This document shows positions 1 to 64,000 of a stretch of 64,000 nucleotides of DNA, in pieces. Under the pieces are notes generated by a model, which searched no databases, was not told the origin of the DNA, and worked only from the letters and a program-made list of their open reading frames with translations. The position numbers and the translations under genes are program-made. The stretch's first letter is position 1, and every line of letters begins with the position of its first letter. Location: assembly GCA_949297365.1 (NCBI GenBank), contig CASFSL010000040.1, forward strand, positions 124,001 through 188,000. Direction: 5' to 3'. Origin of the DNA: an uncultured Bacteroidales bacterium. Its GTDB lineage: Bacteria > Bacteroidota > Bacteroidia > Bacteroidales > UBA932.

Positions 1-1
1 C

Positions 2-2185
<2,184 letters not shown>

Positions 2186-2204
2186 TACTCACCCTATAAC
2201 ACCC

Positions 2205-2249
2205 AAGAGGATGACTGTGCTTATACAATAACCAGTCATCCTCTTTTTT
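2205..2249 (+). terminator. Rho-independent terminator of rpoC
   Basis: A perfect 13-bp stem (AAGAGGATGACTG at 2205-2217 pairing with 2233-2245) with a 15-nt loop runs into a T-tract ending at 2249. It begins 20 bases after the rpoC stop and ends the rpo operon. Confidence 0.9.
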
Positions 2250-2266
2250 CATTAACAAACATCAAT

Positions 2267-3949
2267 ATGAGAACCATCCTGAGACTTATCTTACGCACGG
2301 CCACGGCCCTGAGCGCATTGTGCTCTTACGCCACTCCCTCCTGGAGAGATTCACTGGTATCACAGTTGGGATACTACAGCCGTACCGGAAGACACGACTC
2401 CGTAATAGCCGTCTCCCATCAGGGAATACGGACTGCCCTGGAACGGGGAGACACACTTGCGGCCCTGTATTCCGAGATCTTCACAGCGCAGTCCTACCTG
2501 TTCATGGATCTGGCCGACTCGGTCAAATACTATGCGGACAGAGTTGCCCGTTACCGGGACTCCGGATACGATGATCCCAGACTCTGGCTCATATTCAACA
2601 ATGTCATGGGAAGCTGGTCATTACGGGTCAGTATGGACTACTCTGAGGCATATCAATACTTCTCAGAGGGCGTCGTACTGGCCGAGGCCAGTTCAGACAC
2701 GGCCAGTATGATATCCATGCTTCTCAACATCATGGACATATACTACTACCGAGGCAGCGCGGACGGTATGAGCTATGCGGAAAGAGCCTGGAGACTGGCG
2801 CAGAATACCGATACAGACAGCTTCGGCTACTACAGATGCGTTGCCGACATAGGCATGGCCAAGATGCTGCTGCTGTCCGGTAACACTGACTCTGCATCCG
2901 CATACCTGGACGAAGCCCTGAAAACAGCCGAGAGCAGCAACTCCGCATCGCAGTACGCGCAGATATATCTGCTGAAAGCCGGCATAAGTGTTCTGCGACA
3001 AGATGACACACGCGCTGAGGAATACTACAATAAGGCCATAAGTCACATTGCATTCTCCGACTACACCACTCACATTCAGCTGCTGCTGCACTACGGAGAG
3101 TTCCTGGAGCGGCACGGACGCAATGCCCAGGCGATGCAGATGTACATCTCGGCACTGGAAGTATCCGAAAGGAGCAAGAGCATTGAACTCAAACACCTCG
3201 TTCTGGGGAAAGCCGCAGACCTGGCCTACCGCCTTGGGAAGAAAAGCGAGGCCCTGGAATACTACCGCATGGCCCGGCTGCAGACAGACAGTCTGGTCGG
3301 ACTCAGAAACAACGAGTTCAGCAAGCTGCTGTTCATGAATCAGGATATCCGGCATTCGCAGGATATGCTGGCAAAGGAGCTGGACAGACAGAAAGCTTAT
3401 GAATACCTGAAGTTATCCACACTGACCGTCATCCTGGTCCTTGCCGTGGCAGCGATGCTTATAATCCTGTATATCCGGCAAAAGAGGATGTACAGGACTC
3501 TCGTGGAACAGCACCGCACCAATATGCAGCGGCTGGATATGAGACTGGAGGAAAGCGACAGCGGGACGGATGGAGACGACAGACACCTGTTCCGTCAGAT
3601 AGAACAACTTATGAGAGAAGAGAAATTCTACCTCAACAAGGATATCTCCCTGGACTCTCTGGCCAGAAGACTCGGCACGAACCGGACTTACTGCTCCAAT
3701 GCCATCAACACCTGCGCCGGCATGAACTTCTACCGCTACATCGATGTCTTCAGGATTGAGGAGGCCACCAGACGTCTCGTCCAGGGAGGGAAACGAGTCA
3801 TGCTCAAGGAACTGGCCCAGGATCTGGGCTACAATTCCCTGACAGTGTTCTCAAAGGCATTCGTAAGGGAAGTCGGCTGCCCTCCCTCCGTTTACCGCAA
3901 CAATGTCAGCACCCGTCCTACGGAACAGCTTGACATCAGGAGCGTCTAA
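2267..3949 (+). CDS. Membrane-anchored TPR / AraC-type transcriptional regulator
   Basis: The protein has 560 residues. It starts with an export signal (about residues 1-22) and continues with a long all-helical stretch of TPR-like repeats (about 30-360; for example the YYNKAISH and EALEYYRMARLQ segments). One transmembrane helix follows at about 383-403 (TVILVLAVAAMLIILYI), then a short coiled linker. An AraC-family helix-turn-helix domain closes it (about 450-545: LDSLARRLGTNRTYCSNAIN, then LKELAQDLGYNSLTVFSKAF). Proteins of this layout are common in Bacteroidetes and are thought to sense something in the periplasm and bind DNA on the cytoplasmic side. The ligand and targets cannot be read here. 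The gene stands alone after the rpoC terminator and its stop overlaps that of the opposing 3946-4644 gene by 4 bp. Nearness to the SusC block is suggestive but no regulatory link is visible. Confidence 0.8.
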   Translation: MRTILRLILRTATALSALCSYATPSWRDSLVSQLGYYSRTGRHDSVIAVSHQGIRTALERGDTLAALYSEIFTAQSYLFMDLADSVKYYADRVARYRDSGYDDPRLWLIFNNVMGSWSLRVSMDYSEAYQYFSEGVVLAEASSDTASMISMLLNIMDIYYYRGSADGMSYAERAWRLAQNTDTDSFGYYRCVADIGMAKMLLLSGNTDSASAYLDEALKTAESSNSASQYAQIYLLKAGISVLRQDDTRAEEYYNKAISHIAFSDYTTHIQLLLHYGEFLERHGRNAQAMQMYISALEVSERSKSIELKHLVLGKAADLAYRLGKKSEALEYYRMARLQTDSLVGLRNNEFSKLLFMNQDIRHSQDMLAKELDRQKAYEYLKLSTLTVILVLAVAAMLIILYIRQKRMYRTLVEQHRTNMQRLDMRLEESDSGTDGDDRHLFRQIEQLMREEKFYLNKDISLDSLARRLGTNRTYCSNAINTCAGMNFYRYIDVFRIEEATRRLVQGGKRVMLKELAQDLGYNSLTVFSKAFVREVGCPPSVYRNNVSTRPTEQLDIRSV

Positions 3950-4644
3950 TCCGACACGCACAAACCGAACAAGGCAATCAGATCAGACTGGCTGCCGAAA
4001 TTAACCTTGTTCTCCTTGACATATGCTTTAATCTCCTTTTTCTTATCCGGGAAAAGTCTGTTGAATGAGGATATTTTGACCGGATAAACCTTATCATCTA
4101 CGTCCACAAGAACAAAGTCCCTCTCGTACTTGTAGATATAGTCTTTTTCTGTATCCAGGTTCCTGGAAGGATCCAGCCTCCGCACATTACTGGTCACCGC
4201 CGTCGATGTCGGAGGAAGCGAGGAATATCCCGCATCAGCATCCTTCTCATCAAGTTCCAGGCGCAAACGCTGGGCGAGCTGCCTGCCGTCATCATCCGAA
4301 AGCACCTTGACGACACTGTTGTTGACTATCCGGTAAACCGTATCATTGCATACAAGGTTACGGACCTGATTCGGATTGGAAAGCACCAGTGTGTCAGATG
4401 TCTTATCATCTATATAAAGGATAAAATTATCCAGAAGACGGATATTAAGGCACCCCACGGAGAATCTGCCGTTATTGTAGTTAAGCGTCGCATCGGCGAA
4501 ATCCGAGAATACATAAACCACGTCCTTGGGCAGTTTATTGACTACGTTATCCCTTGCAGAAACTGTGATTGAGCCACTCTTTACCTGGGCTGAAAGCGGC
4601 ATTGCCGATACCGCCAATAACATTACTAGAAAAAACCTTTTCAT
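3946..4644 (-). CDS. Secreted protein of unknown function
   Basis: The protein has 232 residues and a clear cleavable signal peptide (MKRFFLVMLLAVSAMPLSAQ), so it is probably periplasmic or surface-exposed. The mature part is acidic and mixed, with a short-strand region (VVYVFSDFADATLNYNNG and following) and a lysine-rich C-terminal helix (DKKKEIKAYVKENK). I do not recognise a family. It is transcribed convergently with the TPR/AraC regulator, overlapping it by 4 bp. About 110 bases separate it from the terminator of SusC locus 1, and it does not belong to that operon. Codon use looks like the neighbours, so there is no sign of recent transfer. Confidence 0.65.
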   Translation of the reverse strand: MKRFFLVMLLAVSAMPLSAQVKSGSITVSARDNVVNKLPKDVVYVFSDFADATLNYNNGRFSVGCLNIRLLDNFILYIDDKTSDTLVLSNPNQVRNLVCNDTVYRIVNNSVVKVLSDDDGRQLAQRLRLELDEKDADAGYSSLPPTSTAVTSNVRRLDPSRNLDTEKDYIYKYERDFVLVDVDDKVYPVKISSFNRLFPDKKKEIKAYVKENKVNFGSQSDLIALFGLCVSD

Positions 4645-4704
4645 AACATACTCTGTCTTTACCTCAAAAGTACGGATTTTTTTGAAAAAAACACACTATT
4701 TCAT

Positions 4705-4736
4705 AAAAAAAGAGGGCAACCCGCAGGTCACCCTCT
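4705..4736 (-). terminator. Terminator of SusC locus 1 operon
   Basis: AGAGGG at 4711-4716 pairs with CCCTCT at 4731-4736, with an inner CC/GG pairing. On the minus strand the stem is followed by a T-tract (plus-strand A-run 4705-4710). It lies just after the lipoprotein gene that ends at 4758. Confidence 0.8.
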
Positions 4737-4757
4737 GATTATCAATAACACTAGTAG

Positions 4758-5630
4758 TTATCTTACTCTACCACCCTGTCCTCCAGGAGAAAGAATACTT
4801 GCAATCATGTAATACCCTTCCTCGTTAACATAGCCGGCGAAGAAACCTGATGTCGCGATAAATTCGTTGTCGTTCAGGAATACAAGTTCCACTGATGTGG
4901 CCCCGATAATATTAGTGCCATCATACTGGAAGATGTTCCACTCATAACCATCGGATGCAACATATGTATTCGCAGAATTGATAACCAGCCTGTTGATGAA
5001 GCGCTCAGCAGTGAATTCCTGAGGATTCTCTCCTGTGCCTGTGACACTGATACCATAAACAAGAGGATCTTCAGTAGTTGAAATCATAATTTGACCGTCG
5101 ATAGCCACCATTCCCTGATCACCGGCATCATATTCCCCATATGTCTGGAAAATACCGTCCATACGGTACTGCTCCACAGACTTGAAAGTGTAGGTCATGG
5201 TCGTATTGTCCCCAAGGTTGTCACCGACCAGCCGCACCTCAATTGAAAGTTCGTCTATCGCACGGTAATCCGGAAGACGGACCTCAAAATAGGAGCAAGT
5301 GTCACTGTTTTCTCCTGAGTTGGGACCTACGTATATCTCCTTGCTGGTAAAGATCAGAGTAGAGTCATCCTTACATTTATAAGGATTGCCGTTGATGTCC
5401 GTACCGGTGCTGCTGAGCAGTTCAATACCTACCTTTGTCGCAGTATTGCTGCTTTCAATCTGATGAACAGGCAGATAGAAATAAGAATCCTCAATGGCGA
5501 ATGTCTCGGCAGGAAGGAGTTCCACTTTTGTATTACCTGTCTCAGGCGTAAACTTGTCCTCCGTGCAGGAAGAAAGTACCGCAAGAAGGGCCAGTGTCAA
5601 TATTGAATATCTAATCTGTTTCATTTTCAT
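4758..5630 (-). CDS. Surface lipoprotein, third gene of SusC locus 1
   Basis: The protein has 290 residues with a lipoprotein signal peptide (lipobox LLAVLSSC, Cys about 22), followed by beta-rich sequence without known catalytic motifs. It sits 11 bases after susD1, where SusE/SusF-like or other ligand-binding surface lipoproteins are found in Sus-type operons. Its start (CTEDKFTPETGNTKVELLP) resembles the equivalents in loci 2 and 3 (CYERQFTPTLGSTPVEFV and CYKRQFEPTFGNTTVEFV), so the three are homologous, but this copy is the most diverged. The function as an accessory binding protein is inferred from position only. Confidence 0.7.
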   Translation of the reverse strand: MKMKQIRYSILTLALLAVLSSCTEDKFTPETGNTKVELLPAETFAIEDSYFYLPVHQIESSNTATKVGIELLSSTGTDINGNPYKCKDDSTLIFTSKEIYVGPNSGENSDTCSYFEVRLPDYRAIDELSIEVRLVGDNLGDNTTMTYTFKSVEQYRMDGIFQTYGEYDAGDQGMVAIDGQIMISTTEDPLVYGISVTGTGENPQEFTAERFINRLVINSANTYVASDGYEWNIFQYDGTNIIGATSVELVFLNDNEFIATSGFFAGYVNEEGYYMIASILSPGGQGGRVR

Positions 5631-5641
5631 TGATTTAACTG

Positions 5642-7165
5642 TTAATAACCAGGATTCTGAGCTCCGATATTGGGATTGGTGTCCATCTCGGCCTTGGGAA
5701 TAGGCCAGGTGAATCTGGGGTTGCTTGCCGCGAAAGTCTCAGTCATAGAAGAATGGTCATACATGATAAGAGAATTCTGAGGCGAAGTCCTCACTACCGG
5801 ATCCCCCCATCTCTTGAGGTCCCAGAGACGGAAGCCCTCGCCGATAAGCTCACGGACGCGCTCATTCTTGATCTCGGTCATGACATCCGTACCGCTGTAG
5901 CTATAGCCTGGTACACGGGCACTTCTGAGCGTCAGCAGATAGTTGACAGCATCTCCTTCACTGCCGCCCATGGCATAGGCCTCGGCAAGATTGAGATAAA
6001 CCTCGGCTATACGGAAAGGCTTCGGCTTATGCAGATAATTCGAACGCGGCAGACTCATACCTGAAGGGAAGAGCGCGGGATTGCCGGGGAATTTCTCAAA
6101 GAGATATACCTGAGCACTGCCGGTAGGCTCATTGGCTGTTCTCTGCGCGAAGAACTGGTCAAAACGGAAGTCTCCCTCCAAGGCACAGCATGTGGCTATG
6201 GTACCGCTTGAAGGAATGAATCCGGGCTGATACTGCTTGACAGCCACATTGTACGATATGTACATAATGTCGTAAGATGACGGAAGTTCGTTGGACTTAT
6301 TGGAGGCGTCACACATCATGATGCACTCCTGACCGGAGTCTGATGCCCACATACTTTTAAAATTGGCAGCTGTAGTCACCAAGGCATATTTGCCGCCGTC
6401 AACCAGAGGCTTCGCGTATTTTATAACGTTATCGTAATCCTTCATGTTGAGATATACCCTTGACCTGAATGCAGACACCGCATCAGCCGTGAGCCAAATG
6501 CATCCCACCTCACCAGGTGTGGTGATATACTCCTCCGCCAGATCCAGGTCGGCGTTGATGTGCTCGTATGTGGCGGCCAGAGTCCCTCTATTGGGATAAG
6601 TGCTCTTGTCCGCCGTAGGGTTGAACACTGTCACATAAGGTATGCCTGTATCGGGGTTGCCGGCAGTGCTTGCGTCATAAGCCGGGCAGAACCTGATGGC
6701 CAGCTCATAGTGGTAATAGGCGCGGAAGAAGTAGGCTTCGCCCAGGTATATCTTCAGGAGTTCAAGATCATCAGCTGAGAATGACTCCGAAGGATTCTCA
6801 AGCACCTCGAGAATATTCTCGATGAAGAAGTTCGCATTGGCTATGACACCGTAGCAACTGCCCCAGACACCTTCGACACCGCCCTCGCTGACGTTGAAGT
6901 CCCAACGGAAGAAGTAACCGTAGTTGTTGCCGTATCCGGATGTGGGCTGGAAAAGGTCGCTCTGAACTTCTGAATTGGACACAAAACCGCCGGCCACCGC
7001 CCCGCGGAAGTTGGCATACAGTCCTCTTCTTAGGTTCTGGGCATCCTGAATCGATGTCAGGGCGTCATCAGCATCAATGGCTCCGGGCTGACGGAGATCC
7101 ATCGTACAGCTGAACAGTCCAGCTGCCGCTGACAGTATAAAGGCTGCTTTTAATATCTTTTTCAT
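5642..7165 (-). CDS. susD: SusD/RagB-family outer-membrane lipoprotein, locus 1
   Basis: The protein has 507 residues and is the lid lipoprotein that captures ligand for the SusC channel. It has a lipoprotein signal (AAAGLFSC, Cys20). The SusD-like N-terminal region (LRRGLYANFRGAVAGGF; GEAYFFRAYYHYELAIRF) is followed by the RagB/SusD C-terminal signature (ERVRELIGEGFRLWDLKRWG, then TWPIPKAEMDTNPN). It is 16 bases downstream of susC1, with the same intergenic sequence as in locus 2. It is closely related to SusD2 and less so to SusD3. Because susC1 has no promoter in the present orientation, this gene is probably silent too. The substrate is not deducible, as no hydrolase or other enzyme gene is attached. 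Confidence 0.93.
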   Translation of the reverse strand: MKKILKAAFILSAAAGLFSCTMDLRQPGAIDADDALTSIQDAQNLRRGLYANFRGAVAGGFVSNSEVQSDLFQPTSGYGNNYGYFFRWDFNVSEGGVEGVWGSCYGVIANANFFIENILEVLENPSESFSADDLELLKIYLGEAYFFRAYYHYELAIRFCPAYDASTAGNPDTGIPYVTVFNPTADKSTYPNRGTLAATYEHINADLDLAEEYITTPGEVGCIWLTADAVSAFRSRVYLNMKDYDNVIKYAKPLVDGGKYALVTTAANFKSMWASDSGQECIMMCDASNKSNELPSSYDIMYISYNVAVKQYQPGFIPSSGTIATCCALEGDFRFDQFFAQRTANEPTGSAQVYLFEKFPGNPALFPSGMSLPRSNYLHKPKPFRIAEVYLNLAEAYAMGGSEGDAVNYLLTLRSARVPGYSYSGTDVMTEIKNERVRELIGEGFRLWDLKRWGDPVVRTSPQNSLIMYDHSSMTETFAASNPRFTWPIPKAEMDTNPNIGAQNPGY

Positions 7166-7181
7166 GTTCTTTCTGTATTAA

Positions 7182-10136
7182 TTAAAATGTTAATTCCACT
7201 CCTATGCTGAATTCCCTTGTATTGGGATATACTCCCATCTGAATATTGGAGTCAACCTCAGGGTCATATCCGGAGTACTGAGTGATGGTGAACAGGTTTC
7301 TGGCTATAGCGTAGATTCTGGCGCCGGCGAGGAAGCCTGTCTTGTCCATCCAGTGCTGAGGGAAGCTGTAACCGATCTGGAGATTCTTCAGACGCAGGAA
7401 CGAGGCGTTCTCCAGGTAACTGTCGTCAAACTGTCTGGTAGATTCCAGTGAAGGTATATCGGTCTGCTGTCCGGGATGTGTCCAGATGTTCAACATGTCG
7501 GTCGTCATATTGTAGAGCGGGAAGTCCACAGGGTTGGTGAGGAACCACTTGTCGTTGTTGAGAATCCAGTTGCCGGCCACCCATGTGAAGTCGGCTCCTA
7601 CGTACAGTCCTTTCCACTGGAAGTTCAGCTGGATACCGCCGGCCCACGGAGCATATCTCTGCTTGCCGGTCATCACCTGATTTTCCTCCGAGTAGACCTT
7701 GGTCTTGTTTCCGTTCTTGTCATACCACATCTGCATACCGTCACGGGGATCGACTCCTGCCGAACGCACAAAGTAGTATTCGCCCCATGCGTGTCCTACT
7801 TCCATACGCAGACCGGTGTTGGCCAGAGTATAATAGTCTACACCGTCGAAGAGACTGGCAATCCTGTTCTGGTTGTAGTTGAAGTTGGCCTTGATGTTGA
7901 AGTAGATGTCCCTGGTCTGGATAACGTCAAAGCTCAGGTCTACGTCCACACCGCGGTTGTACATGTCAGCGATATTACCCGCACCGGATGCGTATCCTGT
8001 CGTATAGGAATACGGGATATCCATGAGCATGTCGCGGGTCATCTTGTTGTAGAACTCTACGCTTATTCCGAAGAAATTCCACAGACGTGCAGTGACACCG
8101 ATGTTGAGAGTCTCGACAGTCTCCCATGTCAGGTCGGGATTAGGAGGAGTACCGACACCCCATGCCAGTCCGCCATTGTTGTATCGGGAACCGTAAGCAC
8201 CGACTGTACCATAACTCAGGTAATTGCTGATTCCGGAGTTACCTGTGGTACCGTAGCTGGCCTTCAGACGCAGGTCCTGAATCCAGGACACTCCCTGCAT
8301 CCACTCCTCGCGCTTGATGTCCCACATCGCACCTACTGAGTAGAAATTGGCGTACTTCTTATTCACTCCGAACAGGGAGGAGCCGTCCAGACGCCATGAT
8401 GCATCGATGAAATACTTCGAATCATAGTCGTATGACACGCGGGCAAAATATGAGTTGTAGTTTACCTCGGATTTCCCCCAAGAAGGCATTATCGCCTCAG
8501 TACCATACTGAAGGTAAGGCTGACGAAGGTCGCTCTGTCCCTCAGAGGATGCTGAGAAACTCTCATCGTCCGTAATAATCGCCTCCTGTCCCAGGAGAAC
8601 CGCGAAGTTGTTCCTTTCAGCCACTGTGAACCTGTACTCTGCCGTATTGGTGAAAGTCAGCCTGTAGTAACGTTCGAAAGCCTCAGAAGCACTGGGCAGA
8701 GAGCCTGTGAAAGGCCACTCGTCATCAGCGACAGGAAGAGCTTTCTGAGATGCACGCCAGTCATAGGCCTCAACACTCTGCTGAGCACGGAGAGTCAGTC
8801 CCTTGATGGGAGTAATCTGCTGATAAGTGCTGGCGTTAAGCCTTGCTATCGTATATGTAATGGGCTGAATATCGGAGACATGATATGCATTCCACTGCTG
8901 CACGGGATCAAAATACTTCAACTCATCACTATAGTCCACATAGGAATTGCCGGCATCATCCGTCTTAATGGCATAGGGTGACAGCCATGCAGGGAGGTTG
9001 TTGGATGCGAACATGATGTTACCGAAAGAGTTCGCTCCGTTTGAGCTGCCCATATAAGGAGTGGTCTGATACTCCTGATACGACAGACCGATGTTCATAC
9101 CCATCCTCAGCCAGTCGCTGACTTTTGTGTTGACATTGGTACGGATGTTGTATCTGCTCAGGTTGGAGTCAAAAGCGATACCTTCCTGGTCGAATACCCC
9201 GAGGGAGATATAGTAGTCAGTCCTCTCAGATGCTCCGGACACAGATGCGTCCAGGCTCCAGATAGGAGCAGCCTCCTTAAAGAAGTAGTCAACCCAATTG
9301 GTGTTTATACCCAGATTCTGGGACATAGCCTGATACTCAGTCATCTGGAAATCGGGATTTATCATGGTCTGGAACTCAAACCACTGATCCGCATTCATCA
9401 GGTTCATTCTGTGATTGGTCATCTGCGACACACCGTACTGGGCCCTGAGGGACACCACGGGCTTCTCTCCTACAGCACCTTTCTTGGTGGTGATGTAGAT
9501 GACACCGTTGGCGGCACGGGAACCGTAGATGGCAGTTGAGGAAGCGTCCTTCATGACCACGATGCTCTCGATATCGTTGCTGTTCAAAGACGAGAATACA
9601 TCGGCGGATACAGGAGAACCGTCCAGAATGAACAGAGGTGTCGTGCTGGCGTTTATGGAACTTACACCGCGCAGACGCATGGTCGCTGTCTCCGAAGGCT
9701 CACCTGATGATGTGAACACCTGAAGTCCGGACACCTGACCCTGGAGAGCATCCGCCGCGTTGGCCGTAGGCCTGTTGGCTATCACCTTCTTGTTCACGGT
9801 CGAGGCGGAACCCACGACTGAGGAGATCTTCCTGGCGGAACCGTAGCCCACGACGATAACGTCATCGAGCATCTCGGCCTCGATCTCCATTGAAACGTCC
9901 ACCGTAGTTCTGCCGTTAACGGGTATCTCCTGGGTGGTGTAGCCCATGAAGCGTACTTCGAGAACTCCGTCTGACGGTACCTGGATGGAATACACACCCA
10001 TCGCGTCAGTCATGACCCAGCGGGCAGCATCGCCCTGCACCAGGATGGTCGCACCGGCTATGCCCTCACCTGTCGAAGCATCAGTAACAGTACCCGTCAC
10101 CGTGATGTCCTGCGCAAAAACCGCAGTCGTTGCCAC
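7182..10136 (-). CDS. susC: SusC/RagA TonB-dependent transporter, locus 1 (headless, silent orientation)
   Basis: This is an outer-membrane TonB-dependent channel of about 984 residues. It has an N-terminal carboxypeptidase-regulatory-like domain (DITVTGTVTDASTGEGIAGA), a plug (ISSVVGSASTVNKK, then SSTAIYGSRAANGVIYITTK) and a 22-strand-type barrel ending in LTF. The usable start is missing: the nominal GTG at 10136 lies inside the recombination site, and only the tail of a signal peptide (LLVATTAVFAQ) remains in frame. Upstream is the 3' end of the recombinase gene, not a promoter. Joining site 1 to site 2 would restore MKKIRLFLTGLLLVATTAVFAQ, a normal signal peptide. I therefore read this as the stored, unexpressed cassette of an inversion system. 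A low-level product from recombinase read-through with the GTG start is possible but would not be exported well. Confidence 0.93.
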   Translation of the reverse strand: MATTAVFAQDITVTGTVTDASTGEGIAGATILVQGDAARWVMTDAMGVYSIQVPSDGVLEVRFMGYTTQEIPVNGRTTVDVSMEIEAEMLDDVIVVGYGSARKISSVVGSASTVNKKVIANRPTANAADALQGQVSGLQVFTSSGEPSETATMRLRGVSSINASTTPLFILDGSPVSADVFSSLNSNDIESIVVMKDASSTAIYGSRAANGVIYITTKKGAVGEKPVVSLRAQYGVSQMTNHRMNLMNADQWFEFQTMINPDFQMTEYQAMSQNLGINTNWVDYFFKEAAPIWSLDASVSGASERTDYYISLGVFDQEGIAFDSNLSRYNIRTNVNTKVSDWLRMGMNIGLSYQEYQTTPYMGSSNGANSFGNIMFASNNLPAWLSPYAIKTDDAGNSYVDYSDELKYFDPVQQWNAYHVSDIQPITYTIARLNASTYQQITPIKGLTLRAQQSVEAYDWRASQKALPVADDEWPFTGSLPSASEAFERYYRLTFTNTAEYRFTVAERNNFAVLLGQEAIITDDESFSASSEGQSDLRQPYLQYGTEAIMPSWGKSEVNYNSYFARVSYDYDSKYFIDASWRLDGSSLFGVNKKYANFYSVGAMWDIKREEWMQGVSWIQDLRLKASYGTTGNSGISNYLSYGTVGAYGSRYNNGGLAWGVGTPPNPDLTWETVETLNIGVTARLWNFFGISVEFYNKMTRDMLMDIPYSYTTGYASGAGNIADMYNRGVDVDLSFDVIQTRDIYFNIKANFNYNQNRIASLFDGVDYYTLANTGLRMEVGHAWGEYYFVRSAGVDPRDGMQMWYDKNGNKTKVYSEENQVMTGKQRYAPWAGGIQLNFQWKGLYVGADFTWVAGNWILNNDKWFLTNPVDFPLYNMTTDMLNIWTHPGQQTDIPSLESTRQFDDSYLENASFLRLKNLQIGYSFPQHWMDKTGFLAGARIYAIARNLFTITQYSGYDPEVDSNIQMGVYPNTREFSIGVELTF

Positions 10137-10143
10137 GAGTAAC
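10129..10143 (-). repeat. Inversion site 1 (silent, susC1)
   Basis: On the minus strand this reads GTTACTCGTGGCAAC: 5-bp inverted arms (GTTAC/GCAAC, one mismatch) around the spacer TCGTG. It lies in the signal-peptide codons of susC1 and is in opposite orientation to site 2 at 11505. Similarity to the active copy begins at this point and continues into the gene; upstream the sequences differ. Confidence 0.8.
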
Positions 10144-10159
10144 GTAGCAGGCGTATTGA

Positions 10160-11200
10160 TTATACACCGATAACGTTTTTAATTATTCCCTTTATCTCGT
10201 CTTCGTTGCTTTGACACAAGTACCTCTTAAATGACTCCTCGCTGGAATGACCGCTGATACTGCGTATCTGTCCGGTACTCAGCTTGCCTCCCAGGTAAAG
10301 ATTAGTGATGAAGCTCCGGCGCGCCGTGTGGGAGGATACCAGCTCGTATTTCGGCTTCGATACTTTTATCTTCACGCCTCCTTTCCTACAGTACACCGTC
10401 GTAAGAGCATCTATCCCCGCCATGCGGCACAACTGCTTGATCTTCGAATTCATCACAGAAACAGACACTTTTGGAGTCCGTCCGCCCCAATGTTCAATAA
10501 TGTCAAGAAGCCGCTTGTCCAGAACCGGGACGATAACGGTACGGTCCGTCTTCTTCTGTATCATCCGCAATGCCTTATACGCAATCCCGTCTATTGTTAT
10601 CTCCTCCATCTCGTCCATTGAGATGCCGGAATAATCCGAGAACCGCTGCCCTGTCCAGCACCCTATCAGAAACACGTCCCTGACTTTCTGCAAAGAAGAC
10701 GGTGACTCTGTCAGATCAAGAGCGGCCAGCCCCGATATCTCATCCTCCGTCAGATATACCTTTTTGAATACAGACGAAGCTCTGTGAGTCACAAACCCCT
10801 TGCTGTTCTGAATATTATTGTCCGAGACGCCCTCTTCCAGCGCACTGTTCATGACAGCCTTGATCAACGTCATATATTGGTATTTTGTACTGTCCATATA
10901 ACGGCGCGAATCGCAGAACTCCATAAAGCGTGAATATGTCTCCATTGAGATCTCCGAAATTCTGATGCCGTCACACCCTATAAACTCCTCAAAATCCGGC
11001 CAGAGCCGCAATATCTTTTTATAATTGGCAATACTGTTGTGCGCATAGGCATTACCTTTATATAAATAAGCACTGTACTCCATGTCTGCTATTTTTTTTC
11101 CGATATACGCAATAAATATGTCACTGGCTTTCTTATGCCTGCTGTATGACATGGAAAATCTGATTGAAACTCCGAGAATGTTTTTACAAAATCTAAACAT
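10160..11200 (-). CDS. Tyrosine recombinase (putative SusC-locus invertase)
   Basis: This is a phage-integrase-family recombinase of 346 residues. An N-terminal SAM-like DNA-binding domain (about 25-130) is followed by the catalytic domain (about 145-335). The active-site residues are all visible: R186 (WTGQRFSDY), the beta-hairpin lysine around 216-217 (IQKKTDR), H291 and R294 (SHTARRSF), H318 (ISGHSSEES) and the nucleophile Y327 (FKRYL). It lies between two divergent susC genes and its stop codon is 17 bases from inversion site 1, which makes it the obvious candidate to act on the three sites. No excisionase, phage or conjugation genes are nearby, so it looks like a resident invertase rather than the integrase of an element. 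Start ATG at 11200 fits a short leader; an internal Met at residue 17 is an alternative. Confidence 0.93.
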   Translation of the reverse strand: MFRFCKNILGVSIRFSMSYSRHKKASDIFIAYIGKKIADMEYSAYLYKGNAYAHNSIANYKKILRLWPDFEEFIGCDGIRISEISMETYSRFMEFCDSRRYMDSTKYQYMTLIKAVMNSALEEGVSDNNIQNSKGFVTHRASSVFKKVYLTEDEISGLAALDLTESPSSLQKVRDVFLIGCWTGQRFSDYSGISMDEMEEITIDGIAYKALRMIQKKTDRTVIVPVLDKRLLDIIEHWGGRTPKVSVSVMNSKIKQLCRMAGIDALTTVYCRKGGVKIKVSKPKYELVSSHTARRSFITNLYLGGKLSTGQIRSISGHSSEESFKRYLCQSNEDEIKGIIKNVIGV

Positions 11201-11218
11201 ATTTTAAAAATTTAGGGT

Positions 11219-11250
11219 TAAAGTTTACATCATCTATTGCTTTTTACAAA
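11219..11250 (-). promoter_or_regulatory. Candidate recombinase promoter
   Basis: On the minus strand TTTG (plus-strand 11247-11250) is followed after about 19 bases by TAAACTTTA (11219-11227), an imperfect match to TAnnTTTG. Transcription would start a few bases before the ATG at 11200. It overlaps the rightward susC promoter, so the two may compete. Confidence 0.4.
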
Positions 11251-11267
11251 AAAAAAAATCACTTTTG
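11236..11267 (+). promoter_or_regulatory. Invertible promoter driving the expressed susC
   Basis: ATTG at 11236-11239 and CACTTTTG at 11260-11267 are spaced by 20 bases, close to the Bacteroides consensus TTTG-N19-21-TAnnTTTG (one mismatch in each element). It is the only promoter I see that could serve the three susC operons. It lies inside invertible segment A, followed by an unusually long leader of about 200 nt. Confidence 0.6.
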
Positions 11268-11344
11268 CAGTTTAGATAACTGACCTTTGAAATGCTTATA
11301 GGCAACATAAATATCGAAAACAAGCTGACAACAACATACGTTTT

Positions 11345-11379
11345 CCTAATTGTAGGAGGTCCTTGCGCTAAGCACAAGG
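11345..11379 (+). promoter_or_regulatory. Hairpins in the susC leader
   Basis: Two adjacent hairpins lie in the AT-rich leader: CCTA-ATTG-TAGG (11345-11356) and CCTTG...CAAGG (11361-11379, with an inner GC/GC pairing). They could stabilise or regulate the mRNA shared by all three operons. No known riboswitch class is recognised and there is no T-tract after them. Confidence 0.35.
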
Positions 11380-11472
11380 GCTTTCCGGTAGCTGATACAA
11401 TATTTACAAACTAATTTGAATTAATAAATTTAAGTAACATTTAACTATTATTAACTTTAAAAAATTATCTAC

Positions 11473-14457
11473 ATGAAAAAGATCAGACTATTTTTAACAG
11501 GTCTGTTACTCGTGGTAACTGCCGCGGCGTACGCGCAGGACATCACAGTTACAGGTACTGTTACTGATGCTTCGACAGGTGAGGGCATAGCCGGTGCGAC
11601 CATACTTCTCCAGGGTGACGCCACCCGTTGGGTTATGACCGACGCGATGGGTGCATACACCATCTCAGTACCGTCAGACGGAGTCCTTGAGGTGCGCTTC
11701 ATGGGCTACACCACCCAGGAGATACCCGTTAACGGCAGAAGCACGGTGGACGTTTCAATGGAGATCGAGGCCGAGATGCTCGATGACGTTATCGTCGTGG
11801 GCTACGGTTCCGCTACAAAGATCTCCTCAGTCGTGGGTTCCGCCTCGACCGTGAACAAGAAGGTGCTGGCCAACAGGCCTACAGCCAACGCCGGTGACGC
11901 CCTCCAGGGCCAGGTGTCCGGACTCCAGGTGTACTCCTCCTCCGGTGAGCCTTCAGCCAGCGTATCCATGCGTCTGCGCGGTGTGAACTCCATCAACTCC
12001 AGCAGCACTCCTCTGTTCATTCTGGACGGAGCACCCGTGTCTTCCGATGTGTTCACTACATTGAACAGCAACGACATTGAGAACATAGTGGTTATGAAGG
12101 ACGCATCCGCGACTTCTATCTACGGTTCCCGTGCAGCCAACGGTGTCATCTACATCACCACCAAGAAAGGTGCACGTGGAGACAAACCTGTAGTCTCTGT
12201 AAGAGCCCAGTATGGAGTATCTCAGATGGCCCGTCACAAGATGGACCTGATGAACTCCGATCAGTGGTTTGAGTTCCAGACCATGACAAACCCCAATTTC
12301 CAGATGACTGAGTATCAGACTATGTCACAGACCCTCGGTATCAATACCAACTGGAGAGAGTACTTCTTCAACGAGGCCGCGCCGGTATGGAGTCTGGATG
12401 CGTCTGTATCCGGAGCCACGGACAAGACTGACTACTACTTCTCTCTCGGAACATTTGACCAGGAAGGTATCGCCCTCAGTTCCAACATGAACAGGTACAA
12501 TATCCGCGCAAATGTCAACACAAGGGCCAATGACTGGCTGAAGATGGGTATGAACATCGGTCTGACTTACCAGGAGTACCAGACCACTCCTTATATGTCA
12601 AGCTACCAGAACTCATTCGGAAATGTAATGTACGCCACAAACAACCTCCCTACATGGTTGTCTCCGTATGCGCTCAAAACCGATGAGAACGGAAGTCCCT
12701 ACATTGACTACAGCGATGAACTGATTTATTTCGATGCGATGCAGGAATGGAACCCTTATCATCTTGCTGACATCAACCCGCTGTACTATACCACTGCCAG
12801 ACTCAATGCCAGCACATATCAGGAGATTACACCTATCAAGGGACTGACTCTCAAGGCTCAGCAGAGCATAGAGGCTTACGACTACAGAGGATCCTCCAGA
12901 GCGTATCCTGTTCCTGATGATGAGTGGCCCTTTGCTGATGCGCCCGGTGCGTCAGAGTCTTTCGAGCGTTACTACAGGATGACTTTCACCAATACGGCCG
13001 AGTATCGGTTTGATATAGCCGATAAGAACCACTTCTCTGTCTTGATCGGTCAGGAGGCCATTCTGTCAAACACCGAGAGCTTCGGTGCTTCATCCAACGG
13101 ACAGAGTGATATGCGTCAGCCTTATCTGAATTACGGAACGCAGGCGGATATCCCTTCATGGGGAAAGTCAGAGACAACCTACAACTCATACTTTGCACGC
13201 GCCACCTATAATTTCGACGAGAAGTATTACCTTGATGCATCCTGGCGTATAGACGGCTCGTCCCTGTTCGGAGAGAACAAGAGATATGCCAATTTCTATT
13301 CTGTAGGTGCCATGTGGGACATCAAGCGCGAGGAGTGGATGCAGGGAGTGTCCTGGATTCAGGACCTGCGTCTGAAGGCCAGCTACGGTACCACAGGTAA
13401 CTCAGGTATCCCCTACAACTATATGTCATACGGTACAGTCGGTGCATACGGCTCTGTATACGGAGGCGCTGCATGGGGTGTATCCACTCCCCCGAATCCC
13501 GACCTGACATGGGAGACTGTGGAGAACCTCAACATAGGAGTCACTGCCCGTATGTGGAACTTCTTTGAGGTAGGTGTCGAATTCTACAACAAGGTCAGCC
13601 GCGACATGCTGATGGAGATTCCTTACTCCATGACTACAGGATATGCTTCAGGATGGGGTAATATAGCCGACATGCTCAACCGCGGTGTGGATGTAGACCT
13701 GAGCTTTGACGTTATCCAGACCAGGGACATCTACTTCAACATCAAGGCCAACTTCAACTACAACTACAACGAGATTCTCAGCCTGTTCGACGGCGTGGAC
13801 AGCTATACTCTTACCAACACCGGTCTGAGAATGGAAGTCGGTTATCCTTGGGGTGAGTATTTTGCAGTACGTTCGGCTGGCGTTGACCCCCGCGACGGTA
13901 TGCAGATGTGGTACGACAAGGACGGCAACATCACCAAGAATTACTCCAACGACTATGCAGTGATGACCGGCAAGCAGAGATATGCTCCGTGGGCCGGAGG
14001 CTTGCAGCTGAACTTCCAGTGGAAAGGACTGTATGTCGGAGCCGACTTCACATGGGTCGCTGACAAATGGGTATTCAACAATGACAAATGGTTCCTTACG
14101 AACCCCACTCAATTCCCTATGTTCAACATGACTACTGATATGCTCAATATCTGGACCGAACCCGGAGATGTCACCAATATCCCCGCTCTGAGTTCTACAC
14201 GTCATATCGATGATGACACACTTTACGAGAACGCGTCATTCCTGCGTCTGAAGAACCTCCAGATATCCTACAGCTTCCCTCAGCACTGGATGGACAGAAC
14301 CGGCTTCCTGGCAGGAGCCAGAATATACGCTATCGCCAGAAACCTGTTCACCATAACCGGGTACACCGGATATGATCCGGAAATCGATACCAACGTGCAG
14401 ATGGGTAACTATCCCAACACGAGGGAGTTCACCTTTGGTGTGGAATTAACATTTTAA
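11473..14457 (+). CDS. susC: SusC/RagA TonB-dependent transporter, locus 2 (expressed orientation)
   Basis: This is the intact 994-residue outer-membrane channel. It has a complete signal peptide (MKKIRLFLTGLLLVVTAAAYAQ), a carboxypeptidase-regulatory-like domain (about 25-105), a plug (about 115-225: ISSVVGSASTVNKK, ATSIYGSRAANGVIYITTK) and a long beta-barrel ending FGVELTF. Of the three copies it alone has a promoter, leader and proper ATG. The inversion site falls in codons 11-16 of the signal peptide. Its first 330 or so bases after the site are almost identical to those of copies 1 and 3, as is the block around 13690-13770. Overall it is closest to copy 1. With SusD2 it should form the import complex now exposed on the surface; the ligand is unknown. 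Confidence 0.96.
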   Translation: MKKIRLFLTGLLLVVTAAAYAQDITVTGTVTDASTGEGIAGATILLQGDATRWVMTDAMGAYTISVPSDGVLEVRFMGYTTQEIPVNGRSTVDVSMEIEAEMLDDVIVVGYGSATKISSVVGSASTVNKKVLANRPTANAGDALQGQVSGLQVYSSSGEPSASVSMRLRGVNSINSSSTPLFILDGAPVSSDVFTTLNSNDIENIVVMKDASATSIYGSRAANGVIYITTKKGARGDKPVVSVRAQYGVSQMARHKMDLMNSDQWFEFQTMTNPNFQMTEYQTMSQTLGINTNWREYFFNEAAPVWSLDASVSGATDKTDYYFSLGTFDQEGIALSSNMNRYNIRANVNTRANDWLKMGMNIGLTYQEYQTTPYMSSYQNSFGNVMYATNNLPTWLSPYALKTDENGSPYIDYSDELIYFDAMQEWNPYHLADINPLYYTTARLNASTYQEITPIKGLTLKAQQSIEAYDYRGSSRAYPVPDDEWPFADAPGASESFERYYRMTFTNTAEYRFDIADKNHFSVLIGQEAILSNTESFGASSNGQSDMRQPYLNYGTQADIPSWGKSETTYNSYFARATYNFDEKYYLDASWRIDGSSLFGENKRYANFYSVGAMWDIKREEWMQGVSWIQDLRLKASYGTTGNSGIPYNYMSYGTVGAYGSVYGGAAWGVSTPPNPDLTWETVENLNIGVTARMWNFFEVGVEFYNKVSRDMLMEIPYSMTTGYASGWGNIADMLNRGVDVDLSFDVIQTRDIYFNIKANFNYNYNEILSLFDGVDSYTLTNTGLRMEVGYPWGEYFAVRSAGVDPRDGMQMWYDKDGNITKNYSNDYAVMTGKQRYAPWAGGLQLNFQWKGLYVGADFTWVADKWVFNNDKWFLTNPTQFPMFNMTTDMLNIWTEPGDVTNIPALSSTRHIDDDTLYENASFLRLKNLQISYSFPQHWMDRTGFLAGARIYAIARNLFTITGYTGYDPEIDTNVQMGNYPNTREFTFGVELTF
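11505..11519 (+). repeat. Inversion site 2 (promoter-linked, active)
   Basis: GTTACTCGTGGTAAC is a perfect pair of 5-bp inverted arms around a 5-bp spacer, TCGTG. The asymmetric spacer gives it direction: it points right, opposite to sites 1 and 3. It lies within signal-peptide codons LLLVVT, so exchange keeps the frame. Confidence 0.8.
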
Positions 14458-14473
14458 TTAATACAGAAAGAAC

Positions 14474-16000
14474 ATGAAAAAGATATTTAAAGCAACCTTT
14501 TTACTGGCAGCAGCGGCTGGACTTTTCAGCTGTTCGATGGATCTCCGTCAGCCCGGAGCCATCGACACTGAGAATGCGATGTCCTCTATTCAGGATGCAC
14601 AGAATCTCAGAAGGGGACTGTACGTCAACTTCCGCGGAGCCGCAGCCGGAGGTTTTGTTACCTATTCAGAGATTCAGAGCGACCTCTTCCAGGCTACATC
14701 CGGATACGGCAACAATTACGGTTCGTTCTTCCGCTGGGACTTCACCTCAAGTGACGAACCCGGTGTCTGGAGCAGTTGCTACGGTGTCATCGCCAATGCG
14801 AACTTCTTCATCGAAAATGCAGAGAACATACTTAACGGCAATTCAGAGGAGTTCTCCGAGGAAGACCGCGCCAACCTTCAGCTCTATCTCGGCGAGGCAT
14901 ACTTCTTCCGCGCATACTTCCACTATGAACTAGCAGTAAGATTCTGCAAGCCCTACGGAGCGGCCACGACCAGTCCCGAGACTGACTTCGGTATCCCGTA
15001 CGTGACAGTCTACCATCCTACGGCCGAGAGGGACAATTATCCCTCAAGAGGTACTCTGGCCGCCACATACGAGCACATCAACGAGGATCTGGACGTAGCC
15101 GAGAGTTACATCACTACAACCGGCAGCGTAGGCAGCATGTGGCTTACGCAGGATGCAGTTGACGCCTTCAGATCAAGGGTGTACCTCAATATGGGTGATT
15201 ACAGCAAAGTCATTGAGTACGCGGAGCCGCTTGTATCCAGCAACCGTTATCCTCTGGTCCAGACAAGCTCTGACTTCAGTGCCATGTGGGTCAATGACTC
15301 CGGCAGCGAGTGCATCATGATGCTGGATGCCTCCAACGAGAGCAACAACCAGCCCAGTTCCTATGATGCCATGTATATATCCTATCAGGCAAGTAACTCT
15401 GAGTACAGGCCCGGATATCTGCCTACACAGGGTGTAGTTGATATCCTGCTGGAGTTCGACGGTGACTTCAGGGCCACTCAGTTCCTCGCTCAGAGACTCG
15501 TAACAGAGCCTTATGGAACAGCTACTGTCTATATTATGAACAAATTCCCCGGCAACCCCGCACTTTTCTCAGAAGGTATGTCGGACGGTCAGTCCAACTA
15601 CCTGCATAAGAACAAGCCGTTCCGTATAGCCGAGGTATATCTCAATCTTGCCGAGGCCTATGCGGCATCCAACCAGAACGGTCTTGCCAGCAACATTCTC
15701 AATACTCTGAGAGCTGCCAGAATAAGCGGATACTCGCCCGCATACAGCCAGTCAGCCGTGATGGATGAGATCAAGGACGAGCGTGCCCGTGAGCTCATCG
15801 GCGAGGGATTCCGTCTGTGGGATCTCAAGAGATGGGGAGACCCCGTAGTAAGGGCTGCTGCCCAGGACCCCGGAATCATGATCAATGACGCAGCCCTGAC
15901 CGGCACCGTATCTGATGATATCAGGTTCTTGTGGCCTATCCCCAAGGCTGAGACGGACGCCAATCCCAACATCGCTGGTGAACAGAACCCCGGATACTAA
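14474..16000 (+). CDS. susD: SusD/RagB-family outer-membrane lipoprotein, locus 2
   Basis: The protein has 508 residues and is the ligand-capturing lid partner of SusC2. The lipobox is AAGLFSC (Cys20). SusD-typical segments are LRRGLYVNFRGAAAGGF, GEAYFFRAYFHYELAVRF and, near the C-terminus, ERARELIGEGFRLWDLKRWG followed by LWPIPKAETDANPN. It starts 16 bases after susC2, and that spacer plus the first codons match locus 1 almost base for base, pointing to a duplication of the susC-susD unit. Presumed expressed together with susC2 from the invertible promoter. Confidence 0.95.
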   Translation: MKKIFKATFLLAAAAGLFSCSMDLRQPGAIDTENAMSSIQDAQNLRRGLYVNFRGAAAGGFVTYSEIQSDLFQATSGYGNNYGSFFRWDFTSSDEPGVWSSCYGVIANANFFIENAENILNGNSEEFSEEDRANLQLYLGEAYFFRAYFHYELAVRFCKPYGAATTSPETDFGIPYVTVYHPTAERDNYPSRGTLAATYEHINEDLDVAESYITTTGSVGSMWLTQDAVDAFRSRVYLNMGDYSKVIEYAEPLVSSNRYPLVQTSSDFSAMWVNDSGSECIMMLDASNESNNQPSSYDAMYISYQASNSEYRPGYLPTQGVVDILLEFDGDFRATQFLAQRLVTEPYGTATVYIMNKFPGNPALFSEGMSDGQSNYLHKNKPFRIAEVYLNLAEAYAASNQNGLASNILNTLRAARISGYSPAYSQSAVMDEIKDERARELIGEGFRLWDLKRWGDPVVRAAAQDPGIMINDAALTGTVSDDIRFLWPIPKAETDANPNIAGEQNPGY

Positions 16001-16018
16001 TAAATAATCATACAGAAC

Positions 16019-16930
16019 ATGAGAAATCTAAAAATATTACTGACAGTTGCGGCAGCGGGTGTACTGTTCACCTCCTGCTATGAGAGACAGTTTACTCCTA
16101 CATTAGGCAGTACTCCTGTAGAATTCGTATCATCCACTATCGATACGACTCTCAACAGCTCCACCATACGCATTCCTGTCCACATGACCGAGCAGTCGGG
16201 CACCGGTGCCAAGGCCACCCTTGTATTCACAGGCGGAACTGTTACCATGAAGAGCGACGGCTCCACCAGAGAAGTGGTCGAGTTCACCAATGACCAGACC
16301 GGTTATGAGAACGGAGGAGACATCCTCATCACTTCCTATACTGTGAATATCGGTGCTTACGATGAGGAAGTGGACGGAGAAGGTCTTCCTACCAACAGTT
16401 TTGAGATACTGGTTCCGGACTATCTCACTTTTGAGAGCATGACACTGAACTTTGAGCTCAAGGCTGACAATCTGGGCAGCAACGCTACACTGACCTACAC
16501 CGCTACAGCACCTACAGAGGTTGATTTCACCGGTATGTGGAACATTGGCGGTGGTCAGTATCAGATTACTCTTGACGAGACAGGAACAGGATATTATATT
16601 TACACCGAGCTTGCTAAAGATCCGTTTACCGGAAGTCGTTCCGGTAATAATCTTACGATTAATACTACCGGACCTCAACTTGACACAGGAGCAGAATATG
16701 GTGTTGTAACATTGGGTATGTTTGCTTATCATGAAGAAACAGCAGGAGACGGTACATTCTATCTGTGGCCCAATGAGAACTGCGTATGGTCATTCGGGGA
16801 GGACGGAGCATCTGTAACTCTGACAAACGGAATGTTTATCGGTTTCCCGAATCCTGATAATCCTCAAAGTTACATCTACTTTGGAGATACATATGTCCAG
16901 GAGAACGGTACTACAGGATCCAGAATGTAG
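16019..16930 (+). CDS. Surface lipoprotein, third gene of SusC locus 2
   Basis: The protein has 303 residues with a lipoprotein signal (GVLFTSC, Cys about 20). The mature protein is beta-rich, including a segment (VNIGAYDEEVDGEGLPTN) nearly identical in the locus 3 paralog; the C-terminal third (from about residue 165) differs strongly. A conserved shared half with a variable half suggests a surface-display module plus a changing binding face. This is inference, and no known domain is recognised. It is 18 bases after susD2 and ends the operon. Confidence 0.72.
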   Translation: MRNLKILLTVAAAGVLFTSCYERQFTPTLGSTPVEFVSSTIDTTLNSSTIRIPVHMTEQSGTGAKATLVFTGGTVTMKSDGSTREVVEFTNDQTGYENGGDILITSYTVNIGAYDEEVDGEGLPTNSFEILVPDYLTFESMTLNFELKADNLGSNATLTYTATAPTEVDFTGMWNIGGGQYQITLDETGTGYYIYTELAKDPFTGSRSGNNLTINTTGPQLDTGAEYGVVTLGMFAYHEETAGDGTFYLWPNENCVWSFGEDGASVTLTNGMFIGFPNPDNPQSYIYFGDTYVQENGTTGSRM

Positions 16931-16963
16931 TGAATTTATAGAGAATTTCACTTTTAATTAAAA

Positions 16964-16995
16964 TATGGGGCCGTCAGCAGTGCTGGCGACCCCAT
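16964..16995. terminator. Bidirectional terminator between loci 2 and 3
   Basis: TATGGGG at 16964-16970 pairs with CCCCATA at 16989-16995, with inner GCC/GGC-type and CAGCA/TGCTG pairing. It is flanked by A/T-rich tracts on both sides and serves the two convergent lipoprotein genes. It lies near the middle of invertible segment B, so it works in either orientation. Confidence 0.85.
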
Positions 16996-17016
16996 AACTT
17001 TTTATTGTAAAACCGA

Positions 17017-17925
17017 TTATTTACTTCCCTTCGTTCCCGCTGCTATCGGTGCAAATAACTGGTAATACATTCCCGATCCCGGGTCTTCCGGATCGGCAAA
17101 TCCCATGAACAATCCGTTGGTGACTGTAACAGTTTCGGCATCATCAAATGAGAGCACGACATTTTTAGCGTCTATGCCGGAACCGTTATATATCCAGCAG
17201 ACAATATCTACATTGTACGCCGGGCCACCTTCTTCAAGCTGTATACCCTCCAGCCTCGGACCGTCCATATCCAAGGTCAGATTGTTGCCGTCACGTTCAG
17301 CACCAAAAGTCAGAGGAACCTGTCCCTGGAATGAATAAGTGAACTGATAAGCTCCGTCAGTCTGGCTGATCTCAAAGGTGTTTCCGCTGATCGTCCATGA
17401 ACCGGTGATGATTACCTCGGAAGACCTCTCTATGCTGACAGTTGTAGTCTTGTTTGTGCCGGCATTGCCACTCACAATCTCAAAGCTCATGGTAAGAGTC
17501 TGCATGTTTCTGTAGTTCGGAACTCTTACCTCGAGGTTGTTGGTCGGAAGACCTTCTCCGTCCACTTCCTCATCGTAAGCACCGATATTCACAGTATAGG
17601 AGGTGACGATAATGTCTCCCTTTCCGTTGTTGGCATTGTCGTAGCCTTCCTGATCATTGGTAATCGGAAGCACATCATGCGATGTTCCGTCAAGCATGGT
17701 TACCTTTCCGCCCGTGAAGCTCACCACGGCCTGTGCTCCGGTAGATGACTGCTCGGTCATACGGATGGGGATATTGATGTACTCACCCGTGAACGTCATC
17801 TCCTGACTGGAATTGACAAACTCCACTGTGGTATTGCCGAACGTGGGCTCGAACTGCCTTTTATAGCAGGAAGTCAACAGCACTCCGGCTGCAGCGGCCA
17901 TTAACAATATCTTAATATGTCTCAT
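17017..17925 (-). CDS. Surface lipoprotein, third gene of SusC locus 3
   Basis: The protein has 302 residues with a lipoprotein signal (GVLLTSC, Cys about 20). It is a paralog of the locus 2 lipoprotein: the signal region, the RQFEPTFGNTTVEFV start and the VNIGAYDEEVDGEGLPTN block are shared, while the C-terminal half diverges. It is 19 bases after susD3. It lies in a cassette without a promoter in this orientation and is probably silent. Unknown function; accessory ligand binding is inferred from position. Confidence 0.72.
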   Translation of the reverse strand: MRHIKILLMAAAAGVLLTSCYKRQFEPTFGNTTVEFVNSSQEMTFTGEYINIPIRMTEQSSTGAQAVVSFTGGKVTMLDGTSHDVLPITNDQEGYDNANNGKGDIIVTSYTVNIGAYDEEVDGEGLPTNNLEVRVPNYRNMQTLTMSFEIVSGNAGTNKTTTVSIERSSEVIITGSWTISGNTFEISQTDGAYQFTYSFQGQVPLTFGAERDGNNLTLDMDGPRLEGIQLEEGGPAYNVDIVCWIYNGSGIDAKNVVLSFDDAETVTVTNGLFMGFADPEDPGSGMYYQLFAPIAAGTKGSK

Positions 17926-17944
17926 ATTCTTTTGCAGTTTATTA

Positions 17945-19465
17945 TTAGTATTCTGGATTCTGTTGACCCGCGATATTGGGATTGGCGTCTATCTCGGCCT
18001 GAGGAATGGGGAAAATAAACCTGCCGTTTTCCGGAGATACCTCGAAGTCCGTATAGGTGTCAGGCTGATAGATCGCATTGCGTACCTGCGCATCAGTCCT
18101 GGTGAAACCGCGTCCGAAGCGCTTGAGGTCCTGGATGCGGAAGCCCTCTCCTATAAGCTCGCGTACGCGCTCGTTGAGGATTGCGTCCTCAATACTCTCT
18201 CCATTCTGGTTCGGCTGATAGTTTGTGGCACGGGCCGATCTCAGAGTGTAGAGGTCTGCCCACGGATCACTTGCTCCTGCCTGCGGTGCTCCGCCTTTTG
18301 CAAGAGCCTCTGCGCGGATCAGGTACATCTCGGCGATGCGGAAGACCTTGGGCTTGTTCTGGTAGTTCCATGAAATGTCATTCTGCCTGAGAGCGGGATT
18401 GCCCTGGAACTTGTAGAGTATATACATGTCAAAGTTTCCAATACTCTGCACAGTCACAGTAGTCCATCTGAGATGGTTGCTCATACGCCAGTCGTCGGGA
18501 ATCTGCTCGAACAGATCCACTACCCACTGTTCAGGATAATAGTAAGGCTGGTATATGCCCTTATTGGCATCGTATCCTATGTATCCGTAGTCGTTTGAGG
18601 CTCCCAGCTCATTGGGATAGCTGGCAAACAGCTGAAGTATGCATTCGTCTCCGGAGTCATTGACCCACATGCTCTGGAACGCGGTCTCAGAGTTGACGAG
18701 AGGATAGGTTCCGCTGTTGATGAGTTCGCTGGACTTCTCCACGGCCAGGTCATAATTTCCCATTTCAAGGGCAACTCTGGCCTGAAGTGCCGTAACGGCA
18801 TCCTTTGTGATACGGTCACTGCCTTTCTGTCCCGGAGTAGTGATGAGTTCCTGGGCTGTCGCAAGGTCGGAGACAATCATCTCGAAGGTATGCTCAAGGG
18901 TTCCGCGGTCAGGATATCTGGTCTGATCTGACGTAGGAGTATAGGATGTAACGTAAGGGATGCCGTAGGACTGTTCATTGCCTACATATGTCTTACAGAA
19001 CATCTCGGCAAGTTCCAGATGGTAGTATGCGCGGAGGAAATAAGCCTCGCCTTTCCATACTTCCAGATTGGCTATATCCTCCTCGCTCCACTCGGAGGTG
19101 TTGACAGCATCAGCCTTCTCTATGAAGAAGTTGGCGTTGGCAATGGTATTGTAGGAAGCTCCCCAGAGAGATTCTATCTCAGCTAGATCAGCAGCCATAT
19201 ACCAGCCGTACAGACTGCCTCCTACGTTGCCGAAGCCGGTAGAGGCATGGAAGAGGTCGCTTCTTATCTCGTCAAGCGACGCATACGTGCCGCCTACCCT
19301 GCTTCTGAATGCCACGTAGAGTCCATCACGGAGTTTCTCCGCGTCAGTTATGGTCTGGAGCGCATTTCCAGGCTCAACAGTACCTGCGGGACGAAGTTCC
19401 ATATTGCAGCTTACCGCGCAGGCAAGCGCCGCCAAAACACTTGATATTATCAGTATCTTTTTCAT
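17945..19465 (-). CDS. susD: SusD/RagB-family outer-membrane lipoprotein, locus 3
   Basis: The protein has 506 residues with a lipoprotein signal (ALACAVSC). Family signatures are LRDGLYVAFRSRVGGTY, GEAYFLRAYYHLELAEMF, ERVRELIGEGFRIQDLKRFG and FIFPIPQAEIDANPN. It is clearly more distant from SusD1 and SusD2 than those are from each other, and the susC-susD spacer (11 bases) also differs. It should pair with SusC3, which would be displayed only after inversion of segment B. Confidence 0.93.
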   Translation of the reverse strand: MKKILIISSVLAALACAVSCNMELRPAGTVEPGNALQTITDAEKLRDGLYVAFRSRVGGTYASLDEIRSDLFHASTGFGNVGGSLYGWYMAADLAEIESLWGASYNTIANANFFIEKADAVNTSEWSEEDIANLEVWKGEAYFLRAYYHLELAEMFCKTYVGNEQSYGIPYVTSYTPTSDQTRYPDRGTLEHTFEMIVSDLATAQELITTPGQKGSDRITKDAVTALQARVALEMGNYDLAVEKSSELINSGTYPLVNSETAFQSMWVNDSGDECILQLFASYPNELGASNDYGYIGYDANKGIYQPYYYPEQWVVDLFEQIPDDWRMSNHLRWTTVTVQSIGNFDMYILYKFQGNPALRQNDISWNYQNKPKVFRIAEMYLIRAEALAKGGAPQAGASDPWADLYTLRSARATNYQPNQNGESIEDAILNERVRELIGEGFRIQDLKRFGRGFTRTDAQVRNAIYQPDTYTDFEVSPENGRFIFPIPQAEIDANPNIAGQQNPEY

Positions 19466-19476
19466 CTCGTTGTATT

Positions 19477-22455
19477 TTAGAATGTGAACTCAGCACCGAT
19501 GGTGAACTGTCTGGAGTTGGGGTAGACACCCAGCTGCAGGTTGCCGTCCACCTCCGGGTCGTAGCCTGAGTACTTGGTTATGGTAAATAGGTTACGCGCG
19601 ATGGCGTATACTCTGAATCCGGCGATGAAACCGGTACGGTCCATCCACTTCTTGGGGAACTCGTAGGATATCTGCAGGTTCTTCAGACGCAGGAAGGAAG
19701 CATCCTCCAATATGGTCTCGTTCACACCTTCCGCTCTGGGAGAGTCCTTGCACGGTATATTTGTAATCTGACCAGGTGTCATCCACATATTCAGCATCTC
19801 GGCTGAACCGTTCTGTGTAGTAAGGAATGTGGGGTTGGTGAGGAAGAAACGGTCATTGTTGATCATCCACTTGTCCGCTACCCAGGAGAAATCGGCTCCT
19901 ACGTACAGTCCCTTGTACTGGAAGTTCAGCTGGATACCTCCGGACCACGGGGCGAACATCTGCTTGCCGGTCATCACTGCATAGTCACTGGAGAAATTCT
20001 TGGTGATGTTGCCGTCCTTGTCGTACCACATCTGCATACCGTCGCGGGGGTCTACACCTGCCGAACGTACTGCAAAGAACTCACCGTAGGGATAACCGGT
20101 CTGGTAGGAAACACCGGTACCGGGAACCGTGTATTCACTGCGTCCTCCGAATAGCTCTGTAATCTCGTTGTAGTTGTAGTTGAAGTTGGCCTTGATGTTG
20201 AAGTAGATGTCCCTGGTCTGGATAACGTCAAAGCTCAGGTCTACGTCCACACCGCGGTTGAGCATGCTGCCTGCATTACCGGCTCCTGATCCATGTCCTG
20301 TCGTATAGGAATACGGGATACCCATGAGAAGGTCGTGAGTCATCTTGTTGTAGAACTCGACGTTTACATCCATGAAGTTCCACAGACGGGCACTGACTCC
20401 TATGTTGAGGGCCTCGACGGTCTCCCATGTCAGGTTGAGGTTCTCAGGAGTGCCGAGTCCCCATGCCATGGCACTGTTGTACAGACCGTACTGGTCAATA
20501 GTTCCGATCCACTCGTAGTTGCCGATGCTGGCATTACCTGTGGTACCGTAGCTGGCCTTCAGGCGCAGGTCCTGGATCCAGGACACTCCCTGCATCCACT
20601 CCTCGCGCTTGATATCCCACATGGCACCTACTGAATAGAAGTTGGCATAGCGGCTGTCTGTTCCGAAACGGGACGAACCGTCAATACGCCATGACGCGTC
20701 GATGTAGTACTTAGAATCATAATTGTACGACAGACGGGCAAAGTAGGAGTTGAACGTAGCCTCAGAGATACTGTTGGAAAGTGAGGTCAAAGCGGGGTCT
20801 CCTTGGGTAAGCAGATTGTTTCTCCAGTCTGTCAGACCATTGGCGGTTGCTCCGAACTGGTCGCTCTTGTTCAGGATGGCCTCCTGACCGGCCAGAATGA
20901 TAAACTCGTTCTTCTCAGCCACATTGAAGCGGTACTCGGCAGTATTGGTGAAAGTCATCTGATAATATCTCTGGAAACTTTCGGCGTGCGTTCCCTGATC
21001 GATGAACGGATCTTCGGGTTTGGCATAGGCCTTCATACGGTAATCAAAGGCTTCCAAGTTCTGTTGAGCCCTGATAGTTAATCCCTTTATAGGAGTAAGC
21101 TCCAGATAGGTGCTTCCGTTCAGGCGGGCCGTCGTGTAAGATTGCGGCTGAAGGTCCATCAGATAATAGATATTGTATAGATTCGTTTCAGGGAAATAGT
21201 TTCTCTCCGAACTGTAATCAACATAAGACTTGCCCTGCTCGTCTGTTTTGATCTCATACGGAGTCTGCCAAGGCAGGTAGTAGTTTGACGCATGTATGGG
21301 ATTGTATCCGAAGTTGTTGCTCTGACTAGCGAATCCGTTAGTTATATAATCCTGGTACGAAACACCTATGTTGGCACCCATCTTCAGCCAGTCAGTAACG
21401 CGTGTGTTTACGTTTGAACGGAAGGTATAGCGTGCCAGACTTGAGTTCGGCAGCGTTCCCTCCTGATCGAATACTCCGAGAGAGAAGTAATAGTCTGTCT
21501 TGTCGGATGCACCGGACACCGACAGGTCGGCGCTCCATACGGGAGCCGTCTCCCTGAAGAAATATTCTCTCCAGTTGGTGTTGATGCCCAGGGTCTGAGC
21601 CAGTTCCATCTCCGGCGTAAGAGTAAAGTTGGGATCCATCATTTTCTGGAATGTGAACCACTCATTGGAGTCCATAAGGTCTATCTTATGTTCCATCATA
21701 GTGGAGAATCCGTACTGTCCCCTGAGGTTTACTACAGGCTTCTCACCTTTTGTTCCCTTCTTGGTGGTGATGTAGATGACACCGTTGGCCGCACGGGAAC
21801 CGTAGATGGCAGTTGAGGAGGCGTCCTTCATGACCACGATGCTCTCGATGTCGTTGCTGTTAAGTGCGTTGAACACCGAGGATGACACAGGGGCTCCGTC
21901 CAGCACGATAAGAGGTTCCGTGCCGGCATTGATGGAGTTCACACCGCGCAGACGCATAGTGACATCTTCCGAAGGCTCACCTGATGATGTGAACACCTGA
22001 AGTCCGGATACCTGACCCTGGAGAGCATCTCCGGCGTTGGCGGACGGCCTGTTGGCTATCACCTTCTTGTTCACGGTCGAGGCGGAACCCACGACTGAGG
22101 AGATTTTTCTGGCGGAACCGTAACCCACGACGACTACGTCATCGAGCATCTCGGCCTCGATCTCCATTGAAACGTCCACCGTGCTTCTGCCGTTAACGGG
22201 GATCTCCTGGGTGGTGTAGCCCATGAAGCGCACCTCAAGGACTCCGTCTGACGGTACTGAGATGGTGTAAGCACCCATCGCGTCGGTCATAACCCAACGG
22301 GTGGCGTCACCCTGGAGAAGGATGGTCGCACCGGCTATGCCCTCACCTGTCGAAGCATCAGTAACAGTACCCGTCACTGTGATATCCTGCGCATATGCCG
22401 CGGCAGTTACCACGAGTAATAAAAAAGGACTTACCGTAAACCGGTAAATCCTCAT
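19477..22455 (-). CDS. susC: SusC/RagA TonB-dependent transporter, locus 3 (headless, silent orientation)
   Basis: This is an outer-membrane channel of about 980 residues with the same domain order as copies 1 and 2 (regulatory-like domain, plug with SSTAIYGSRAANGVIYITTK, barrel ending GAEFTF). The apparent ATG at 22455 is not credible: the first ten or so codons (MRIYRFTVSP) are the stem of the hppA terminator, and genuine susC similarity starts at inversion site 3 (22420). There is no promoter. After recombination with site 2 it would read MKKIRLFLTGLLLVVTAAAYAQ and be exported. I regard the part from about 22420 down as the real cassette. The first 330 bases are nearly identical to the other copies, the barrel clearly different. 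Confidence 0.93.
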   Translation of the reverse strand: MRIYRFTVSPFLLLVVTAAAYAQDITVTGTVTDASTGEGIAGATILLQGDATRWVMTDAMGAYTISVPSDGVLEVRFMGYTTQEIPVNGRSTVDVSMEIEAEMLDDVVVVGYGSARKISSVVGSASTVNKKVIANRPSANAGDALQGQVSGLQVFTSSGEPSEDVTMRLRGVNSINAGTEPLIVLDGAPVSSSVFNALNSNDIESIVVMKDASSTAIYGSRAANGVIYITTKKGTKGEKPVVNLRGQYGFSTMMEHKIDLMDSNEWFTFQKMMDPNFTLTPEMELAQTLGINTNWREYFFRETAPVWSADLSVSGASDKTDYYFSLGVFDQEGTLPNSSLARYTFRSNVNTRVTDWLKMGANIGVSYQDYITNGFASQSNNFGYNPIHASNYYLPWQTPYEIKTDEQGKSYVDYSSERNYFPETNLYNIYYLMDLQPQSYTTARLNGSTYLELTPIKGLTIRAQQNLEAFDYRMKAYAKPEDPFIDQGTHAESFQRYYQMTFTNTAEYRFNVAEKNEFIILAGQEAILNKSDQFGATANGLTDWRNNLLTQGDPALTSLSNSISEATFNSYFARLSYNYDSKYYIDASWRIDGSSRFGTDSRYANFYSVGAMWDIKREEWMQGVSWIQDLRLKASYGTTGNASIGNYEWIGTIDQYGLYNSAMAWGLGTPENLNLTWETVEALNIGVSARLWNFMDVNVEFYNKMTHDLLMGIPYSYTTGHGSGAGNAGSMLNRGVDVDLSFDVIQTRDIYFNIKANFNYNYNEITELFGGRSEYTVPGTGVSYQTGYPYGEFFAVRSAGVDPRDGMQMWYDKDGNITKNFSSDYAVMTGKQMFAPWSGGIQLNFQYKGLYVGADFSWVADKWMINNDRFFLTNPTFLTTQNGSAEMLNMWMTPGQITNIPCKDSPRAEGVNETILEDASFLRLKNLQISYEFPKKWMDRTGFIAGFRVYAIARNLFTITKYSGYDPEVDGNLQLGVYPNSRQFTIGAEFTF
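22406..22420 (-). repeat. Inversion site 3 (silent, susC3)
   Basis: On the minus strand this is ATTACTCGTGGTAAC: the arms match except for the first base, and the spacer TCGTG is identical to the other two sites. It is inverted relative to site 2 and in the same direction as site 1. The T-tract of the hppA terminator begins at the next base. Confidence 0.8.
22421..22452 (-). terminator. hppA terminator insulating the silent susC3
   Basis: AGGACTTACCGT at 22426 pairs with ACCGGTAAATCCT up to 22452 (near-perfect 10-11 bp stem), and on the minus strand it is followed by six T. It terminates leftward transcription from hppA exactly before inversion site 3, so the headless susC3 is shielded from read-through. 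Confidence 0.9.
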
Positions 22456-22483
22456 TAAAGACTATTGCTGACAATTATAAAAT

Positions 22484-24697
22484 CTACAGAATGCTGAAGA
22501 CTACGTTGAGCCCTGCTGTCACTATGGAGACCATGCTCATGAGCTTGATGAGGATATTGAGCGAAGGGCCGGAAGTATCCTTGAAGGGGTCTCCTACAGT
22601 ATCTCCTACCACTGTGGCCTTGTGGGCATCGGAGCCCTTGCCGCCCAGGTTGCCCTCCTCAACATACTTCTTGGCATTGTCCCAGGCACCGCCGGAGTTG
22701 GCCATGAAGATGGCGAGCACGAAACCGGAGCCGAGAGAGCCTACCAGCAGGCCGACAGTACCGGCCACTCCGAAGAACAGGCCTATGAGTATCGGCACTA
22801 TGATGGCCAGCAGCGAGGGGAAGAGCATCTCCTGCTGCGCACCCTTTGTGGATATGGCCACGCAGCGGGCATAGTCAGGTGTGGCCTGACCGGTCAGTAT
22901 GCCCTTTATCTCACGGAACTGACGGCGCACCTCGGCCACCATCTTCTGCGCGGCGCGTCCCACGGCGTTCATGGTCAGACCGCAGAAGAGGAATGACATC
23001 ATCGCACCGATAAATACTCCGGCCAGTACCGACGGATTCATCAGGTTGATCTTGAAATACTCCATGAAGTCCGGAATGGTCGCGGACGCTACCTCCACTG
23101 TCCGTCCTGCCACGTCTATGGTGGTCTCCCCTATCCTCTGCAGACCTATCTTTATCTCCTCCAGATACGAGGCCAGCAGGGCCAGGGCCGTAAGAGCTGC
23201 CGAGCCGATGGCGAAACCCTTGCCGGTAGCGGCAGTGGTATTGCCAAGAGCGTCCAGGATGTCGGTACGCTCACGTACCTGAGGCTCCAGGTTGCTCATC
23301 TGGGCGTTTCCGCCGGCGTTGTCGGCTATAGGGCCGTATGCGTCGGTTGCCAGGGTGATACCCAGAGTGGACAGCATACCTACGGCGGCGATACCTATGC
23401 CGTAAAGTCCGAGACTCAGGTTCTGGGCAGTGAGCATATTGGTCACGTCAAAGCCTATGGCGCAGAGATATGCCAGTATGATGGCGGCCACGATGGTTAT
23501 CACAGGTATGGCGGTGGATATCATTCCAAGGCCCACTCCGGAGATAATCACTGTAGCCGGACCGGTAGACGAGCTCTCGGCCAGTTTCTTGGTCGGCTTG
23601 TAGGAATGGGACGTATAATACTCGGTAGACTGGCCGATGATGATGCCGGCGACAAGACCTACGATCACCGAGCAGGCTATCCAGGCCCAGTTGGGAATAC
23701 CCAATATATAAAGTATGCCGAAAGTGGCGGCGGCTATCAGGACTGAGGAGACATTGGTACCTACACTGAGCGAGTGCAGGAGCTGCTTCATGCCGGCGCC
23801 CTCCTTGGTCCTGACCAGATAGATGCCTATGATGGAGAGGATGATGCCGACAGCGGCTATCAGCATCGGAGCGAATACGGCCTTGAGCTGTACCGATGCA
23901 TCGGCGTAGGAGTAAAATGCGGATGCGCCCAGAGCGGCGGTCGCCAGTATGGAGCCGCAGTAAGACTCGTACAGGTCCGCGCCCATACCGGCCACGTCAC
24001 CTACGTTGTCACCTACATTGTCCGCAATAGTAGCCGGGTTGCGGGGATCGTCCTCGGGTATACCGGCCTCGACCTTACCGACCAGATCCGCGCCTACGTC
24101 AGCGGCCTTGGTATAGATACCTCCGCCGACACGTGCGAAGAGTGCCTGAGTGGACGCGCCCATACCGAAAGTCAGCATCGTAGTGGTCACCACCACCAGT
24201 TTCTGAGGGCCCTCCGCCCCTATAAAGTGATCCAGAATAAGATACCAAAGCGAGATATCCAGAAGTCCCAGACCCACTACTGTCAGTCCCATGACGGCTC
24301 CGGAGCGGAACGCCAGTTTAAGACCCGAGTTCAATGAACGGCGGGCGGCGTTGGCAGTCCTGCCCGAAGCGTATGTAGCTGTCTTCATGCCGATAAATCC
24401 GGCCAGTCCCGAGAAAAAGCCTCCGGTCAGGAAGGCAAACGGCACCCAGTGGTTCTGCACGTCGAAACCATAGGCCAGGACGGCGAAGAAAGCGGCAAGG
24501 ATGATGAATACGATAGTCACTACCTTGTACTGTTGTTTGAGATAAGCCATCGCACCCTTGCGTACATAAGCGGCTATCTCCTTCATAGTCGGAGTGCCCT
24601 CGTCCTCTTTGAGCATCCTCTTGTAAAAATAGAACGCAAATCCCAGTGCGATGAGAGAGGAAACAGGCACCAGCCAGAATAATAAATCTACAGACAT
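22484..24697 (-). CDS. hppA: Membrane-bound ion-pumping pyrophosphatase, K+-dependent type
   Basis: This is a 737-residue polytopic enzyme that couples hydrolysis of pyrophosphate to H+ and/or Na+ export. The catalytic segments are visible: the substrate/Mg region DVGADLVGKVEAGIPEDDPR with the nearby DNVGDNVGDVAGMGADLYES, and the C-terminal SDAHKATVVGDTVGDPFKDT. The K+-dependence marker is GNTTAATGKG at 485-494, with Ala489 and Gly492 where K+-independent enzymes have Lys and Thr. Na+-pumping and dual Na+/H+ pumps belong to the K+-dependent group, so the ion cannot be fixed from this alone. It is the last gene of a leftward run (gamma-carbonic anhydrase, thioredoxin lipoprotein, murI, hppA) with gaps of 6-31 bases, ending in the terminator at 22421-22452. 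Confidence 0.96.
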   Translation of the reverse strand: MSVDLLFWLVPVSSLIALGFAFYFYKRMLKEDEGTPTMKEIAAYVRKGAMAYLKQQYKVVTIVFIILAAFFAVLAYGFDVQNHWVPFAFLTGGFFSGLAGFIGMKTATYASGRTANAARRSLNSGLKLAFRSGAVMGLTVVGLGLLDISLWYLILDHFIGAEGPQKLVVVTTTMLTFGMGASTQALFARVGGGIYTKAADVGADLVGKVEAGIPEDDPRNPATIADNVGDNVGDVAGMGADLYESYCGSILATAALGASAFYSYADASVQLKAVFAPMLIAAVGIILSIIGIYLVRTKEGAGMKQLLHSLSVGTNVSSVLIAAATFGILYILGIPNWAWIACSVIVGLVAGIIIGQSTEYYTSHSYKPTKKLAESSSTGPATVIISGVGLGMISTAIPVITIVAAIILAYLCAIGFDVTNMLTAQNLSLGLYGIGIAAVGMLSTLGITLATDAYGPIADNAGGNAQMSNLEPQVRERTDILDALGNTTAATGKGFAIGSAALTALALLASYLEEIKIGLQRIGETTIDVAGRTVEVASATIPDFMEYFKINLMNPSVLAGVFIGAMMSFLFCGLTMNAVGRAAQKMVAEVRRQFREIKGILTGQATPDYARCVAISTKGAQQEMLFPSLLAIIVPILIGLFFGVAGTVGLLVGSLGSGFVLAIFMANSGGAWDNAKKYVEEGNLGGKGSDAHKATVVGDTVGDPFKDTSGPSLNILIKLMSMVSIVTAGLNVVFSIL

Positions 24698-24727
24698 AGT
24701 TGGAATTAGAATTAAGAAATCGGTTAA

Positions 24728-25495
24728 TTATATGTTTATCTGATGAAAATCACAGTCTTTCAGAGTCGGATCAATGGACATGGCCGTCCTGCGCAGCACC
24801 TGCATGTCTCCGGTGGAATAAAACTCCCTGATCCGGAGGCCGGAGGAGGTGTCGCGGATTCCGTCCACGACTCTCCGCGTCTGCGCAGCCACAGCCGGCG
24901 CAGGGTTGATGATACGGACTGACGGGCCCGCTGCGGCGGCTATCTGCTTCTCCAGAAACGGGAAATGAGTGCAACCCAGGACTATCACGTCGGCACCTTC
25001 CTCTTTCATACCGTCCACATACTCCCGGATAAGCCCATACGGCACATCTCCTCTCTCAACGGCCTCCACAAGGCCACGGCCCACCTTCTCCACAATCCTG
25101 ACATCTGAGGCATATTTCATGACAGTATCTCTGTAGAGAGTGCCCCTGAAAGTATTGGCCGTTGCCAAAACTCCTACAACTCCGGACCTGGATGCCAGGG
25201 CAGCCGGCTTGACCGCAGGCTCCATTCCCACAAACGGGATGTCGAAACTCCGCCTCAGATACGATATGGCGGCGGCCGTAGCCGTATTGCAGGCCACAAC
25301 CACCGCCTTTACTCCTCGGGAAAGCATAAATCTTACGATTCGGTCCGCCCGTTCGATTATGTAATCCGAAGATTTCTCTCCATAGGGACAATGAGCGGAA
25401 TCCGCGACATAGACATAGTCTCTCTCAGGCATAAGGGCATTGAGCTCTTTCCATACCGACAGCCCCCCTATTCCCGAATCGTAGACTCCGATCAT
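24728..25495 (-). CDS. murI: Glutamate racemase
   Basis: This cytoplasmic enzyme converts L- to D-glutamate for peptidoglycan; the length of 255 residues is typical. Family landmarks are VYDSGIGGLSVWKE near the N-terminus and the two catalytic cysteines in VVACNTATAAA (about residue 70) and VLGCTHFPFL (about 180), with YVADSAHCPYG between. It is separated by 6 bases from the thioredoxin lipoprotein gene upstream and by 30 bases from hppA downstream. In several Bacteroidetes murI follows the bamA-skp genes; here it is apart from them. Confidence 0.96.
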   Translation of the reverse strand: MIGVYDSGIGGLSVWKELNALMPERDYVYVADSAHCPYGEKSSDYIIERADRIVRFMLSRGVKAVVVACNTATAAAISYLRRSFDIPFVGMEPAVKPAALASRSGVVGVLATANTFRGTLYRDTVMKYASDVRIVEKVGRGLVEAVERGDVPYGLIREYVDGMKEEGADVIVLGCTHFPFLEKQIAAAAGPSVRIINPAPAVAAQTRRVVDGIRDTSSGLRIREFYSTGDMQVLRRTAMSIDPTLKDCDFHQINI

Positions 25496-25501
25496 CGCAG
25501 G

Positions 25502-26614
25502 TTATCTCAGATACTCATCCAGCAGGGTCTCTATGTCCTCCTCGGCTACCTTTCGGCCTATGATATTGCCTTCGGCATCCACAAACACATTCTGAGGAAT
25601 AAAGGACACGTTGTAAAGTTGTCCGACCTCGCTCTGCCAGAACTTGAGGTCAGACACCTGAGTCCACTTCAGACCGTCCTCCTTAATGCCCTCGAGCCAG
25701 GAATCCTTGTCTCTGTCCAGAGAAACTGCGATAATGTCAAAACCCATCTTATGGTACTTATTATATATCTCCACAAGAGTAGGATTGAAATTACGGCACG
25801 GACCGCACCAGCTTGCCCAGAAATCCAGCATGGTCACCTTGTTGCCCTTATAGAACTCTGAGAATGTCACAGGCTCTCCGTCCGGATTGTTCAGGGTAAA
25901 GTCCGGGGCCTTGTTGCCGATGGACAGGCTGAGCTCTTTCTGCAGATACTCATCCAGTTCCGCCACGTACTTGTTCTCAGCGAACGCAGGATCGGCCTTA
26001 TACGCATCCATCAAGCCGGAAAGAGAGTCCGTCTCAAGATACATATACTCCTGCGAGAGAAGATACAGAGCGAAATGGGAAACAGGAGCCTCAGCCACAA
26101 GAGCATTCTTCATATTCTCCACATCTTCCTGATATCGATTATAGGTCTCCATTGCCTCCTCGCGCTCGGCTTCGGTAGCCTCGGAGCTGCGCAGCACATC
26201 CACAGCGGACATTACGTCATACCTGTCGGCTATCTCTTCCGCTCCGGCACTGTATCTGTTCATCATCGTCTGCGCCTGGCCTCCTGTCACCACTGACTCA
26301 GAAAATGCCGTATCACTGCCATTGACAGTAAATACTTCGTTCTCCAGAAATACTGAAAGCATTCCCGGCACGCCGTCTATCGATATGATATAAGGTTCCG
26401 GTGTCACAACGGTTCCCTTGAACTCAAACTTTCCATTAATGACATCCACTGTGTCCCTGAACGGGTTCTCCCTGTCCTGATTGAACAGATATGCCTTTCC
26501 GTTGACCAAAGCCTCGCTGTCTCCGGTAATGGTTCCTCTTACGGTATACTTGCTACCGTTGTTGCAGGCAGCCGCAAGCACGAGGGCAGCCGCCAAGATT
26601 AGCAATTTCTTCAT
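25502..26614 (-). CDS. TlpA-like thioredoxin-fold lipoprotein
   Basis: The protein has 370 residues: a lipoprotein signal (ALVLAAACNNG, Cys about 17), a DUF4369-like beta domain (about 25-120), a helical linker and a C-terminal thioredoxin domain (about 232-370). The redox motif WCGPC has Cys270 and Cys273. Such envelope-anchored proteins act as periplasmic disulfide reductases or oxidoreductases in Bacteroidetes; the exact partner is unknown. It lies 19 bases after the gamma-carbonic anhydrase gene and 6 bases before murI. Confidence 0.88.
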   Translation of the reverse strand: MKKLLILAAALVLAAACNNGSKYTVRGTITGDSEALVNGKAYLFNQDRENPFRDTVDVINGKFEFKGTVVTPEPYIISIDGVPGMLSVFLENEVFTVNGSDTAFSESVVTGGQAQTMMNRYSAGAEEIADRYDVMSAVDVLRSSEATEAEREEAMETYNRYQEDVENMKNALVAEAPVSHFALYLLSQEYMYLETDSLSGLMDAYKADPAFAENKYVAELDEYLQKELSLSIGNKAPDFTLNNPDGEPVTFSEFYKGNKVTMLDFWASWCGPCRNFNPTLVEIYNKYHKMGFDIIAVSLDRDKDSWLEGIKEDGLKWTQVSDLKFWQSEVGQLYNVSFIPQNVFVDAEGNIIGRKVAEEDIETLLDEYLR

Positions 26615-26633
26615 GACTGTAAGTATTAATTAG

Positions 26634-27152
26634 TTATTTGTTCTCATCCATAAACCACTCCTTGTACATCATATAGCCCTGGGCATTACGGTGAGCCGAA
26701 TCCCTGACCGCATCAGTACCGTCCTTCACCTTCTTGGCCGGCACTCCGGCATAGACTCCCGGCTCCAGCTTTGAATTGCTGAGTACGACCGCTCCTGCGG
26801 CAATTATGGAACCGTCGGCAACCTCCACGCCGTCAAGCAGCACAGCCCCCATGCCCACCAGCACGTCATTGCCGACCTTCGCCCCGTGAATCACTGCGTT
26901 GTGTCCGACCGACACATCGTCACCTATCTCCACCACGGATTTCTTATATAAAGTATGCAGCACCGCACCGTCCTGGATATTGACCCTGTTGCCCAGCCTT
27001 ATCGGGTTCACATCCCCCCTGAGCACCGCACCGTACCATATACTGCAGTCATCTCCTATCTCCACGTCCCCGATAATCGCTGCATTCTCAGCGATAAAAC
27101 AGTTCCGGCCTATCTTCGGTGTGATCCCGTTCAGCGGTCTTATAATAGCCAT
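26634..27152 (-). CDS. Gamma-carbonic-anhydrase-like hexapeptide-repeat protein
   Basis: The 172-residue left-handed beta-helix protein has repeated hexapeptides (for example AAIIGDVEIGDDCSIWYGAV and KVGNDVLVGMGAVLLDGV). The three histidines that bind zinc in gamma-class carbonic anhydrases are present (VLHTL, then GHNAVIHG). It resembles YrdA/CaiE-type members, several of which have uncertain activity, so carbonic anhydrase is likely but not proven. It is the first gene of the leftward run to hppA and is preceded by a perfect TATATTTG -7 box. Confidence 0.85.
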   Translation of the reverse strand: MAIIRPLNGITPKIGRNCFIAENAAIIGDVEIGDDCSIWYGAVLRGDVNPIRLGNRVNIQDGAVLHTLYKKSVVEIGDDVSVGHNAVIHGAKVGNDVLVGMGAVLLDGVEVADGSIIAAGAVVLSNSKLEPGVYAGVPAKKVKDGTDAVRDSAHRNAQGYMMYKEWFMDENK

Positions 27153-27179
27153 ATCCTATATCGTTAAAAAAATGACCTA

Positions 27180-27187
27180 CAAATATA
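27180..27187 (-). promoter_or_regulatory. -7 box of the carbonic anhydrase-hppA run
   Basis: The minus strand reads TATATTTG, a perfect TAnnTTTG element 27 bases before the start codon at 27152. No convincing TTTG element lies at the usual distance. Confidence 0.5.
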
Positions 27188-27212
27188 GAAAAATAATAAA
27201 CACGCCCTACAT

Positions 27213-27245
27213 AAAAAAGAGACCGCATCCCTATCGGATACGGTC
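27213..27245 (-). terminator. gdhA terminator
   Basis: GACCGCATCC (27221-27230) pairs with GGATACGGTC (27236-27245) around a 5-base loop. The minus strand continues into six T (plus-strand A-run 27213-27218). Confidence 0.88.
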
Positions 27246-27284
27246 CCTTAATCGTAGCGATCCGCCCGCTATGACAGGCCGAAA

Positions 27285-28628
27285 CTAGATGATACCCTGC
27301 TCGAGCATGGCCTGAGCCACCTTCATGAAGCCGGCGATGTTGGCGCCCTTCACGTAGTCAACATGACCGTCGGGCTGTGTGCCGAACTTAACGCAAGCCT
27401 CGTGGATGCTCTGCATGATGTAGTGCAGCTTATCGTCAACTTCCTTGGCTGACCAGCTGATGTGAGTAGCGTTCTGGGTCATCTCGAGACCTGAAGTTGC
27501 TACACCGCCGGCATTGACAGCCTTACCGGGAGCGAAGAGGATACCGTTGCTCTGGAACTCGTGGATGGCCTCAGGGGTGCAACCCATGTTGGACACCTCG
27601 CAGCAGCACCATGTACCGTTCTTGATCAGCTCTTTGGCATCATCACCGTTAAGCTCATTCTGGAATGCGCAAGGCAGAGCGATGTCGCACTTAACGCTCC
27701 ATGCTTTCTTGCCGGCTGTAAATTTAGCGGCACCAGGGAACTTATCAGCCATATCCTGAACTTTGTTCCTGTTGGAAGCACGCATAACGAGCATGTAGTC
27801 GATCATCTCGTCGGTGATACCTCCGGGAATCTCGCATACTCCATCAGGACCGGAGATGGCGATAACCTTTGCGCCGAGCTCCTTGGCCTTTGTAGCGGCA
27901 CCCCATGCTACGTTACCGAAGCCGGAGAGAGCGACTGTCTTGTCCTTGATGTCCTTGCCGGCGTGATGCAGAAGGTGCTGCGTGAAATAGAGAGCACCGA
28001 AACCGGTAGCCTCAGGACGGAGGATAGAACCACCCCATGTACCGCCCTTGCCGGTGAGCACGCCTGTGTTGTATTCGCGGGCCAGCTTCTTGTACATACC
28101 ATAGAGATAGCCGATCTCACGTCCGCCGACACCTACGTCACCTGCAGGGATATCGGTATCAGGGCCGATGCATCTCCAGAGCTCATACATGAAGGCCTGG
28201 CAGAATCTCATAATCTCAGCGTCAGACTTGCCGACGGGGTCGAAATCAGAACCACCCTTAGCACCGCCCATAGGCAGAGTTGTCAGAGCGTTCTTGAATG
28301 TCTGCTCGAAACCGAGGAACTTCAGCATGGAAGGAGTAACTGCCTTATGGAAACGGAGACCTCCCTTGTAGGGGCCAATGGCAGAGTTGAACTGAACCCT
28401 GTAACCGAGGTTGGTCTGAACCTCACCCTTGTCGTCAACCCAGGTAACCCTGAATGTGAAGATACGGTCAGGCTCTACGATTCTCTCGACGATCTTAGCC
28501 TTCTCGAACTCGGGATGCTGGTTGTAAACCTCTTCGATGGACTCAAGCACCTCGCGGACAGCCTGGAGATACTCTTTCTCGTTACCATACTTGGCCTCAA
28601 GTTTGGCCATGATTTCTGAAACTTTCAT
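27285..28628 (-). CDS. gdhA: NADP-type glutamate dehydrogenase
   Basis: The 447-residue cytoplasmic enzyme interconverts 2-oxoglutarate plus ammonia and glutamate. Family landmarks are the catalytic lysine region (PMGGAKGGSDFDPVGKSD), GGREIGYLYGMYKKL and the Rossmann stretch (VALSGFGNVAWGAATKAKEL), then NAGGVATSGLEMTQN. The length fits the hexameric small NADP(H)-dependent class. It lies 42 bases downstream of korB, so 2-oxoglutarate metabolism genes are together, and it has its own terminator. Confidence 0.97.
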   Translation of the reverse strand: MKVSEIMAKLEAKYGNEKEYLQAVREVLESIEEVYNQHPEFEKAKIVERIVEPDRIFTFRVTWVDDKGEVQTNLGYRVQFNSAIGPYKGGLRFHKAVTPSMLKFLGFEQTFKNALTTLPMGGAKGGSDFDPVGKSDAEIMRFCQAFMYELWRCIGPDTDIPAGDVGVGGREIGYLYGMYKKLAREYNTGVLTGKGGTWGGSILRPEATGFGALYFTQHLLHHAGKDIKDKTVALSGFGNVAWGAATKAKELGAKVIAISGPDGVCEIPGGITDEMIDYMLVMRASNRNKVQDMADKFPGAAKFTAGKKAWSVKCDIALPCAFQNELNGDDAKELIKNGTWCCCEVSNMGCTPEAIHEFQSNGILFAPGKAVNAGGVATSGLEMTQNATHISWSAKEVDDKLHYIMQSIHEACVKFGTQPDGHVDYVKGANIAGFMKVAQAMLEQGII

Positions 28629-28670
28629 ATTTCTTGTGTTTTAGTTATGTAAATGAAACTGTTTTCTTAC

Positions 28671-29687
28671 TTATTTTACTTCCCATGTGGAGCCGCTGTG
28701 CAGCAGTTCATCCATATTGTGAATAGTTGATTTGGCCTTTACCTCCTCGAGCTGGTCCCTGACATTGTCGTCGTAAGTCTTGTCAGGCACGTCCCTGATA
28801 ACTCCGAGGGCAACCGGGAACTCGGGCCATTTCATGTCGATGAGCATACTGTGCATACCCATGTCCTGAGTGTGGGCATCATGCACCAGTATGTCATCCT
28901 CGGTGAAACCGCCCTCGCCGATGGTCACCACCTTGAGCTTCTTGTTCTCAAGGATCAGACCCTTGTCCCTGTTCTTGCCGAAAATCATCTTCTCACCATG
29001 TCTGAGAACTATCGTCCTGTCAGCCTTCACCTCCTTATCGGAGATCTCGCGGTGAGAGCCGTCATTGTATATCACGCAGTTGACAAGCATCTCGGTCACA
29101 GAGCATCCGTCATGCTTGGCGGAAGCCACGAATATCTCCTGATTGAGCTTCAGCTCCGAGTCTATGCTTCGTGCAAAGAATGTGCCGCGCGCACCCATTA
29201 CCAGAGCACCGGGGTTGAAAGGATGCTCAACCGTGCCGTAAGGCGACGTCTTGGTAATCTTGCCCAGAGGGGATGTCGGGGAATACTGACCTTTTGTCAG
29301 TCCATAGATACGGTTGTTGAAAAGGACGATATTGATGTCGATATTGCGCCTGATGGCATGTATGAAGTGGTTTCCGCCGATGGCCAGGGCATCACCGTCA
29401 CCTGTGGCCTGCCAAATAGACAGTGTCGGATTGGCGACTTTCATACCGGTGGATATAGCGGTGGCACGTCCGTGGATGCCGTGGAATCCGTAAGTGTTCA
29501 TATAGTACGGCAGACGCGACGAGCATCCGATACCTGAGACGAATACGAAACGCTCCATCGAGTATCCGAGATCCTCCGCCACCTGGGGAAGAGCCCTCTG
29601 AAGAGAGGCCAATACCGAGTGGTCACCGCATCCGGGGCACCATCTTACTTCCTGATTGCTTTTGAAATCCTGTGCTGTATATTTCAT
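28671..29687 (-). CDS. korB: 2-oxoglutarate:ferredoxin oxidoreductase, beta subunit
   Basis: This 338-residue subunit binds thiamine diphosphate. The CPGCGDHSVL cysteine motif lies near the N-terminus, the TPP-binding GDGDALAIGGNHF around 110-120, and IYGLTKGQYSPTSPLGK follows. With KorA it decarboxylates 2-oxoglutarate to succinyl-CoA (or the reverse) using ferredoxin, as expected in an anaerobe. It is 12 bases downstream of korA. The substrate assignment over a general 2-oxoacid rests on overall similarity and the two-subunit layout. Confidence 0.92.
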   Translation of the reverse strand: MKYTAQDFKSNQEVRWCPGCGDHSVLASLQRALPQVAEDLGYSMERFVFVSGIGCSSRLPYYMNTYGFHGIHGRATAISTGMKVANPTLSIWQATGDGDALAIGGNHFIHAIRRNIDINIVLFNNRIYGLTKGQYSPTSPLGKITKTSPYGTVEHPFNPGALVMGARGTFFARSIDSELKLNQEIFVASAKHDGCSVTEMLVNCVIYNDGSHREISDKEVKADRTIVLRHGEKMIFGKNRDKGLILENKKLKVVTIGEGGFTEDDILVHDAHTQDMGMHSMLIDMKWPEFPVALGVIRDVPDKTYDDNVRDQLEEVKAKSTIHNMDELLHSGSTWEVK

Positions 29688-29699
29688 AGCTGTATCCTC

Positions 29700-31541
29700 C
29701 TATAATAATTCATTGACTGCATCCACGACATCCTTTACGATGAAAGGCTGTCCCTGCACCTTGTTCAACTGATAGTAATGGAACTTCTGGTGCTTTGCAC
29801 GCAGATAGTCGGCGAACTGACCGGAGTTGAGCTCGCAGACGATAATCTTCTTGAACTTCGAGAAGACCTCCTCGGTGTTGAGGGGAAGGGGATTGATATA
29901 GTCAAAATGAGCCAGGGACACGCTCTTGCCCTGCTTGTGGAACTCCTTGACAGCCGTATAGAGATGGCCGAATGTTCCGCCCCAGCCGACGATAAGCACC
30001 TCGCCGCTCTCGTCTCCGATAACCTTCAGCGGCGGAATGTCGCGGGCCACCAGTGCCACTTTCCTGGCCCTGGTGTCCACCATCATCTGGTGATTCTGAG
30101 GATCGGAGGAGATGACGCCTGCGGGGTTCTTCTCCAGACCGCCTACCCTGTGCTCCAGGCCGGGAATACCGGGACGGGCCCATCTGCGGACGAGGGTCTC
30201 GGGATCCCTCTCAAAGGGAGCGAACTTGCCGCCGCACTCGGAAGCGTCATTGATGAAAGGAGGATGTATCTCGGGAAGATCCTTCATGGAAGGTATCCTC
30301 CAGGGCTCGGAACCGTTGCCGAGGAATCCCTCGGTGAGCAGGATGACGGGCATCATGTGCTCCATGGCGAACTTACCGGCGTAGAATGCCTTCTCAAAGC
30401 AGTCCGAAGGAGAATGAGCGGCCATCACCATGATGGGACACTCTCCGTTGCGGCCGTAAAGGGCCTGATGCAGGTCGGTCTGCTCGGTCTTGGTAGGTAT
30501 ACCTGTGGACGGGCCGCTGCGCTGAACATCCACGAGCACCAGAGGCAGTTCCGTAATCATGGCCAGTCCGAGAGCCTCCGACTTCAGGGAAAGACCGGGA
30601 CCGGAGGTGGTGGTCACTGCAAAATTGCCGGCGTATGCCGCTCCGATGGCGGTGCAGATGCCGGCTATCTCATCCTCGCACTGGAGGGTCTTGGCCTTGA
30701 GTTCCTTATGGATGGCCAGTTCCTCGAGAATAGCAGTGGCGGGTGTGATGGGATATGAACCGCAGAAAAGGGGCACTCCGGACTTTTCGGAGGCTGCGAG
30801 CAGACCCCATGCCGTGGCCTGGTTGCCGTTGATATTGCGGTATGTGCCTTTCTCCTGCTTGGCAGGCTGCACATAGTAGGTGTTTGCTATAGCGTGAATA
30901 TTGGAGGCGTAGTTGAAACCGTCCTTGAGGACTTTCTTGTTGGTGTCGATAAGAGCCGGCTTCTTCTTGAACTTGCGTTCCAGATACTCGAATGTATGGT
31001 CAAGTTCCTTATTGAACATGAAGAAGCACATGCCGAGGGTAAACATGTTCTTGCACCTTACGATGGCTTTCATGTCCAGGCCGCTGTCCTTCAGGCTTTC
31101 TTTCGTCAGAGTGGTAATAGGAGACACGATGATATTCCTGTCACCTATGCCCAACTCCTCAATGGGATTCATGGTCTTGAATCCGGCCTTCTGAATGCCC
31201 TTCTCGTCGAAGGCATCCTCATCCAGGATAATTGTAGCCGTAGGCTTGGCCCACTTGGCGTTGGCCATAAGTGCTGCGGGATTCATGGCGACAAGTACGT
31301 CGCAGAAATCTCCAGGGGTATTGATCTCAATAGAACCTATGTGTACCTGAAAACCGGACACACCTGAGACAGTACCCTGAGGCGCCCGGATCTCTGCCGG
31401 GTAATCAGGGAATGTAGAGATCTCGTTACCGAAAAGCGCGGAGGAATCGGCGAACAGCGTACCTGTCAGCTGCATACCGTCTCCGGAGTCGCCGGCGAAC
31501 CGGATAACGACATCTTCTATATCAATAACTTTGTGTTGCAT
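29700..31541 (-). CDS. korA: 2-oxoglutarate:ferredoxin oxidoreductase, alpha subunit (gamma-alpha fusion)
   Basis: The 613-residue protein has an N-terminal gamma domain (about 1-190; RFAGDSGDGMQLTGTLFA) fused to the alpha/pyrimidine-binding domain (about 215 to the end; GNQATAWGLLAASEKSGVP, SYPITPATAILEEL, TTTSGPGLSLKSEALGLA). The C-terminal domain carries VGWGGTFGHLYTAV. This fusion is the usual form in Bacteroidetes. It is preceded by a TACATTTG promoter element and by the terminator of the skp gene, so kor begins a new transcript. Confidence 0.93.
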   Translation of the reverse strand: MQHKVIDIEDVVIRFAGDSGDGMQLTGTLFADSSALFGNEISTFPDYPAEIRAPQGTVSGVSGFQVHIGSIEINTPGDFCDVLVAMNPAALMANAKWAKPTATIILDEDAFDEKGIQKAGFKTMNPIEELGIGDRNIIVSPITTLTKESLKDSGLDMKAIVRCKNMFTLGMCFFMFNKELDHTFEYLERKFKKKPALIDTNKKVLKDGFNYASNIHAIANTYYVQPAKQEKGTYRNINGNQATAWGLLAASEKSGVPLFCGSYPITPATAILEELAIHKELKAKTLQCEDEIAGICTAIGAAYAGNFAVTTTSGPGLSLKSEALGLAMITELPLVLVDVQRSGPSTGIPTKTEQTDLHQALYGRNGECPIMVMAAHSPSDCFEKAFYAGKFAMEHMMPVILLTEGFLGNGSEPWRIPSMKDLPEIHPPFINDASECGGKFAPFERDPETLVRRWARPGIPGLEHRVGGLEKNPAGVISSDPQNHQMMVDTRARKVALVARDIPPLKVIGDESGEVLIVGWGGTFGHLYTAVKEFHKQGKSVSLAHFDYINPLPLNTEEVFSKFKKIIVCELNSGQFADYLRAKHQKFHYYQLNKVQGQPFIVKDVVDAVNELL

Positions 31542-31565
31542 TATTGTGTTGGTTATAATTTCTCA

Positions 31566-31573
31566 CAAATGTA
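31566..31573 (-). promoter_or_regulatory. -7 box of korAB
   Basis: The minus strand reads TACATTTG, a perfect TAnnTTTG, 24 bases before the korA start; a TTTTG lies upstream but only about 14 bases away. Confidence 0.5.
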
Positions 31574-31615
31574 AGGATATTTCCTAACAAAACGAATTAT
31601 TTCAGAAGTATTTTA

Positions 31616-31659
31616 TAAAAAAGAGAAAGGACTAGGCCATAACTCAAGGCAGTCCTTTC
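31616..31659 (-). terminator. Terminator of the nadK-uppS-bamA-skp operon
   Basis: GAAAGGACT (31625-31633) pairs with AGTCCTTTC (31651-31659) with additional GCC/GGC pairing inside; on the minus strand a T-rich tract follows (plus-strand A-run around 31616-31622). Confidence 0.85.
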
Positions 31660-31691
31660 CATTATAATGACAACTTGCTATCTCTCAACAA

Positions 31692-32240
31692 TTAACGCTG
31701 GGGCTGAGCCTGGGGCAGCATCTTGTCCAAAGGGATGTTGAGCTCTATCTTGACCTGCTCGGTCACATCCATACTCTGGGCCGCATCAAAATAGGGAATA
31801 ACTCCCATAGAAGTATCAAACACATAGATAAGTCCGTTGGTCCTGCCTACCTTGGCCACGGCCTCATTGGCCTTCTGCTGTATGGGAGCCATGAGCTGCT
31901 GCTGAAGGTTGTTCATGTCCATCTGAGCGTTCTGGTTGTACTGTGTGATACGGGCTTCAAGATCCTGTATTTCCTGCTGCTTGGTAGCCAGCACCGAAGG
32001 TGTCCAGTTGGCGCTCATCTGCTGATAAGTCGTAATCTTGGTGTTGTACTCCTCTATCATCGCGTTGTAGGTCTCCTGCATACTTGCGCTGAACTTCTCC
32101 ATTTCCACACGGGCAGAATCCATCTCGTCCATCAGGAAAATCACTTCCTGCATATTTACATGCCCGAATTTCATTCCCTGCGCCGAGGCCAGGGTCGCAA
32201 CTGAGAAAACGCTCAATGCTATTACAATAATCCTTTTCAT
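31692..32240 (-). CDS. Skp/OmpH-family periplasmic chaperone
   Basis: The 182-residue protein has a cleavable signal peptide (MKRIIVIALSVFSVATLASAQ) and the Skp layout: a short strand start (MKFGHVNMQEV), long coiled-coil helices rich in Gln/Met/Glu (about 45-125) and a closing strand region (GLIYVFDTSMGVIPYFDA). Skp-like proteins hold unfolded outer-membrane proteins on the way to BamA, which is encoded 50 bases upstream. It is the last gene before the terminator. Confidence 0.9.
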   Translation of the reverse strand: MKRIIVIALSVFSVATLASAQGMKFGHVNMQEVIFLMDEMDSARVEMEKFSASMQETYNAMIEEYNTKITTYQQMSANWTPSVLATKQQEIQDLEARITQYNQNAQMDMNNLQQQLMAPIQQKANEAVAKVGRTNGLIYVFDTSMGVIPYFDAAQSMDVTEQVKIELNIPLDKMLPQAQPQR

Positions 32241-32290
32241 TTTAGTTGTTCTTTTCTTATTGACTGCAAAATTAATAAAATTTCATATCA

Positions 32291-34813
32291 TTAGAACTGC
32301 TGTCCTATCACGAAGTGGAAATTCGAGCCGCCCCTGTCCATGCCCTGAACCGGATCAAAGCCCCATCCCCAGTCAACTCCAAGCAGTCCGATCATAGGAA
32401 GCATAATCCTGACTCCGACTCCAGCCGAACGCTTGATCTGGAACGGATTGAATTCCCGGATATCCTCCCAGCAGTTGCCTCCTTCCAGGAAGGCCAGCAC
32501 GTATATAGTAGACTGAGGCTGCAGGATTACCGGATACCTCAACTCTATAGTGAACTTGTCGTACACATGGCCGACATAGATGCCGTCCTCATTGACAGGT
32601 GTCAGGGAATAGTTGGAGTATCCTCTCAATGCGATAATCTCCGAGCCGTAAGTATTGTAGCCGGACATACCGTCACCGCCGACCTGATACCCCTCGAAAG
32701 GAGAGTATCCCAGATTCTTGTTGTAATACCCCAGATATCCGAACTGCGCCCTGGTCATCAGCACCAGATCATCGAACAGACGTACATACAGGGCTCCCTT
32801 GAAAGTCCATTTGTGATATTCTATCCACCTGTACCTCTCCTGGTCCGTCATAGAGGCATAATCGGTGTTCTTGTCCCTGAACAGGGAATAGGGAGGCGTC
32901 AGCTGCAATGACAGCTGGAAATCCGAACCTTCCCTCGGATAAATCATCTGGTCCGTAGAGTTTCTGGCCAGTGTGATCTTATAGCTTATGTTGTTTGAGC
33001 GGCCGGTCTCAAAGAGGAAATTGTACCGCCAGTTGTGCAGGTTGTACGTCTGCCAGCTGAGTTCGTGGTAAAGGACAAAATAGCTGTCAGGCCATTTCAG
33101 ACGGCTTCCCAGCGAGGCTGCGATACCGTAGACCTCATAATACTCGTCTGTATTCTGATAAAAATAATAGGAGTTCGTCTGACGGGTATAATATCCGGCC
33201 AGATTGAACGAGGTCGGTTTCTTTCCGAAAAGCCAAGGCTCTATGAAATTGATTGAAGCTGCAGTATAGTATGTACCGTTGGTCTGGAAACGGATGGAGA
33301 GCGTCTGGGCATCACCCAAGGGTACAGGACGCCATGCGCCTCTCTTGAACATCCGCTTTATAGAGAAATTGTTGAAGCTTACACCGACTGTTCCCACGAA
33401 CGAATATCCACCCCATCCTCCTGAGAGCTCGAACTGGGAGTTGGGCTTTTCCTGCAGATTGTAAGAGATATCCACAGTATTGTTCAGCTGATTGGGTATC
33501 ACCGAATAGCCGCGCGTATGGTCCAAAGCCTGCTCAGGGTCAAAGTTACCCATCGACGCAATCTCCCTCAGGGAACGCTCCAGCATGGACTGACTGTACA
33601 GATACCCCGGCTTGGTGAACAGCTGGCGGCGCACTACCTTCTCATTGGTTATAGTATTGCCGCTGATGATTATCTTGTTGAAAGTGGCCGGCTTGCCCTC
33701 CACCATGCGGAGCTCGACATCCACCGAATCCCCCACTATATTGGTCTCGACCGGTATGATATTGAAAAATATGTACCCCTGGTCGGCATAAAGGGTATGG
33801 ATATCCATGAACTCCTTCTTAGGGTCTCCGAAGAGTCTCTTCTCCAGGTTCACGACATCATACACATCACCCTTCTTGATCATCAGGACCGCATCCAGCT
33901 GCTCCGATGTATACAGGGAATTACCGGTCCAGGTTATATTCCTGAAATAGTACTTCTTGCCTTCGTCTATGACAAACTTGATGCCCAGACGGTCCGGTTC
34001 TATATAATATATGGAGTCCTTGACTATGCGTGCATCCCTGTAACCGGCCTCATTGAAGACACTGAGCATGGACTGCTTGTCGTTCTCGTATTCCTTCTCG
34101 TTGAATTTCTTGGTCTTGAAGATATTACGGAAACGCATGTCCCTGGTCTTCGCCATGGCTCCGATCAGTTTGCCGTCAGGGACATGGTCATTGCCCTCAA
34201 ATGTGATGGTCTTTATCTTGACCTTCGACTTGCGGTCCACGACAAAGGTGACGCGCACAGCGTTCTTTACCACGGTATCCCTGACCTGAATCACGTCCAC
34301 GTCTGCATTGAGGAATCCTTTCTCCTTGAAATAGTCCTTGATGATTCCGACTGATGAGTTGAGCACATAATCCGACAGGGGTACATTGCGCCGGAGGCTA
34401 AGCCTGTCCTGCAGCTCCGTCTGCTCCGAATTCTTGATACCCTGGAAATTCCATCTCGAAACCCTGGGTCTCTCCTGCAGCCACAGTGCCAGATACACTG
34501 TATCCCCCATCGCTGAAAGAGAGTCGATATTGAGAGAAACGTCCGAAAAATGCTTCTGGGCCCATATACGGCTGACCACAGATGCGGTAACATCTCCCGG
34601 CACCGTTATCTCCATGCCCTCCTTCAAGCCGGTCAACGCCAGAATCTGCGACTCACCGAGATACTTGACTCCCTTAACCCTGATACCGCCCAGCACATAT
34701 TTTTTTGGATGAAGATAATCTACGACAACGTCTGCGGAGCTCTGCTGCGCATACAACAGCCCCGCTGTCATCAGTGACAATACCAGGAAAAGCGTCCTTT
34801 TCAATGTCATCAT
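32291..34813 (-). CDS. bamA: Outer-membrane protein assembly factor BamA
   Basis: The 840-residue protein is the central component of the machine that inserts beta-barrels, including the SusC proteins, into the outer membrane. It has a signal peptide (MMTLKRTLFLVLSLMTAGLLYAQ), a series of POTRA domains (about 25-440; for example KIKTITFEGNDHVPDGKL, YYFRNITWTGNSLYTSEQL, NKIIISGNTITNEKVVRRQ) and a C-terminal 16-strand barrel ending in HFVIGQQF. It overlaps uppS by 4 bases (ATGA) and is followed by skp, a standard Bacteroidetes order. BamD is encoded separately at about 46 kb. Confidence 0.96.
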   Translation of the reverse strand: MMTLKRTLFLVLSLMTAGLLYAQQSSADVVVDYLHPKKYVLGGIRVKGVKYLGESQILALTGLKEGMEITVPGDVTASVVSRIWAQKHFSDVSLNIDSLSAMGDTVYLALWLQERPRVSRWNFQGIKNSEQTELQDRLSLRRNVPLSDYVLNSSVGIIKDYFKEKGFLNADVDVIQVRDTVVKNAVRVTFVVDRKSKVKIKTITFEGNDHVPDGKLIGAMAKTRDMRFRNIFKTKKFNEKEYENDKQSMLSVFNEAGYRDARIVKDSIYYIEPDRLGIKFVIDEGKKYYFRNITWTGNSLYTSEQLDAVLMIKKGDVYDVVNLEKRLFGDPKKEFMDIHTLYADQGYIFFNIIPVETNIVGDSVDVELRMVEGKPATFNKIIISGNTITNEKVVRRQLFTKPGYLYSQSMLERSLREIASMGNFDPEQALDHTRGYSVIPNQLNNTVDISYNLQEKPNSQFELSGGWGGYSFVGTVGVSFNNFSIKRMFKRGAWRPVPLGDAQTLSIRFQTNGTYYTAASINFIEPWLFGKKPTSFNLAGYYTRQTNSYYFYQNTDEYYEVYGIAASLGSRLKWPDSYFVLYHELSWQTYNLHNWRYNFLFETGRSNNISYKITLARNSTDQMIYPREGSDFQLSLQLTPPYSLFRDKNTDYASMTDQERYRWIEYHKWTFKGALYVRLFDDLVLMTRAQFGYLGYYNKNLGYSPFEGYQVGGDGMSGYNTYGSEIIALRGYSNYSLTPVNEDGIYVGHVYDKFTIELRYPVILQPQSTIYVLAFLEGGNCWEDIREFNPFQIKRSAGVGVRIMLPMIGLLGVDWGWGFDPVQGMDRGGSNFHFVIGQQF

Positions 34814-35538
34814 TTGGAATCGCTAGTTTCAATTTTTATCTGCTCGCCCGTCTTCCCGAACCGTCTTTCCCGGGATGCGTAGCTGTCAAGTGCTGTCCGG
34901 AACTCGTTTTTGCGAAAATCGGGCCAAAGGACATCCGTAAAATAAAATTCGGTATACGCACACTGCCAGAGCATGAAATTGCTTATCCGCTGTTCCCCGC
35001 TCGTCCTTATCAGAAGATCCGGGTCCGGTATTCCGGCTGTTGCCAGATAATCTCCGAAATGTCCCGCAGGAGCTCCTGCCGCCGCGAACTTCCGGGCAGC
35101 CTGCTCAATATCCCATTTGCCGCTGTAACTCAGAAATACCACGAGCGTCAGCCCCGTATTGCCGGCTGTTTCCTCCATCGCCCCGTCTATATCCCTGTTA
35201 AGATCTTCCGGAAGGCGGCTCCTGTTGCCTATTACGATAAAGCGGATGTTATTCTTATGGAAAGTAGGCCTCTCATTGAGAATGGACACAGCCATCAGAC
35301 GCATCAGCTCAGAGACCTCCGCATCCGGGCGGCTCCAATTCTCCTCCGAGAATGCGAAGAAACTCAGATACTCAATACCCGTTTCCACTGCGAACTCCGA
35401 GCAGGCCCTTACACTCTCCGTCCCCTCGTGATGCCCGAACACCCGTTCCTTGCCGCGCTGTCTGGCCCAACGCCCGTTCCCGTCCATTATTATCGCCACA
35501 TGTCTTGGCAGCATACTCTTGTCCATATCTGTTTTCAA
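34810..35538 (-). CDS. uppS: Undecaprenyl diphosphate synthase
   Basis: The 242-residue cis-prenyltransferase makes the lipid carrier for peptidoglycan and surface polysaccharides. Motifs are IMDGNGRWARQRGK with the catalytic Asp, GHHEGTESVR, FAFSEENWSRP and, near the C-terminus, LLIRTSGEQRISNF followed by YTEFYF. It overlaps both neighbours by 4 bases, so translation is probably coupled from nadK to bamA. Confidence 0.97.
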   Translation of the reverse strand: MKTDMDKSMLPRHVAIIMDGNGRWARQRGKERVFGHHEGTESVRACSEFAVETGIEYLSFFAFSEENWSRPDAEVSELMRLMAVSILNERPTFHKNNIRFIVIGNRSRLPEDLNRDIDGAMEETAGNTGLTLVVFLSYSGKWDIEQAARKFAAAGAPAGHFGDYLATAGIPDPDLLIRTSGEQRISNFMLWQCAYTEFYFTDVLWPDFRKNEFRTALDSYASRERRFGKTGEQIKIETSDSK

Positions 35539-36428
35539 TATTTTATTCTGTCATTCCTGCGGTCCTCGCCCCATAGCAACTTTTCATTCAAAGCCTCGAA
35601 AAAGCCGGCCTGCCCGAATGTCACACACGAAAGAGCGAAGTCCGCTTTCCGCACCGTCACCTTCCTGTCCTCGGCCACATCCATGAAACGGTTGTCCACC
35701 GAGAGCAGAGTACGTCTTCCCCCTGAACGTATAACGACCTCTATCTCCGATGTATCCGGCACTATCAACGGCCTCACGTTGAGATTGTGCGGGGCCATCG
35801 GAGTAATGATGAATACCGAAGAGTCCGGCACCACTACCGGGCCTCCCACGCTGAGAGAATAAGCCGTAGAGCCGGTCGGGGTCGCTATAAGCAGCCCGTC
35901 CGCCCAGTAAGTAGGTATGCGCATCCCGTCGATAGACACCTCTATGCCTATCATATTGGGACCGTAGCGCTGCATGGTTATCTCATTGAGGGCATAGGGA
36001 TAGATATCCGGAGTCAGTCCCCCGTAGGAAACTTCCAGCAGACTCCTTTTCCGCACACTGTAATCCCCCTCTATCATCCTGTCCACAATACCGCATCCTG
36101 CATCTCCGCTTCCCGCCGAAGTCAGAAAACCCAGCCGTCCGAAATTGATGCCGGCGACCGGTATTCCCCTCCTGCCCACCATCGTCAGAGAACTGAGAAA
36201 AGTTCCGTCACCTCCAAGGGACAGGAATATATCCACGTCCGCAGGCAGGTCCTCCCCGGATGCAAATACCTCTCCCGGCAAGGGCCGTACACCCGCACTG
36301 GCAAGACAGTCCGCCAGTTCCGAGAAAAACGAAAGCCTCACACCTTTTATAATAAGGTGCTCCAGCAATGCCGTCATTCTACTTGCGGTGTCAGGCCCCG
36401 GATTGCGGCCATATAGAGCAAAGTGCAT
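35535..36428 (-). CDS. nadK: NAD kinase
   Basis: This is the ATP-dependent kinase that makes NADP. The nucleotide-binding GGDGTFLSS (about residue 75) and the GINFGRLGFL and DGLLIATPTGSTAYSLSVGG segments are characteristic. I place the start at the Met of MHFALYGRNPG (36428), giving 297 residues. The frame stays open to 36506, but that extension (MSFFAKIGLYQNKF...) is not family-like and falls in the AT-rich intergenic promoter region. It is first in the nadK-uppS-bamA-skp operon and divergent from the gene at 36548. Confidence 0.93.
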   Translation of the reverse strand: MHFALYGRNPGPDTASRMTALLEHLIIKGVRLSFFSELADCLASAGVRPLPGEVFASGEDLPADVDIFLSLGGDGTFLSSLTMVGRRGIPVAGINFGRLGFLTSAGSGDAGCGIVDRMIEGDYSVRKRSLLEVSYGGLTPDIYPYALNEITMQRYGPNMIGIEVSIDGMRIPTYWADGLLIATPTGSTAYSLSVGGPVVVPDSSVFIITPMAPHNLNVRPLIVPDTSEIEVVIRSGGRRTLLSVDNRFMDVAEDRKVTVRKADFALSCVTFGQAGFFEALNEKLLWGEDRRNDRIKY

Positions 36429-36485
36429 GTTCTCTGTTTTTGCTATACAAATTGCAAATATTGCGAATTTATTTTGATAAAGCCC

Positions 36486-36513
36486 TATTTTTGCAAAAAA
36501 ACTCATACTTTTG
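36486..36513 (+). promoter_or_regulatory. Candidate promoter(s) of the 36.5-41 kb operon
   Basis: Two perfect TAnnTTTG elements occur in the intergenic region: TATTTTTG (36486-36493) and TACTTTTG (36506-36513). A TTG lies 22 bases before the first. Either could start the rightward transcript; the second lies about 35 bases before the ATG. Confidence 0.45.
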
Positions 36514-36547
36514 CATTTTGAATGATTTATAACTCTACAATACAGAA

Positions 36548-37156
36548 ATGAAGAAAGTCAACCTTATCCTCAACATCGTACTTGTGCTGGCTGTCGCCGC
36601 ATTGTACGTACTGCATTTCACCGGCAACAGTAAAACCGAGCACACGGCTTCCGCAGAAGACAGCCGGATAACCGCAGGCAGCGGGGACATCGTCTATATC
36701 AACCTCGACACCCTGGTCAACCAGTACGATATGTACAACGACCTGCGCACGGAACTTGAAAGCAAGGTCAGCGCCATCGAGAATGACCTGAACAAGAAGG
36801 GAAGAGCCCTTGAGAACGACATGAAGAGTTTTCAGGAAAAAATGCAGAAAGGTCTACTGACACGGTCTCAGATGGAGACCATGCAGAACGACCTGATGGC
36901 ACGCGACCAGGAGCTCCGCAACCTGTCCCAGCAGAAACAGATGGAGCTGGCCGAGGAAGAGAGCGTCATGTACAACAGGGTAATGGATGCCATAAGGACT
37001 TATGTTGACAATTACAACAAAGACAAGCAGTTCTCGCTGATACTTACCACCACGGCTGCTACGAACTCAATAATCAGCGGCGACCAGGGACTCAACATTA
37101 CGACCGAAGTCATAAACGGCCTCAATCAGGAATACATCAGGAACAGAAACAAATAA
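36548..37156 (+). CDS. OmpH/Skp-like periplasmic protein
   Basis: The 202-residue protein has an N-terminal hydrophobic signal or anchor (about 5-25: LILNIVLVLAVAALYVL), a short strand segment (GDIVYINLDTLVNQYDMYN) and a long coiled coil (about 70-155). The C-terminal part (FSLILTTTAATNSIISGDQG) is typical of OmpH. This second Skp-like protein lacks a bamA neighbour and, with an uncleaved anchor, may sit in the inner membrane. It heads the rightward operon with a glycosyltransferase and purC. Confidence 0.8.
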   Translation: MKKVNLILNIVLVLAVAALYVLHFTGNSKTEHTASAEDSRITAGSGDIVYINLDTLVNQYDMYNDLRTELESKVSAIENDLNKKGRALENDMKSFQEKMQKGLLTRSQMETMQNDLMARDQELRNLSQQKQMELAEEESVMYNRVMDAIRTYVDNYNKDKQFSLILTTTAATNSIISGDQGLNITTEVINGLNQEYIRNRNK

Positions 37157-37162
37157 CAAGCC

Positions 37163-38281
37163 TTGAAAATAGCCATACTATCGTGTTTTCCGCCTTTCCG
37201 AGGCGGAATCTCCCAGTTCAACACCTCCCTGTATCAGGAGTTGTCGAAGGAGCACACGGTACGGGCGTACAATTTCAAAAGGCAGTATCCTGAGTTTCTT
37301 TTCCCGGGAAAGACCCAATACATAGAAGACGGAACGCGGCCTCCTTTCGAGGCCGTTCCGGTTCTGGATACGGCCAATCCATTTTCATATATCAGGACAG
37401 CACGCACCATCTCCGCATGGAGACCGGACCTGCTGCTGATGCGGTACTGGATGCCATACTTTGCTCCGTCACAGGGATATGTCGCAAGGCATATGCCGTC
37501 CGGGTGCAAGGTCATATCCATTCTGGACAACGTCATACCGCACGAACGACATTTCTGGGACGGACCGCTTACCCGCTACTATCTCGGCGGACATGACGGA
37601 TTCGTAGTGCTTTGCAACGCAGTCAGGGATGACCTGCTGCATATCAGACCGGATGCCAGACACATCGTATCTCCGCATCCCATCTACTCCAACTTCGGAG
37701 ACAGCATCCCACAAGCCCAGGCCCGGGCCGAACTGGGACTGGCTCAGGACAAAAAGACACTGCTGTTCTTCGGACTCATCCGGGAATACAAAGGGCTGGA
37801 TATCCTTCTGGAAGCATTCTCTGCCCTGGACAGTTCATACCAGCTGCTGATAGGCGGAGAAGCCTACGGATCATTTGAACGTTATCAGAAATTGATAGAC
37901 TGCTCCCCGAACCGGGAGCGGATCCACCTTTTCAACCGGTTCATCAGCGACAGCGAGGTAGCCCGGTTCTTCTGCGCCTCTGACCTGTGCGTACTGCCAT
38001 ACAGGTCAGCCACTCAGAGCGGCATCAGCTCCATCGCATACCACTTCGGCCTGCCTATGGTCACTACTGCCGTCGGCGGATTGCGGGAGATGATCGGCGA
38101 GCGGGGCACGGGACTTGTAACGGAAGAGGTAAGTGCGGAAGCAGTACGCGGGACTGTCGAGAGATATTTTTCCGACCCCGCCATACGCACCCGCTGTGTG
38201 GAGGCCATCGGAAAGGAAAAGGAACGGCTGTCATGGGGACGGTTCTGCTCCAACTTGATAGATTTTTACAACACATTATAA
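37163..38281 (+). CDS. GT4-type glycosyltransferase
   Basis: This is a 372-residue GT-B fold glycosyltransferase. The N-terminal domain has the glycine-rich start [13 protein letters not shown]; the C-terminal GT4 domain carries [47 protein letters not shown] and [18 protein letters not shown], the last with the conserved EX7E-like nucleotide-sugar region. The sugar donor and acceptor are unknown; a surface polysaccharide or glycolipid role is likely. Translation seems to begin at a TTG codon, six bases after the preceding stop. Confidence 0.85.
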
Positions 38282-38292
38282 AACACTCGGTT

Positions 38293-39246
38293 ATGAAAGC
38301 GATTACACAGACAGACTTCAATTTCAGACATCAGACGGGCAAGTACGAAGGCAAGGTACGCGATGTCTACACCATAGACGACAACTTCATAGTCATGATA
38401 GCCACCGACAGGATATCGGCATTTGACGTGATCCTGCCCAAGGGCATAACCTACAAGGGACAGGTGCTTAACCAGATAGCCTCGATGTTCCTGGATGCCA
38501 CAGCCGACATAGTCCAGAACTGGAAGATATCCGCTCCCGACCCCATGGTCACTATCGGATACAAATGCCAGGGCCTGCCCATAGAGATGATCGTCAGAGG
38601 CTACCTTACCGGCAGCGCATGGAGGGCCTATAAGAACGGTGCCCGCGAGATCTGCGGAGTGCCCATCCCGGACGGAATGAGGGAGCACCAGAAATTCGAG
38701 ACTCCTATCATCACCCCCACCACCAAGGCCGAGATAGGCACGCACGACGAGGACATCTCCAAGGAAGAGATACTGCGCCGCGGTCTCGTATCCCCCGAGG
38801 ACTATGCCAGGATAGAGGACTACGCCCTCAGGCTGTTCCAGAGAGGCACGGAGATGGCCGCACAGAGAGGCCTTATCCTCGTGGACACCAAATACGAGTT
38901 CGGCAAGAGAGACGGTGAGATATATCTGATAGACGAGATTCACACTCCGGACTCATCCAGGTACTTCTACGCTGACGGCTATGAGGAAAGATTTGCCAAA
39001 GGTGAGCCCCAGAGACAGCTCTCCAAGGAATTTGTCCGCGAATGGCTGATGGAGAACGGATTCAGCGGTCAGGCCGGGCAGAAGATTCCCGAGATGACCG
39101 ATGAGCGCGTCAAGATCATCTCCGACAGGTATATAGAACTGTTCGAGCACATCACAGGCAAGCGGTTCGAGCCGGCTGAGTACGGCGATGATCCCTATGC
39201 CCGTATCGAGAACAATATCAACAATACCCTTGCCCGACTTGTATGA
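38293..39246 (+). CDS. purC: SAICAR synthase
   Basis: The 317-residue phosphoribosylaminoimidazole-succinocarboxamide synthase belongs to purine biosynthesis. Motifs are [48 protein letters not shown], the [11 protein letters not shown] segment and [12 protein letters not shown]. The length matches the longer type found in Bacteroidetes. The start at 38293 (MKAITQTDF) is chosen because the longer open frame upstream only shadows the glycosyltransferase gene. It overlaps the next gene by 4 bases. Confidence 0.96.
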
Positions 39247-40976
39247 GACTGCTGACAACCGCTCTCTGCCTCCTGCTGTTGGCCACAGCCGCAGCTCCGT
39301 ATGCGTCGGCCCAGGATTTCGTACCTACACCCGTGGAGATTTCCCAGGATAAAGTCAACGTAAACGGAGAGATATTCTACCTGCACAAGGTACTGCCGAA
39401 ACAGACCCTCTACTCCATCTCAAAAGCCTATGGGGTTCCGGCAGACGCCATTCAGAAAGTCAATCCGTCCCTGACAGAGGGGCTCAAGGCCGGTATGCTC
39501 CTGTACATACCGCAGGCAGCAGCTGCACCGGCTGTGGACAACAGCAAGCAGCCGACCGTAGAGAAGACTTCCGAGAAGCCGAAAGCGGAGAGGGAGAAAC
39601 CGCAGCGTACAGTCAAAAAGAAAAAATACAAGAAGTACAATGTCAAGTGGTACGAGACCCTTGACGATGTCGCGGTGAAGTTCAATGTAACAGTAGAGGC
39701 CATCATCGCCCTCAACGACATAGACACCGCTTCCGGCAAACGGATACGGGGGATTATGATTCCGGACAAGGAATTCATGAGCAGTATGCAGTCCGCTCCG
39801 TCCGTAAAGGAAGACAGCGAAGTCACTCCTGCGGCTCAGTCAGAGACACAGAGTGTTGCTGTCATTCAGGAACTTGAACGCACATTCGAAGTCTACGACG
39901 AAGGGCCTTACGTAATCTCCGTAGTCCTGCCGCTCAATGCCAGCCGGCTGACGGATAACCTGAATGCATATGCCGCTGATTTATACGCAGGTGTTCTTAC
40001 CGCTGCCGGGCAATTGAAAGAAGAAGGCCTGATGGATCATTTTGTCATCAATACCGTAGACCTGAGCCAATACAGCAGCTCTTGGGAGATGATTGCCGAC
40101 GGTGCGCTCAAAGGCAGCGAGCTCATCATCGGTCCGATCTCGGAAAGAGACCTCCAGCCCGTGGCCGCTTTCGCCAAGATCCGGCATATCCCTGTAGTGT
40201 CTCCGCTTGACCTCAACACCGCATCCCTGGCTGACGGCAATCCGTATTTCTATCTGTTCCCGCCGCAGTCCGACCTGGCCCTGGCACATCAGATAGACAA
40301 GATGTCCGGTAACAGCCTACAGGACACCACCTCGTCCATAACCATCATCTACGAATCAGGTACGGACAGCACTGACCTGACTTTGGAGACTTTTGCAGAA
40401 CTCAGGGACAACGGTCTGCAGTTCAACACATTCACATACGATTTTCTGAACGGTCGTGGCATAGACAGTCTTATGAGCCAGTCCCTGAATCCCCGCTGTC
40501 TCAATAAAGTCCTGATTCCTTCCATGAACGAAGCCTTCATAACGGATGCCCTGCGCAATCTCAACCTGATTAAAAGCTCGCGCAACTACAAGGTTGAAGT
40601 CTACGGTCTGAGCCGGTGGAAGAACTTCGAGACCATTGAGTCCAATTATCTCCACGCACTGGACCTGCGGCTGGCCATGTCCTACTATACCGACTTCAAT
40701 GACTCGCTTACGGTAGAGTTTATCAACAGATACCGGGAAGCATTCAATACCGAACCCACATCCTTCTCCTATCAGGGATACGACATCCTCACATTCTTTG
40801 TCGAGGCTATGAACACATACGGCAAGGACTTTCCTGCCGCGATAATAAACGAAAGGAAGAGCCTGCTCCAATCGGATGTGCTCTTCCTTCCGGTCGCTCC
40901 CGGCTCCGGCTGTGAGAACCGGGCCTTCAGGGATATATGTTTCACCAAGGGCTGGACTGTCGTTACTGAGCGATAA
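39243..40976 (+). CDS. LysM protein with periplasmic-binding-like domain
   Basis: The 577-residue exported protein has a signal peptide (ending about residue 24, ASAQ) and a first LysM domain (about 46-88: [20 protein letters not shown]). A low-complexity Lys/Glu/Pro linker with KKKKYKK leads to a second LysM-like domain (about 132-178). A C-terminal region with the fold pattern of periplasmic binding proteins follows (about 218-560: [32 protein letters not shown]). It probably sits on peptidoglycan; the ligand is unknown. Its 3' end overlaps the opposing aminopeptidase gene by 14 bases. Confidence 0.82.
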
Positions 40977-42708
40977 CGCCGCAACGGGCGTTGAATCCCT
41001 CTATCCAGGACCTCTCCGCTGAGTCAAGCATATCGAAATTGACCGGCGAGAGGTCTATGGGAAGGGCTGTCAGGGTCTCGAACCTGTAGAAGTCCCCGTA
41101 TTCATGGCCCTCATGCTGTACGACAGTGATTACATTCTCGTGCCGTATACCGTATTCACCCTCGATATACGCAGCCGGCTCATTGGACATCACCATACCC
41201 TCCACCAGCGGCACCCTGTTCTCCTCCATGCGGATACTCTGAGGACCTTCATGCACGCACAGATTGTGGCCTATACCGTGGCTGGTGCCGTGCAGGTACA
41301 TCCTTCCGGCCTTCATGACAGGGCCACGCGCCAGGATATCCAGCAGACAGCCTCTCATTCCCTTACGGAACACAGCCATGCTCAGGTCTATCATGCCTTT
41401 AAGGACAGCGGTATAGTCATCTTTCTGCCTCTGAGTCAAGGGCCCGAGCGGTACAGTCCTGGTAGTGTCGGTTGTACCGTAGGTATACTGCGCTCCCGTG
41501 TCAATCAGCAGAAAGCCCTCCGGACGGATGACAGCACTTCCCTGCTCAGAAGGCATATAATGAGGCATGGCGGCGTTCGCACCGAAGGCAACTATCGCCG
41601 GGAAACTCTCCCCAAGGTAGTCAGGGCACTCGCTGCGGCACTCTATCAGCTTCACCGCCACATCATACTCAGTGATACCGCTGCCGACATTGGCCTTGAT
41701 CCAGTCAATGACCTTTGCCATAGCCTTCGCATCCTCGATGAACGCCTTGCGGAAACCTTCCAGCTCCACCGCGTTCTTAACAGCCTTCATCATGGCAAGC
41801 GTTCCGCCAGGCACCGGATCAGGAACATAGGGACTGAACGGGGAGCGCTGATGCACATTGTCCATAGCCGCAAAGAAGTATTTGGCGGTTATCTTGCCGG
41901 AAGAGAAAATCCTTACGCACGTCTTGGGAAGCGCCTTCAGGAACCGGCCGAACTCCTCATAGTCCTTCAGTATCACGCCCTGCCTGTGCAGAGCCGCAGC
42001 GGCCTCGTGCTCCAGCATCTCCTGACGCAGGAAGAGCGTTATACATTCCTCCGTAACCACCGCATAGGACAGAGCCAGAGGATTGTACTCGATGTCAGTA
42101 CCTCGGATATTGCACAACCAGGCGACCTCGTCCAGAGCCGTCACCACATAGGCGAAAGGTACGGGGCCCCGGAGTTTCTCCACCAGACGGCCGTGCTTTG
42201 AAGATACGGACTCTCCGCTGACAGTCTCGTCCACATAGCGCACAGGATTGAACTGCAGGGTAGGACGGTCTTTCCAGACTTTATCGAAAGGATCCTCGAT
42301 CAATGCCGGAGACAGGGGAGCCAGCGAATCCATCATCTCCATATACTCCGAATACGGGAACAGATCCTCGTCCATAGCCACTATGTCATCCGCCTCCAGA
42401 CGGGCCTTGAGCCAGTCCGCAACCGACGGTGTGCCCTCCACCTTAAGTTTCATCATCTCTATCCCGCTGCCCTCCAACTGGGCCGCTGCCTGTATGAAGA
42501 ACCTGGAATCCACCCACAGCGCGGCTTCCTTCTGAGTAACGACCAGGGTGGCCGCCTCCCCGGTGAAGCCTGACAGCCATTCCAGTACCTTATAGTGATC
42601 AGGGATATATTCCCCGAAATGCGGATCCGTCGAAGGGATAATCATAGCCGAGATATCGTCCCCGGCAAGGACCTTGCGGAGAAGGTCGAGACGTTCTTTT
42701 CTTTCCAT
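40963..42708 (-). CDS. Xaa-Pro aminopeptidase (M24 family)
   Basis: This is a roughly 581-residue metallopeptidase that removes N-terminal residues before proline. Two creatinase-like N-terminal domains precede the pita-bread catalytic domain; metal-binding segments are LLIDTGAQYTYGTTDTTRTV (two Asp), LHGTSHGIGHNLCVHEGP (His) and NEPAAYIEGEYGIRHENVI (Glu residues). The three-domain length equals that of eukaryotic-type aminopeptidase P. I choose the start MERKERLDLLRKV at 42708, which leaves 19 bases after the recN stop; an in-frame ATG at 42765 lies inside recN. Confidence 0.92.
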   Translation of the reverse strand: MERKERLDLLRKVLAGDDISAMIIPSTDPHFGEYIPDHYKVLEWLSGFTGEAATLVVTQKEAALWVDSRFFIQAAAQLEGSGIEMMKLKVEGTPSVADWLKARLEADDIVAMDEDLFPYSEYMEMMDSLAPLSPALIEDPFDKVWKDRPTLQFNPVRYVDETVSGESVSSKHGRLVEKLRGPVPFAYVVTALDEVAWLCNIRGTDIEYNPLALSYAVVTEECITLFLRQEMLEHEAAAALHRQGVILKDYEEFGRFLKALPKTCVRIFSSGKITAKYFFAAMDNVHQRSPFSPYVPDPVPGGTLAMMKAVKNAVELEGFRKAFIEDAKAMAKVIDWIKANVGSGITEYDVAVKLIECRSECPDYLGESFPAIVAFGANAAMPHYMPSEQGSAVIRPEGFLLIDTGAQYTYGTTDTTRTVPLGPLTQRQKDDYTAVLKGMIDLSMAVFRKGMRGCLLDILARGPVMKAGRMYLHGTSHGIGHNLCVHEGPQSIRMEENRVPLVEGMVMSNEPAAYIEGEYGIRHENVITVVQHEGHEYGDFYRFETLTALPIDLSPVNFDMLDSAERSWIEGFNARCGVIAQ

Positions 42709-42727
42709 TGACAGTATATATGAATGA

Positions 42728-44356
42728 TTAATCGTTTCCTGCATTGCCCAGAAGCTCGCGGGCATTCTGCACAGCCGCCGCCGTCAGTTCCGAGCCGCTC
42801 AGCATACGGGCCACCTCCATGACTCTCTCCTCCCCTTCTATGCGGCGGATACCCGTGGCAGCCTTGCCGTCAGGGCCGAAGTCCTTGTACACAAGATAGT
42901 GAGAGCCTTTCTTCGAGGCTATCTGAGGCAGATGGGTGATGGCGATTATCTGCATATCCCGCCCCATCCGGCCTATCATGTCGCCCATCCTGTCGGCAAT
43001 CCTGCCTGACACTCCGGTGTCTATCTCGTCGAATATCATGGCCGGCATGGAAGTGTACCTTGCCAGAAGTCCCTTGAGTGCCAGCATGACCCTGGAGAGC
43101 TCTCCTCCGGACGCTACTTTGGAGATATCTCTGAGAGAATGTTCCCCGTTGGCCGAGAACATGAAGTCCAGGGTATCAGCCCCGGTGGCTGTCAGCCTGT
43201 CCTTGGCTGAGACCACAGCCTTGAATACGGCGTGAGGCATCTCCAGAGACCTGACAGCCTCCTGCAAAGCCACGGAAAGAGCCTCGGACGCAGCCTGACG
43301 CTGCTCCGAAAGCCTGCGGGCCAAAGTCTCCCGCTGCTTTCCCAGTTCCTGCTGCCTCTGCCTCAGAGCCGACAGCCTCTCCTGCATCTGTTCCGTACCT
43401 CCGAGCGCAGTTGCCAGAGAATCCCTCAGGGCTATAAGCGCGTCCACGTCGGCACAGCCGTATTTTCTTTCCAAAGAATATATCAGGGACATCCTCTCCT
43501 CCACCTCTTCCAGTCTCCTGGGCGAGACCGTCACAGAAGAAGATATGTCCTCTATTTCTCTCTCTATGTCCGAAATCTCTATCTTGCAGGATTCCAGCCG
43601 GGCGGCCAGAGACTCAAGGCGGTCATCCCAGGCCGAGAATTTTGACAGACGGGCAGCGGCATCCTTAAGCAGCTGCGCGACGGACAATCCCTGGGGATTA
43701 AGACCGGCATAGGCCGCATCCAGACCTGCACGGATGTCCTCCGCATGAGCAAGGGCCTTCTGCTCCTGCTCCAGGGCCTCCATCTCTCCCGGTACAAGGG
43801 CGGCTTCCCGCAGCTTATCCAACTGGAACTGACGGTACTCGGCATCCCTCTCCGCCTCGGCTATGGATTTCTCCAGGGAAGCCGCCTCCTCCTCCACTGC
43901 ACTGTACCCGTCATATACCTTTCTATACTCATCCAGCAACGGAGCCGTACCTGCGAAATGGTCTATCACCCCGAGCCTGTAGTCGGGGTCGGTGAGCAGC
44001 AGATGCTGATGCTGGCCGTGTATGTCGATTATACGGCCCGATATGGCCGCAAGTTCCGCCAGCGACACCGGCTCGTCGTTGAGAAACGAGCGTGAACGTC
44101 CGGCAGGTGTGATTACCCTGCGGAGTATGTATTCCTGACCGGACTTGTCGTGGAACTCGGCCTCCACCACACAGTTGCGGGTATTGTCGCTGAAGACCGA
44201 TGAGTCAGCCCTCTTGCCCAGAACAAGGGAAAGGGCTCCCAGAAGTATGGACTTGCCGGCACCGGTCTCTCCTGTGATTATCACCAGACCGTCCGGAAAC
44301 GTAATGTCCAGAGAGTTTATAAGAGCGTAGTTGGATATGGACAGACGGCTCAGCAT
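42728..44356 (-). CDS. recN: DNA repair ATPase RecN
   Basis: The 542-residue SMC-like protein works in double-strand-break repair. It has the Walker A motif GETGAGKSILLGAL (about 28-41), a long coiled-coil middle (about 150-370), an ABC signature (VASGGELSRVMLALK) and a Walker B motif (AMIFDEIDTGVSGR). It overlaps coaBC by 7 bases within a seven-gene leftward operon. Confidence 0.96.
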   Translation of the reverse strand: MLSRLSISNYALINSLDITFPDGLVIITGETGAGKSILLGALSLVLGKRADSSVFSDNTRNCVVEAEFHDKSGQEYILRRVITPAGRSRSFLNDEPVSLAELAAISGRIIDIHGQHQHLLLTDPDYRLGVIDHFAGTAPLLDEYRKVYDGYSAVEEEAASLEKSIAEAERDAEYRQFQLDKLREAALVPGEMEALEQEQKALAHAEDIRAGLDAAYAGLNPQGLSVAQLLKDAAARLSKFSAWDDRLESLAARLESCKIEISDIEREIEDISSSVTVSPRRLEEVEERMSLIYSLERKYGCADVDALIALRDSLATALGGTEQMQERLSALRQRQQELGKQRETLARRLSEQRQAASEALSVALQEAVRSLEMPHAVFKAVVSAKDRLTATGADTLDFMFSANGEHSLRDISKVASGGELSRVMLALKGLLARYTSMPAMIFDEIDTGVSGRIADRMGDMIGRMGRDMQIIAITHLPQIASKKGSHYLVYKDFGPDGKAATGIRRIEGEERVMEVARMLSGSELTAAAVQNARELLGNAGND

Positions 44357-45558
44357 TGTCCCAACAGTCTTTCAAGTCGGTCCACAAGTGCGGCGGCGAC
44401 ATCGGCCTTGGACTCCAGCGGCAGACTCTGACTGTCCCCGTTGCGGAAAAAGAACGTAACCTTATTGGTATCCGTACCGAAACCGGCACCCGGATCTCTC
44501 AGGGAGTTCAGCACTATCATGTCCATGTTCTTGCGACGGAGCTTGCTCAAGGCATTGTCCTCGGCATTGTCTGTCTCCAGAGCAAAGCCGGCCACCACTC
44601 CGTCCTGACGACGGCGCAAGCCTATGGCAGCCGCAATATCCTCCGTGGGGACAAGCGTCAGCTCCATCCGCTCTCCGTCTTTCTTTATCTTGGACGTACT
44701 GGGTGAGGCGGGAGTAAAGTCCGCTACAGCCGCACATAGCACCGTTATGTCGCTGCCTTTATCGTATTCTGCGACTGTGGCCTCGTACATCTGACGGGCT
44801 GAGACCACATCCACAATCCGTACGCCCGGCTCCGACGGTCTTACCGCAGCCGGTCCGGAAACCACCGTCACCTCCGCACCCCTGCGGGCCAGCTCATCCG
44901 CTATGGCCGAGGCCATCTTGCCTGAGGAATGATTGGAGATGAAACGCACAGGATCTATGGCCTCCCTAGTAGGCCCGGATGTGACCAGGGCCCTGCGTCC
45001 CATGAGACTGCAGCTGCGGGAAAATAACGACTTTATCCTCCTGACTATGACCTCGGGCTCCTCCATCCGGCCCTTGCCGTCCAGACCACTGGCCAGTTCC
45101 CCGGATGCCGCCTCGATAATCTCCACTCCACGTGTCCGGAGTATATCCATGGACTCCTGAGTGGCCGGATGCGCGTACATGTCCAGGTCCATGGCCGGAG
45201 CGGCCATCACCGGACATTTGGCGGACAGATATGTCGTCAGCAGCAGATTGTCGGCTATACCGTGCGCCATCTTGGACAGGGTATTGGCCGAGGCCGGAGC
45301 TATCAGGTACAGGTCTGCCCAGAGACCCAGCGAGACATGACTGTTCCACTGTCCGTTCTCCGGGTCAAAGAACTCGGTGAGAATAGGATTGCGGGACAGG
45401 GTGGCCAATGTCAGCGGGGTTATGAAATGCTTGGCGGCGGCGGTCATCACCACCTTCACCTCCGCTCCCTCCCTGACAAGCAGACGTACAATATAAGCCG
45501 CCTTGTAAGCGGCTATACTGCCTGTAATACCCAGAAGTACGTGCTTTCCTCTCAGCAT
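44350..45558 (-). CDS. coaBC: Bifunctional CoaBC (phosphopantothenoylcysteine synthetase/decarboxylase)
   Basis: The 402-residue enzyme carries out two steps of coenzyme A biosynthesis. The N-terminal flavin-binding decarboxylase part (about 1-180) has LGITGSIAAYKAAYIVR, SANTLSKMAHGIADNLL and PAMDLDMY. The C-terminal synthetase part (about 188-400) has LVTSGPTREAIDPVRFISN and SSGKMASAIADEL. It lies 9 bases after the omega-like gene and overlaps recN, matching the omega-coaBC-recN order frequent in Bacteroidetes. Confidence 0.96.
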   Translation of the reverse strand: MLRGKHVLLGITGSIAAYKAAYIVRLLVREGAEVKVVMTAAAKHFITPLTLATLSRNPILTEFFDPENGQWNSHVSLGLWADLYLIAPASANTLSKMAHGIADNLLLTTYLSAKCPVMAAPAMDLDMYAHPATQESMDILRTRGVEIIEAASGELASGLDGKGRMEEPEVIVRRIKSLFSRSCSLMGRRALVTSGPTREAIDPVRFISNHSSGKMASAIADELARRGAEVTVVSGPAAVRPSEPGVRIVDVVSARQMYEATVAEYDKGSDITVLCAAVADFTPASPSTSKIKKDGERMELTLVPTEDIAAAIGLRRRQDGVVAGFALETDNAEDNALSKLRRKNMDMIVLNSLRDPGAGFGTDTNKVTFFFRNGDSQSLPLESKADVAAALVDRLERLLGQC

Positions 45559-45567
45559 CGGAAGAGA

Positions 45568-45885
45568 CTATTGCTGTTCGTCCACCTTGCGGTAATAAAT
45601 CTCGCCGTCACGGAACTCCTCAATGGCCACAAGCGTCGGCTTGGGAAGTCTCTCATAGTGCTTCGAGATCTCTATCTGCTCGCGGTTCTCGAAAGTCTCC
45701 TCAAGAGTGTCGGCGTAGTTGGAGAACTCCTCCAGCTTCTGGCTGAGTTCCTGCTTTACGTTGGCGGAGATCTGATTGGCCCTCTTGGCGATGATCATCA
45801 CTGTCTCGTAGATGTTGCCGGTAGGCTTTGCCAGCTCCGAGAGATTCCTGGTAATAGTGTTTGTAGGTACCTGTTTGATTTCCAT
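45568..45885 (-). CDS. rpoZ: RNA polymerase omega-like (Rpb6 family) subunit
   Basis: The 105-residue protein has the core omega/Rpb6 segment NIYETVMIIAKRANQISANV (about 24-43), which helps fold and hold beta'. In Bacteroidetes this diverged form lies between bamD and coaBC, as here (1 base after bamD, 9 before coaBC). The acidic C-terminal helix (about 45-75) is unlike E. coli omega. Confidence 0.88.
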   Translation of the reverse strand: MEIKQVPTNTITRNLSELAKPTGNIYETVMIIAKRANQISANVKQELSQKLEEFSNYADTLEETFENREQIEISKHYERLPKPTLVAIEEFRDGEIYYRKVDEQQ

Positions 45886-45886
45886 C

Positions 45887-46711
45887 TTATTTCTTATTTA
45901 AAATATTCTGAACCTTAGCCGCGAGTCCGTCCAGTTCCTTACGGTACTTGGAATCGGGGAACTCGCTCACAAATGTGAAATAGTCATCCGTAAATGTCAC
46001 ATATCTGTCCCTCTGCCTGTCCGCCACACTGTTGAAGGCATACTTGTAGGCTGACATCACGGTATAGTACATGATATCCTCCCGATAGACATTGTCCGCG
46101 TCCTCCTTGAGCACCAGCTTGAGCGCATAGTGAGCAGCCTTGTAATCCTCAATGGTATAATACAACTTGGCAGACTCATATTCTTTCCTATCCAGTCTCT
46201 CCTCCAGTCTGTCTATCATGGCATGGCACTGTGCCGCATACTCACTGTCAGGATAATCTATCAGATAATTGGCAATCGCCGCGAGGGCCTTGTAAGTAGG
46301 AGTCTGGTCCAGTTCATATCTGTACGTGCTGCTGTACAGGCAGTCCAGATACATGAAACGGGCCTTGTCTGCAAACGGACTCCGAGGATACACATTGATA
46401 AAAGACTCAAAAGCCTGCTCCGCTGCAGCCATATCCCCATAGCAGTAATGGGAATACGCAGTGTAGTACTGAACGGTATCGTCCTGAGCCGTACCTCCCA
46501 CCGCTATCTTAAGGCTCTCGAACATACCGGCTGCCTTCGCATATTTGCCGGCATCGAAAAGGTCAAAGGCCATCTTGTACTTGGCCGGCACGTCATGACT
46601 CTCCAGCATCAGCTCATACTGGCTCTTACATGACTGAAAAGCCAGCAGCATGACTGCCGAAAGCACGACTGCTACAACCGACCTGAACGGGACATTTCTC
46701 ATATCATCCAT
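45887..46711 (-). CDS. bamD: Outer-membrane assembly lipoprotein BamD
   Basis: This lipoprotein of about 274 residues has the lipobox LLAFQSC and tandem TPR-like repeats (AFDLFDAGKYAKAAGMFESL; AEQAFESFINVYPRSPFADKA; YLIDYPDSEYAAQCHAMIDRL). It links BamA to the rest of the assembly complex. The start MDDMRNVPFRS at 46711 avoids overlap with the upstream gene; 46702 (MRNVPF) is equally possible and an upstream Met at 46735 overlaps the neighbouring gene. Confidence 0.9.
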   Translation of the reverse strand: MDDMRNVPFRSVVAVVLSAVMLLAFQSCKSQYELMLESHDVPAKYKMAFDLFDAGKYAKAAGMFESLKIAVGGTAQDDTVQYYTAYSHYCYGDMAAAEQAFESFINVYPRSPFADKARFMYLDCLYSSTYRYELDQTPTYKALAAIANYLIDYPDSEYAAQCHAMIDRLEERLDRKEYESAKLYYTIEDYKAAHYALKLVLKEDADNVYREDIMYYTVMSAYKYAFNSVADRQRDRYVTFTDDYFTFVSEFPDSKYRKELDGLAAKVQNILNKK

Positions 46712-46721
46712 CTTTCCGAAC

Positions 46722-47666
46722 TTACAAAGATACATATTTATTCTTAATATACGCCTCCAATCTGTATCCCCACACCAAAATTATCGCCATGGCCCATCTT
46801 GCCAAAAGCAACACCCACCACGCAGCACCTATGGACGCAAGCAGGAACAAATCCTCCAAGTTACTGTGACTGATACCGATATGAAGATTGAGGCCGTTTA
46901 TGTCCGCCTTCCGCAGCTTGTCATTTCCGGCCTCCTCTATCATAGCCGCAGCCCCATAGGCAAGGCCGAGCGTATTGGCTATAATCCACAGCACCGAACA
47001 TCTGGCCGAAAGGCCGAAGACCCTCATCACAGGTCTCAGCATCCGGGATATCAGCCTGATTATCCCGAACTCGGCCAGCAGGGCCTGCAGAATATTCAGG
47101 GCAAATATGATAACCAGCATCTTGGGGACCAGCACACACACGTCCATGAGCCAATCCAGCACCGCGTCCCGGAACTCGGGTCTTCCGGCCACGGCATCCA
47201 CGACCGCAGCCTCGGATACAGTCTCCGGAAGCAACAGATTCAGAACGTATGCAAGAATTATTCCTGAAAGAGTACGCACCAGTACCATCAGCAGCGCAGG
47301 GCTTCCTGTCTTCTTCTGCACGGCCGTCTCCACTATCATATTGTGCGAGCACAGCACCATCACACCCAGTATCGTCACAGCCCTCGCGTCCAGGTCCAGG
47401 GCGACCGCAGCCGTAACTGCTGAATACATATTGACGAAATAGCCCGAGACATAGGCCAGGGCGGCCTCTCCCGGCAGTCCGAAATGCACGAACAGAGGCG
47501 ACAGGACAGCGGACAGCCAGTCAATGAATCCGAAATACCCCAGCAGCATAATGGCAAAGGACACCCCCACCGTGATCTTAATCATCCACAGCGCGGTCTT
47601 AAGTGTGGACGGCAGCACTTTCCTGACAGCTGCGGCACACCTTTGTCTGAATCCGGGGGCTTCCAC
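46722..47666 (-). CDS. Gate-domain (nucleoside-recognition) membrane protein
   Basis: This is a 314-residue polytopic membrane protein with two Gate-like halves (VSFAIMLLGYFGFIDWLSAV; LVIIFALNILQALLAEFGII) and conserved Gly/Asn/Ser-rich segments. It resembles fused SpmA/SpmB-like proteins, whose role outside sporulation is unknown. It ends 10 bases before bamD and starts 9 bases after the SDR gene. Confidence 0.78.
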   Translation of the reverse strand: MEAPGFRQRCAAAVRKVLPSTLKTALWMIKITVGVSFAIMLLGYFGFIDWLSAVLSPLFVHFGLPGEAALAYVSGYFVNMYSAVTAAVALDLDARAVTILGVMVLCSHNMIVETAVQKKTGSPALLMVLVRTLSGIILAYVLNLLLPETVSEAAVVDAVAGRPEFRDAVLDWLMDVCVLVPKMLVIIFALNILQALLAEFGIIRLISRMLRPVMRVFGLSARCSVLWIIANTLGLAYGAAAMIEEAGNDKLRKADINGLNLHIGISHSNLEDLFLLASIGAAWWVLLLARWAMAIILVWGYRLEAYIKNKYVSL

Positions 47667-47675
47667 TTCCGGACT

Positions 47676-48482
47676 CTATTTCAGGTTCCAGTGACGGGTG
47701 ACCTTACGCTCTATCGGGCCGAATATCCATGGACGGATAAGAGGAGCGAACAGCCAGCCTATCTTGTTGATCAAGCCCGGAATCCTGCCGGAACGGCCCC
47801 GGAGCATCATATTCATGGCCTTGCGGGCAGCCGTCTCAGGTCTGATCATGATGCCGAGTCTGCGGGCCAGACGGCTGTACTTGGGCGGAAGACCCAGCAG
47901 AGGCGTATCCACCGCTCCGAAATAGATGGCGGAGACATTGACTCCCGTCTTCTGGCACTCGGTCCTGAGCGCACGGGTAAAGATGCGGGTAAACGACTTG
48001 GTCGAGGCATAAGTGGTGAGAAAAGGAAATGGAAACCACGCGGCCAGGGAAGATATGTTCAGTATATAGCCTATGCCGCGCTCCAGCATCCCCGGCAGGA
48101 AATACCTGCAGAGCATGGCCGTCGCATGATTGTGTACCATGATGATGCTGCTCACCTTCTCCGGCGGCATATTGCGGAAATGCATCGGATGCAGCATCCC
48201 GGCGTTGTTGACCAGCACCTCCACCTCGGCCTCCGGCCTCTGCTCCCTGACAGTATCGAAGACTCTCCGGGGAGCGTCCACCGCCGACAGGTCAACGCCT
48301 ACCGACAGGAAATCCAGATCTGGATACTGCCCGGCCATATCGTCCCGGACGGCATCAGTCTCGTTCTGGAAGAGGGCCACGATGATGACATTGTAGCCCT
48401 TCGCGGCCAGAATCCTGACATATTCCAGGCCCATACCCGAGGAACCGCCGGTGACAAGGGCGTATTTATTGTGACTTGACAT
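47676..48482 (-). CDS. Short-chain dehydrogenase/reductase
   Basis: The 268-residue NAD(P)-dependent oxidoreductase has a Rossmann glycine motif (VTGGSSGMGLEYVR, about 8-21), NNAG (LVNNAGMLHPM), a catalytic Ser in ILNISSLAAW and the YxxxK pair in TYASTKSF. It resembles the DltE/ketoreductase-like group acting on lipids or sugars; the substrate is unknown. It is first in the operon down to the aminopeptidase, with a perfect TAAATTTG promoter box at 48505-48512 on the minus strand. Confidence 0.88.
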   Translation of the reverse strand: MSSHNKYALVTGGSSGMGLEYVRILAAKGYNVIIVALFQNETDAVRDDMAGQYPDLDFLSVGVDLSAVDAPRRVFDTVREQRPEAEVEVLVNNAGMLHPMHFRNMPPEKVSSIIMVHNHATAMLCRYFLPGMLERGIGYILNISSLAAWFPFPFLTTYASTKSFTRIFTRALRTECQKTGVNVSAIYFGAVDTPLLGLPPKYSRLARRLGIMIRPETAARKAMNMMLRGRSGRIPGLINKIGWLFAPLIRPWIFGPIERKVTRHWNLK

Positions 48483-48504
48483 AAAATACCTGAATTGAAG
48501 TCCG

Positions 48505-48512
48505 CAAATTTA
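48505..48512 (-). promoter_or_regulatory. -7 box of the SDR-bamD-coaBC-recN operon
   Basis: The minus strand reads TAAATTTG, 22 bases before the SDR start; no clear -33 element. Confidence 0.45.
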
Positions 48513-48524
48513 GAACTTTTATCG

Positions 48525-48532
48525 TATCTTTG
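48525..48532 (+). promoter_or_regulatory. -7 box of rubrerythrin
   Basis: TATCTTTG, a perfect TAnnTTTG, lies 29 bases before the ATG at 48562. It is back-to-back with the divergent SDR promoter box. Confidence 0.5.
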
Positions 48533-48561
48533 CTCCTATATCAACACAAACACTTACTATT

Positions 48562-49137
48562 ATGGCATCAATCAAAGGAACAAGAACCGAAAAGAATCTT
48601 CTCGCCTCATTCGCCGGAGAATCCCAGGCCAGAGGCAGATACACCTACTTCGCAAGCGTGGCCAAGAAAGAGGGCTATGAGCAGATAGCCGCCATCTTCC
48701 TGGAGACAGCCGAGCAGGAGAAGGAGCACGCCAAGAAGTTCTTCAAATTCCTCGAGGGCGGTATGGTAGAGATCACCTCGACATACCCTGCTGGAATAAT
48801 CTCCACCACTCTGGAGAACCTCAAGGCCGCCGCCGAGGGCGAGAATGAGGAATGGACAGTACTCTATCCCGAGGCCGCAAAAGTGGCCAGGGAAGAAGGT
48901 TTCACCGAGATAGCCGTGGCATTCGAGATGATAGCCAAGGTCGAGGCCGAGCACGAGGCCCGCTACAGCAAGCTTCTCGAGAGAATAGAGACAGGTACTG
49001 TCTTCGAGCGTGACGGCGAGATCTACTGGCAGTGCCGCAACTGCGGATACGTACACAAAGGCAAGAAAGCTCCGGAGAAATGCCCTGCCTGCCAGCATCC
49101 CAAGGCATATTTCGAGCCCAAAAAAGAAAACTACTAA
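48562..49137 (+). CDS. Rubrerythrin
   Basis: The 191-residue non-haem iron peroxidase protects anaerobes against hydrogen peroxide. It has an N-terminal four-helix diiron domain with the expected glutamates (NLLASFAGESQARGRY; EQEKEHAKKFFKFLEG; FEMIAKVEAEHEARY) and a C-terminal rubredoxin-like domain with two Cys pairs (CRNCGY; CPACQHP). It is a single-gene transcript with its own promoter box and terminator, divergent from the SDR operon. Confidence 0.97.
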   Translation: MASIKGTRTEKNLLASFAGESQARGRYTYFASVAKKEGYEQIAAIFLETAEQEKEHAKKFFKFLEGGMVEITSTYPAGIISTTLENLKAAAEGENEEWTVLYPEAAKVAREEGFTEIAVAFEMIAKVEAEHEARYSKLLERIETGTVFERDGEIYWQCRNCGYVHKGKKAPEKCPACQHPKAYFEPKKENY

Positions 49138-49167
49138 AAGGGCTTAGTCGCTGAGCTCCGAAACAGA

Positions 49168-49201
49168 AAAGGCTGTGTCTGGATTTCCCGGCACAGCCTT
49201 T
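49168..49201. terminator. Terminator between rubrerythrin and trpS
   Basis: AAAGGCTGTG (49168-49177) pairs with CACAGCCTTT (49192-49201). It lies between the convergent ends of rubrerythrin and trpS, A-rich on one side and T-containing on the other, so it may serve both. Confidence 0.78.
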
Positions 49202-49252
49202 ATTGCATCCTGAATTGTATCAATTTACGGCAGCACGATCCGTGTCTTAGCA

Positions 49253-50302
49253 CTAGAACACCTTGAAGCCCATGGCTTTGCGGGCGAGGGCCAAGGTAGC
49301 GGAGGCACTGGTGCGGGCCTTGTCGCGGCCTTCCGACACCACCTTGTGCAGATAAGCGTCGTCGTTGTAGATGGCATCGATGCGCTCACGTATCGGCAGG
49401 GTCACCTTGCAGATATCGGCTGCAAGCTGCTTCTTGAGGTCACCGTAACGGATTGAGCAGTCGTTCCATTTCTCCTTGAAATACTCGACGGTGGACGGCT
49501 CGGACACAAGAGCCATGAGGGTGAAGAGATTCTCTATGCACTCGGGCATAGGACTGTTCGGCTCGACGGGACCGCTGTCTGTCAGGGCCTTCATCACTTT
49601 CTTGGTGATGGTCTTCTCATCGTCGTAGAGATAGATGCCGTTGCCCTCGCTCTTGCCCATCTTTCCGCTGCCGTCCAGACCGGGCACCTTGATGAGACCG
49701 CTTCCGAAATTAAACGCCCTCGGCTCAGTAAAGACCTCCTCGCCGTACATATTGTTGAAGCGGCGGGCCAGAACCCTGGCGTACTCCAGATGCTGCTCCT
49801 GATCCTTGCCGACCGGCACGAAGTCCGCACGGTGAATCAGGATATCGGCAGCCATCAGAACCGGATAAGTCAGAAGGCCTGCGCTGATGTTGATGCCCTC
49901 ATCGTTGTGGTCATCCTCGGCGACATCTTCCAGACGGACATTGCGGGCCTTTGCCTTGGCCAGACGCACTTTATCCTTGAAAGTGGTGGTACGCTCCAGC
50001 TCGCCCTTGTAGGATATCATGTTCAGAAGCACATAAAGCTCGCTCACCTCGGGCACGTCGCTCTGCACGAATATCGTAACCTTCTCCGGATCCAGACCGG
50101 CGGCCAGATACTCGGCAAGGATAGTCCTCACATTGGCGTGAAAGTCATCCGGGTGCGGATGAGTGGTCAGCGAATGCAGGTCCGCTATGAAATAATAACA
50201 GTTGTAATCGTCCTGTATCCTCACGAAATTGCGGAGGGCTCCGAAATAGTTGCCCAGGTGAAGATGTCCGGTGGAACGTATACCGCTCAATACTGTCTGC
50301 AT
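49253..50302 (-). CDS. trpS: Tryptophanyl-tRNA synthetase
   Basis: The 349-residue class I synthetase has the HIGH-equivalent HLGNYFGAL (about 15-23) and the KMSKS-equivalent KMGKSEGN (about 208), plus GKDQEQHLEYAR for substrate binding. It begins 3 bases after recA and is co-transcribed with it. Confidence 0.97.
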   Translation of the reverse strand: MQTVLSGIRSTGHLHLGNYFGALRNFVRIQDDYNCYYFIADLHSLTTHPHPDDFHANVRTILAEYLAAGLDPEKVTIFVQSDVPEVSELYVLLNMISYKGELERTTTFKDKVRLAKAKARNVRLEDVAEDDHNDEGINISAGLLTYPVLMAADILIHRADFVPVGKDQEQHLEYARVLARRFNNMYGEEVFTEPRAFNFGSGLIKVPGLDGSGKMGKSEGNGIYLYDDEKTITKKVMKALTDSGPVEPNSPMPECIENLFTLMALVSEPSTVEYFKEKWNDCSIRYGDLKKQLAADICKVTLPIRERIDAIYNDDAYLHKVVSEGRDKARTSASATLALARKAMGFKVF

Positions 50303-50305
50303 AGC

Positions 50306-51337
50306 CTAGTCCTCCATATTGTTCATTGCCTCACGGATCTTGCCCTCTATCTCCTCTGTCAGCTCGGGATTGTCCATAAGCAGTTTCTTGACCGCATCCC
50401 GGCCCTGGGCCAGTCTGGACTCACCGTAACTGAACCACGAGCCGCTCTTCTTGATGATATCGAACTCCACACCCAGGTCTACAATCTCTCCTATCTTCGA
50501 GATACCCTCGCCGAATACGATATCGAACTCGGCTTTGCGGAAGGGAGGAGCCATCTTGTTCTTGACGATCTTGACGCGGGTACGGTTGCCGGTGGGATCG
50601 TCTCCGTCCTTGAGCTGGGTCACCTTGCGCACGTCGATGCGGACGGAGGCGTAGAACTTCAGGGCATTGCCGCCCGTAGTGGTCTCGGGATTGCCGAACA
50701 TCACACCGATCTTCTCGCGCAGCTGGTTGATGAAGATGCAGCAGGTGTTGGTCTTGGAGATATTGGCCGTCAGCTTCCTCAGGGCCTGACTCATCAGTCT
50801 GGCCTGCAAGCCCATCTTCTGGTCTCCCATCTCGCCCTCAATCTCGGCTTTGGGAGTCAGTGCCGCCACGGAGTCCACCACGATGATGTCGATAGCCCCG
50901 CTGCGGATCAGGTCGTCTGCTATCTCAAGGGCCTGCTCGCCGTTGTCCGGCTGGGATATGAGGAGGGTATCCACATCCACTCCCAGGTTCTTCGCGTATG
51001 TGCGGTCAAAAGCGTGCTCCGCATCGATAATGGCTGCGAAGCCGCCGGCCTTCTGGGCCTCCGCTATGGCATGTATGGCCAGGGTCGTCTTACCGCTGGA
51101 CTCAGGACCGAATATCTCGATCACCCTTCCCCTCGGATACCCGCCGATTCCCAGAGCGTGATCCAGTGCGATGGACCCCGACGGAATCACTGAAACATCC
51201 CCCTCAGGCCGGTCTCCGAGCTTCATGATAGCCCCTTTACCGAAATCCTTTTCAATCTTGTCCATTGTTGCCTGCAAAGCCTTGAGCTTGGCTGCGTTAG
51301 CCGCCGCAACATCATTCTGTTCGAGTTCTTTTGCCAT
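50306..51337 (-). CDS. recA: Recombinase RecA
   Basis: The 343-residue protein forms the filament of homologous recombination. It has Walker A in [13 protein letters not shown] (about 72-79), [17 protein letters not shown] and the DNA-binding loop region with [20 protein letters not shown]. The length is standard. It is preceded by a good Bacteroides promoter. RecA could also act on the near-identical inverted susC segments elsewhere in this window. Confidence 0.98.
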
Positions 51338-51359
51338 ACTTCTTCAATTAAAATATCCG

Positions 51360-51391
51360 CAAATATAATCTAAAATCCGAACCATAGCAAT
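51360..51391 (-). promoter_or_regulatory. recA promoter
   Basis: The minus strand has ATTG (plus-strand 51388-51391), 20 bases, then TATATTTG (51360-51367), a near-perfect Bacteroides promoter about 23 bases before the recA start. No SOS-box-like element is recognised. Confidence 0.7.
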
Positions 51392-51448
51392 ATCGAAACG
51401 GCTATAAACGTTTTTATACACTTTCACCCCCTGAGACACCGCCCCCGC

Positions 51449-51505
51449 AATGTCAGAAACTGTCTAAATCTCGATTTTTTTACAGGATTTAGACAGTTTA
51501 CGACA
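51449..51505. repeat. 57-bp direct repeat, left copy
   Basis: The repeat starts AATGTCAGAAACTGTCTAAA and matches 52964-53020 at 55 of 57 positions. It contains an inverted repeat (AAACTGTCTAAATC / GATTTAGACAGTTT) that can form a hairpin. It stands just upstream of the ATPase gene at 51545. Confidence 0.9.
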
Positions 51506-51513
51506 TTTTTTCT

Positions 51514-51521
51514 TATCTTTG
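51514..51521 (+). promoter_or_regulatory. -7 box of the ATPase gene
   Basis: TATCTTTG matches TAnnTTTG 23 bases before the ATG and 8 bases after the left direct repeat. Confidence 0.45.
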
Positions 51522-51544
51522 TTCCAGAACAAATATCTGAGTTT

Positions 51545-52963
51545 ATGCTGATTGGAAGGAAAGAAGAAATACGGAAATTAAAAGAAGCATACGAATCTGA
51601 ATACTCTGAATTCGTGGCGGTATACGGCCGCAGACGAGTCGGGAAGACTTTTCTGATAAGAGAGACTTTCAACTATCAGTTAACATTCTCTCATACTGGA
51701 CTCTCGAAGAAAAACACCCGCTCTCAACTGCGGGAATTTTACCTGTCGCTGAAGCGTCATGGGGACAAAGACACTCCGTCACCGTCCAATTGGCAGGAAG
51801 CCTTTGATTGCCTTTCAACTTTTCTGGAAAATTCCTCAGATAAAAAGAAAGTGGTATTCATAGATGAGATGCCGTGGATGGATGCTCCCAGATCTGGATT
51901 TCTGCAGGCCCTTGAACATTTCTGGAACGGATGGGCCACTGCACGCAAAGACATCTTACTAATCATATGCGGCAGTGCCTCCTCTTGGATTATCAACAAA
52001 ATACTCAAGAATCACGGAGGTCTGCACAACCGTGTATCAACGAGAATTCACCTAAAGCCTTTTACCCTCAACGAATGCGAGGAATATGCTGTCAGCCGGA
52101 AACTCGGGATGAGCCGTACACAACTGGCCGAGGCCTATATGATAATGGGCGGAGTACCTTTTTACTGGTCAAAACTGGACAGAACCAAAAGTCTGGCGCA
52201 GAATATCGACTCCCTGTTCTTTTCCACGGACGGTGAGTTCCGTCATGAATTCGACGAACTGTATGCGTCTCTGTTCCAACGACCGGAAAAATATCTGAAG
52301 ATTATCGAAACTCTTGCGACAAAAAAAGCGGGACTGACACGCGGGGAACTTGCAGTGAAAAGCGGACTGGACGACAACGGCAAGCTGAGCCAGATGCTGG
52401 AGAATCTCTCCTACTGCGGTTTTATACGAAAATACTGCCATCTCGGCAAGAAAGTAAAGGATGCAATGTATCAGTTAATTGACAATTACACCCTTTTCTA
52501 TTACCAGTTCATACGGAACAATCCGTCCACGGATGACAACTACTGGACAAAATCTATCGGCCGTCCCCAATACAATACATGGTGCGGTCTGGCCTTCGAA
52601 CGCCTTTGCCTGCTGCACACCAGGCAGATAAAGGCTGCCCTCGGGATATCCGGAATTCTGACCCACGTCTACTCATGGTTCGCCGCACCTTCAGAAGACA
52701 AACAGGGAGCACAGATAGACATGCTTATAGAGAGAGCAGACAACGTACTGGACATCTGCGAGATGAAATACTCACAGACTCCCTACGCCATAACATCAGG
52801 TTACAGGAACACACTGCTGAATAAAGCCGGCCGCCTCTCCGACGAGACAGCCGGAAAACAGGCTGTCCACATAGTAATGGTCACTGTCAATGGTCTGGTC
52901 CGCAACCAATACACCGACATCATCAACAACGAAATCACTCTAGAAGATCTTTTCAGGCCGTAG
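51545..52963 (+). CDS. AAA ATPase with C-terminal nuclease-like domain (DUF234-type)
   Basis: The 472-residue protein has a P-loop NTPase domain with Walker A (GRRRVGKTF, about 28-36) and Walker B (KKVVFIDEMPWMD, about 101-113). A winged-helix-like middle follows (LTRGELAVKSGLDDNGKLSQ), then a C-terminal domain with the PD-(D/E)XK nuclease pattern: D392 in AQIDMLIE and E406-x-K408 in CEMKYS. Such ATPases are widespread, multi-copy accessory genes in Bacteroidetes and archaea with no settled function; defence or mobile-element roles are guesses. The gene is exactly bracketed by 57-bp direct repeats (its stop codon abuts the right one), is more AT-rich than its neighbours and interrupts an otherwise housekeeping region, which suggests insertion as a unit. 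Confidence 0.85.
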   Translation: MLIGRKEEIRKLKEAYESEYSEFVAVYGRRRVGKTFLIRETFNYQLTFSHTGLSKKNTRSQLREFYLSLKRHGDKDTPSPSNWQEAFDCLSTFLENSSDKKKVVFIDEMPWMDAPRSGFLQALEHFWNGWATARKDILLIICGSASSWIINKILKNHGGLHNRVSTRIHLKPFTLNECEEYAVSRKLGMSRTQLAEAYMIMGGVPFYWSKLDRTKSLAQNIDSLFFSTDGEFRHEFDELYASLFQRPEKYLKIIETLATKKAGLTRGELAVKSGLDDNGKLSQMLENLSYCGFIRKYCHLGKKVKDAMYQLIDNYTLFYYQFIRNNPSTDDNYWTKSIGRPQYNTWCGLAFERLCLLHTRQIKAALGISGILTHVYSWFAAPSEDKQGAQIDMLIERADNVLDICEMKYSQTPYAITSGYRNTLLNKAGRLSDETAGKQAVHIVMVTVNGLVRNQYTDIINNEITLEDLFRP

Positions 52964-53020
52964 AATGTCAGAAACTGTCTAAATCTCGATTTTTTTGCAG
53001 GATTTAGACAGTTTACAACA
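52964..53020. repeat. 57-bp direct repeat, right copy
   Basis: This is the same 57-bp sequence and orientation as 51449-51505, with two substitutions. It begins at the base after the ATPase stop codon and can form the same hairpin, so it may also act as a terminator for the ATPase gene and the opposing gene at 53034. Confidence 0.9.
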
Positions 53021-53033
53021 GCAAAGGATATAT

Positions 53034-53633
53034 CTACTCCGCGGGATTCATGCCCATAGAACCTGCGAGACCTATTATATCTCTCATAGCCAGACTGTCC
53101 GTCTGCATATAAATCATAGTGACAGACAGGACTTTCTTACTGTTTTCAGGATCTTTCTCTGCCTGCAGCATAAGCAGATCATCCACATACTGTCCATCAG
53201 GAGAGCTGTAATAGAATGTCACGTCTTCTTCAATATTGGATATCTGAAGAAGTTCTATGTAATCTCCGAACCTTTTCAGTATATTATGATTAGCAGACTT
53301 AGTCATCTCTGATGCCGATTTGGCATTATCAGCAACCAGGATGTAAAGACTTTTCAATTTCTTCAAGTCCATATGATTGACAACTGTCATATCATCCACC
53401 GCGAAATCATCCAATGTCACATCAGTGCCTTCCGAGAATACAGAAAGCAACTCCAGCATAGAACTGGAGATATGTATTCCGGTCACATCCTCAAGTTCAG
53501 TGTAGTAATTGTACAGTTCTTGCACCGCCTGCAATTTTTCATCCACATGCGTGTCCTTGTTCTGGGCGCAGACCGGCCTGCAGACCACAACAGCTAAGGA
53601 CAGCATCACCATAATTGAAAGAAACTTTTTCAT
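53034..53633 (-). CDS. DUF4252-like secreted protein
   Basis: The 199-residue protein has a cleavable signal peptide (LSLAVVVCRPVCAQ). The acidic mixed alpha/beta mature part ends in GSMGMNPAE; it contains VTLDDFAVDDMTVVNHMDLK and a segment (KLKSLYILVADNAKSASEM) resembling the DUF4252 family. That family often follows ECF sigma factors in Bacteroidetes, as here. Function unknown; third gene of the sigma factor operon, 12 bases after the putative anti-sigma gene. Confidence 0.72.
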   Translation of the reverse strand: MKKFLSIMVMLSLAVVVCRPVCAQNKDTHVDEKLQAVQELYNYYTELEDVTGIHISSSMLELLSVFSEGTDVTLDDFAVDDMTVVNHMDLKKLKSLYILVADNAKSASEMTKSANHNILKRFGDYIELLQISNIEEDVTFYYSSPDGQYVDDLLMLQAEKDPENSKKVLSVTMIYMQTDSLAMRDIIGLAGSMGMNPAE

Positions 53634-53645
53634 ATCAACGGTATT

Positions 53646-54149
53646 TTATTGTTTATCATTTACTTTCCTCATCACATCCTCCAGGTTGTCAGTCGTATTC
53701 CGCACGGCATCCCTTATATTGCCGGCGGCAAAGGACATACCCTTGCCCAGATTCTGACCGATAAGTCCCAGTGCCTCCACCACAGCCGCGTAGGCTTCCT
53801 CAGGATTGTCAAACGTATCCGCAGGCTCTTCTATATGAAGCGGTGTAAGGAACGCCACAGCCGCTATCGCAGCAGCAACCCCTATGGCGGAGATGGACGC
53901 AATCAGCCTCATCCTGCCGCTACGGCGTCCGAGTTCCCGGTCCACCGTCCGCTCTATCATCTGATAAAGGTCCTCCGGAACAGGTACATTCTCATCCGGA
54001 ATCCGCATCCCGGACAGTCCCCGAAAGAGGGCCTTGTCCCCGGCGGAAGCCTCATCAAGCCTCCCGGTCAGCTCCTGCTCCTCCGTGGCAGAAGTCTGTC
54101 CGGCATAGAAACGCTCCAACAATTCCGATGTTTTTAAATTCCTGCCCAT
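53646..54149 (-). CDS. Putative anti-sigma factor (single-pass membrane protein)
   Basis: The 167-residue protein has a cytoplasmic helical N-terminus (about 1-80; TSELLERFYAGQTSATEEQE), one transmembrane helix (about 82-100: RLIASISAIGVAAAIAAVAF) and a periplasmic tail (about 105-167). Position 11 bases after an ECF sigma gene and this topology suggest it sequesters that sigma factor at the membrane. It lacks a recognisable zinc-binding HxxxCxxC motif, so the assignment rests on context. Confidence 0.6.
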   Translation of the reverse strand: MGRNLKTSELLERFYAGQTSATEEQELTGRLDEASAGDKALFRGLSGMRIPDENVPVPEDLYQMIERTVDRELGRRSGRMRLIASISAIGVAAAIAAVAFLTPLHIEEPADTFDNPEEAYAAVVEALGLIGQNLGKGMSFAAGNIRDAVRNTTDNLEDVMRKVNDKQ

Positions 54150-54160
54150 TTTTTAAATTT

Positions 54161-54673
54161 TTACCTGTTTATAAATTTCGATATTTTTTCCTTCAACATC
54201 TTTCTGCCTCTGGACAGTGTGACCCGGATATTGACCTGACTCATACCGGTCAGTGCCTCTATCTCGGACATCTCCATCTGTTCGAGATCTCTCAGGAGCA
54301 CCACCTCACGCAGTTTCGGGGGCAATGCGGCAAGGGCCTTCCGCACCAAGACCGCCTCCTCCCTGCCCTCGACCGAAGAATCCACAGCCTCGACCGCCGG
54401 ACCTTCCCTGACCTCCGTCACATCCGCCGCCATCCGAAGGACATTGTGCCCGTCCCGCCGCAGGATGTCCGCACAGATATTCTGCATCATCCTGACACAG
54501 TAGCCCTGCGGATTGCCGCTCCGCAGAGCCCGGTCTCCCTTGCGGCAGAGCCTCACATACAGCTCCTGTACTGCATCCCGGGCATCTTCCCCGCTGCCCA
54601 GCATCCGGAAAGCGATGCGGTAGAGCAGCGGGCCCAGCGGCAGAAATGTGGATTTGAACTCCTCTGTATTCAC
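54161..54673 (-). CDS. ECF-type RNA polymerase sigma factor
   Basis: The 170-residue sigma-70 family protein has only regions 2 (about 10-75; GEDARDAVQELYVRLCR) and 4 (about 110-165; LRDLEQMEMSEIEALTGMSQ, then RVTLSRGRKML). It heads a three-gene operon with the putative anti-sigma factor and the DUF4252-like protein. The signal and target genes are not evident; it is not next to any SusC locus, so a FecI-like role there is unlikely. Confidence 0.92.
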   Translation of the reverse strand: MNTEEFKSTFLPLGPLLYRIAFRMLGSGEDARDAVQELYVRLCRKGDRALRSGNPQGYCVRMMQNICADILRRDGHNVLRMAADVTEVREGPAVEAVDSSVEGREEAVLVRKALAALPPKLREVVLLRDLEQMEMSEIEALTGMSQVNIRVTLSRGRKMLKEKISKFINR

Positions 54674-54781
54674 TTAACTCTATTAACCTTTAAATCATCT
54701 GTACTTATATAACGCCCGCACCTCTCATTTTGTTACAAATATCTTGATTTTTGTTATCTTCGCGGCCGGAAATATTAAGAT

Positions 54782-55642
54782 ATGGTACTGAAATACATCA
54801 AAGAATACGTCATCATGACTCTCGGACTGGCCGTGTTCGTCTTCGGCTGGACCGCATTCCTCAACCCTCATGAGATTACCGGAGGCGGCATCGCCGGTCT
54901 TGCATCAGTGATTCACTACGGTATCAACAGCATCCCCGTCTCCTACGCCAAGTTCGCGATAGACATACTGCTGCTGGTCGTAGGATTCATCATCCTGGGC
55001 AAGGGATTCGGCATCAAGACGATATACTGCGTGGCCATGAGCTTCGTGTTCTTCCAGTTCATGCCCATGATTCCGGGTCTGACAAGCCTGTCCGCCGGCA
55101 TTACGGACAACCTGATCAACGCCCTCATCGGAGGTGCCATGAGCGGTATCGGCATCGCCATCATCATCACCCAGGGCGGCAGCACAGGCGGCACAGATAT
55201 CATCGCGCTCTCCATCAACAAATACAAGAACATCTCTCCGGGACGTATATACCTCGTATGCGACTCCCTTATAGTAATGTCGATCCTGCTGGTCAACGAC
55301 AAGACCCTGGCCGACGTTGTATACGGATTCGTGGAGATCATAGCCTTCTCCTACGCCGTGGACATGTTCCTGACCGGCTCGCAGCAGTCCGTACAGACCC
55401 TCATACTCTCGGAGCACAACGACGAGATAGCGGCCAGGCTCCAGACCCTGAGCATCGAGGGCAACCGATCGGTAAAGTCCGTACAGTGGTCCACTGAGGG
55501 TGAAAAGAAGATGCTGATGGTAGTCAGCCGCAAGAGCTATTCAAACGATATCGTAAAGACAGCCAAGCAGATAGATCCCAACGTTATCCTAATGACGGTA
55601 CCTGTAACGGCCGTATACGGTATCGAGGGAAAAAATCAGTAA
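54782..55642 (+). CDS. YitT-family membrane protein
   Basis: The 286-residue protein has about five transmembrane helices (about 10-200; GWTAFLNPHEITGGGIAGLA, ITQGGSTGGTDIIAL) and a soluble C-terminal DUF2179 domain (about 220-275; EHNDEIAARLQTL, VVSRKSYSNDIVKTAK). The family is widespread, with proposed but unproven transport roles. It is divergent from the sigma operon, with TTTG and a TATCTTCG element (22-base spacing) before it, and convergent with dnaG, 6 bases apart. Confidence 0.85.
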   Translation: MVLKYIKEYVIMTLGLAVFVFGWTAFLNPHEITGGGIAGLASVIHYGINSIPVSYAKFAIDILLLVVGFIILGKGFGIKTIYCVAMSFVFFQFMPMIPGLTSLSAGITDNLINALIGGAMSGIGIAIIITQGGSTGGTDIIALSINKYKNISPGRIYLVCDSLIVMSILLVNDKTLADVVYGFVEIIAFSYAVDMFLTGSQQSVQTLILSEHNDEIAARLQTLSIEGNRSVKSVQWSTEGEKKMLMVVSRKSYSNDIVKTAKQIDPNVILMTVPVTAVYGIEGKNQ

Positions 55643-55648
55643 TACTTC

Positions 55649-57724
55649 CTACGAAACCCTGTTCAGGTCCTTGACCAGGACATTCTTAATCTGCAGCAGC
55701 AGCTTGAGCCGGTGCATTACGTCCTGCTGGGCCTCAGTGTCCGCGTCCTGCTGCATCTGCCTGAGACTTTCCATGAGCTGCGAGCAGGTGTATTCCACAT
55801 ACTTGAGTTTGTAGACCAGCACTGCCTTGGGGACATTCTTGTCTATCACATTACGTTCCGGAATCTGGGCCTTGATGTATTCCTTCACCTTCAACTCGTA
55901 CTTGTCCTCTGTGATATCCACCACCGTCTTAGTCACTTCCGGATCACCGCAGTTGACCATACGGTGCATTATCCCGGCCTGAAGGTCATCAGGGGCTGGA
56001 GCCGTCTCCCCGGCAGCATCCAGCAGTTCCTTCCGAAAGTCAAAATACAGCCCGTATATCTTCCGGTACAGAGGATTGTGAAACTCCAGGTCATCATTGG
56101 ACAGGTTGGCGGAGATATACTCGTTCACGGTTATCTCCATCACCGGAGCCTCCGCCCCGTACTTCTGATGATCCTCGAACGTCATCAGGCACTCCCCGAA
56201 CTTCAGCAGATAATACAGCAGCTCCCTTTCCGACAAGTCCAGGACCGGGACCGGACTGAAGGACACCTGCTCCGCACCGGCACCGCGGTCCGCCCCCGAA
56301 AACTCTCCTCCCGCCGCATCGCCCTCCTCGACGGCAGCGGCATACCGGGCCTCCTTCTCCTCCCTCCTGCGCCGCTCGTATTCTCCTGACTCTATCTTCC
56401 TGCGCCTTATCCGCGCCACCTCGGAGAAAAGCAAGTCCTCCTTCATGGACAGCCGCTGAGCACACTGCTCGACATACAGCGAGCGCGTTATCTGGTCGGG
56501 TATCACCGCTATGGTGTCGATGATATCCCTTATCAGCTCAGCCTTCTGTATCGGATCCTTCTGGATATCCGATGAAAGCAGCGCATACTTGAACTCTATG
56601 AAATCCGTCTCGTGCTCCTGGAGAAAATCCAGAATCTCCTGCCGCGTATGAGCCCGGGCAAACGAGTCCGGATCGTGACCGTCCGGCAGCAGGGCCACCT
56701 TGACGGTCATCCCCTCCTCGAGCAGCATATTGATTCCGCGCAGAGCGGCCTTGATACCGGCCGAGTCTCCGTCGTACATCACTGTCACATTGTTGGTAAA
56801 GCGCTTGATCAGCCTTATCTGCTCGACTGTCAGGGATGTGCCCGAAGATGCGGTGACATTCTCTATCCCGGCCTGATGCATCGATATGACATCGGCATAG
56901 CCCTCTACCAGATAGCATTTCTGCGCCCTGGCTATTGCGGACTTGGCCTGATATATCGCATACAGGGAGCTGCTCTTGTGGTAGATCTCGCTTTCGGGAG
57001 AATTGAGGTACTTGGCGACGCTCTTGTCGTCTTTCAGCGTCCGGGCTCCGAAAGCTATGATGCGGCCACTGAGCGAATATATCGGGAAAATGACTCTCTC
57101 GCGGAACTTGTCCACCAACTCCCCTCCGTGCTCATAGCACAGGCCGGTGGAGATCAGGAACTCTCTCTTGTACCCGGCCCTCAACGCCGCCTCTGCCAAG
57201 GACGGCACCGGCGGCTCTCCGGCAAATGATCTGCCGGAAGGCGACCAGCCCAGCCCGAACTTCCGTATGGTCTCCTCGGAGAAGCCGCGCTTCTGCCTGA
57301 AATAGGACAGTCCCACGGAATGTCCCTCAGCGGAACCGAACAGCATGTCGGTGTAGTATTTGGCCGCAAACTCCGACACGGCCATCATCGACTCCCTCTT
57401 CAGACGGTCCTGCGCATCCTCCTGGGTCTCTTCCTGCTCGTGTACCTCTATTCCGTACTTGCGGGCCAGATATTTCAGGGCCTCGGGATAGGTCATCTGC
57501 TCGTGCTCCATGATAAAGGTCACGGCACTGCCGGCCTTGCCGCATCCGAAGCACTTGAATATACCCTTGCTCGGAGAGACAGAGAACGACGGGGTCTTCT
57601 CGTTGTGGAACGGACAGCATGCGATATAGTTCGCCCCGCGCCGCCTGAGCGTCACGAAGTCGCTGATCACGTCCACGATGTCAGCCGCGTCCAGTATCCT
57701 GTCTACCGTTTCCCTGTCAATCAT
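55649..57724 (-). CDS. dnaG: DNA primase
   Basis: This is a roughly 691-residue replication primase. It has an N-terminal zinc finger (CPFHNEKTPSFSVS, then KCFGCGKAGSAV), a TOPRIM catalytic core (YLVEGYADVISMHQAG; YDGDSAGIKAALRG) and a C-terminal helicase-interaction region (about 430 to the end). The start MIDRETVDRILDAAD at 57724 is used; an upstream in-frame Met at 57757 lies in the tRNA terminator. The open frame extends through it, but primases begin as chosen. Confidence 0.96.
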   Translation of the reverse strand: MIDRETVDRILDAADIVDVISDFVTLRRRGANYIACCPFHNEKTPSFSVSPSKGIFKCFGCGKAGSAVTFIMEHEQMTYPEALKYLARKYGIEVHEQEETQEDAQDRLKRESMMAVSEFAAKYYTDMLFGSAEGHSVGLSYFRQKRGFSEETIRKFGLGWSPSGRSFAGEPPVPSLAEAALRAGYKREFLISTGLCYEHGGELVDKFRERVIFPIYSLSGRIIAFGARTLKDDKSVAKYLNSPESEIYHKSSSLYAIYQAKSAIARAQKCYLVEGYADVISMHQAGIENVTASSGTSLTVEQIRLIKRFTNNVTVMYDGDSAGIKAALRGINMLLEEGMTVKVALLPDGHDPDSFARAHTRQEILDFLQEHETDFIEFKYALLSSDIQKDPIQKAELIRDIIDTIAVIPDQITRSLYVEQCAQRLSMKEDLLFSEVARIRRRKIESGEYERRRREEKEARYAAAVEEGDAAGGEFSGADRGAGAEQVSFSPVPVLDLSERELLYYLLKFGECLMTFEDHQKYGAEAPVMEITVNEYISANLSNDDLEFHNPLYRKIYGLYFDFRKELLDAAGETAPAPDDLQAGIMHRMVNCGDPEVTKTVVDITEDKYELKVKEYIKAQIPERNVIDKNVPKAVLVYKLKYVEYTCSQLMESLRQMQQDADTEAQQDVMHRLKLLLQIKNVLVKDLNRVS

Positions 57725-57740
57725 AAGCCAAAAATAATAA

Positions 57741-57773
57741 AAAAACCCCCTCGTCATTCACATGAAGAGGGGG
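57741..57773 (-). terminator. Terminator of tRNA-Asn
   Basis: CCCCCTC (57746-57752) pairs with GAGGGGG (57767-57773), and on the minus strand it runs into a T-tract. It lies between tRNA-Asn and dnaG, so dnaG needs its own start of transcription or read-through. Confidence 0.85.
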
Positions 57774-57807
57774 AAAAAATAACATTATGAAAACATAGTA
57801 AATCTCG

Positions 57808-57881
57808 CTCCCCTTCTAGGACTTGAACCTAGGACCCCCTGATTAACAGTCAGGTGCTCTAACCAACTGAGCTAAAGAGGA
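57808..57881 (-). tRNA. tRNA-Asn (GTT)
   Basis: The 74-nt cloverleaf has acceptor TCCTCTT/AAGGGGA with one G-U, D-arm GCTC...GAGC, anticodon stem CCTGA/TCAGG with loop CTGTTAA (anticodon GTT), T-arm CTAGG-TTCAAGT-CCTAG and discriminator G. The CCA end is not encoded. Confidence 0.96.
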
Positions 57882-57899
57882 ATTTCCCTTTAGGGACTG

Positions 57900-57930
57900 C
57901 AAAGATAGATATTTTTTTTTATAAGCCAAA
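57900..57930 (-). promoter_or_regulatory. tRNA-Asn promoter
   Basis: The minus strand has TTTG (plus-strand 57927-57930), 19 bases, then TATCTTTG (57900-57907): both elements match the Bacteroides consensus exactly, ending 18 bases before the tRNA 5' end. Confidence 0.85.
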
Positions 57931-57937
57931 AATAAAT

Positions 57938-57945
57938 TAACTTTG
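57938..57945 (+). promoter_or_regulatory. -7 box of the HU-CCDC81 gene
   Basis: TAACTTTG, a perfect TAnnTTTG, lies 26 bases before the ATG at 57972. It rules out the in-frame ATG at 57948, which would be at or before the transcription start. Confidence 0.6.
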
Positions 57946-57971
57946 TCTTGAAAAAATTTAAACATTTATCT

Positions 57972-58697
57972 ATGGATGTCCATCTTCTTTCCCGTCTCCT
58001 GAAGGAGCTAATCATTGATAATGACCGCATTGCGCTTCCCGGAATGGGATATTTCCAGGCAGAGCCGATGCCGGCATATTTTTCCGAGGACGGAAAGACC
58101 ATCTACCCGCCTTCCAAGCGGATATCGTTCAAGTGGGACGACAGGGCATCCGGAGATATGCTCGCGGCTTATTACACCAAGACATACGGCATTGACAGGA
58201 ACACTGCCGACATAGAGCTGGACACCTTTCTCAAACAGCTGAAACCGATGCTCCATGAAAGGAAATTCATAGACTTTCCAGGAGTCGGGAGGCTCAAACT
58301 GACTTTGGACGGCAGTGCCTACTTTGTAACCGACAACACCGACGGCGGAGTGTTCTCACAGGCCTTCGGATTCGAGCCGGTGATATTGAAGCCGGTCACC
58401 AGATCTTCAGAGAGCACGTCCCAGCCCGATGAGACTCCTACGGCCACCTGCGAACCTGATACGACAGACATACAAAACCCGGAGACGAAGCCGGAACAGG
58501 AAAAACCCGGACCTGCTTCGGAAAACGGCACTCCCACTCACGGAGGACGAAGCAGGATATGGATCATACTGCTGTCTGTCGCAGCGGCCATAATAATAGC
58601 CGCCGTCATCCTTATCTTGCTCGGACGCGGCGGCCATCTGGATTCACTCATCTACAGCGACGAGGAGCTGGAACTGATACAGCAGCAGGGGGCCTAG
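57972..58697 (+). CDS. HU-CCDC81-type membrane-anchored protein
   Basis: The protein has 241 residues: tandem HU-like folds (about 1-65: [20 protein letters not shown]; about 65-140: [21 protein letters not shown]), a Pro/Thr/Glu-rich linker (about 145-190), one transmembrane helix (about 195-220: [20 protein letters not shown]) and a short tail. This matches bacterial HU-CCDC81 proteins (often with SPOR domains, absent here), of unknown function, perhaps linked to the cell envelope. It overlaps metG by 4 bases at the 3' ends. Confidence 0.75.
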
Positions 58698-60748
58698 CCT
58701 ATAGTCGACCCGTTTTTCAGTGTCTCTTCGGGAGAGACAACACGCATCCTGCCGTCGGGCTGGCGTGCCATCAGTATCATGCCCTTGGACTCTATACCGC
58801 GTATCTTGCGGGGAGCCAGGTTGGCCAGGATGCAGATCTGCTTGCCGACCATCTGCTCAGGCGTATAGTACTCGGCGATGCCCGAGACTATCACCCTCTT
58901 GTCTATACCTGTATCTATTGTAAGTTTCAGAAGCTTGTCAGTCTTGGGCACTCTCTCTGCCTCCAATACGGTAGCCGTGCGGATATCCATCTTTCCGAAC
59001 TCGTCGAAAGTACACTCGGCCTTCTGCGGCTCGACCGGAGCTGCGGCAGCCGCTGCGGCGGCATTTGCCTTGCGGATATTCTCCAGACGCTCCATCTGGG
59101 CGTTTATGGCCTCGTCCTCAATCTTCTCGAAGAGCAGTTCGGCCTTGCTGAGCTGATGCCCTGCCGGCAGCAGGTCGCAGCGGCCTATATTGTCCCACTT
59201 CAGGGTATCTTTCGGAAGATTCAGAATATTCAGAAGTTTCTCCGAGGAGAACGGAATGAACGGGGCGAATGCTATGGCCAGGTCGGCGCAGAGCCTGAGG
59301 GACACGTTGAGAATAGAGGCGGTGCGGTCCATGTCGGTCTTGGCCACCTTCCACGGCTCGGTGTCGGTCAGGTACTTGTTGCCCAGACGGGCCAGGTTCA
59401 TGGCCTCCTTGAGGGCCTCGCGGAAACGGTAGTGCTCCAGAGCCTCCGTGATGGCAGCCTTGATGGCCGGCACCTGGGCCAGAGTCTCGGAGTCAATGGG
59501 CTCCGGTTTCAGGTCTGCGGGCACCTTCCCGTCGAAATACTTATGGGTCAGCACCACGGCGCGGTTGACGAAGTTGCCGTAGATGGCCACGAGCTCGGAG
59601 TTGTTGCGGGTCTGGAAGTCCTTCCATGTAAAATCGTTGTCCTTGGTCTCCGGAGCATTGGCGCAGAGCACGTAGCGGAGTACGTCCTGCTTGCCGGGGA
59701 AGTCCCGCAGATACTCGTGCAGCCAGATGGCCCAGTTGCGCGAGGTGGAGAGCTTGTCGCCCTCGAGGTTGAGGAACTCGTTGGCGGGCACGTTCTCAGG
59801 CAGGATGAATCCGTCTCCGTAGGCTTTCAGCATACAGGGGAAGACGATACAGTGGAAAACGATGTTGTCCTTGCCGATAAAGTGTACCATCTTGGTGTCC
59901 GGACTCTTCCAGTACTGTTCCCAACTGTCGGGAAGAGCCTCGATGGTGTTGGAGATATAGCCTATCGGAGCGTCGAACCAGACGTAGAGCACCTTGCCCT
60001 CGGCACCCTCCACTGGCACCGGGATGCCCCAGTCGAGGTCGCGGCTCACCGCCCTGGGCTGCAGACCGCCGTCCAGCCAGGACTTGCACTGACCGTAGAC
60101 ATTGACCTTCCACTCCTTATGCTCCTCCAGAATCCACTGACGGAGCCAGGGCTCATACTCGTTAAGAGGCAGATACCAGTGCTTGGTCCTGCGTTTCACC
60201 GGAGGGTTTCCGCTCAGGGCCGAACGGGGGTTGAGGAGCTCGTCCGGGCTGAGAGTGCAGCCGCACTTCTCGCACTGGTCACCGTAAGCGTTCTCGTTGC
60301 CGCACTTGGGGCAGGTGCCCACGATGTAGCGGTCAGCCAGGAACTGCCTGGCCTCCTCATCGTAGTACTGCTCGCTTTCCTTCTCGATGAACTTGCCGTC
60401 CCTATAGAGCTTGCTGAAGAACTCCGAGGCCGTCTTGTAATGGGTTTTGGACGTAGTCCTGGAATATATGTCGAAACTGATGCCGAGCTCCGCAAACGAA
60501 TCCTTGATCAGTTTATGGTATTTATCCACGATATCCTGAGGAGAGCAGCCCTGCTTGCGGGCCTGTATGGTAATAGGCACTCCGTGCTCGTCCGAACCGC
60601 CGACGAAGAACACGTCCCTGCCGCACATTCGGAGATAACGCACATAGATGTCGGCGGGCACATATACTCCCGCAAGGTGTCCGATGTGAACAGGTCCGTT
60701 GGCATAAGGCAGAGCGGACGTAACAAGATAACGCTTAAATTCCTTCAT
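58694..60748 (-). CDS. metG: Methionyl-tRNA synthetase
   Basis: The 684-residue class I synthetase has HIGH-type [14 protein letters not shown] (about 15-28), a zinc-knuckle region ([18 protein letters not shown]) and KMSKS-equivalent [12 protein letters not shown] (about 335). A C-terminal tRNA-binding OB domain (about 575 to the end; [17 protein letters not shown]) is joined through an Ala-rich linker. The length matches the MetRS1 type with fused OB domain. It lies 39 bases after the beta-galactosidase gene. Confidence 0.97.
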
Positions 60749-60787
60749 ATCCTATCTGTATTTTTGAAAAACGCGGCAAGTTATAAA

Positions 60788-64000
<3,213 letters not shown>

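Follow-up and report, generated by a model that had tools for sequence, protein, structure and literature searches.

Several susC genes beside one recombinase in the BT1040-BT1046 region of Bacteroides thetaiotaomicron reportedly exchange their 5' ends (a finding attributed to Porter et al. 2020), and the original description of the Tsr0667 shufflon is said to be that of Nakayama-Imaohji in 2009. The vpma genes of Mycoplasma agalactiae, the sap genes of Campylobacter fetus and the omp genes of Dichelobacter nodosus have a single expression site, to which silent surface-protein genes are joined by recombination; for sap of C. fetus, this recombination is RecA-dependent. Tsr0667 of Bacteroides fragilis is described as an invertase that causes multiple inversions of the shufflon type, three SusC/SusD clusters and nine further regions being affected (PMC4747536), and as shuffling SusC/SusD alleles; sap and omp are described as recombining surface-protein genes (PMC11852207). 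Phage or host pressure is a common proposal for such Bacteroides loci.

Here we describe a locus which, judging from its sequence and from related genomes, is probably a DNA-inversion switch that joins one predicted promoter to one of three SusC-SusD-lipoprotein operons. The window (the whole 64,000-nucleotide stretch of DNA analysed) comes from a 2.28-Mb draft genome of 51 contigs. Its genus is probably Candidatus Coprenecus, since two genomes of the genus (G006 and G016) share N-termini with public proteins of that name (P0016 and P0017). Candidatus Coprenecus stands under Rikenellaceae in NCBI's tree; the literature matches listed, a small part of all matches and no proof of absence, did not mention Coprenecus.

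Organization of the locus

Bracketed by an AraC-type regulator and hppA, three susC-susD-lipoprotein operons and one tyrosine recombinase gene were found, as the preliminary description had stated and as open reading frames, Pfam and TIGR04056 confirmed. Operon 1 lies on the minus strand and consists of lip1 (4758..5630, an ORF without Pfam family), susD1 (5642..7165, PF07980/PF14322) and the susC1 body (7182..10143, TIGR04056 and frame check), which is read from the left of three candidate recombination sites. In the present arrangement, susC1 has no in-frame ATG upstream, and the left site comes after the recombinase stop. Operon 2, on the plus strand, is the promoter-linked one in this assembly. 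It begins with susC2 (11473..14457; ORF, TIGR04056 and frame check), which opens with MKKIRLFLTGL followed by the core of the middle site, and continues with susD2 (14474..16000, Pfam domain search) and lip2 (16019..16930, structure model with a weak Calx-beta-like match). Operon 3 is again on the minus strand, with lip3 (17017..17925, ORF), susD3 (17945..19465, Pfam domain search) and susC3 (19477..22455, ORF and TIGR04056); it adjoins the fixed right flank, the membrane pyrophosphatase gene hppA (22484..24697, minus strand, profile match).

The three SusC copies scored 733.4-740.6 bits against TIGR04056 (SusC/RagA TonB-dependent transporter; cut-off 368.25). Their protein identity was 80.6% for copies 1 and 2, 68.8% for copies 1 and 3, and 70.5% for copies 2 and 3. 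Over the first 150 columns, identity across copies was 84-100% per 50 columns, after which the body diverges; the copies are mosaic, showing homologous exchange. The SusD copies were 46-67% identical to each other and the three lipoproteins 27-49%, lip1 being 29.4% and 26.7% identical to the other two. The structure model of lip2 (pLDDT 67.9, middling) is a beta-sandwich, with weak beta-sandwich matches only. Four SusC-family proteins exceed the family cut-off in the draft genome, and three of them sit in this locus. An Rfam search of window positions 4000-26000 gave nothing at gathering score.

Candidate recombination sites and predicted promoter

All three susC starts contain the same 10-base core, TTACTCGTGG, in one reading phase (TTA CTC GTG). 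Pattern search and frame check placed the left site (GTTACTCGTGGCAAC) at 10129..10143 on the minus strand (core 10133-10142), the middle site (GTTACTCGTGGTAAC) at 11505..11519 on the plus strand (core 11506-11515) and the right site (ATTACTCGTGGTAAC) at 22406..22420 on the minus strand (core 22410-22419). This agrees with the preliminary description, both in the positions 10129, 11505 and 22406 and in the orientation of the left and right sites, opposite to the middle one. Two matching 5-base arms are present in the middle site but in neither of the others; the 3' arm of the left site is broken, in the window and in the near relative G013, and its core is intact. A longer pattern, RTTACTCGTGGYAAC, had three matches in the 2.28-Mb genome, all at susC starts, and the reversed-pattern control had none in the whole genome. 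With up to two mismatches allowed, a scan of the window returned the same three sites only (shuffle mean 0.27; none of 100 shuffles with three). The site uses TTA, although this codon accounts for only 3% of the leucine codons of 14 window genes. Because the left and right sites are direct repeats of each other, a crossover joining the two would remove about 12.3 kb. Such an excision, on which the preliminary description is silent, would be a hazard for the locus.

Inversion at the core in silico yielded four arrangements and kept the reading frame in all of them, as had been claimed. In each, one operon was promoter-linked, one lay behind a terminator predicted for hppA and one was without a start. 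A complete signal peptide, said to be rebuilt in every case, was obtained where the promoter-side or right flank was joined, but not with the recombinase-side flank, which has no ATG. On paper, these arrangements would give three expression states if the terminator holds and four if it is leaky; the earlier count of four arrangements and three states is thus correct only if the terminator silences the right position.

The predicted promoter (11237..11267, plus strand, leader alignment) consists of TTG at 11237-11239 and CACTTTTG at 11260-11267, resembling the Bacteroidota -33/-7 type, and is followed by the predicted transcribed leader of the expression site (11268..11472, plus strand, alignment of seven leaders). 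The TTG...CANNTTTG pair, which we take to be the Bacteroidota-type promoter consensus, was present in six of the seven aligned leaders (the window's included), i.e., in all that reach that far; the sequence slice of the seventh, from G010, is too short to cover it. A 400-base query of leader plus start matched 16 of the 19 genus genomes, some over the coding part only. A motif scan for TA..TTTG gave no match at the left or right site. The leader fold was not unusual (z -1.19), and a sigma-70-type promoter scan was uninformative (5 found versus 3.2 expected).

Copy 2 had been presented as the only one with promoter, leader and ATG. The promoter-like pair was indeed found at the middle site only; copy 3, however, has an in-frame ATG at 22455 with a whole signal peptide, MRIYRFTVSPFLLLVVTAAAYAQ, and the idea of a start-less copy 3 was rejected. 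Independent transcription starts and start codons directly upstream of susC1 and susC3 had been named as evidence against switching. This applies in part, as susC3 has a start codon; susC1 has none in frame. The end of hppA lies 28 nt upstream of the copy 3 ATG, on the same strand. Simple expression of the right position by read-through from hppA was also considered and set back, as a terminator-like hairpin overlying the copy 3 start speaks against it. A terminator scan and folding predicted an intrinsic terminator of hppA at 22421..22453 (minus strand), with a 12-bp stem (hairpin 22425-22453) and a U-run ending at the right site. The hairpin energy was -17.5 to -18 kcal/mol, a stability reached by none of 200 shuffles; for the simple terminator scan, the chance expectation in that stretch was 0.4 hits. 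The hairpin sequence is identical in G013. Downstream of hppA, G003 and G005 have a strong hairpin as well (in G002, only a weak one was found), so the hairpin is not special to the parked position. Overall, our prediction for the right position, given the hppA terminator, is an off or leaky state; for the left position it is silence, for want of a start codon.

Arrangements in related genomes

Comparison of related genomes, proposed in the preliminary description as a way to find alternative arrangements, yielded one for the large segment. Contig CALVDG010000007.1 of G013 is colinear with window positions 1-12464, carries window positions 17462-22419 and 11506-17004 inverted, and is colinear again over 21710-38865: the 10.9-kb segment between the middle and right sites is inverted. 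The right flank (hppA and hairpin) is unchanged, and the body adjoining it is susC2-type in place of susC3. The promoter cassette has the same orientation in both genomes. Of the two nested inversions described earlier, the 10.9-kb one therefore has its alternative in the G013 assembly, whereas the 1.4-kb one was not directly seen; we infer it from one protein cluster, P0004.

The large exchange was resolved only to the core plus about 285 nt downstream, because the copies are so alike below the site, and homologous recombination also fits this interval. The bases after the middle site of G013 are of the window's middle type, unlike those of the window's right copy. The middle and right copies of G013 share 272 identical nt, so that a misjoin could have occurred there, and short-read misassembly is a possible origin of its arrangement; the corresponding copies of the window share no stretch longer than 68 nt, which makes its own arrangement safer. 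Gene identity between the two genomes ranged from 85% (susC2) to 100%, with mosaic flanks (88-100%). As many locus genes are 97-100% identical in both (susC2 and murI being among the exceptions), the rearrangement is probably recent.

Simpler loci were found in other genomes of the genus. The promoter and recombinase of G017 are enclosed by two intact sites in inverted orientation, and outside each site there is a susC operon, which corresponds to the small inversion alone. In G003, promoter and recombinase adjoin hppA, with one site there; no second site follows beyond the recombinase, and the contig end towards rpoC carries an inverted one. As far as its broken contig ends show, this is the large inversion alone. 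G002 and G012 have a single operon here, in the order hppA-leader-susC-susD-lipoprotein, and no close recombinase. The window combines both inversions at its middle site.

Recombinase and palindrome

The tyrosine recombinase (346 aa; 10160..11200, minus strand; ORF and Pfam) matched PF13102 and PF00589, the latter with 28.4 bits (cut-off 27.1). A PF00589 scan of its own genome counted at least seven genes, this recombinase being absent from those seven. The catalytic residues R186, K217, H291, R294, H318 and Y327 are present. Across 53 aligned recombinases (the window's among them), R186, K217, H291 and H318 were invariant, and R294 and Y327 were each substituted in at least one other sequence. 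Sequence search found no relative of solved structure.

The palindrome, GTTACTCGYGGTAAC, occurred in 6 of 199 family genomes, every one in this genus, and its reversed control matched 1 genome of the 199. A recombinase of at least 56% identity was present in 4 of the 19 genus genomes (the window's, G013, G003 and G017), all with the palindrome, which occurred in 2 of the remaining 15 (G005 and G014). This association (p = 0.004) is only indicative, as the genomes are related. No close recombinase was found in G005 or G014, where contigs are short or broken (that of G005 stops 2.2 kb beyond its site, that of G014 at its site). While the recombinase diverged to 56-60% identity, the palindrome kept 14 or 15 of its 15 bases. 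In ten genomes of the genus that lack a close recombinase (G001, G002, G004, G006, G008, G010, G011, G012, G015 and G016), the susC start encodes similar residues, but the codons differ and the palindrome is missing. The spacer is common to partner sites: it reads TCGCG at both sites of G017, and TCGTG in the window, in G013 and at the two contig ends of G003. A tblastn search of seven stretches from G002, G003, G005, G012 and G014 found no convincing recombinase remnant (best E 0.06). In G032, a distant recombinase lies between two near-identical susC operons; this genome has none of the site described here.

N-termini of public proteins

Among the matches listed, 27 protein clusters were at least 77% identical to one SusC body, 19 of them at 93% or more. 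Within these 19, an MKKI-type start was found in seven (body 1 in two, body 2-type in two and body 3 in three), the right-flank start MRIYRF in five (all body 3 or G013-type body 2, none body 1) and a truncated start in six (all body 1 among these matches); one cluster had some other start. Body 2-type and body 3 were thus each seen behind both the promoter-linked and the right-flank start, and additional public contigs, including one of 257,963 bases, also combine these bodies with both N-termini. Body 1 was never beside hppA among the 19 clusters, as the map with two inversions predicts.

P0004, for which no source is listed, is the sole site-compatible body 1 with a promoter-linked start among the matches listed. 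Its core is followed by VVTAAAYAQ, i.e., middle-copy residues, where exchange at the core would give VATTAVFAQ of copy 1. Core exchange on its own would therefore not yield this protein, which may derive from homologous exchange, gene conversion or assembly. In the clusters at 93% or more among the matches listed, ATTAVFAQ after the left core was found only with a truncated start. P0008 and P0009 were rejected as evidence for the switch: they have a promoter-linked start (with body 1 in P0008), but their residues at the site position, LLLMM in P0008 and LLLMV in P0009, cannot encode the site. Truncated starts with body 2-type and body 3 in P0012 (84%) and P0021 (79%) indicate that other layouts exist in other lineages. 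Moreover, all three clusters that join body 3 to the promoter-linked start are short of 26-38 residues close to the N-terminus, and the bodies of P0005 and P0018 are chimeric; all of these could result from homologous exchange or from assembly errors.

Proposed mechanism and alternatives

The reading of the locus as an inversion switch is partly supported, by the G013 arrangement, the two N-termini per body, the link between palindrome and recombinase, and the relatives with a single inversion. In such a switch, strand exchange by the neighbouring recombinase, bound to the palindrome, would take place in the shared 10-base core, so that the first 11 codons of the SusC signal peptide would move with the promoter. 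Inversion between the middle and right sites (10.9 kb) would move operons 2 and 3 into each other's place, one at the expression position and the other parked beside hppA, and inversion between the left and middle sites (1.4 kb) would turn promoter and recombinase towards operon 1. The two share the middle site; pairs of inverted sites would give inversion, and the direct pair of left and right sites excision. At the right position, the hppA terminator, which runs up to the site, would silence the operon; with its in-frame start and whole signal peptide, this position may nevertheless leak. As an outcome, the population would be mixed for the surface transporter displayed. We infer the action of the enzyme on these sites, the small inversion, the silencing and the reason for switching.

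More tentatively, the switch might be a promoter-flipping switch of the G017 type and an operon-swapping switch of the G003 type joined at one palindrome, in which a terminator hairpin, read as signal peptide, parks an operon. Leakage would then give four distinguishable surface states, and the switch would govern three of the four SusC proteins over the cut-off.

It is conceivable, though we doubt it, that only the large inversion works, operon 1 being a silent gene-conversion donor and the left site a relic. The broken 3' arm of this site in both the window and G013, the restriction of ATTAVFAQ to truncated starts noted above and the unchanged orientation of the promoter cassette would all suit a relic; set against them are its intact core, the joining of the promoter-linked start to body 1 in P0004, and G017, which has the layout of the small inversion alone, with two intact sites.

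RecA-dependent crossing-over or gene conversion between the similar susC 5' ends could also invert these segments, the palindrome and recombinase being incidental or only initiating. As inverted repeats, the 5' ends are 83-87% complementary over 716-1100 nt, and the middle and right copies are near-identical for about 285 nt. What comes after the site agrees with the upstream context in P0004 (residues) and in the middle copy of G013 (bases), and chimeric bodies exist (P0005 and P0018). We nevertheless regard this explanation as unlikely, since homology on the upstream side extends no further than the palindrome in G013, in G017 and in the window, two of the sites flank a recombinase that has its catalytic residues, and the palindrome, nearly constant beside a diverging recombinase, is absent from the ten genomes with a similar start and no close recombinase. 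Finally, a frozen duplication without present switching, the G013 difference being an old rearrangement or a misassembly, would agree with one genome per species, all draft, and with the 272-nt repeat of G013, but is very improbable given the probably recent change between near-identical loci and the occurrence of either N-terminus on body 2-type and on body 3 in other public contigs.

The inversion switch that we favour would carry SusC/SusD shuffling beyond cultured Bacteroides into an uncultured gut genus. With three of the four SusC-family proteins in the switch, one inversion would change most large transporters on the cell. The recombinase is compact and its site very short. Moreover, loci with a single operon, one inversion or two at the same hppA-rpoC position form a series in which the assembly of a shufflon could be traced stepwise.

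Comparison with known systems

The BT1040-BT1046 cluster of B. thetaiotaomicron may be the closest match of all. The vpma, sap and omp systems involve other protein families and other hosts. The small inversion, as in G017, resembles single invertible promoters of the Mpi/Tsr19 type in being a promoter inversion with the recombinase inside; unlike in these, the sites of the window lie within signal-peptide codons, so that the protein start would move with the promoter. As in the Tsr0667 shufflons, one invertase would perform multiple inversions at SusC/SusD clusters, with alternative alleles or promoters; in contrast to Tsr0667, the recombinase gene is part of the locus itself and the genome has no further match to the site pattern. 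That SusC/SusD inversion is known in B. fragilis, as the preliminary description had stated, is borne out for Tsr0667 by PMC4747536 and PMC11852207. The SusC/SusD shufflon is thus an already known kind, to which this locus adds the genus, a self-contained organization with a unique site pattern, relatives with a single inversion and a terminator-parked position.

A conserved stretch in the leader RNA

In the expression site, the predicted promoter and leader upstream of susC2, the leader RNA contained a conserved stretch around AAGCUGAC and UGUAGG (window 11310-11400), which was kept in most of the seven aligned leaders from the genus, regardless of the presence or absence of the switch. A search of window 4000-26000 against Rfam at the gathering score gave no match for this leader, and the predicted fold of the window's own leader was unremarkable.

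Sequence divergence from the near relative

The window was compared with G013, a near relative, from position 1 to 38500 in 500-base steps. Identity alternated from 88% to 100% in the flanks, and fell to 76-92% in parts of susC2-susD2; this unevenness points to frequent homologous exchange among close lineages. The N-terminal part of lipoprotein 3 of operon 3 (17017-17925, minus strand) was 98.7% identical in the two genomes, and no DNA match was found in G013 for its C-terminal part (17017-17461). Judged from these alignments, the C-terminal end is a replaced, hypervariable segment.

SusC proteins and putative switching loci in related genomes

Only four SusC/RagA proteins exceeded the cut-off in the window's own draft genome, three of them belonging to this locus; across 19 genomes of the genus, the number ranged from 0 to 9 (E 1e-100). 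Four public SusC3-type proteins (P0043, P0048, P0050, and P0053) lacked 26-47 residues in the N-terminal domain common to all copies, with end points that differed in each, which could reflect either collapsed assembly or real deletions.

Within the genus, two G014 contigs, C31 (locus L065) and C57 (L064), had one end at the palindrome of the recombination site or only a few bases away, and a second susC locus in G003 (L066, contig C77) carried the spacer TCGCG. These three may be additional loci that switch, or may simply mark places where the assembly broke at repeats.

Elsewhere in the family, in genera other than this one, a related recombinase (31-41% identity) adjoined susC-like genes whose starts were nearly identical, or lay between them (L041 and L042 in G032, L011, and L013); the two susC-susD pairs of G032 matched each other over almost their full length. 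These loci are probably further switches, using other sites.
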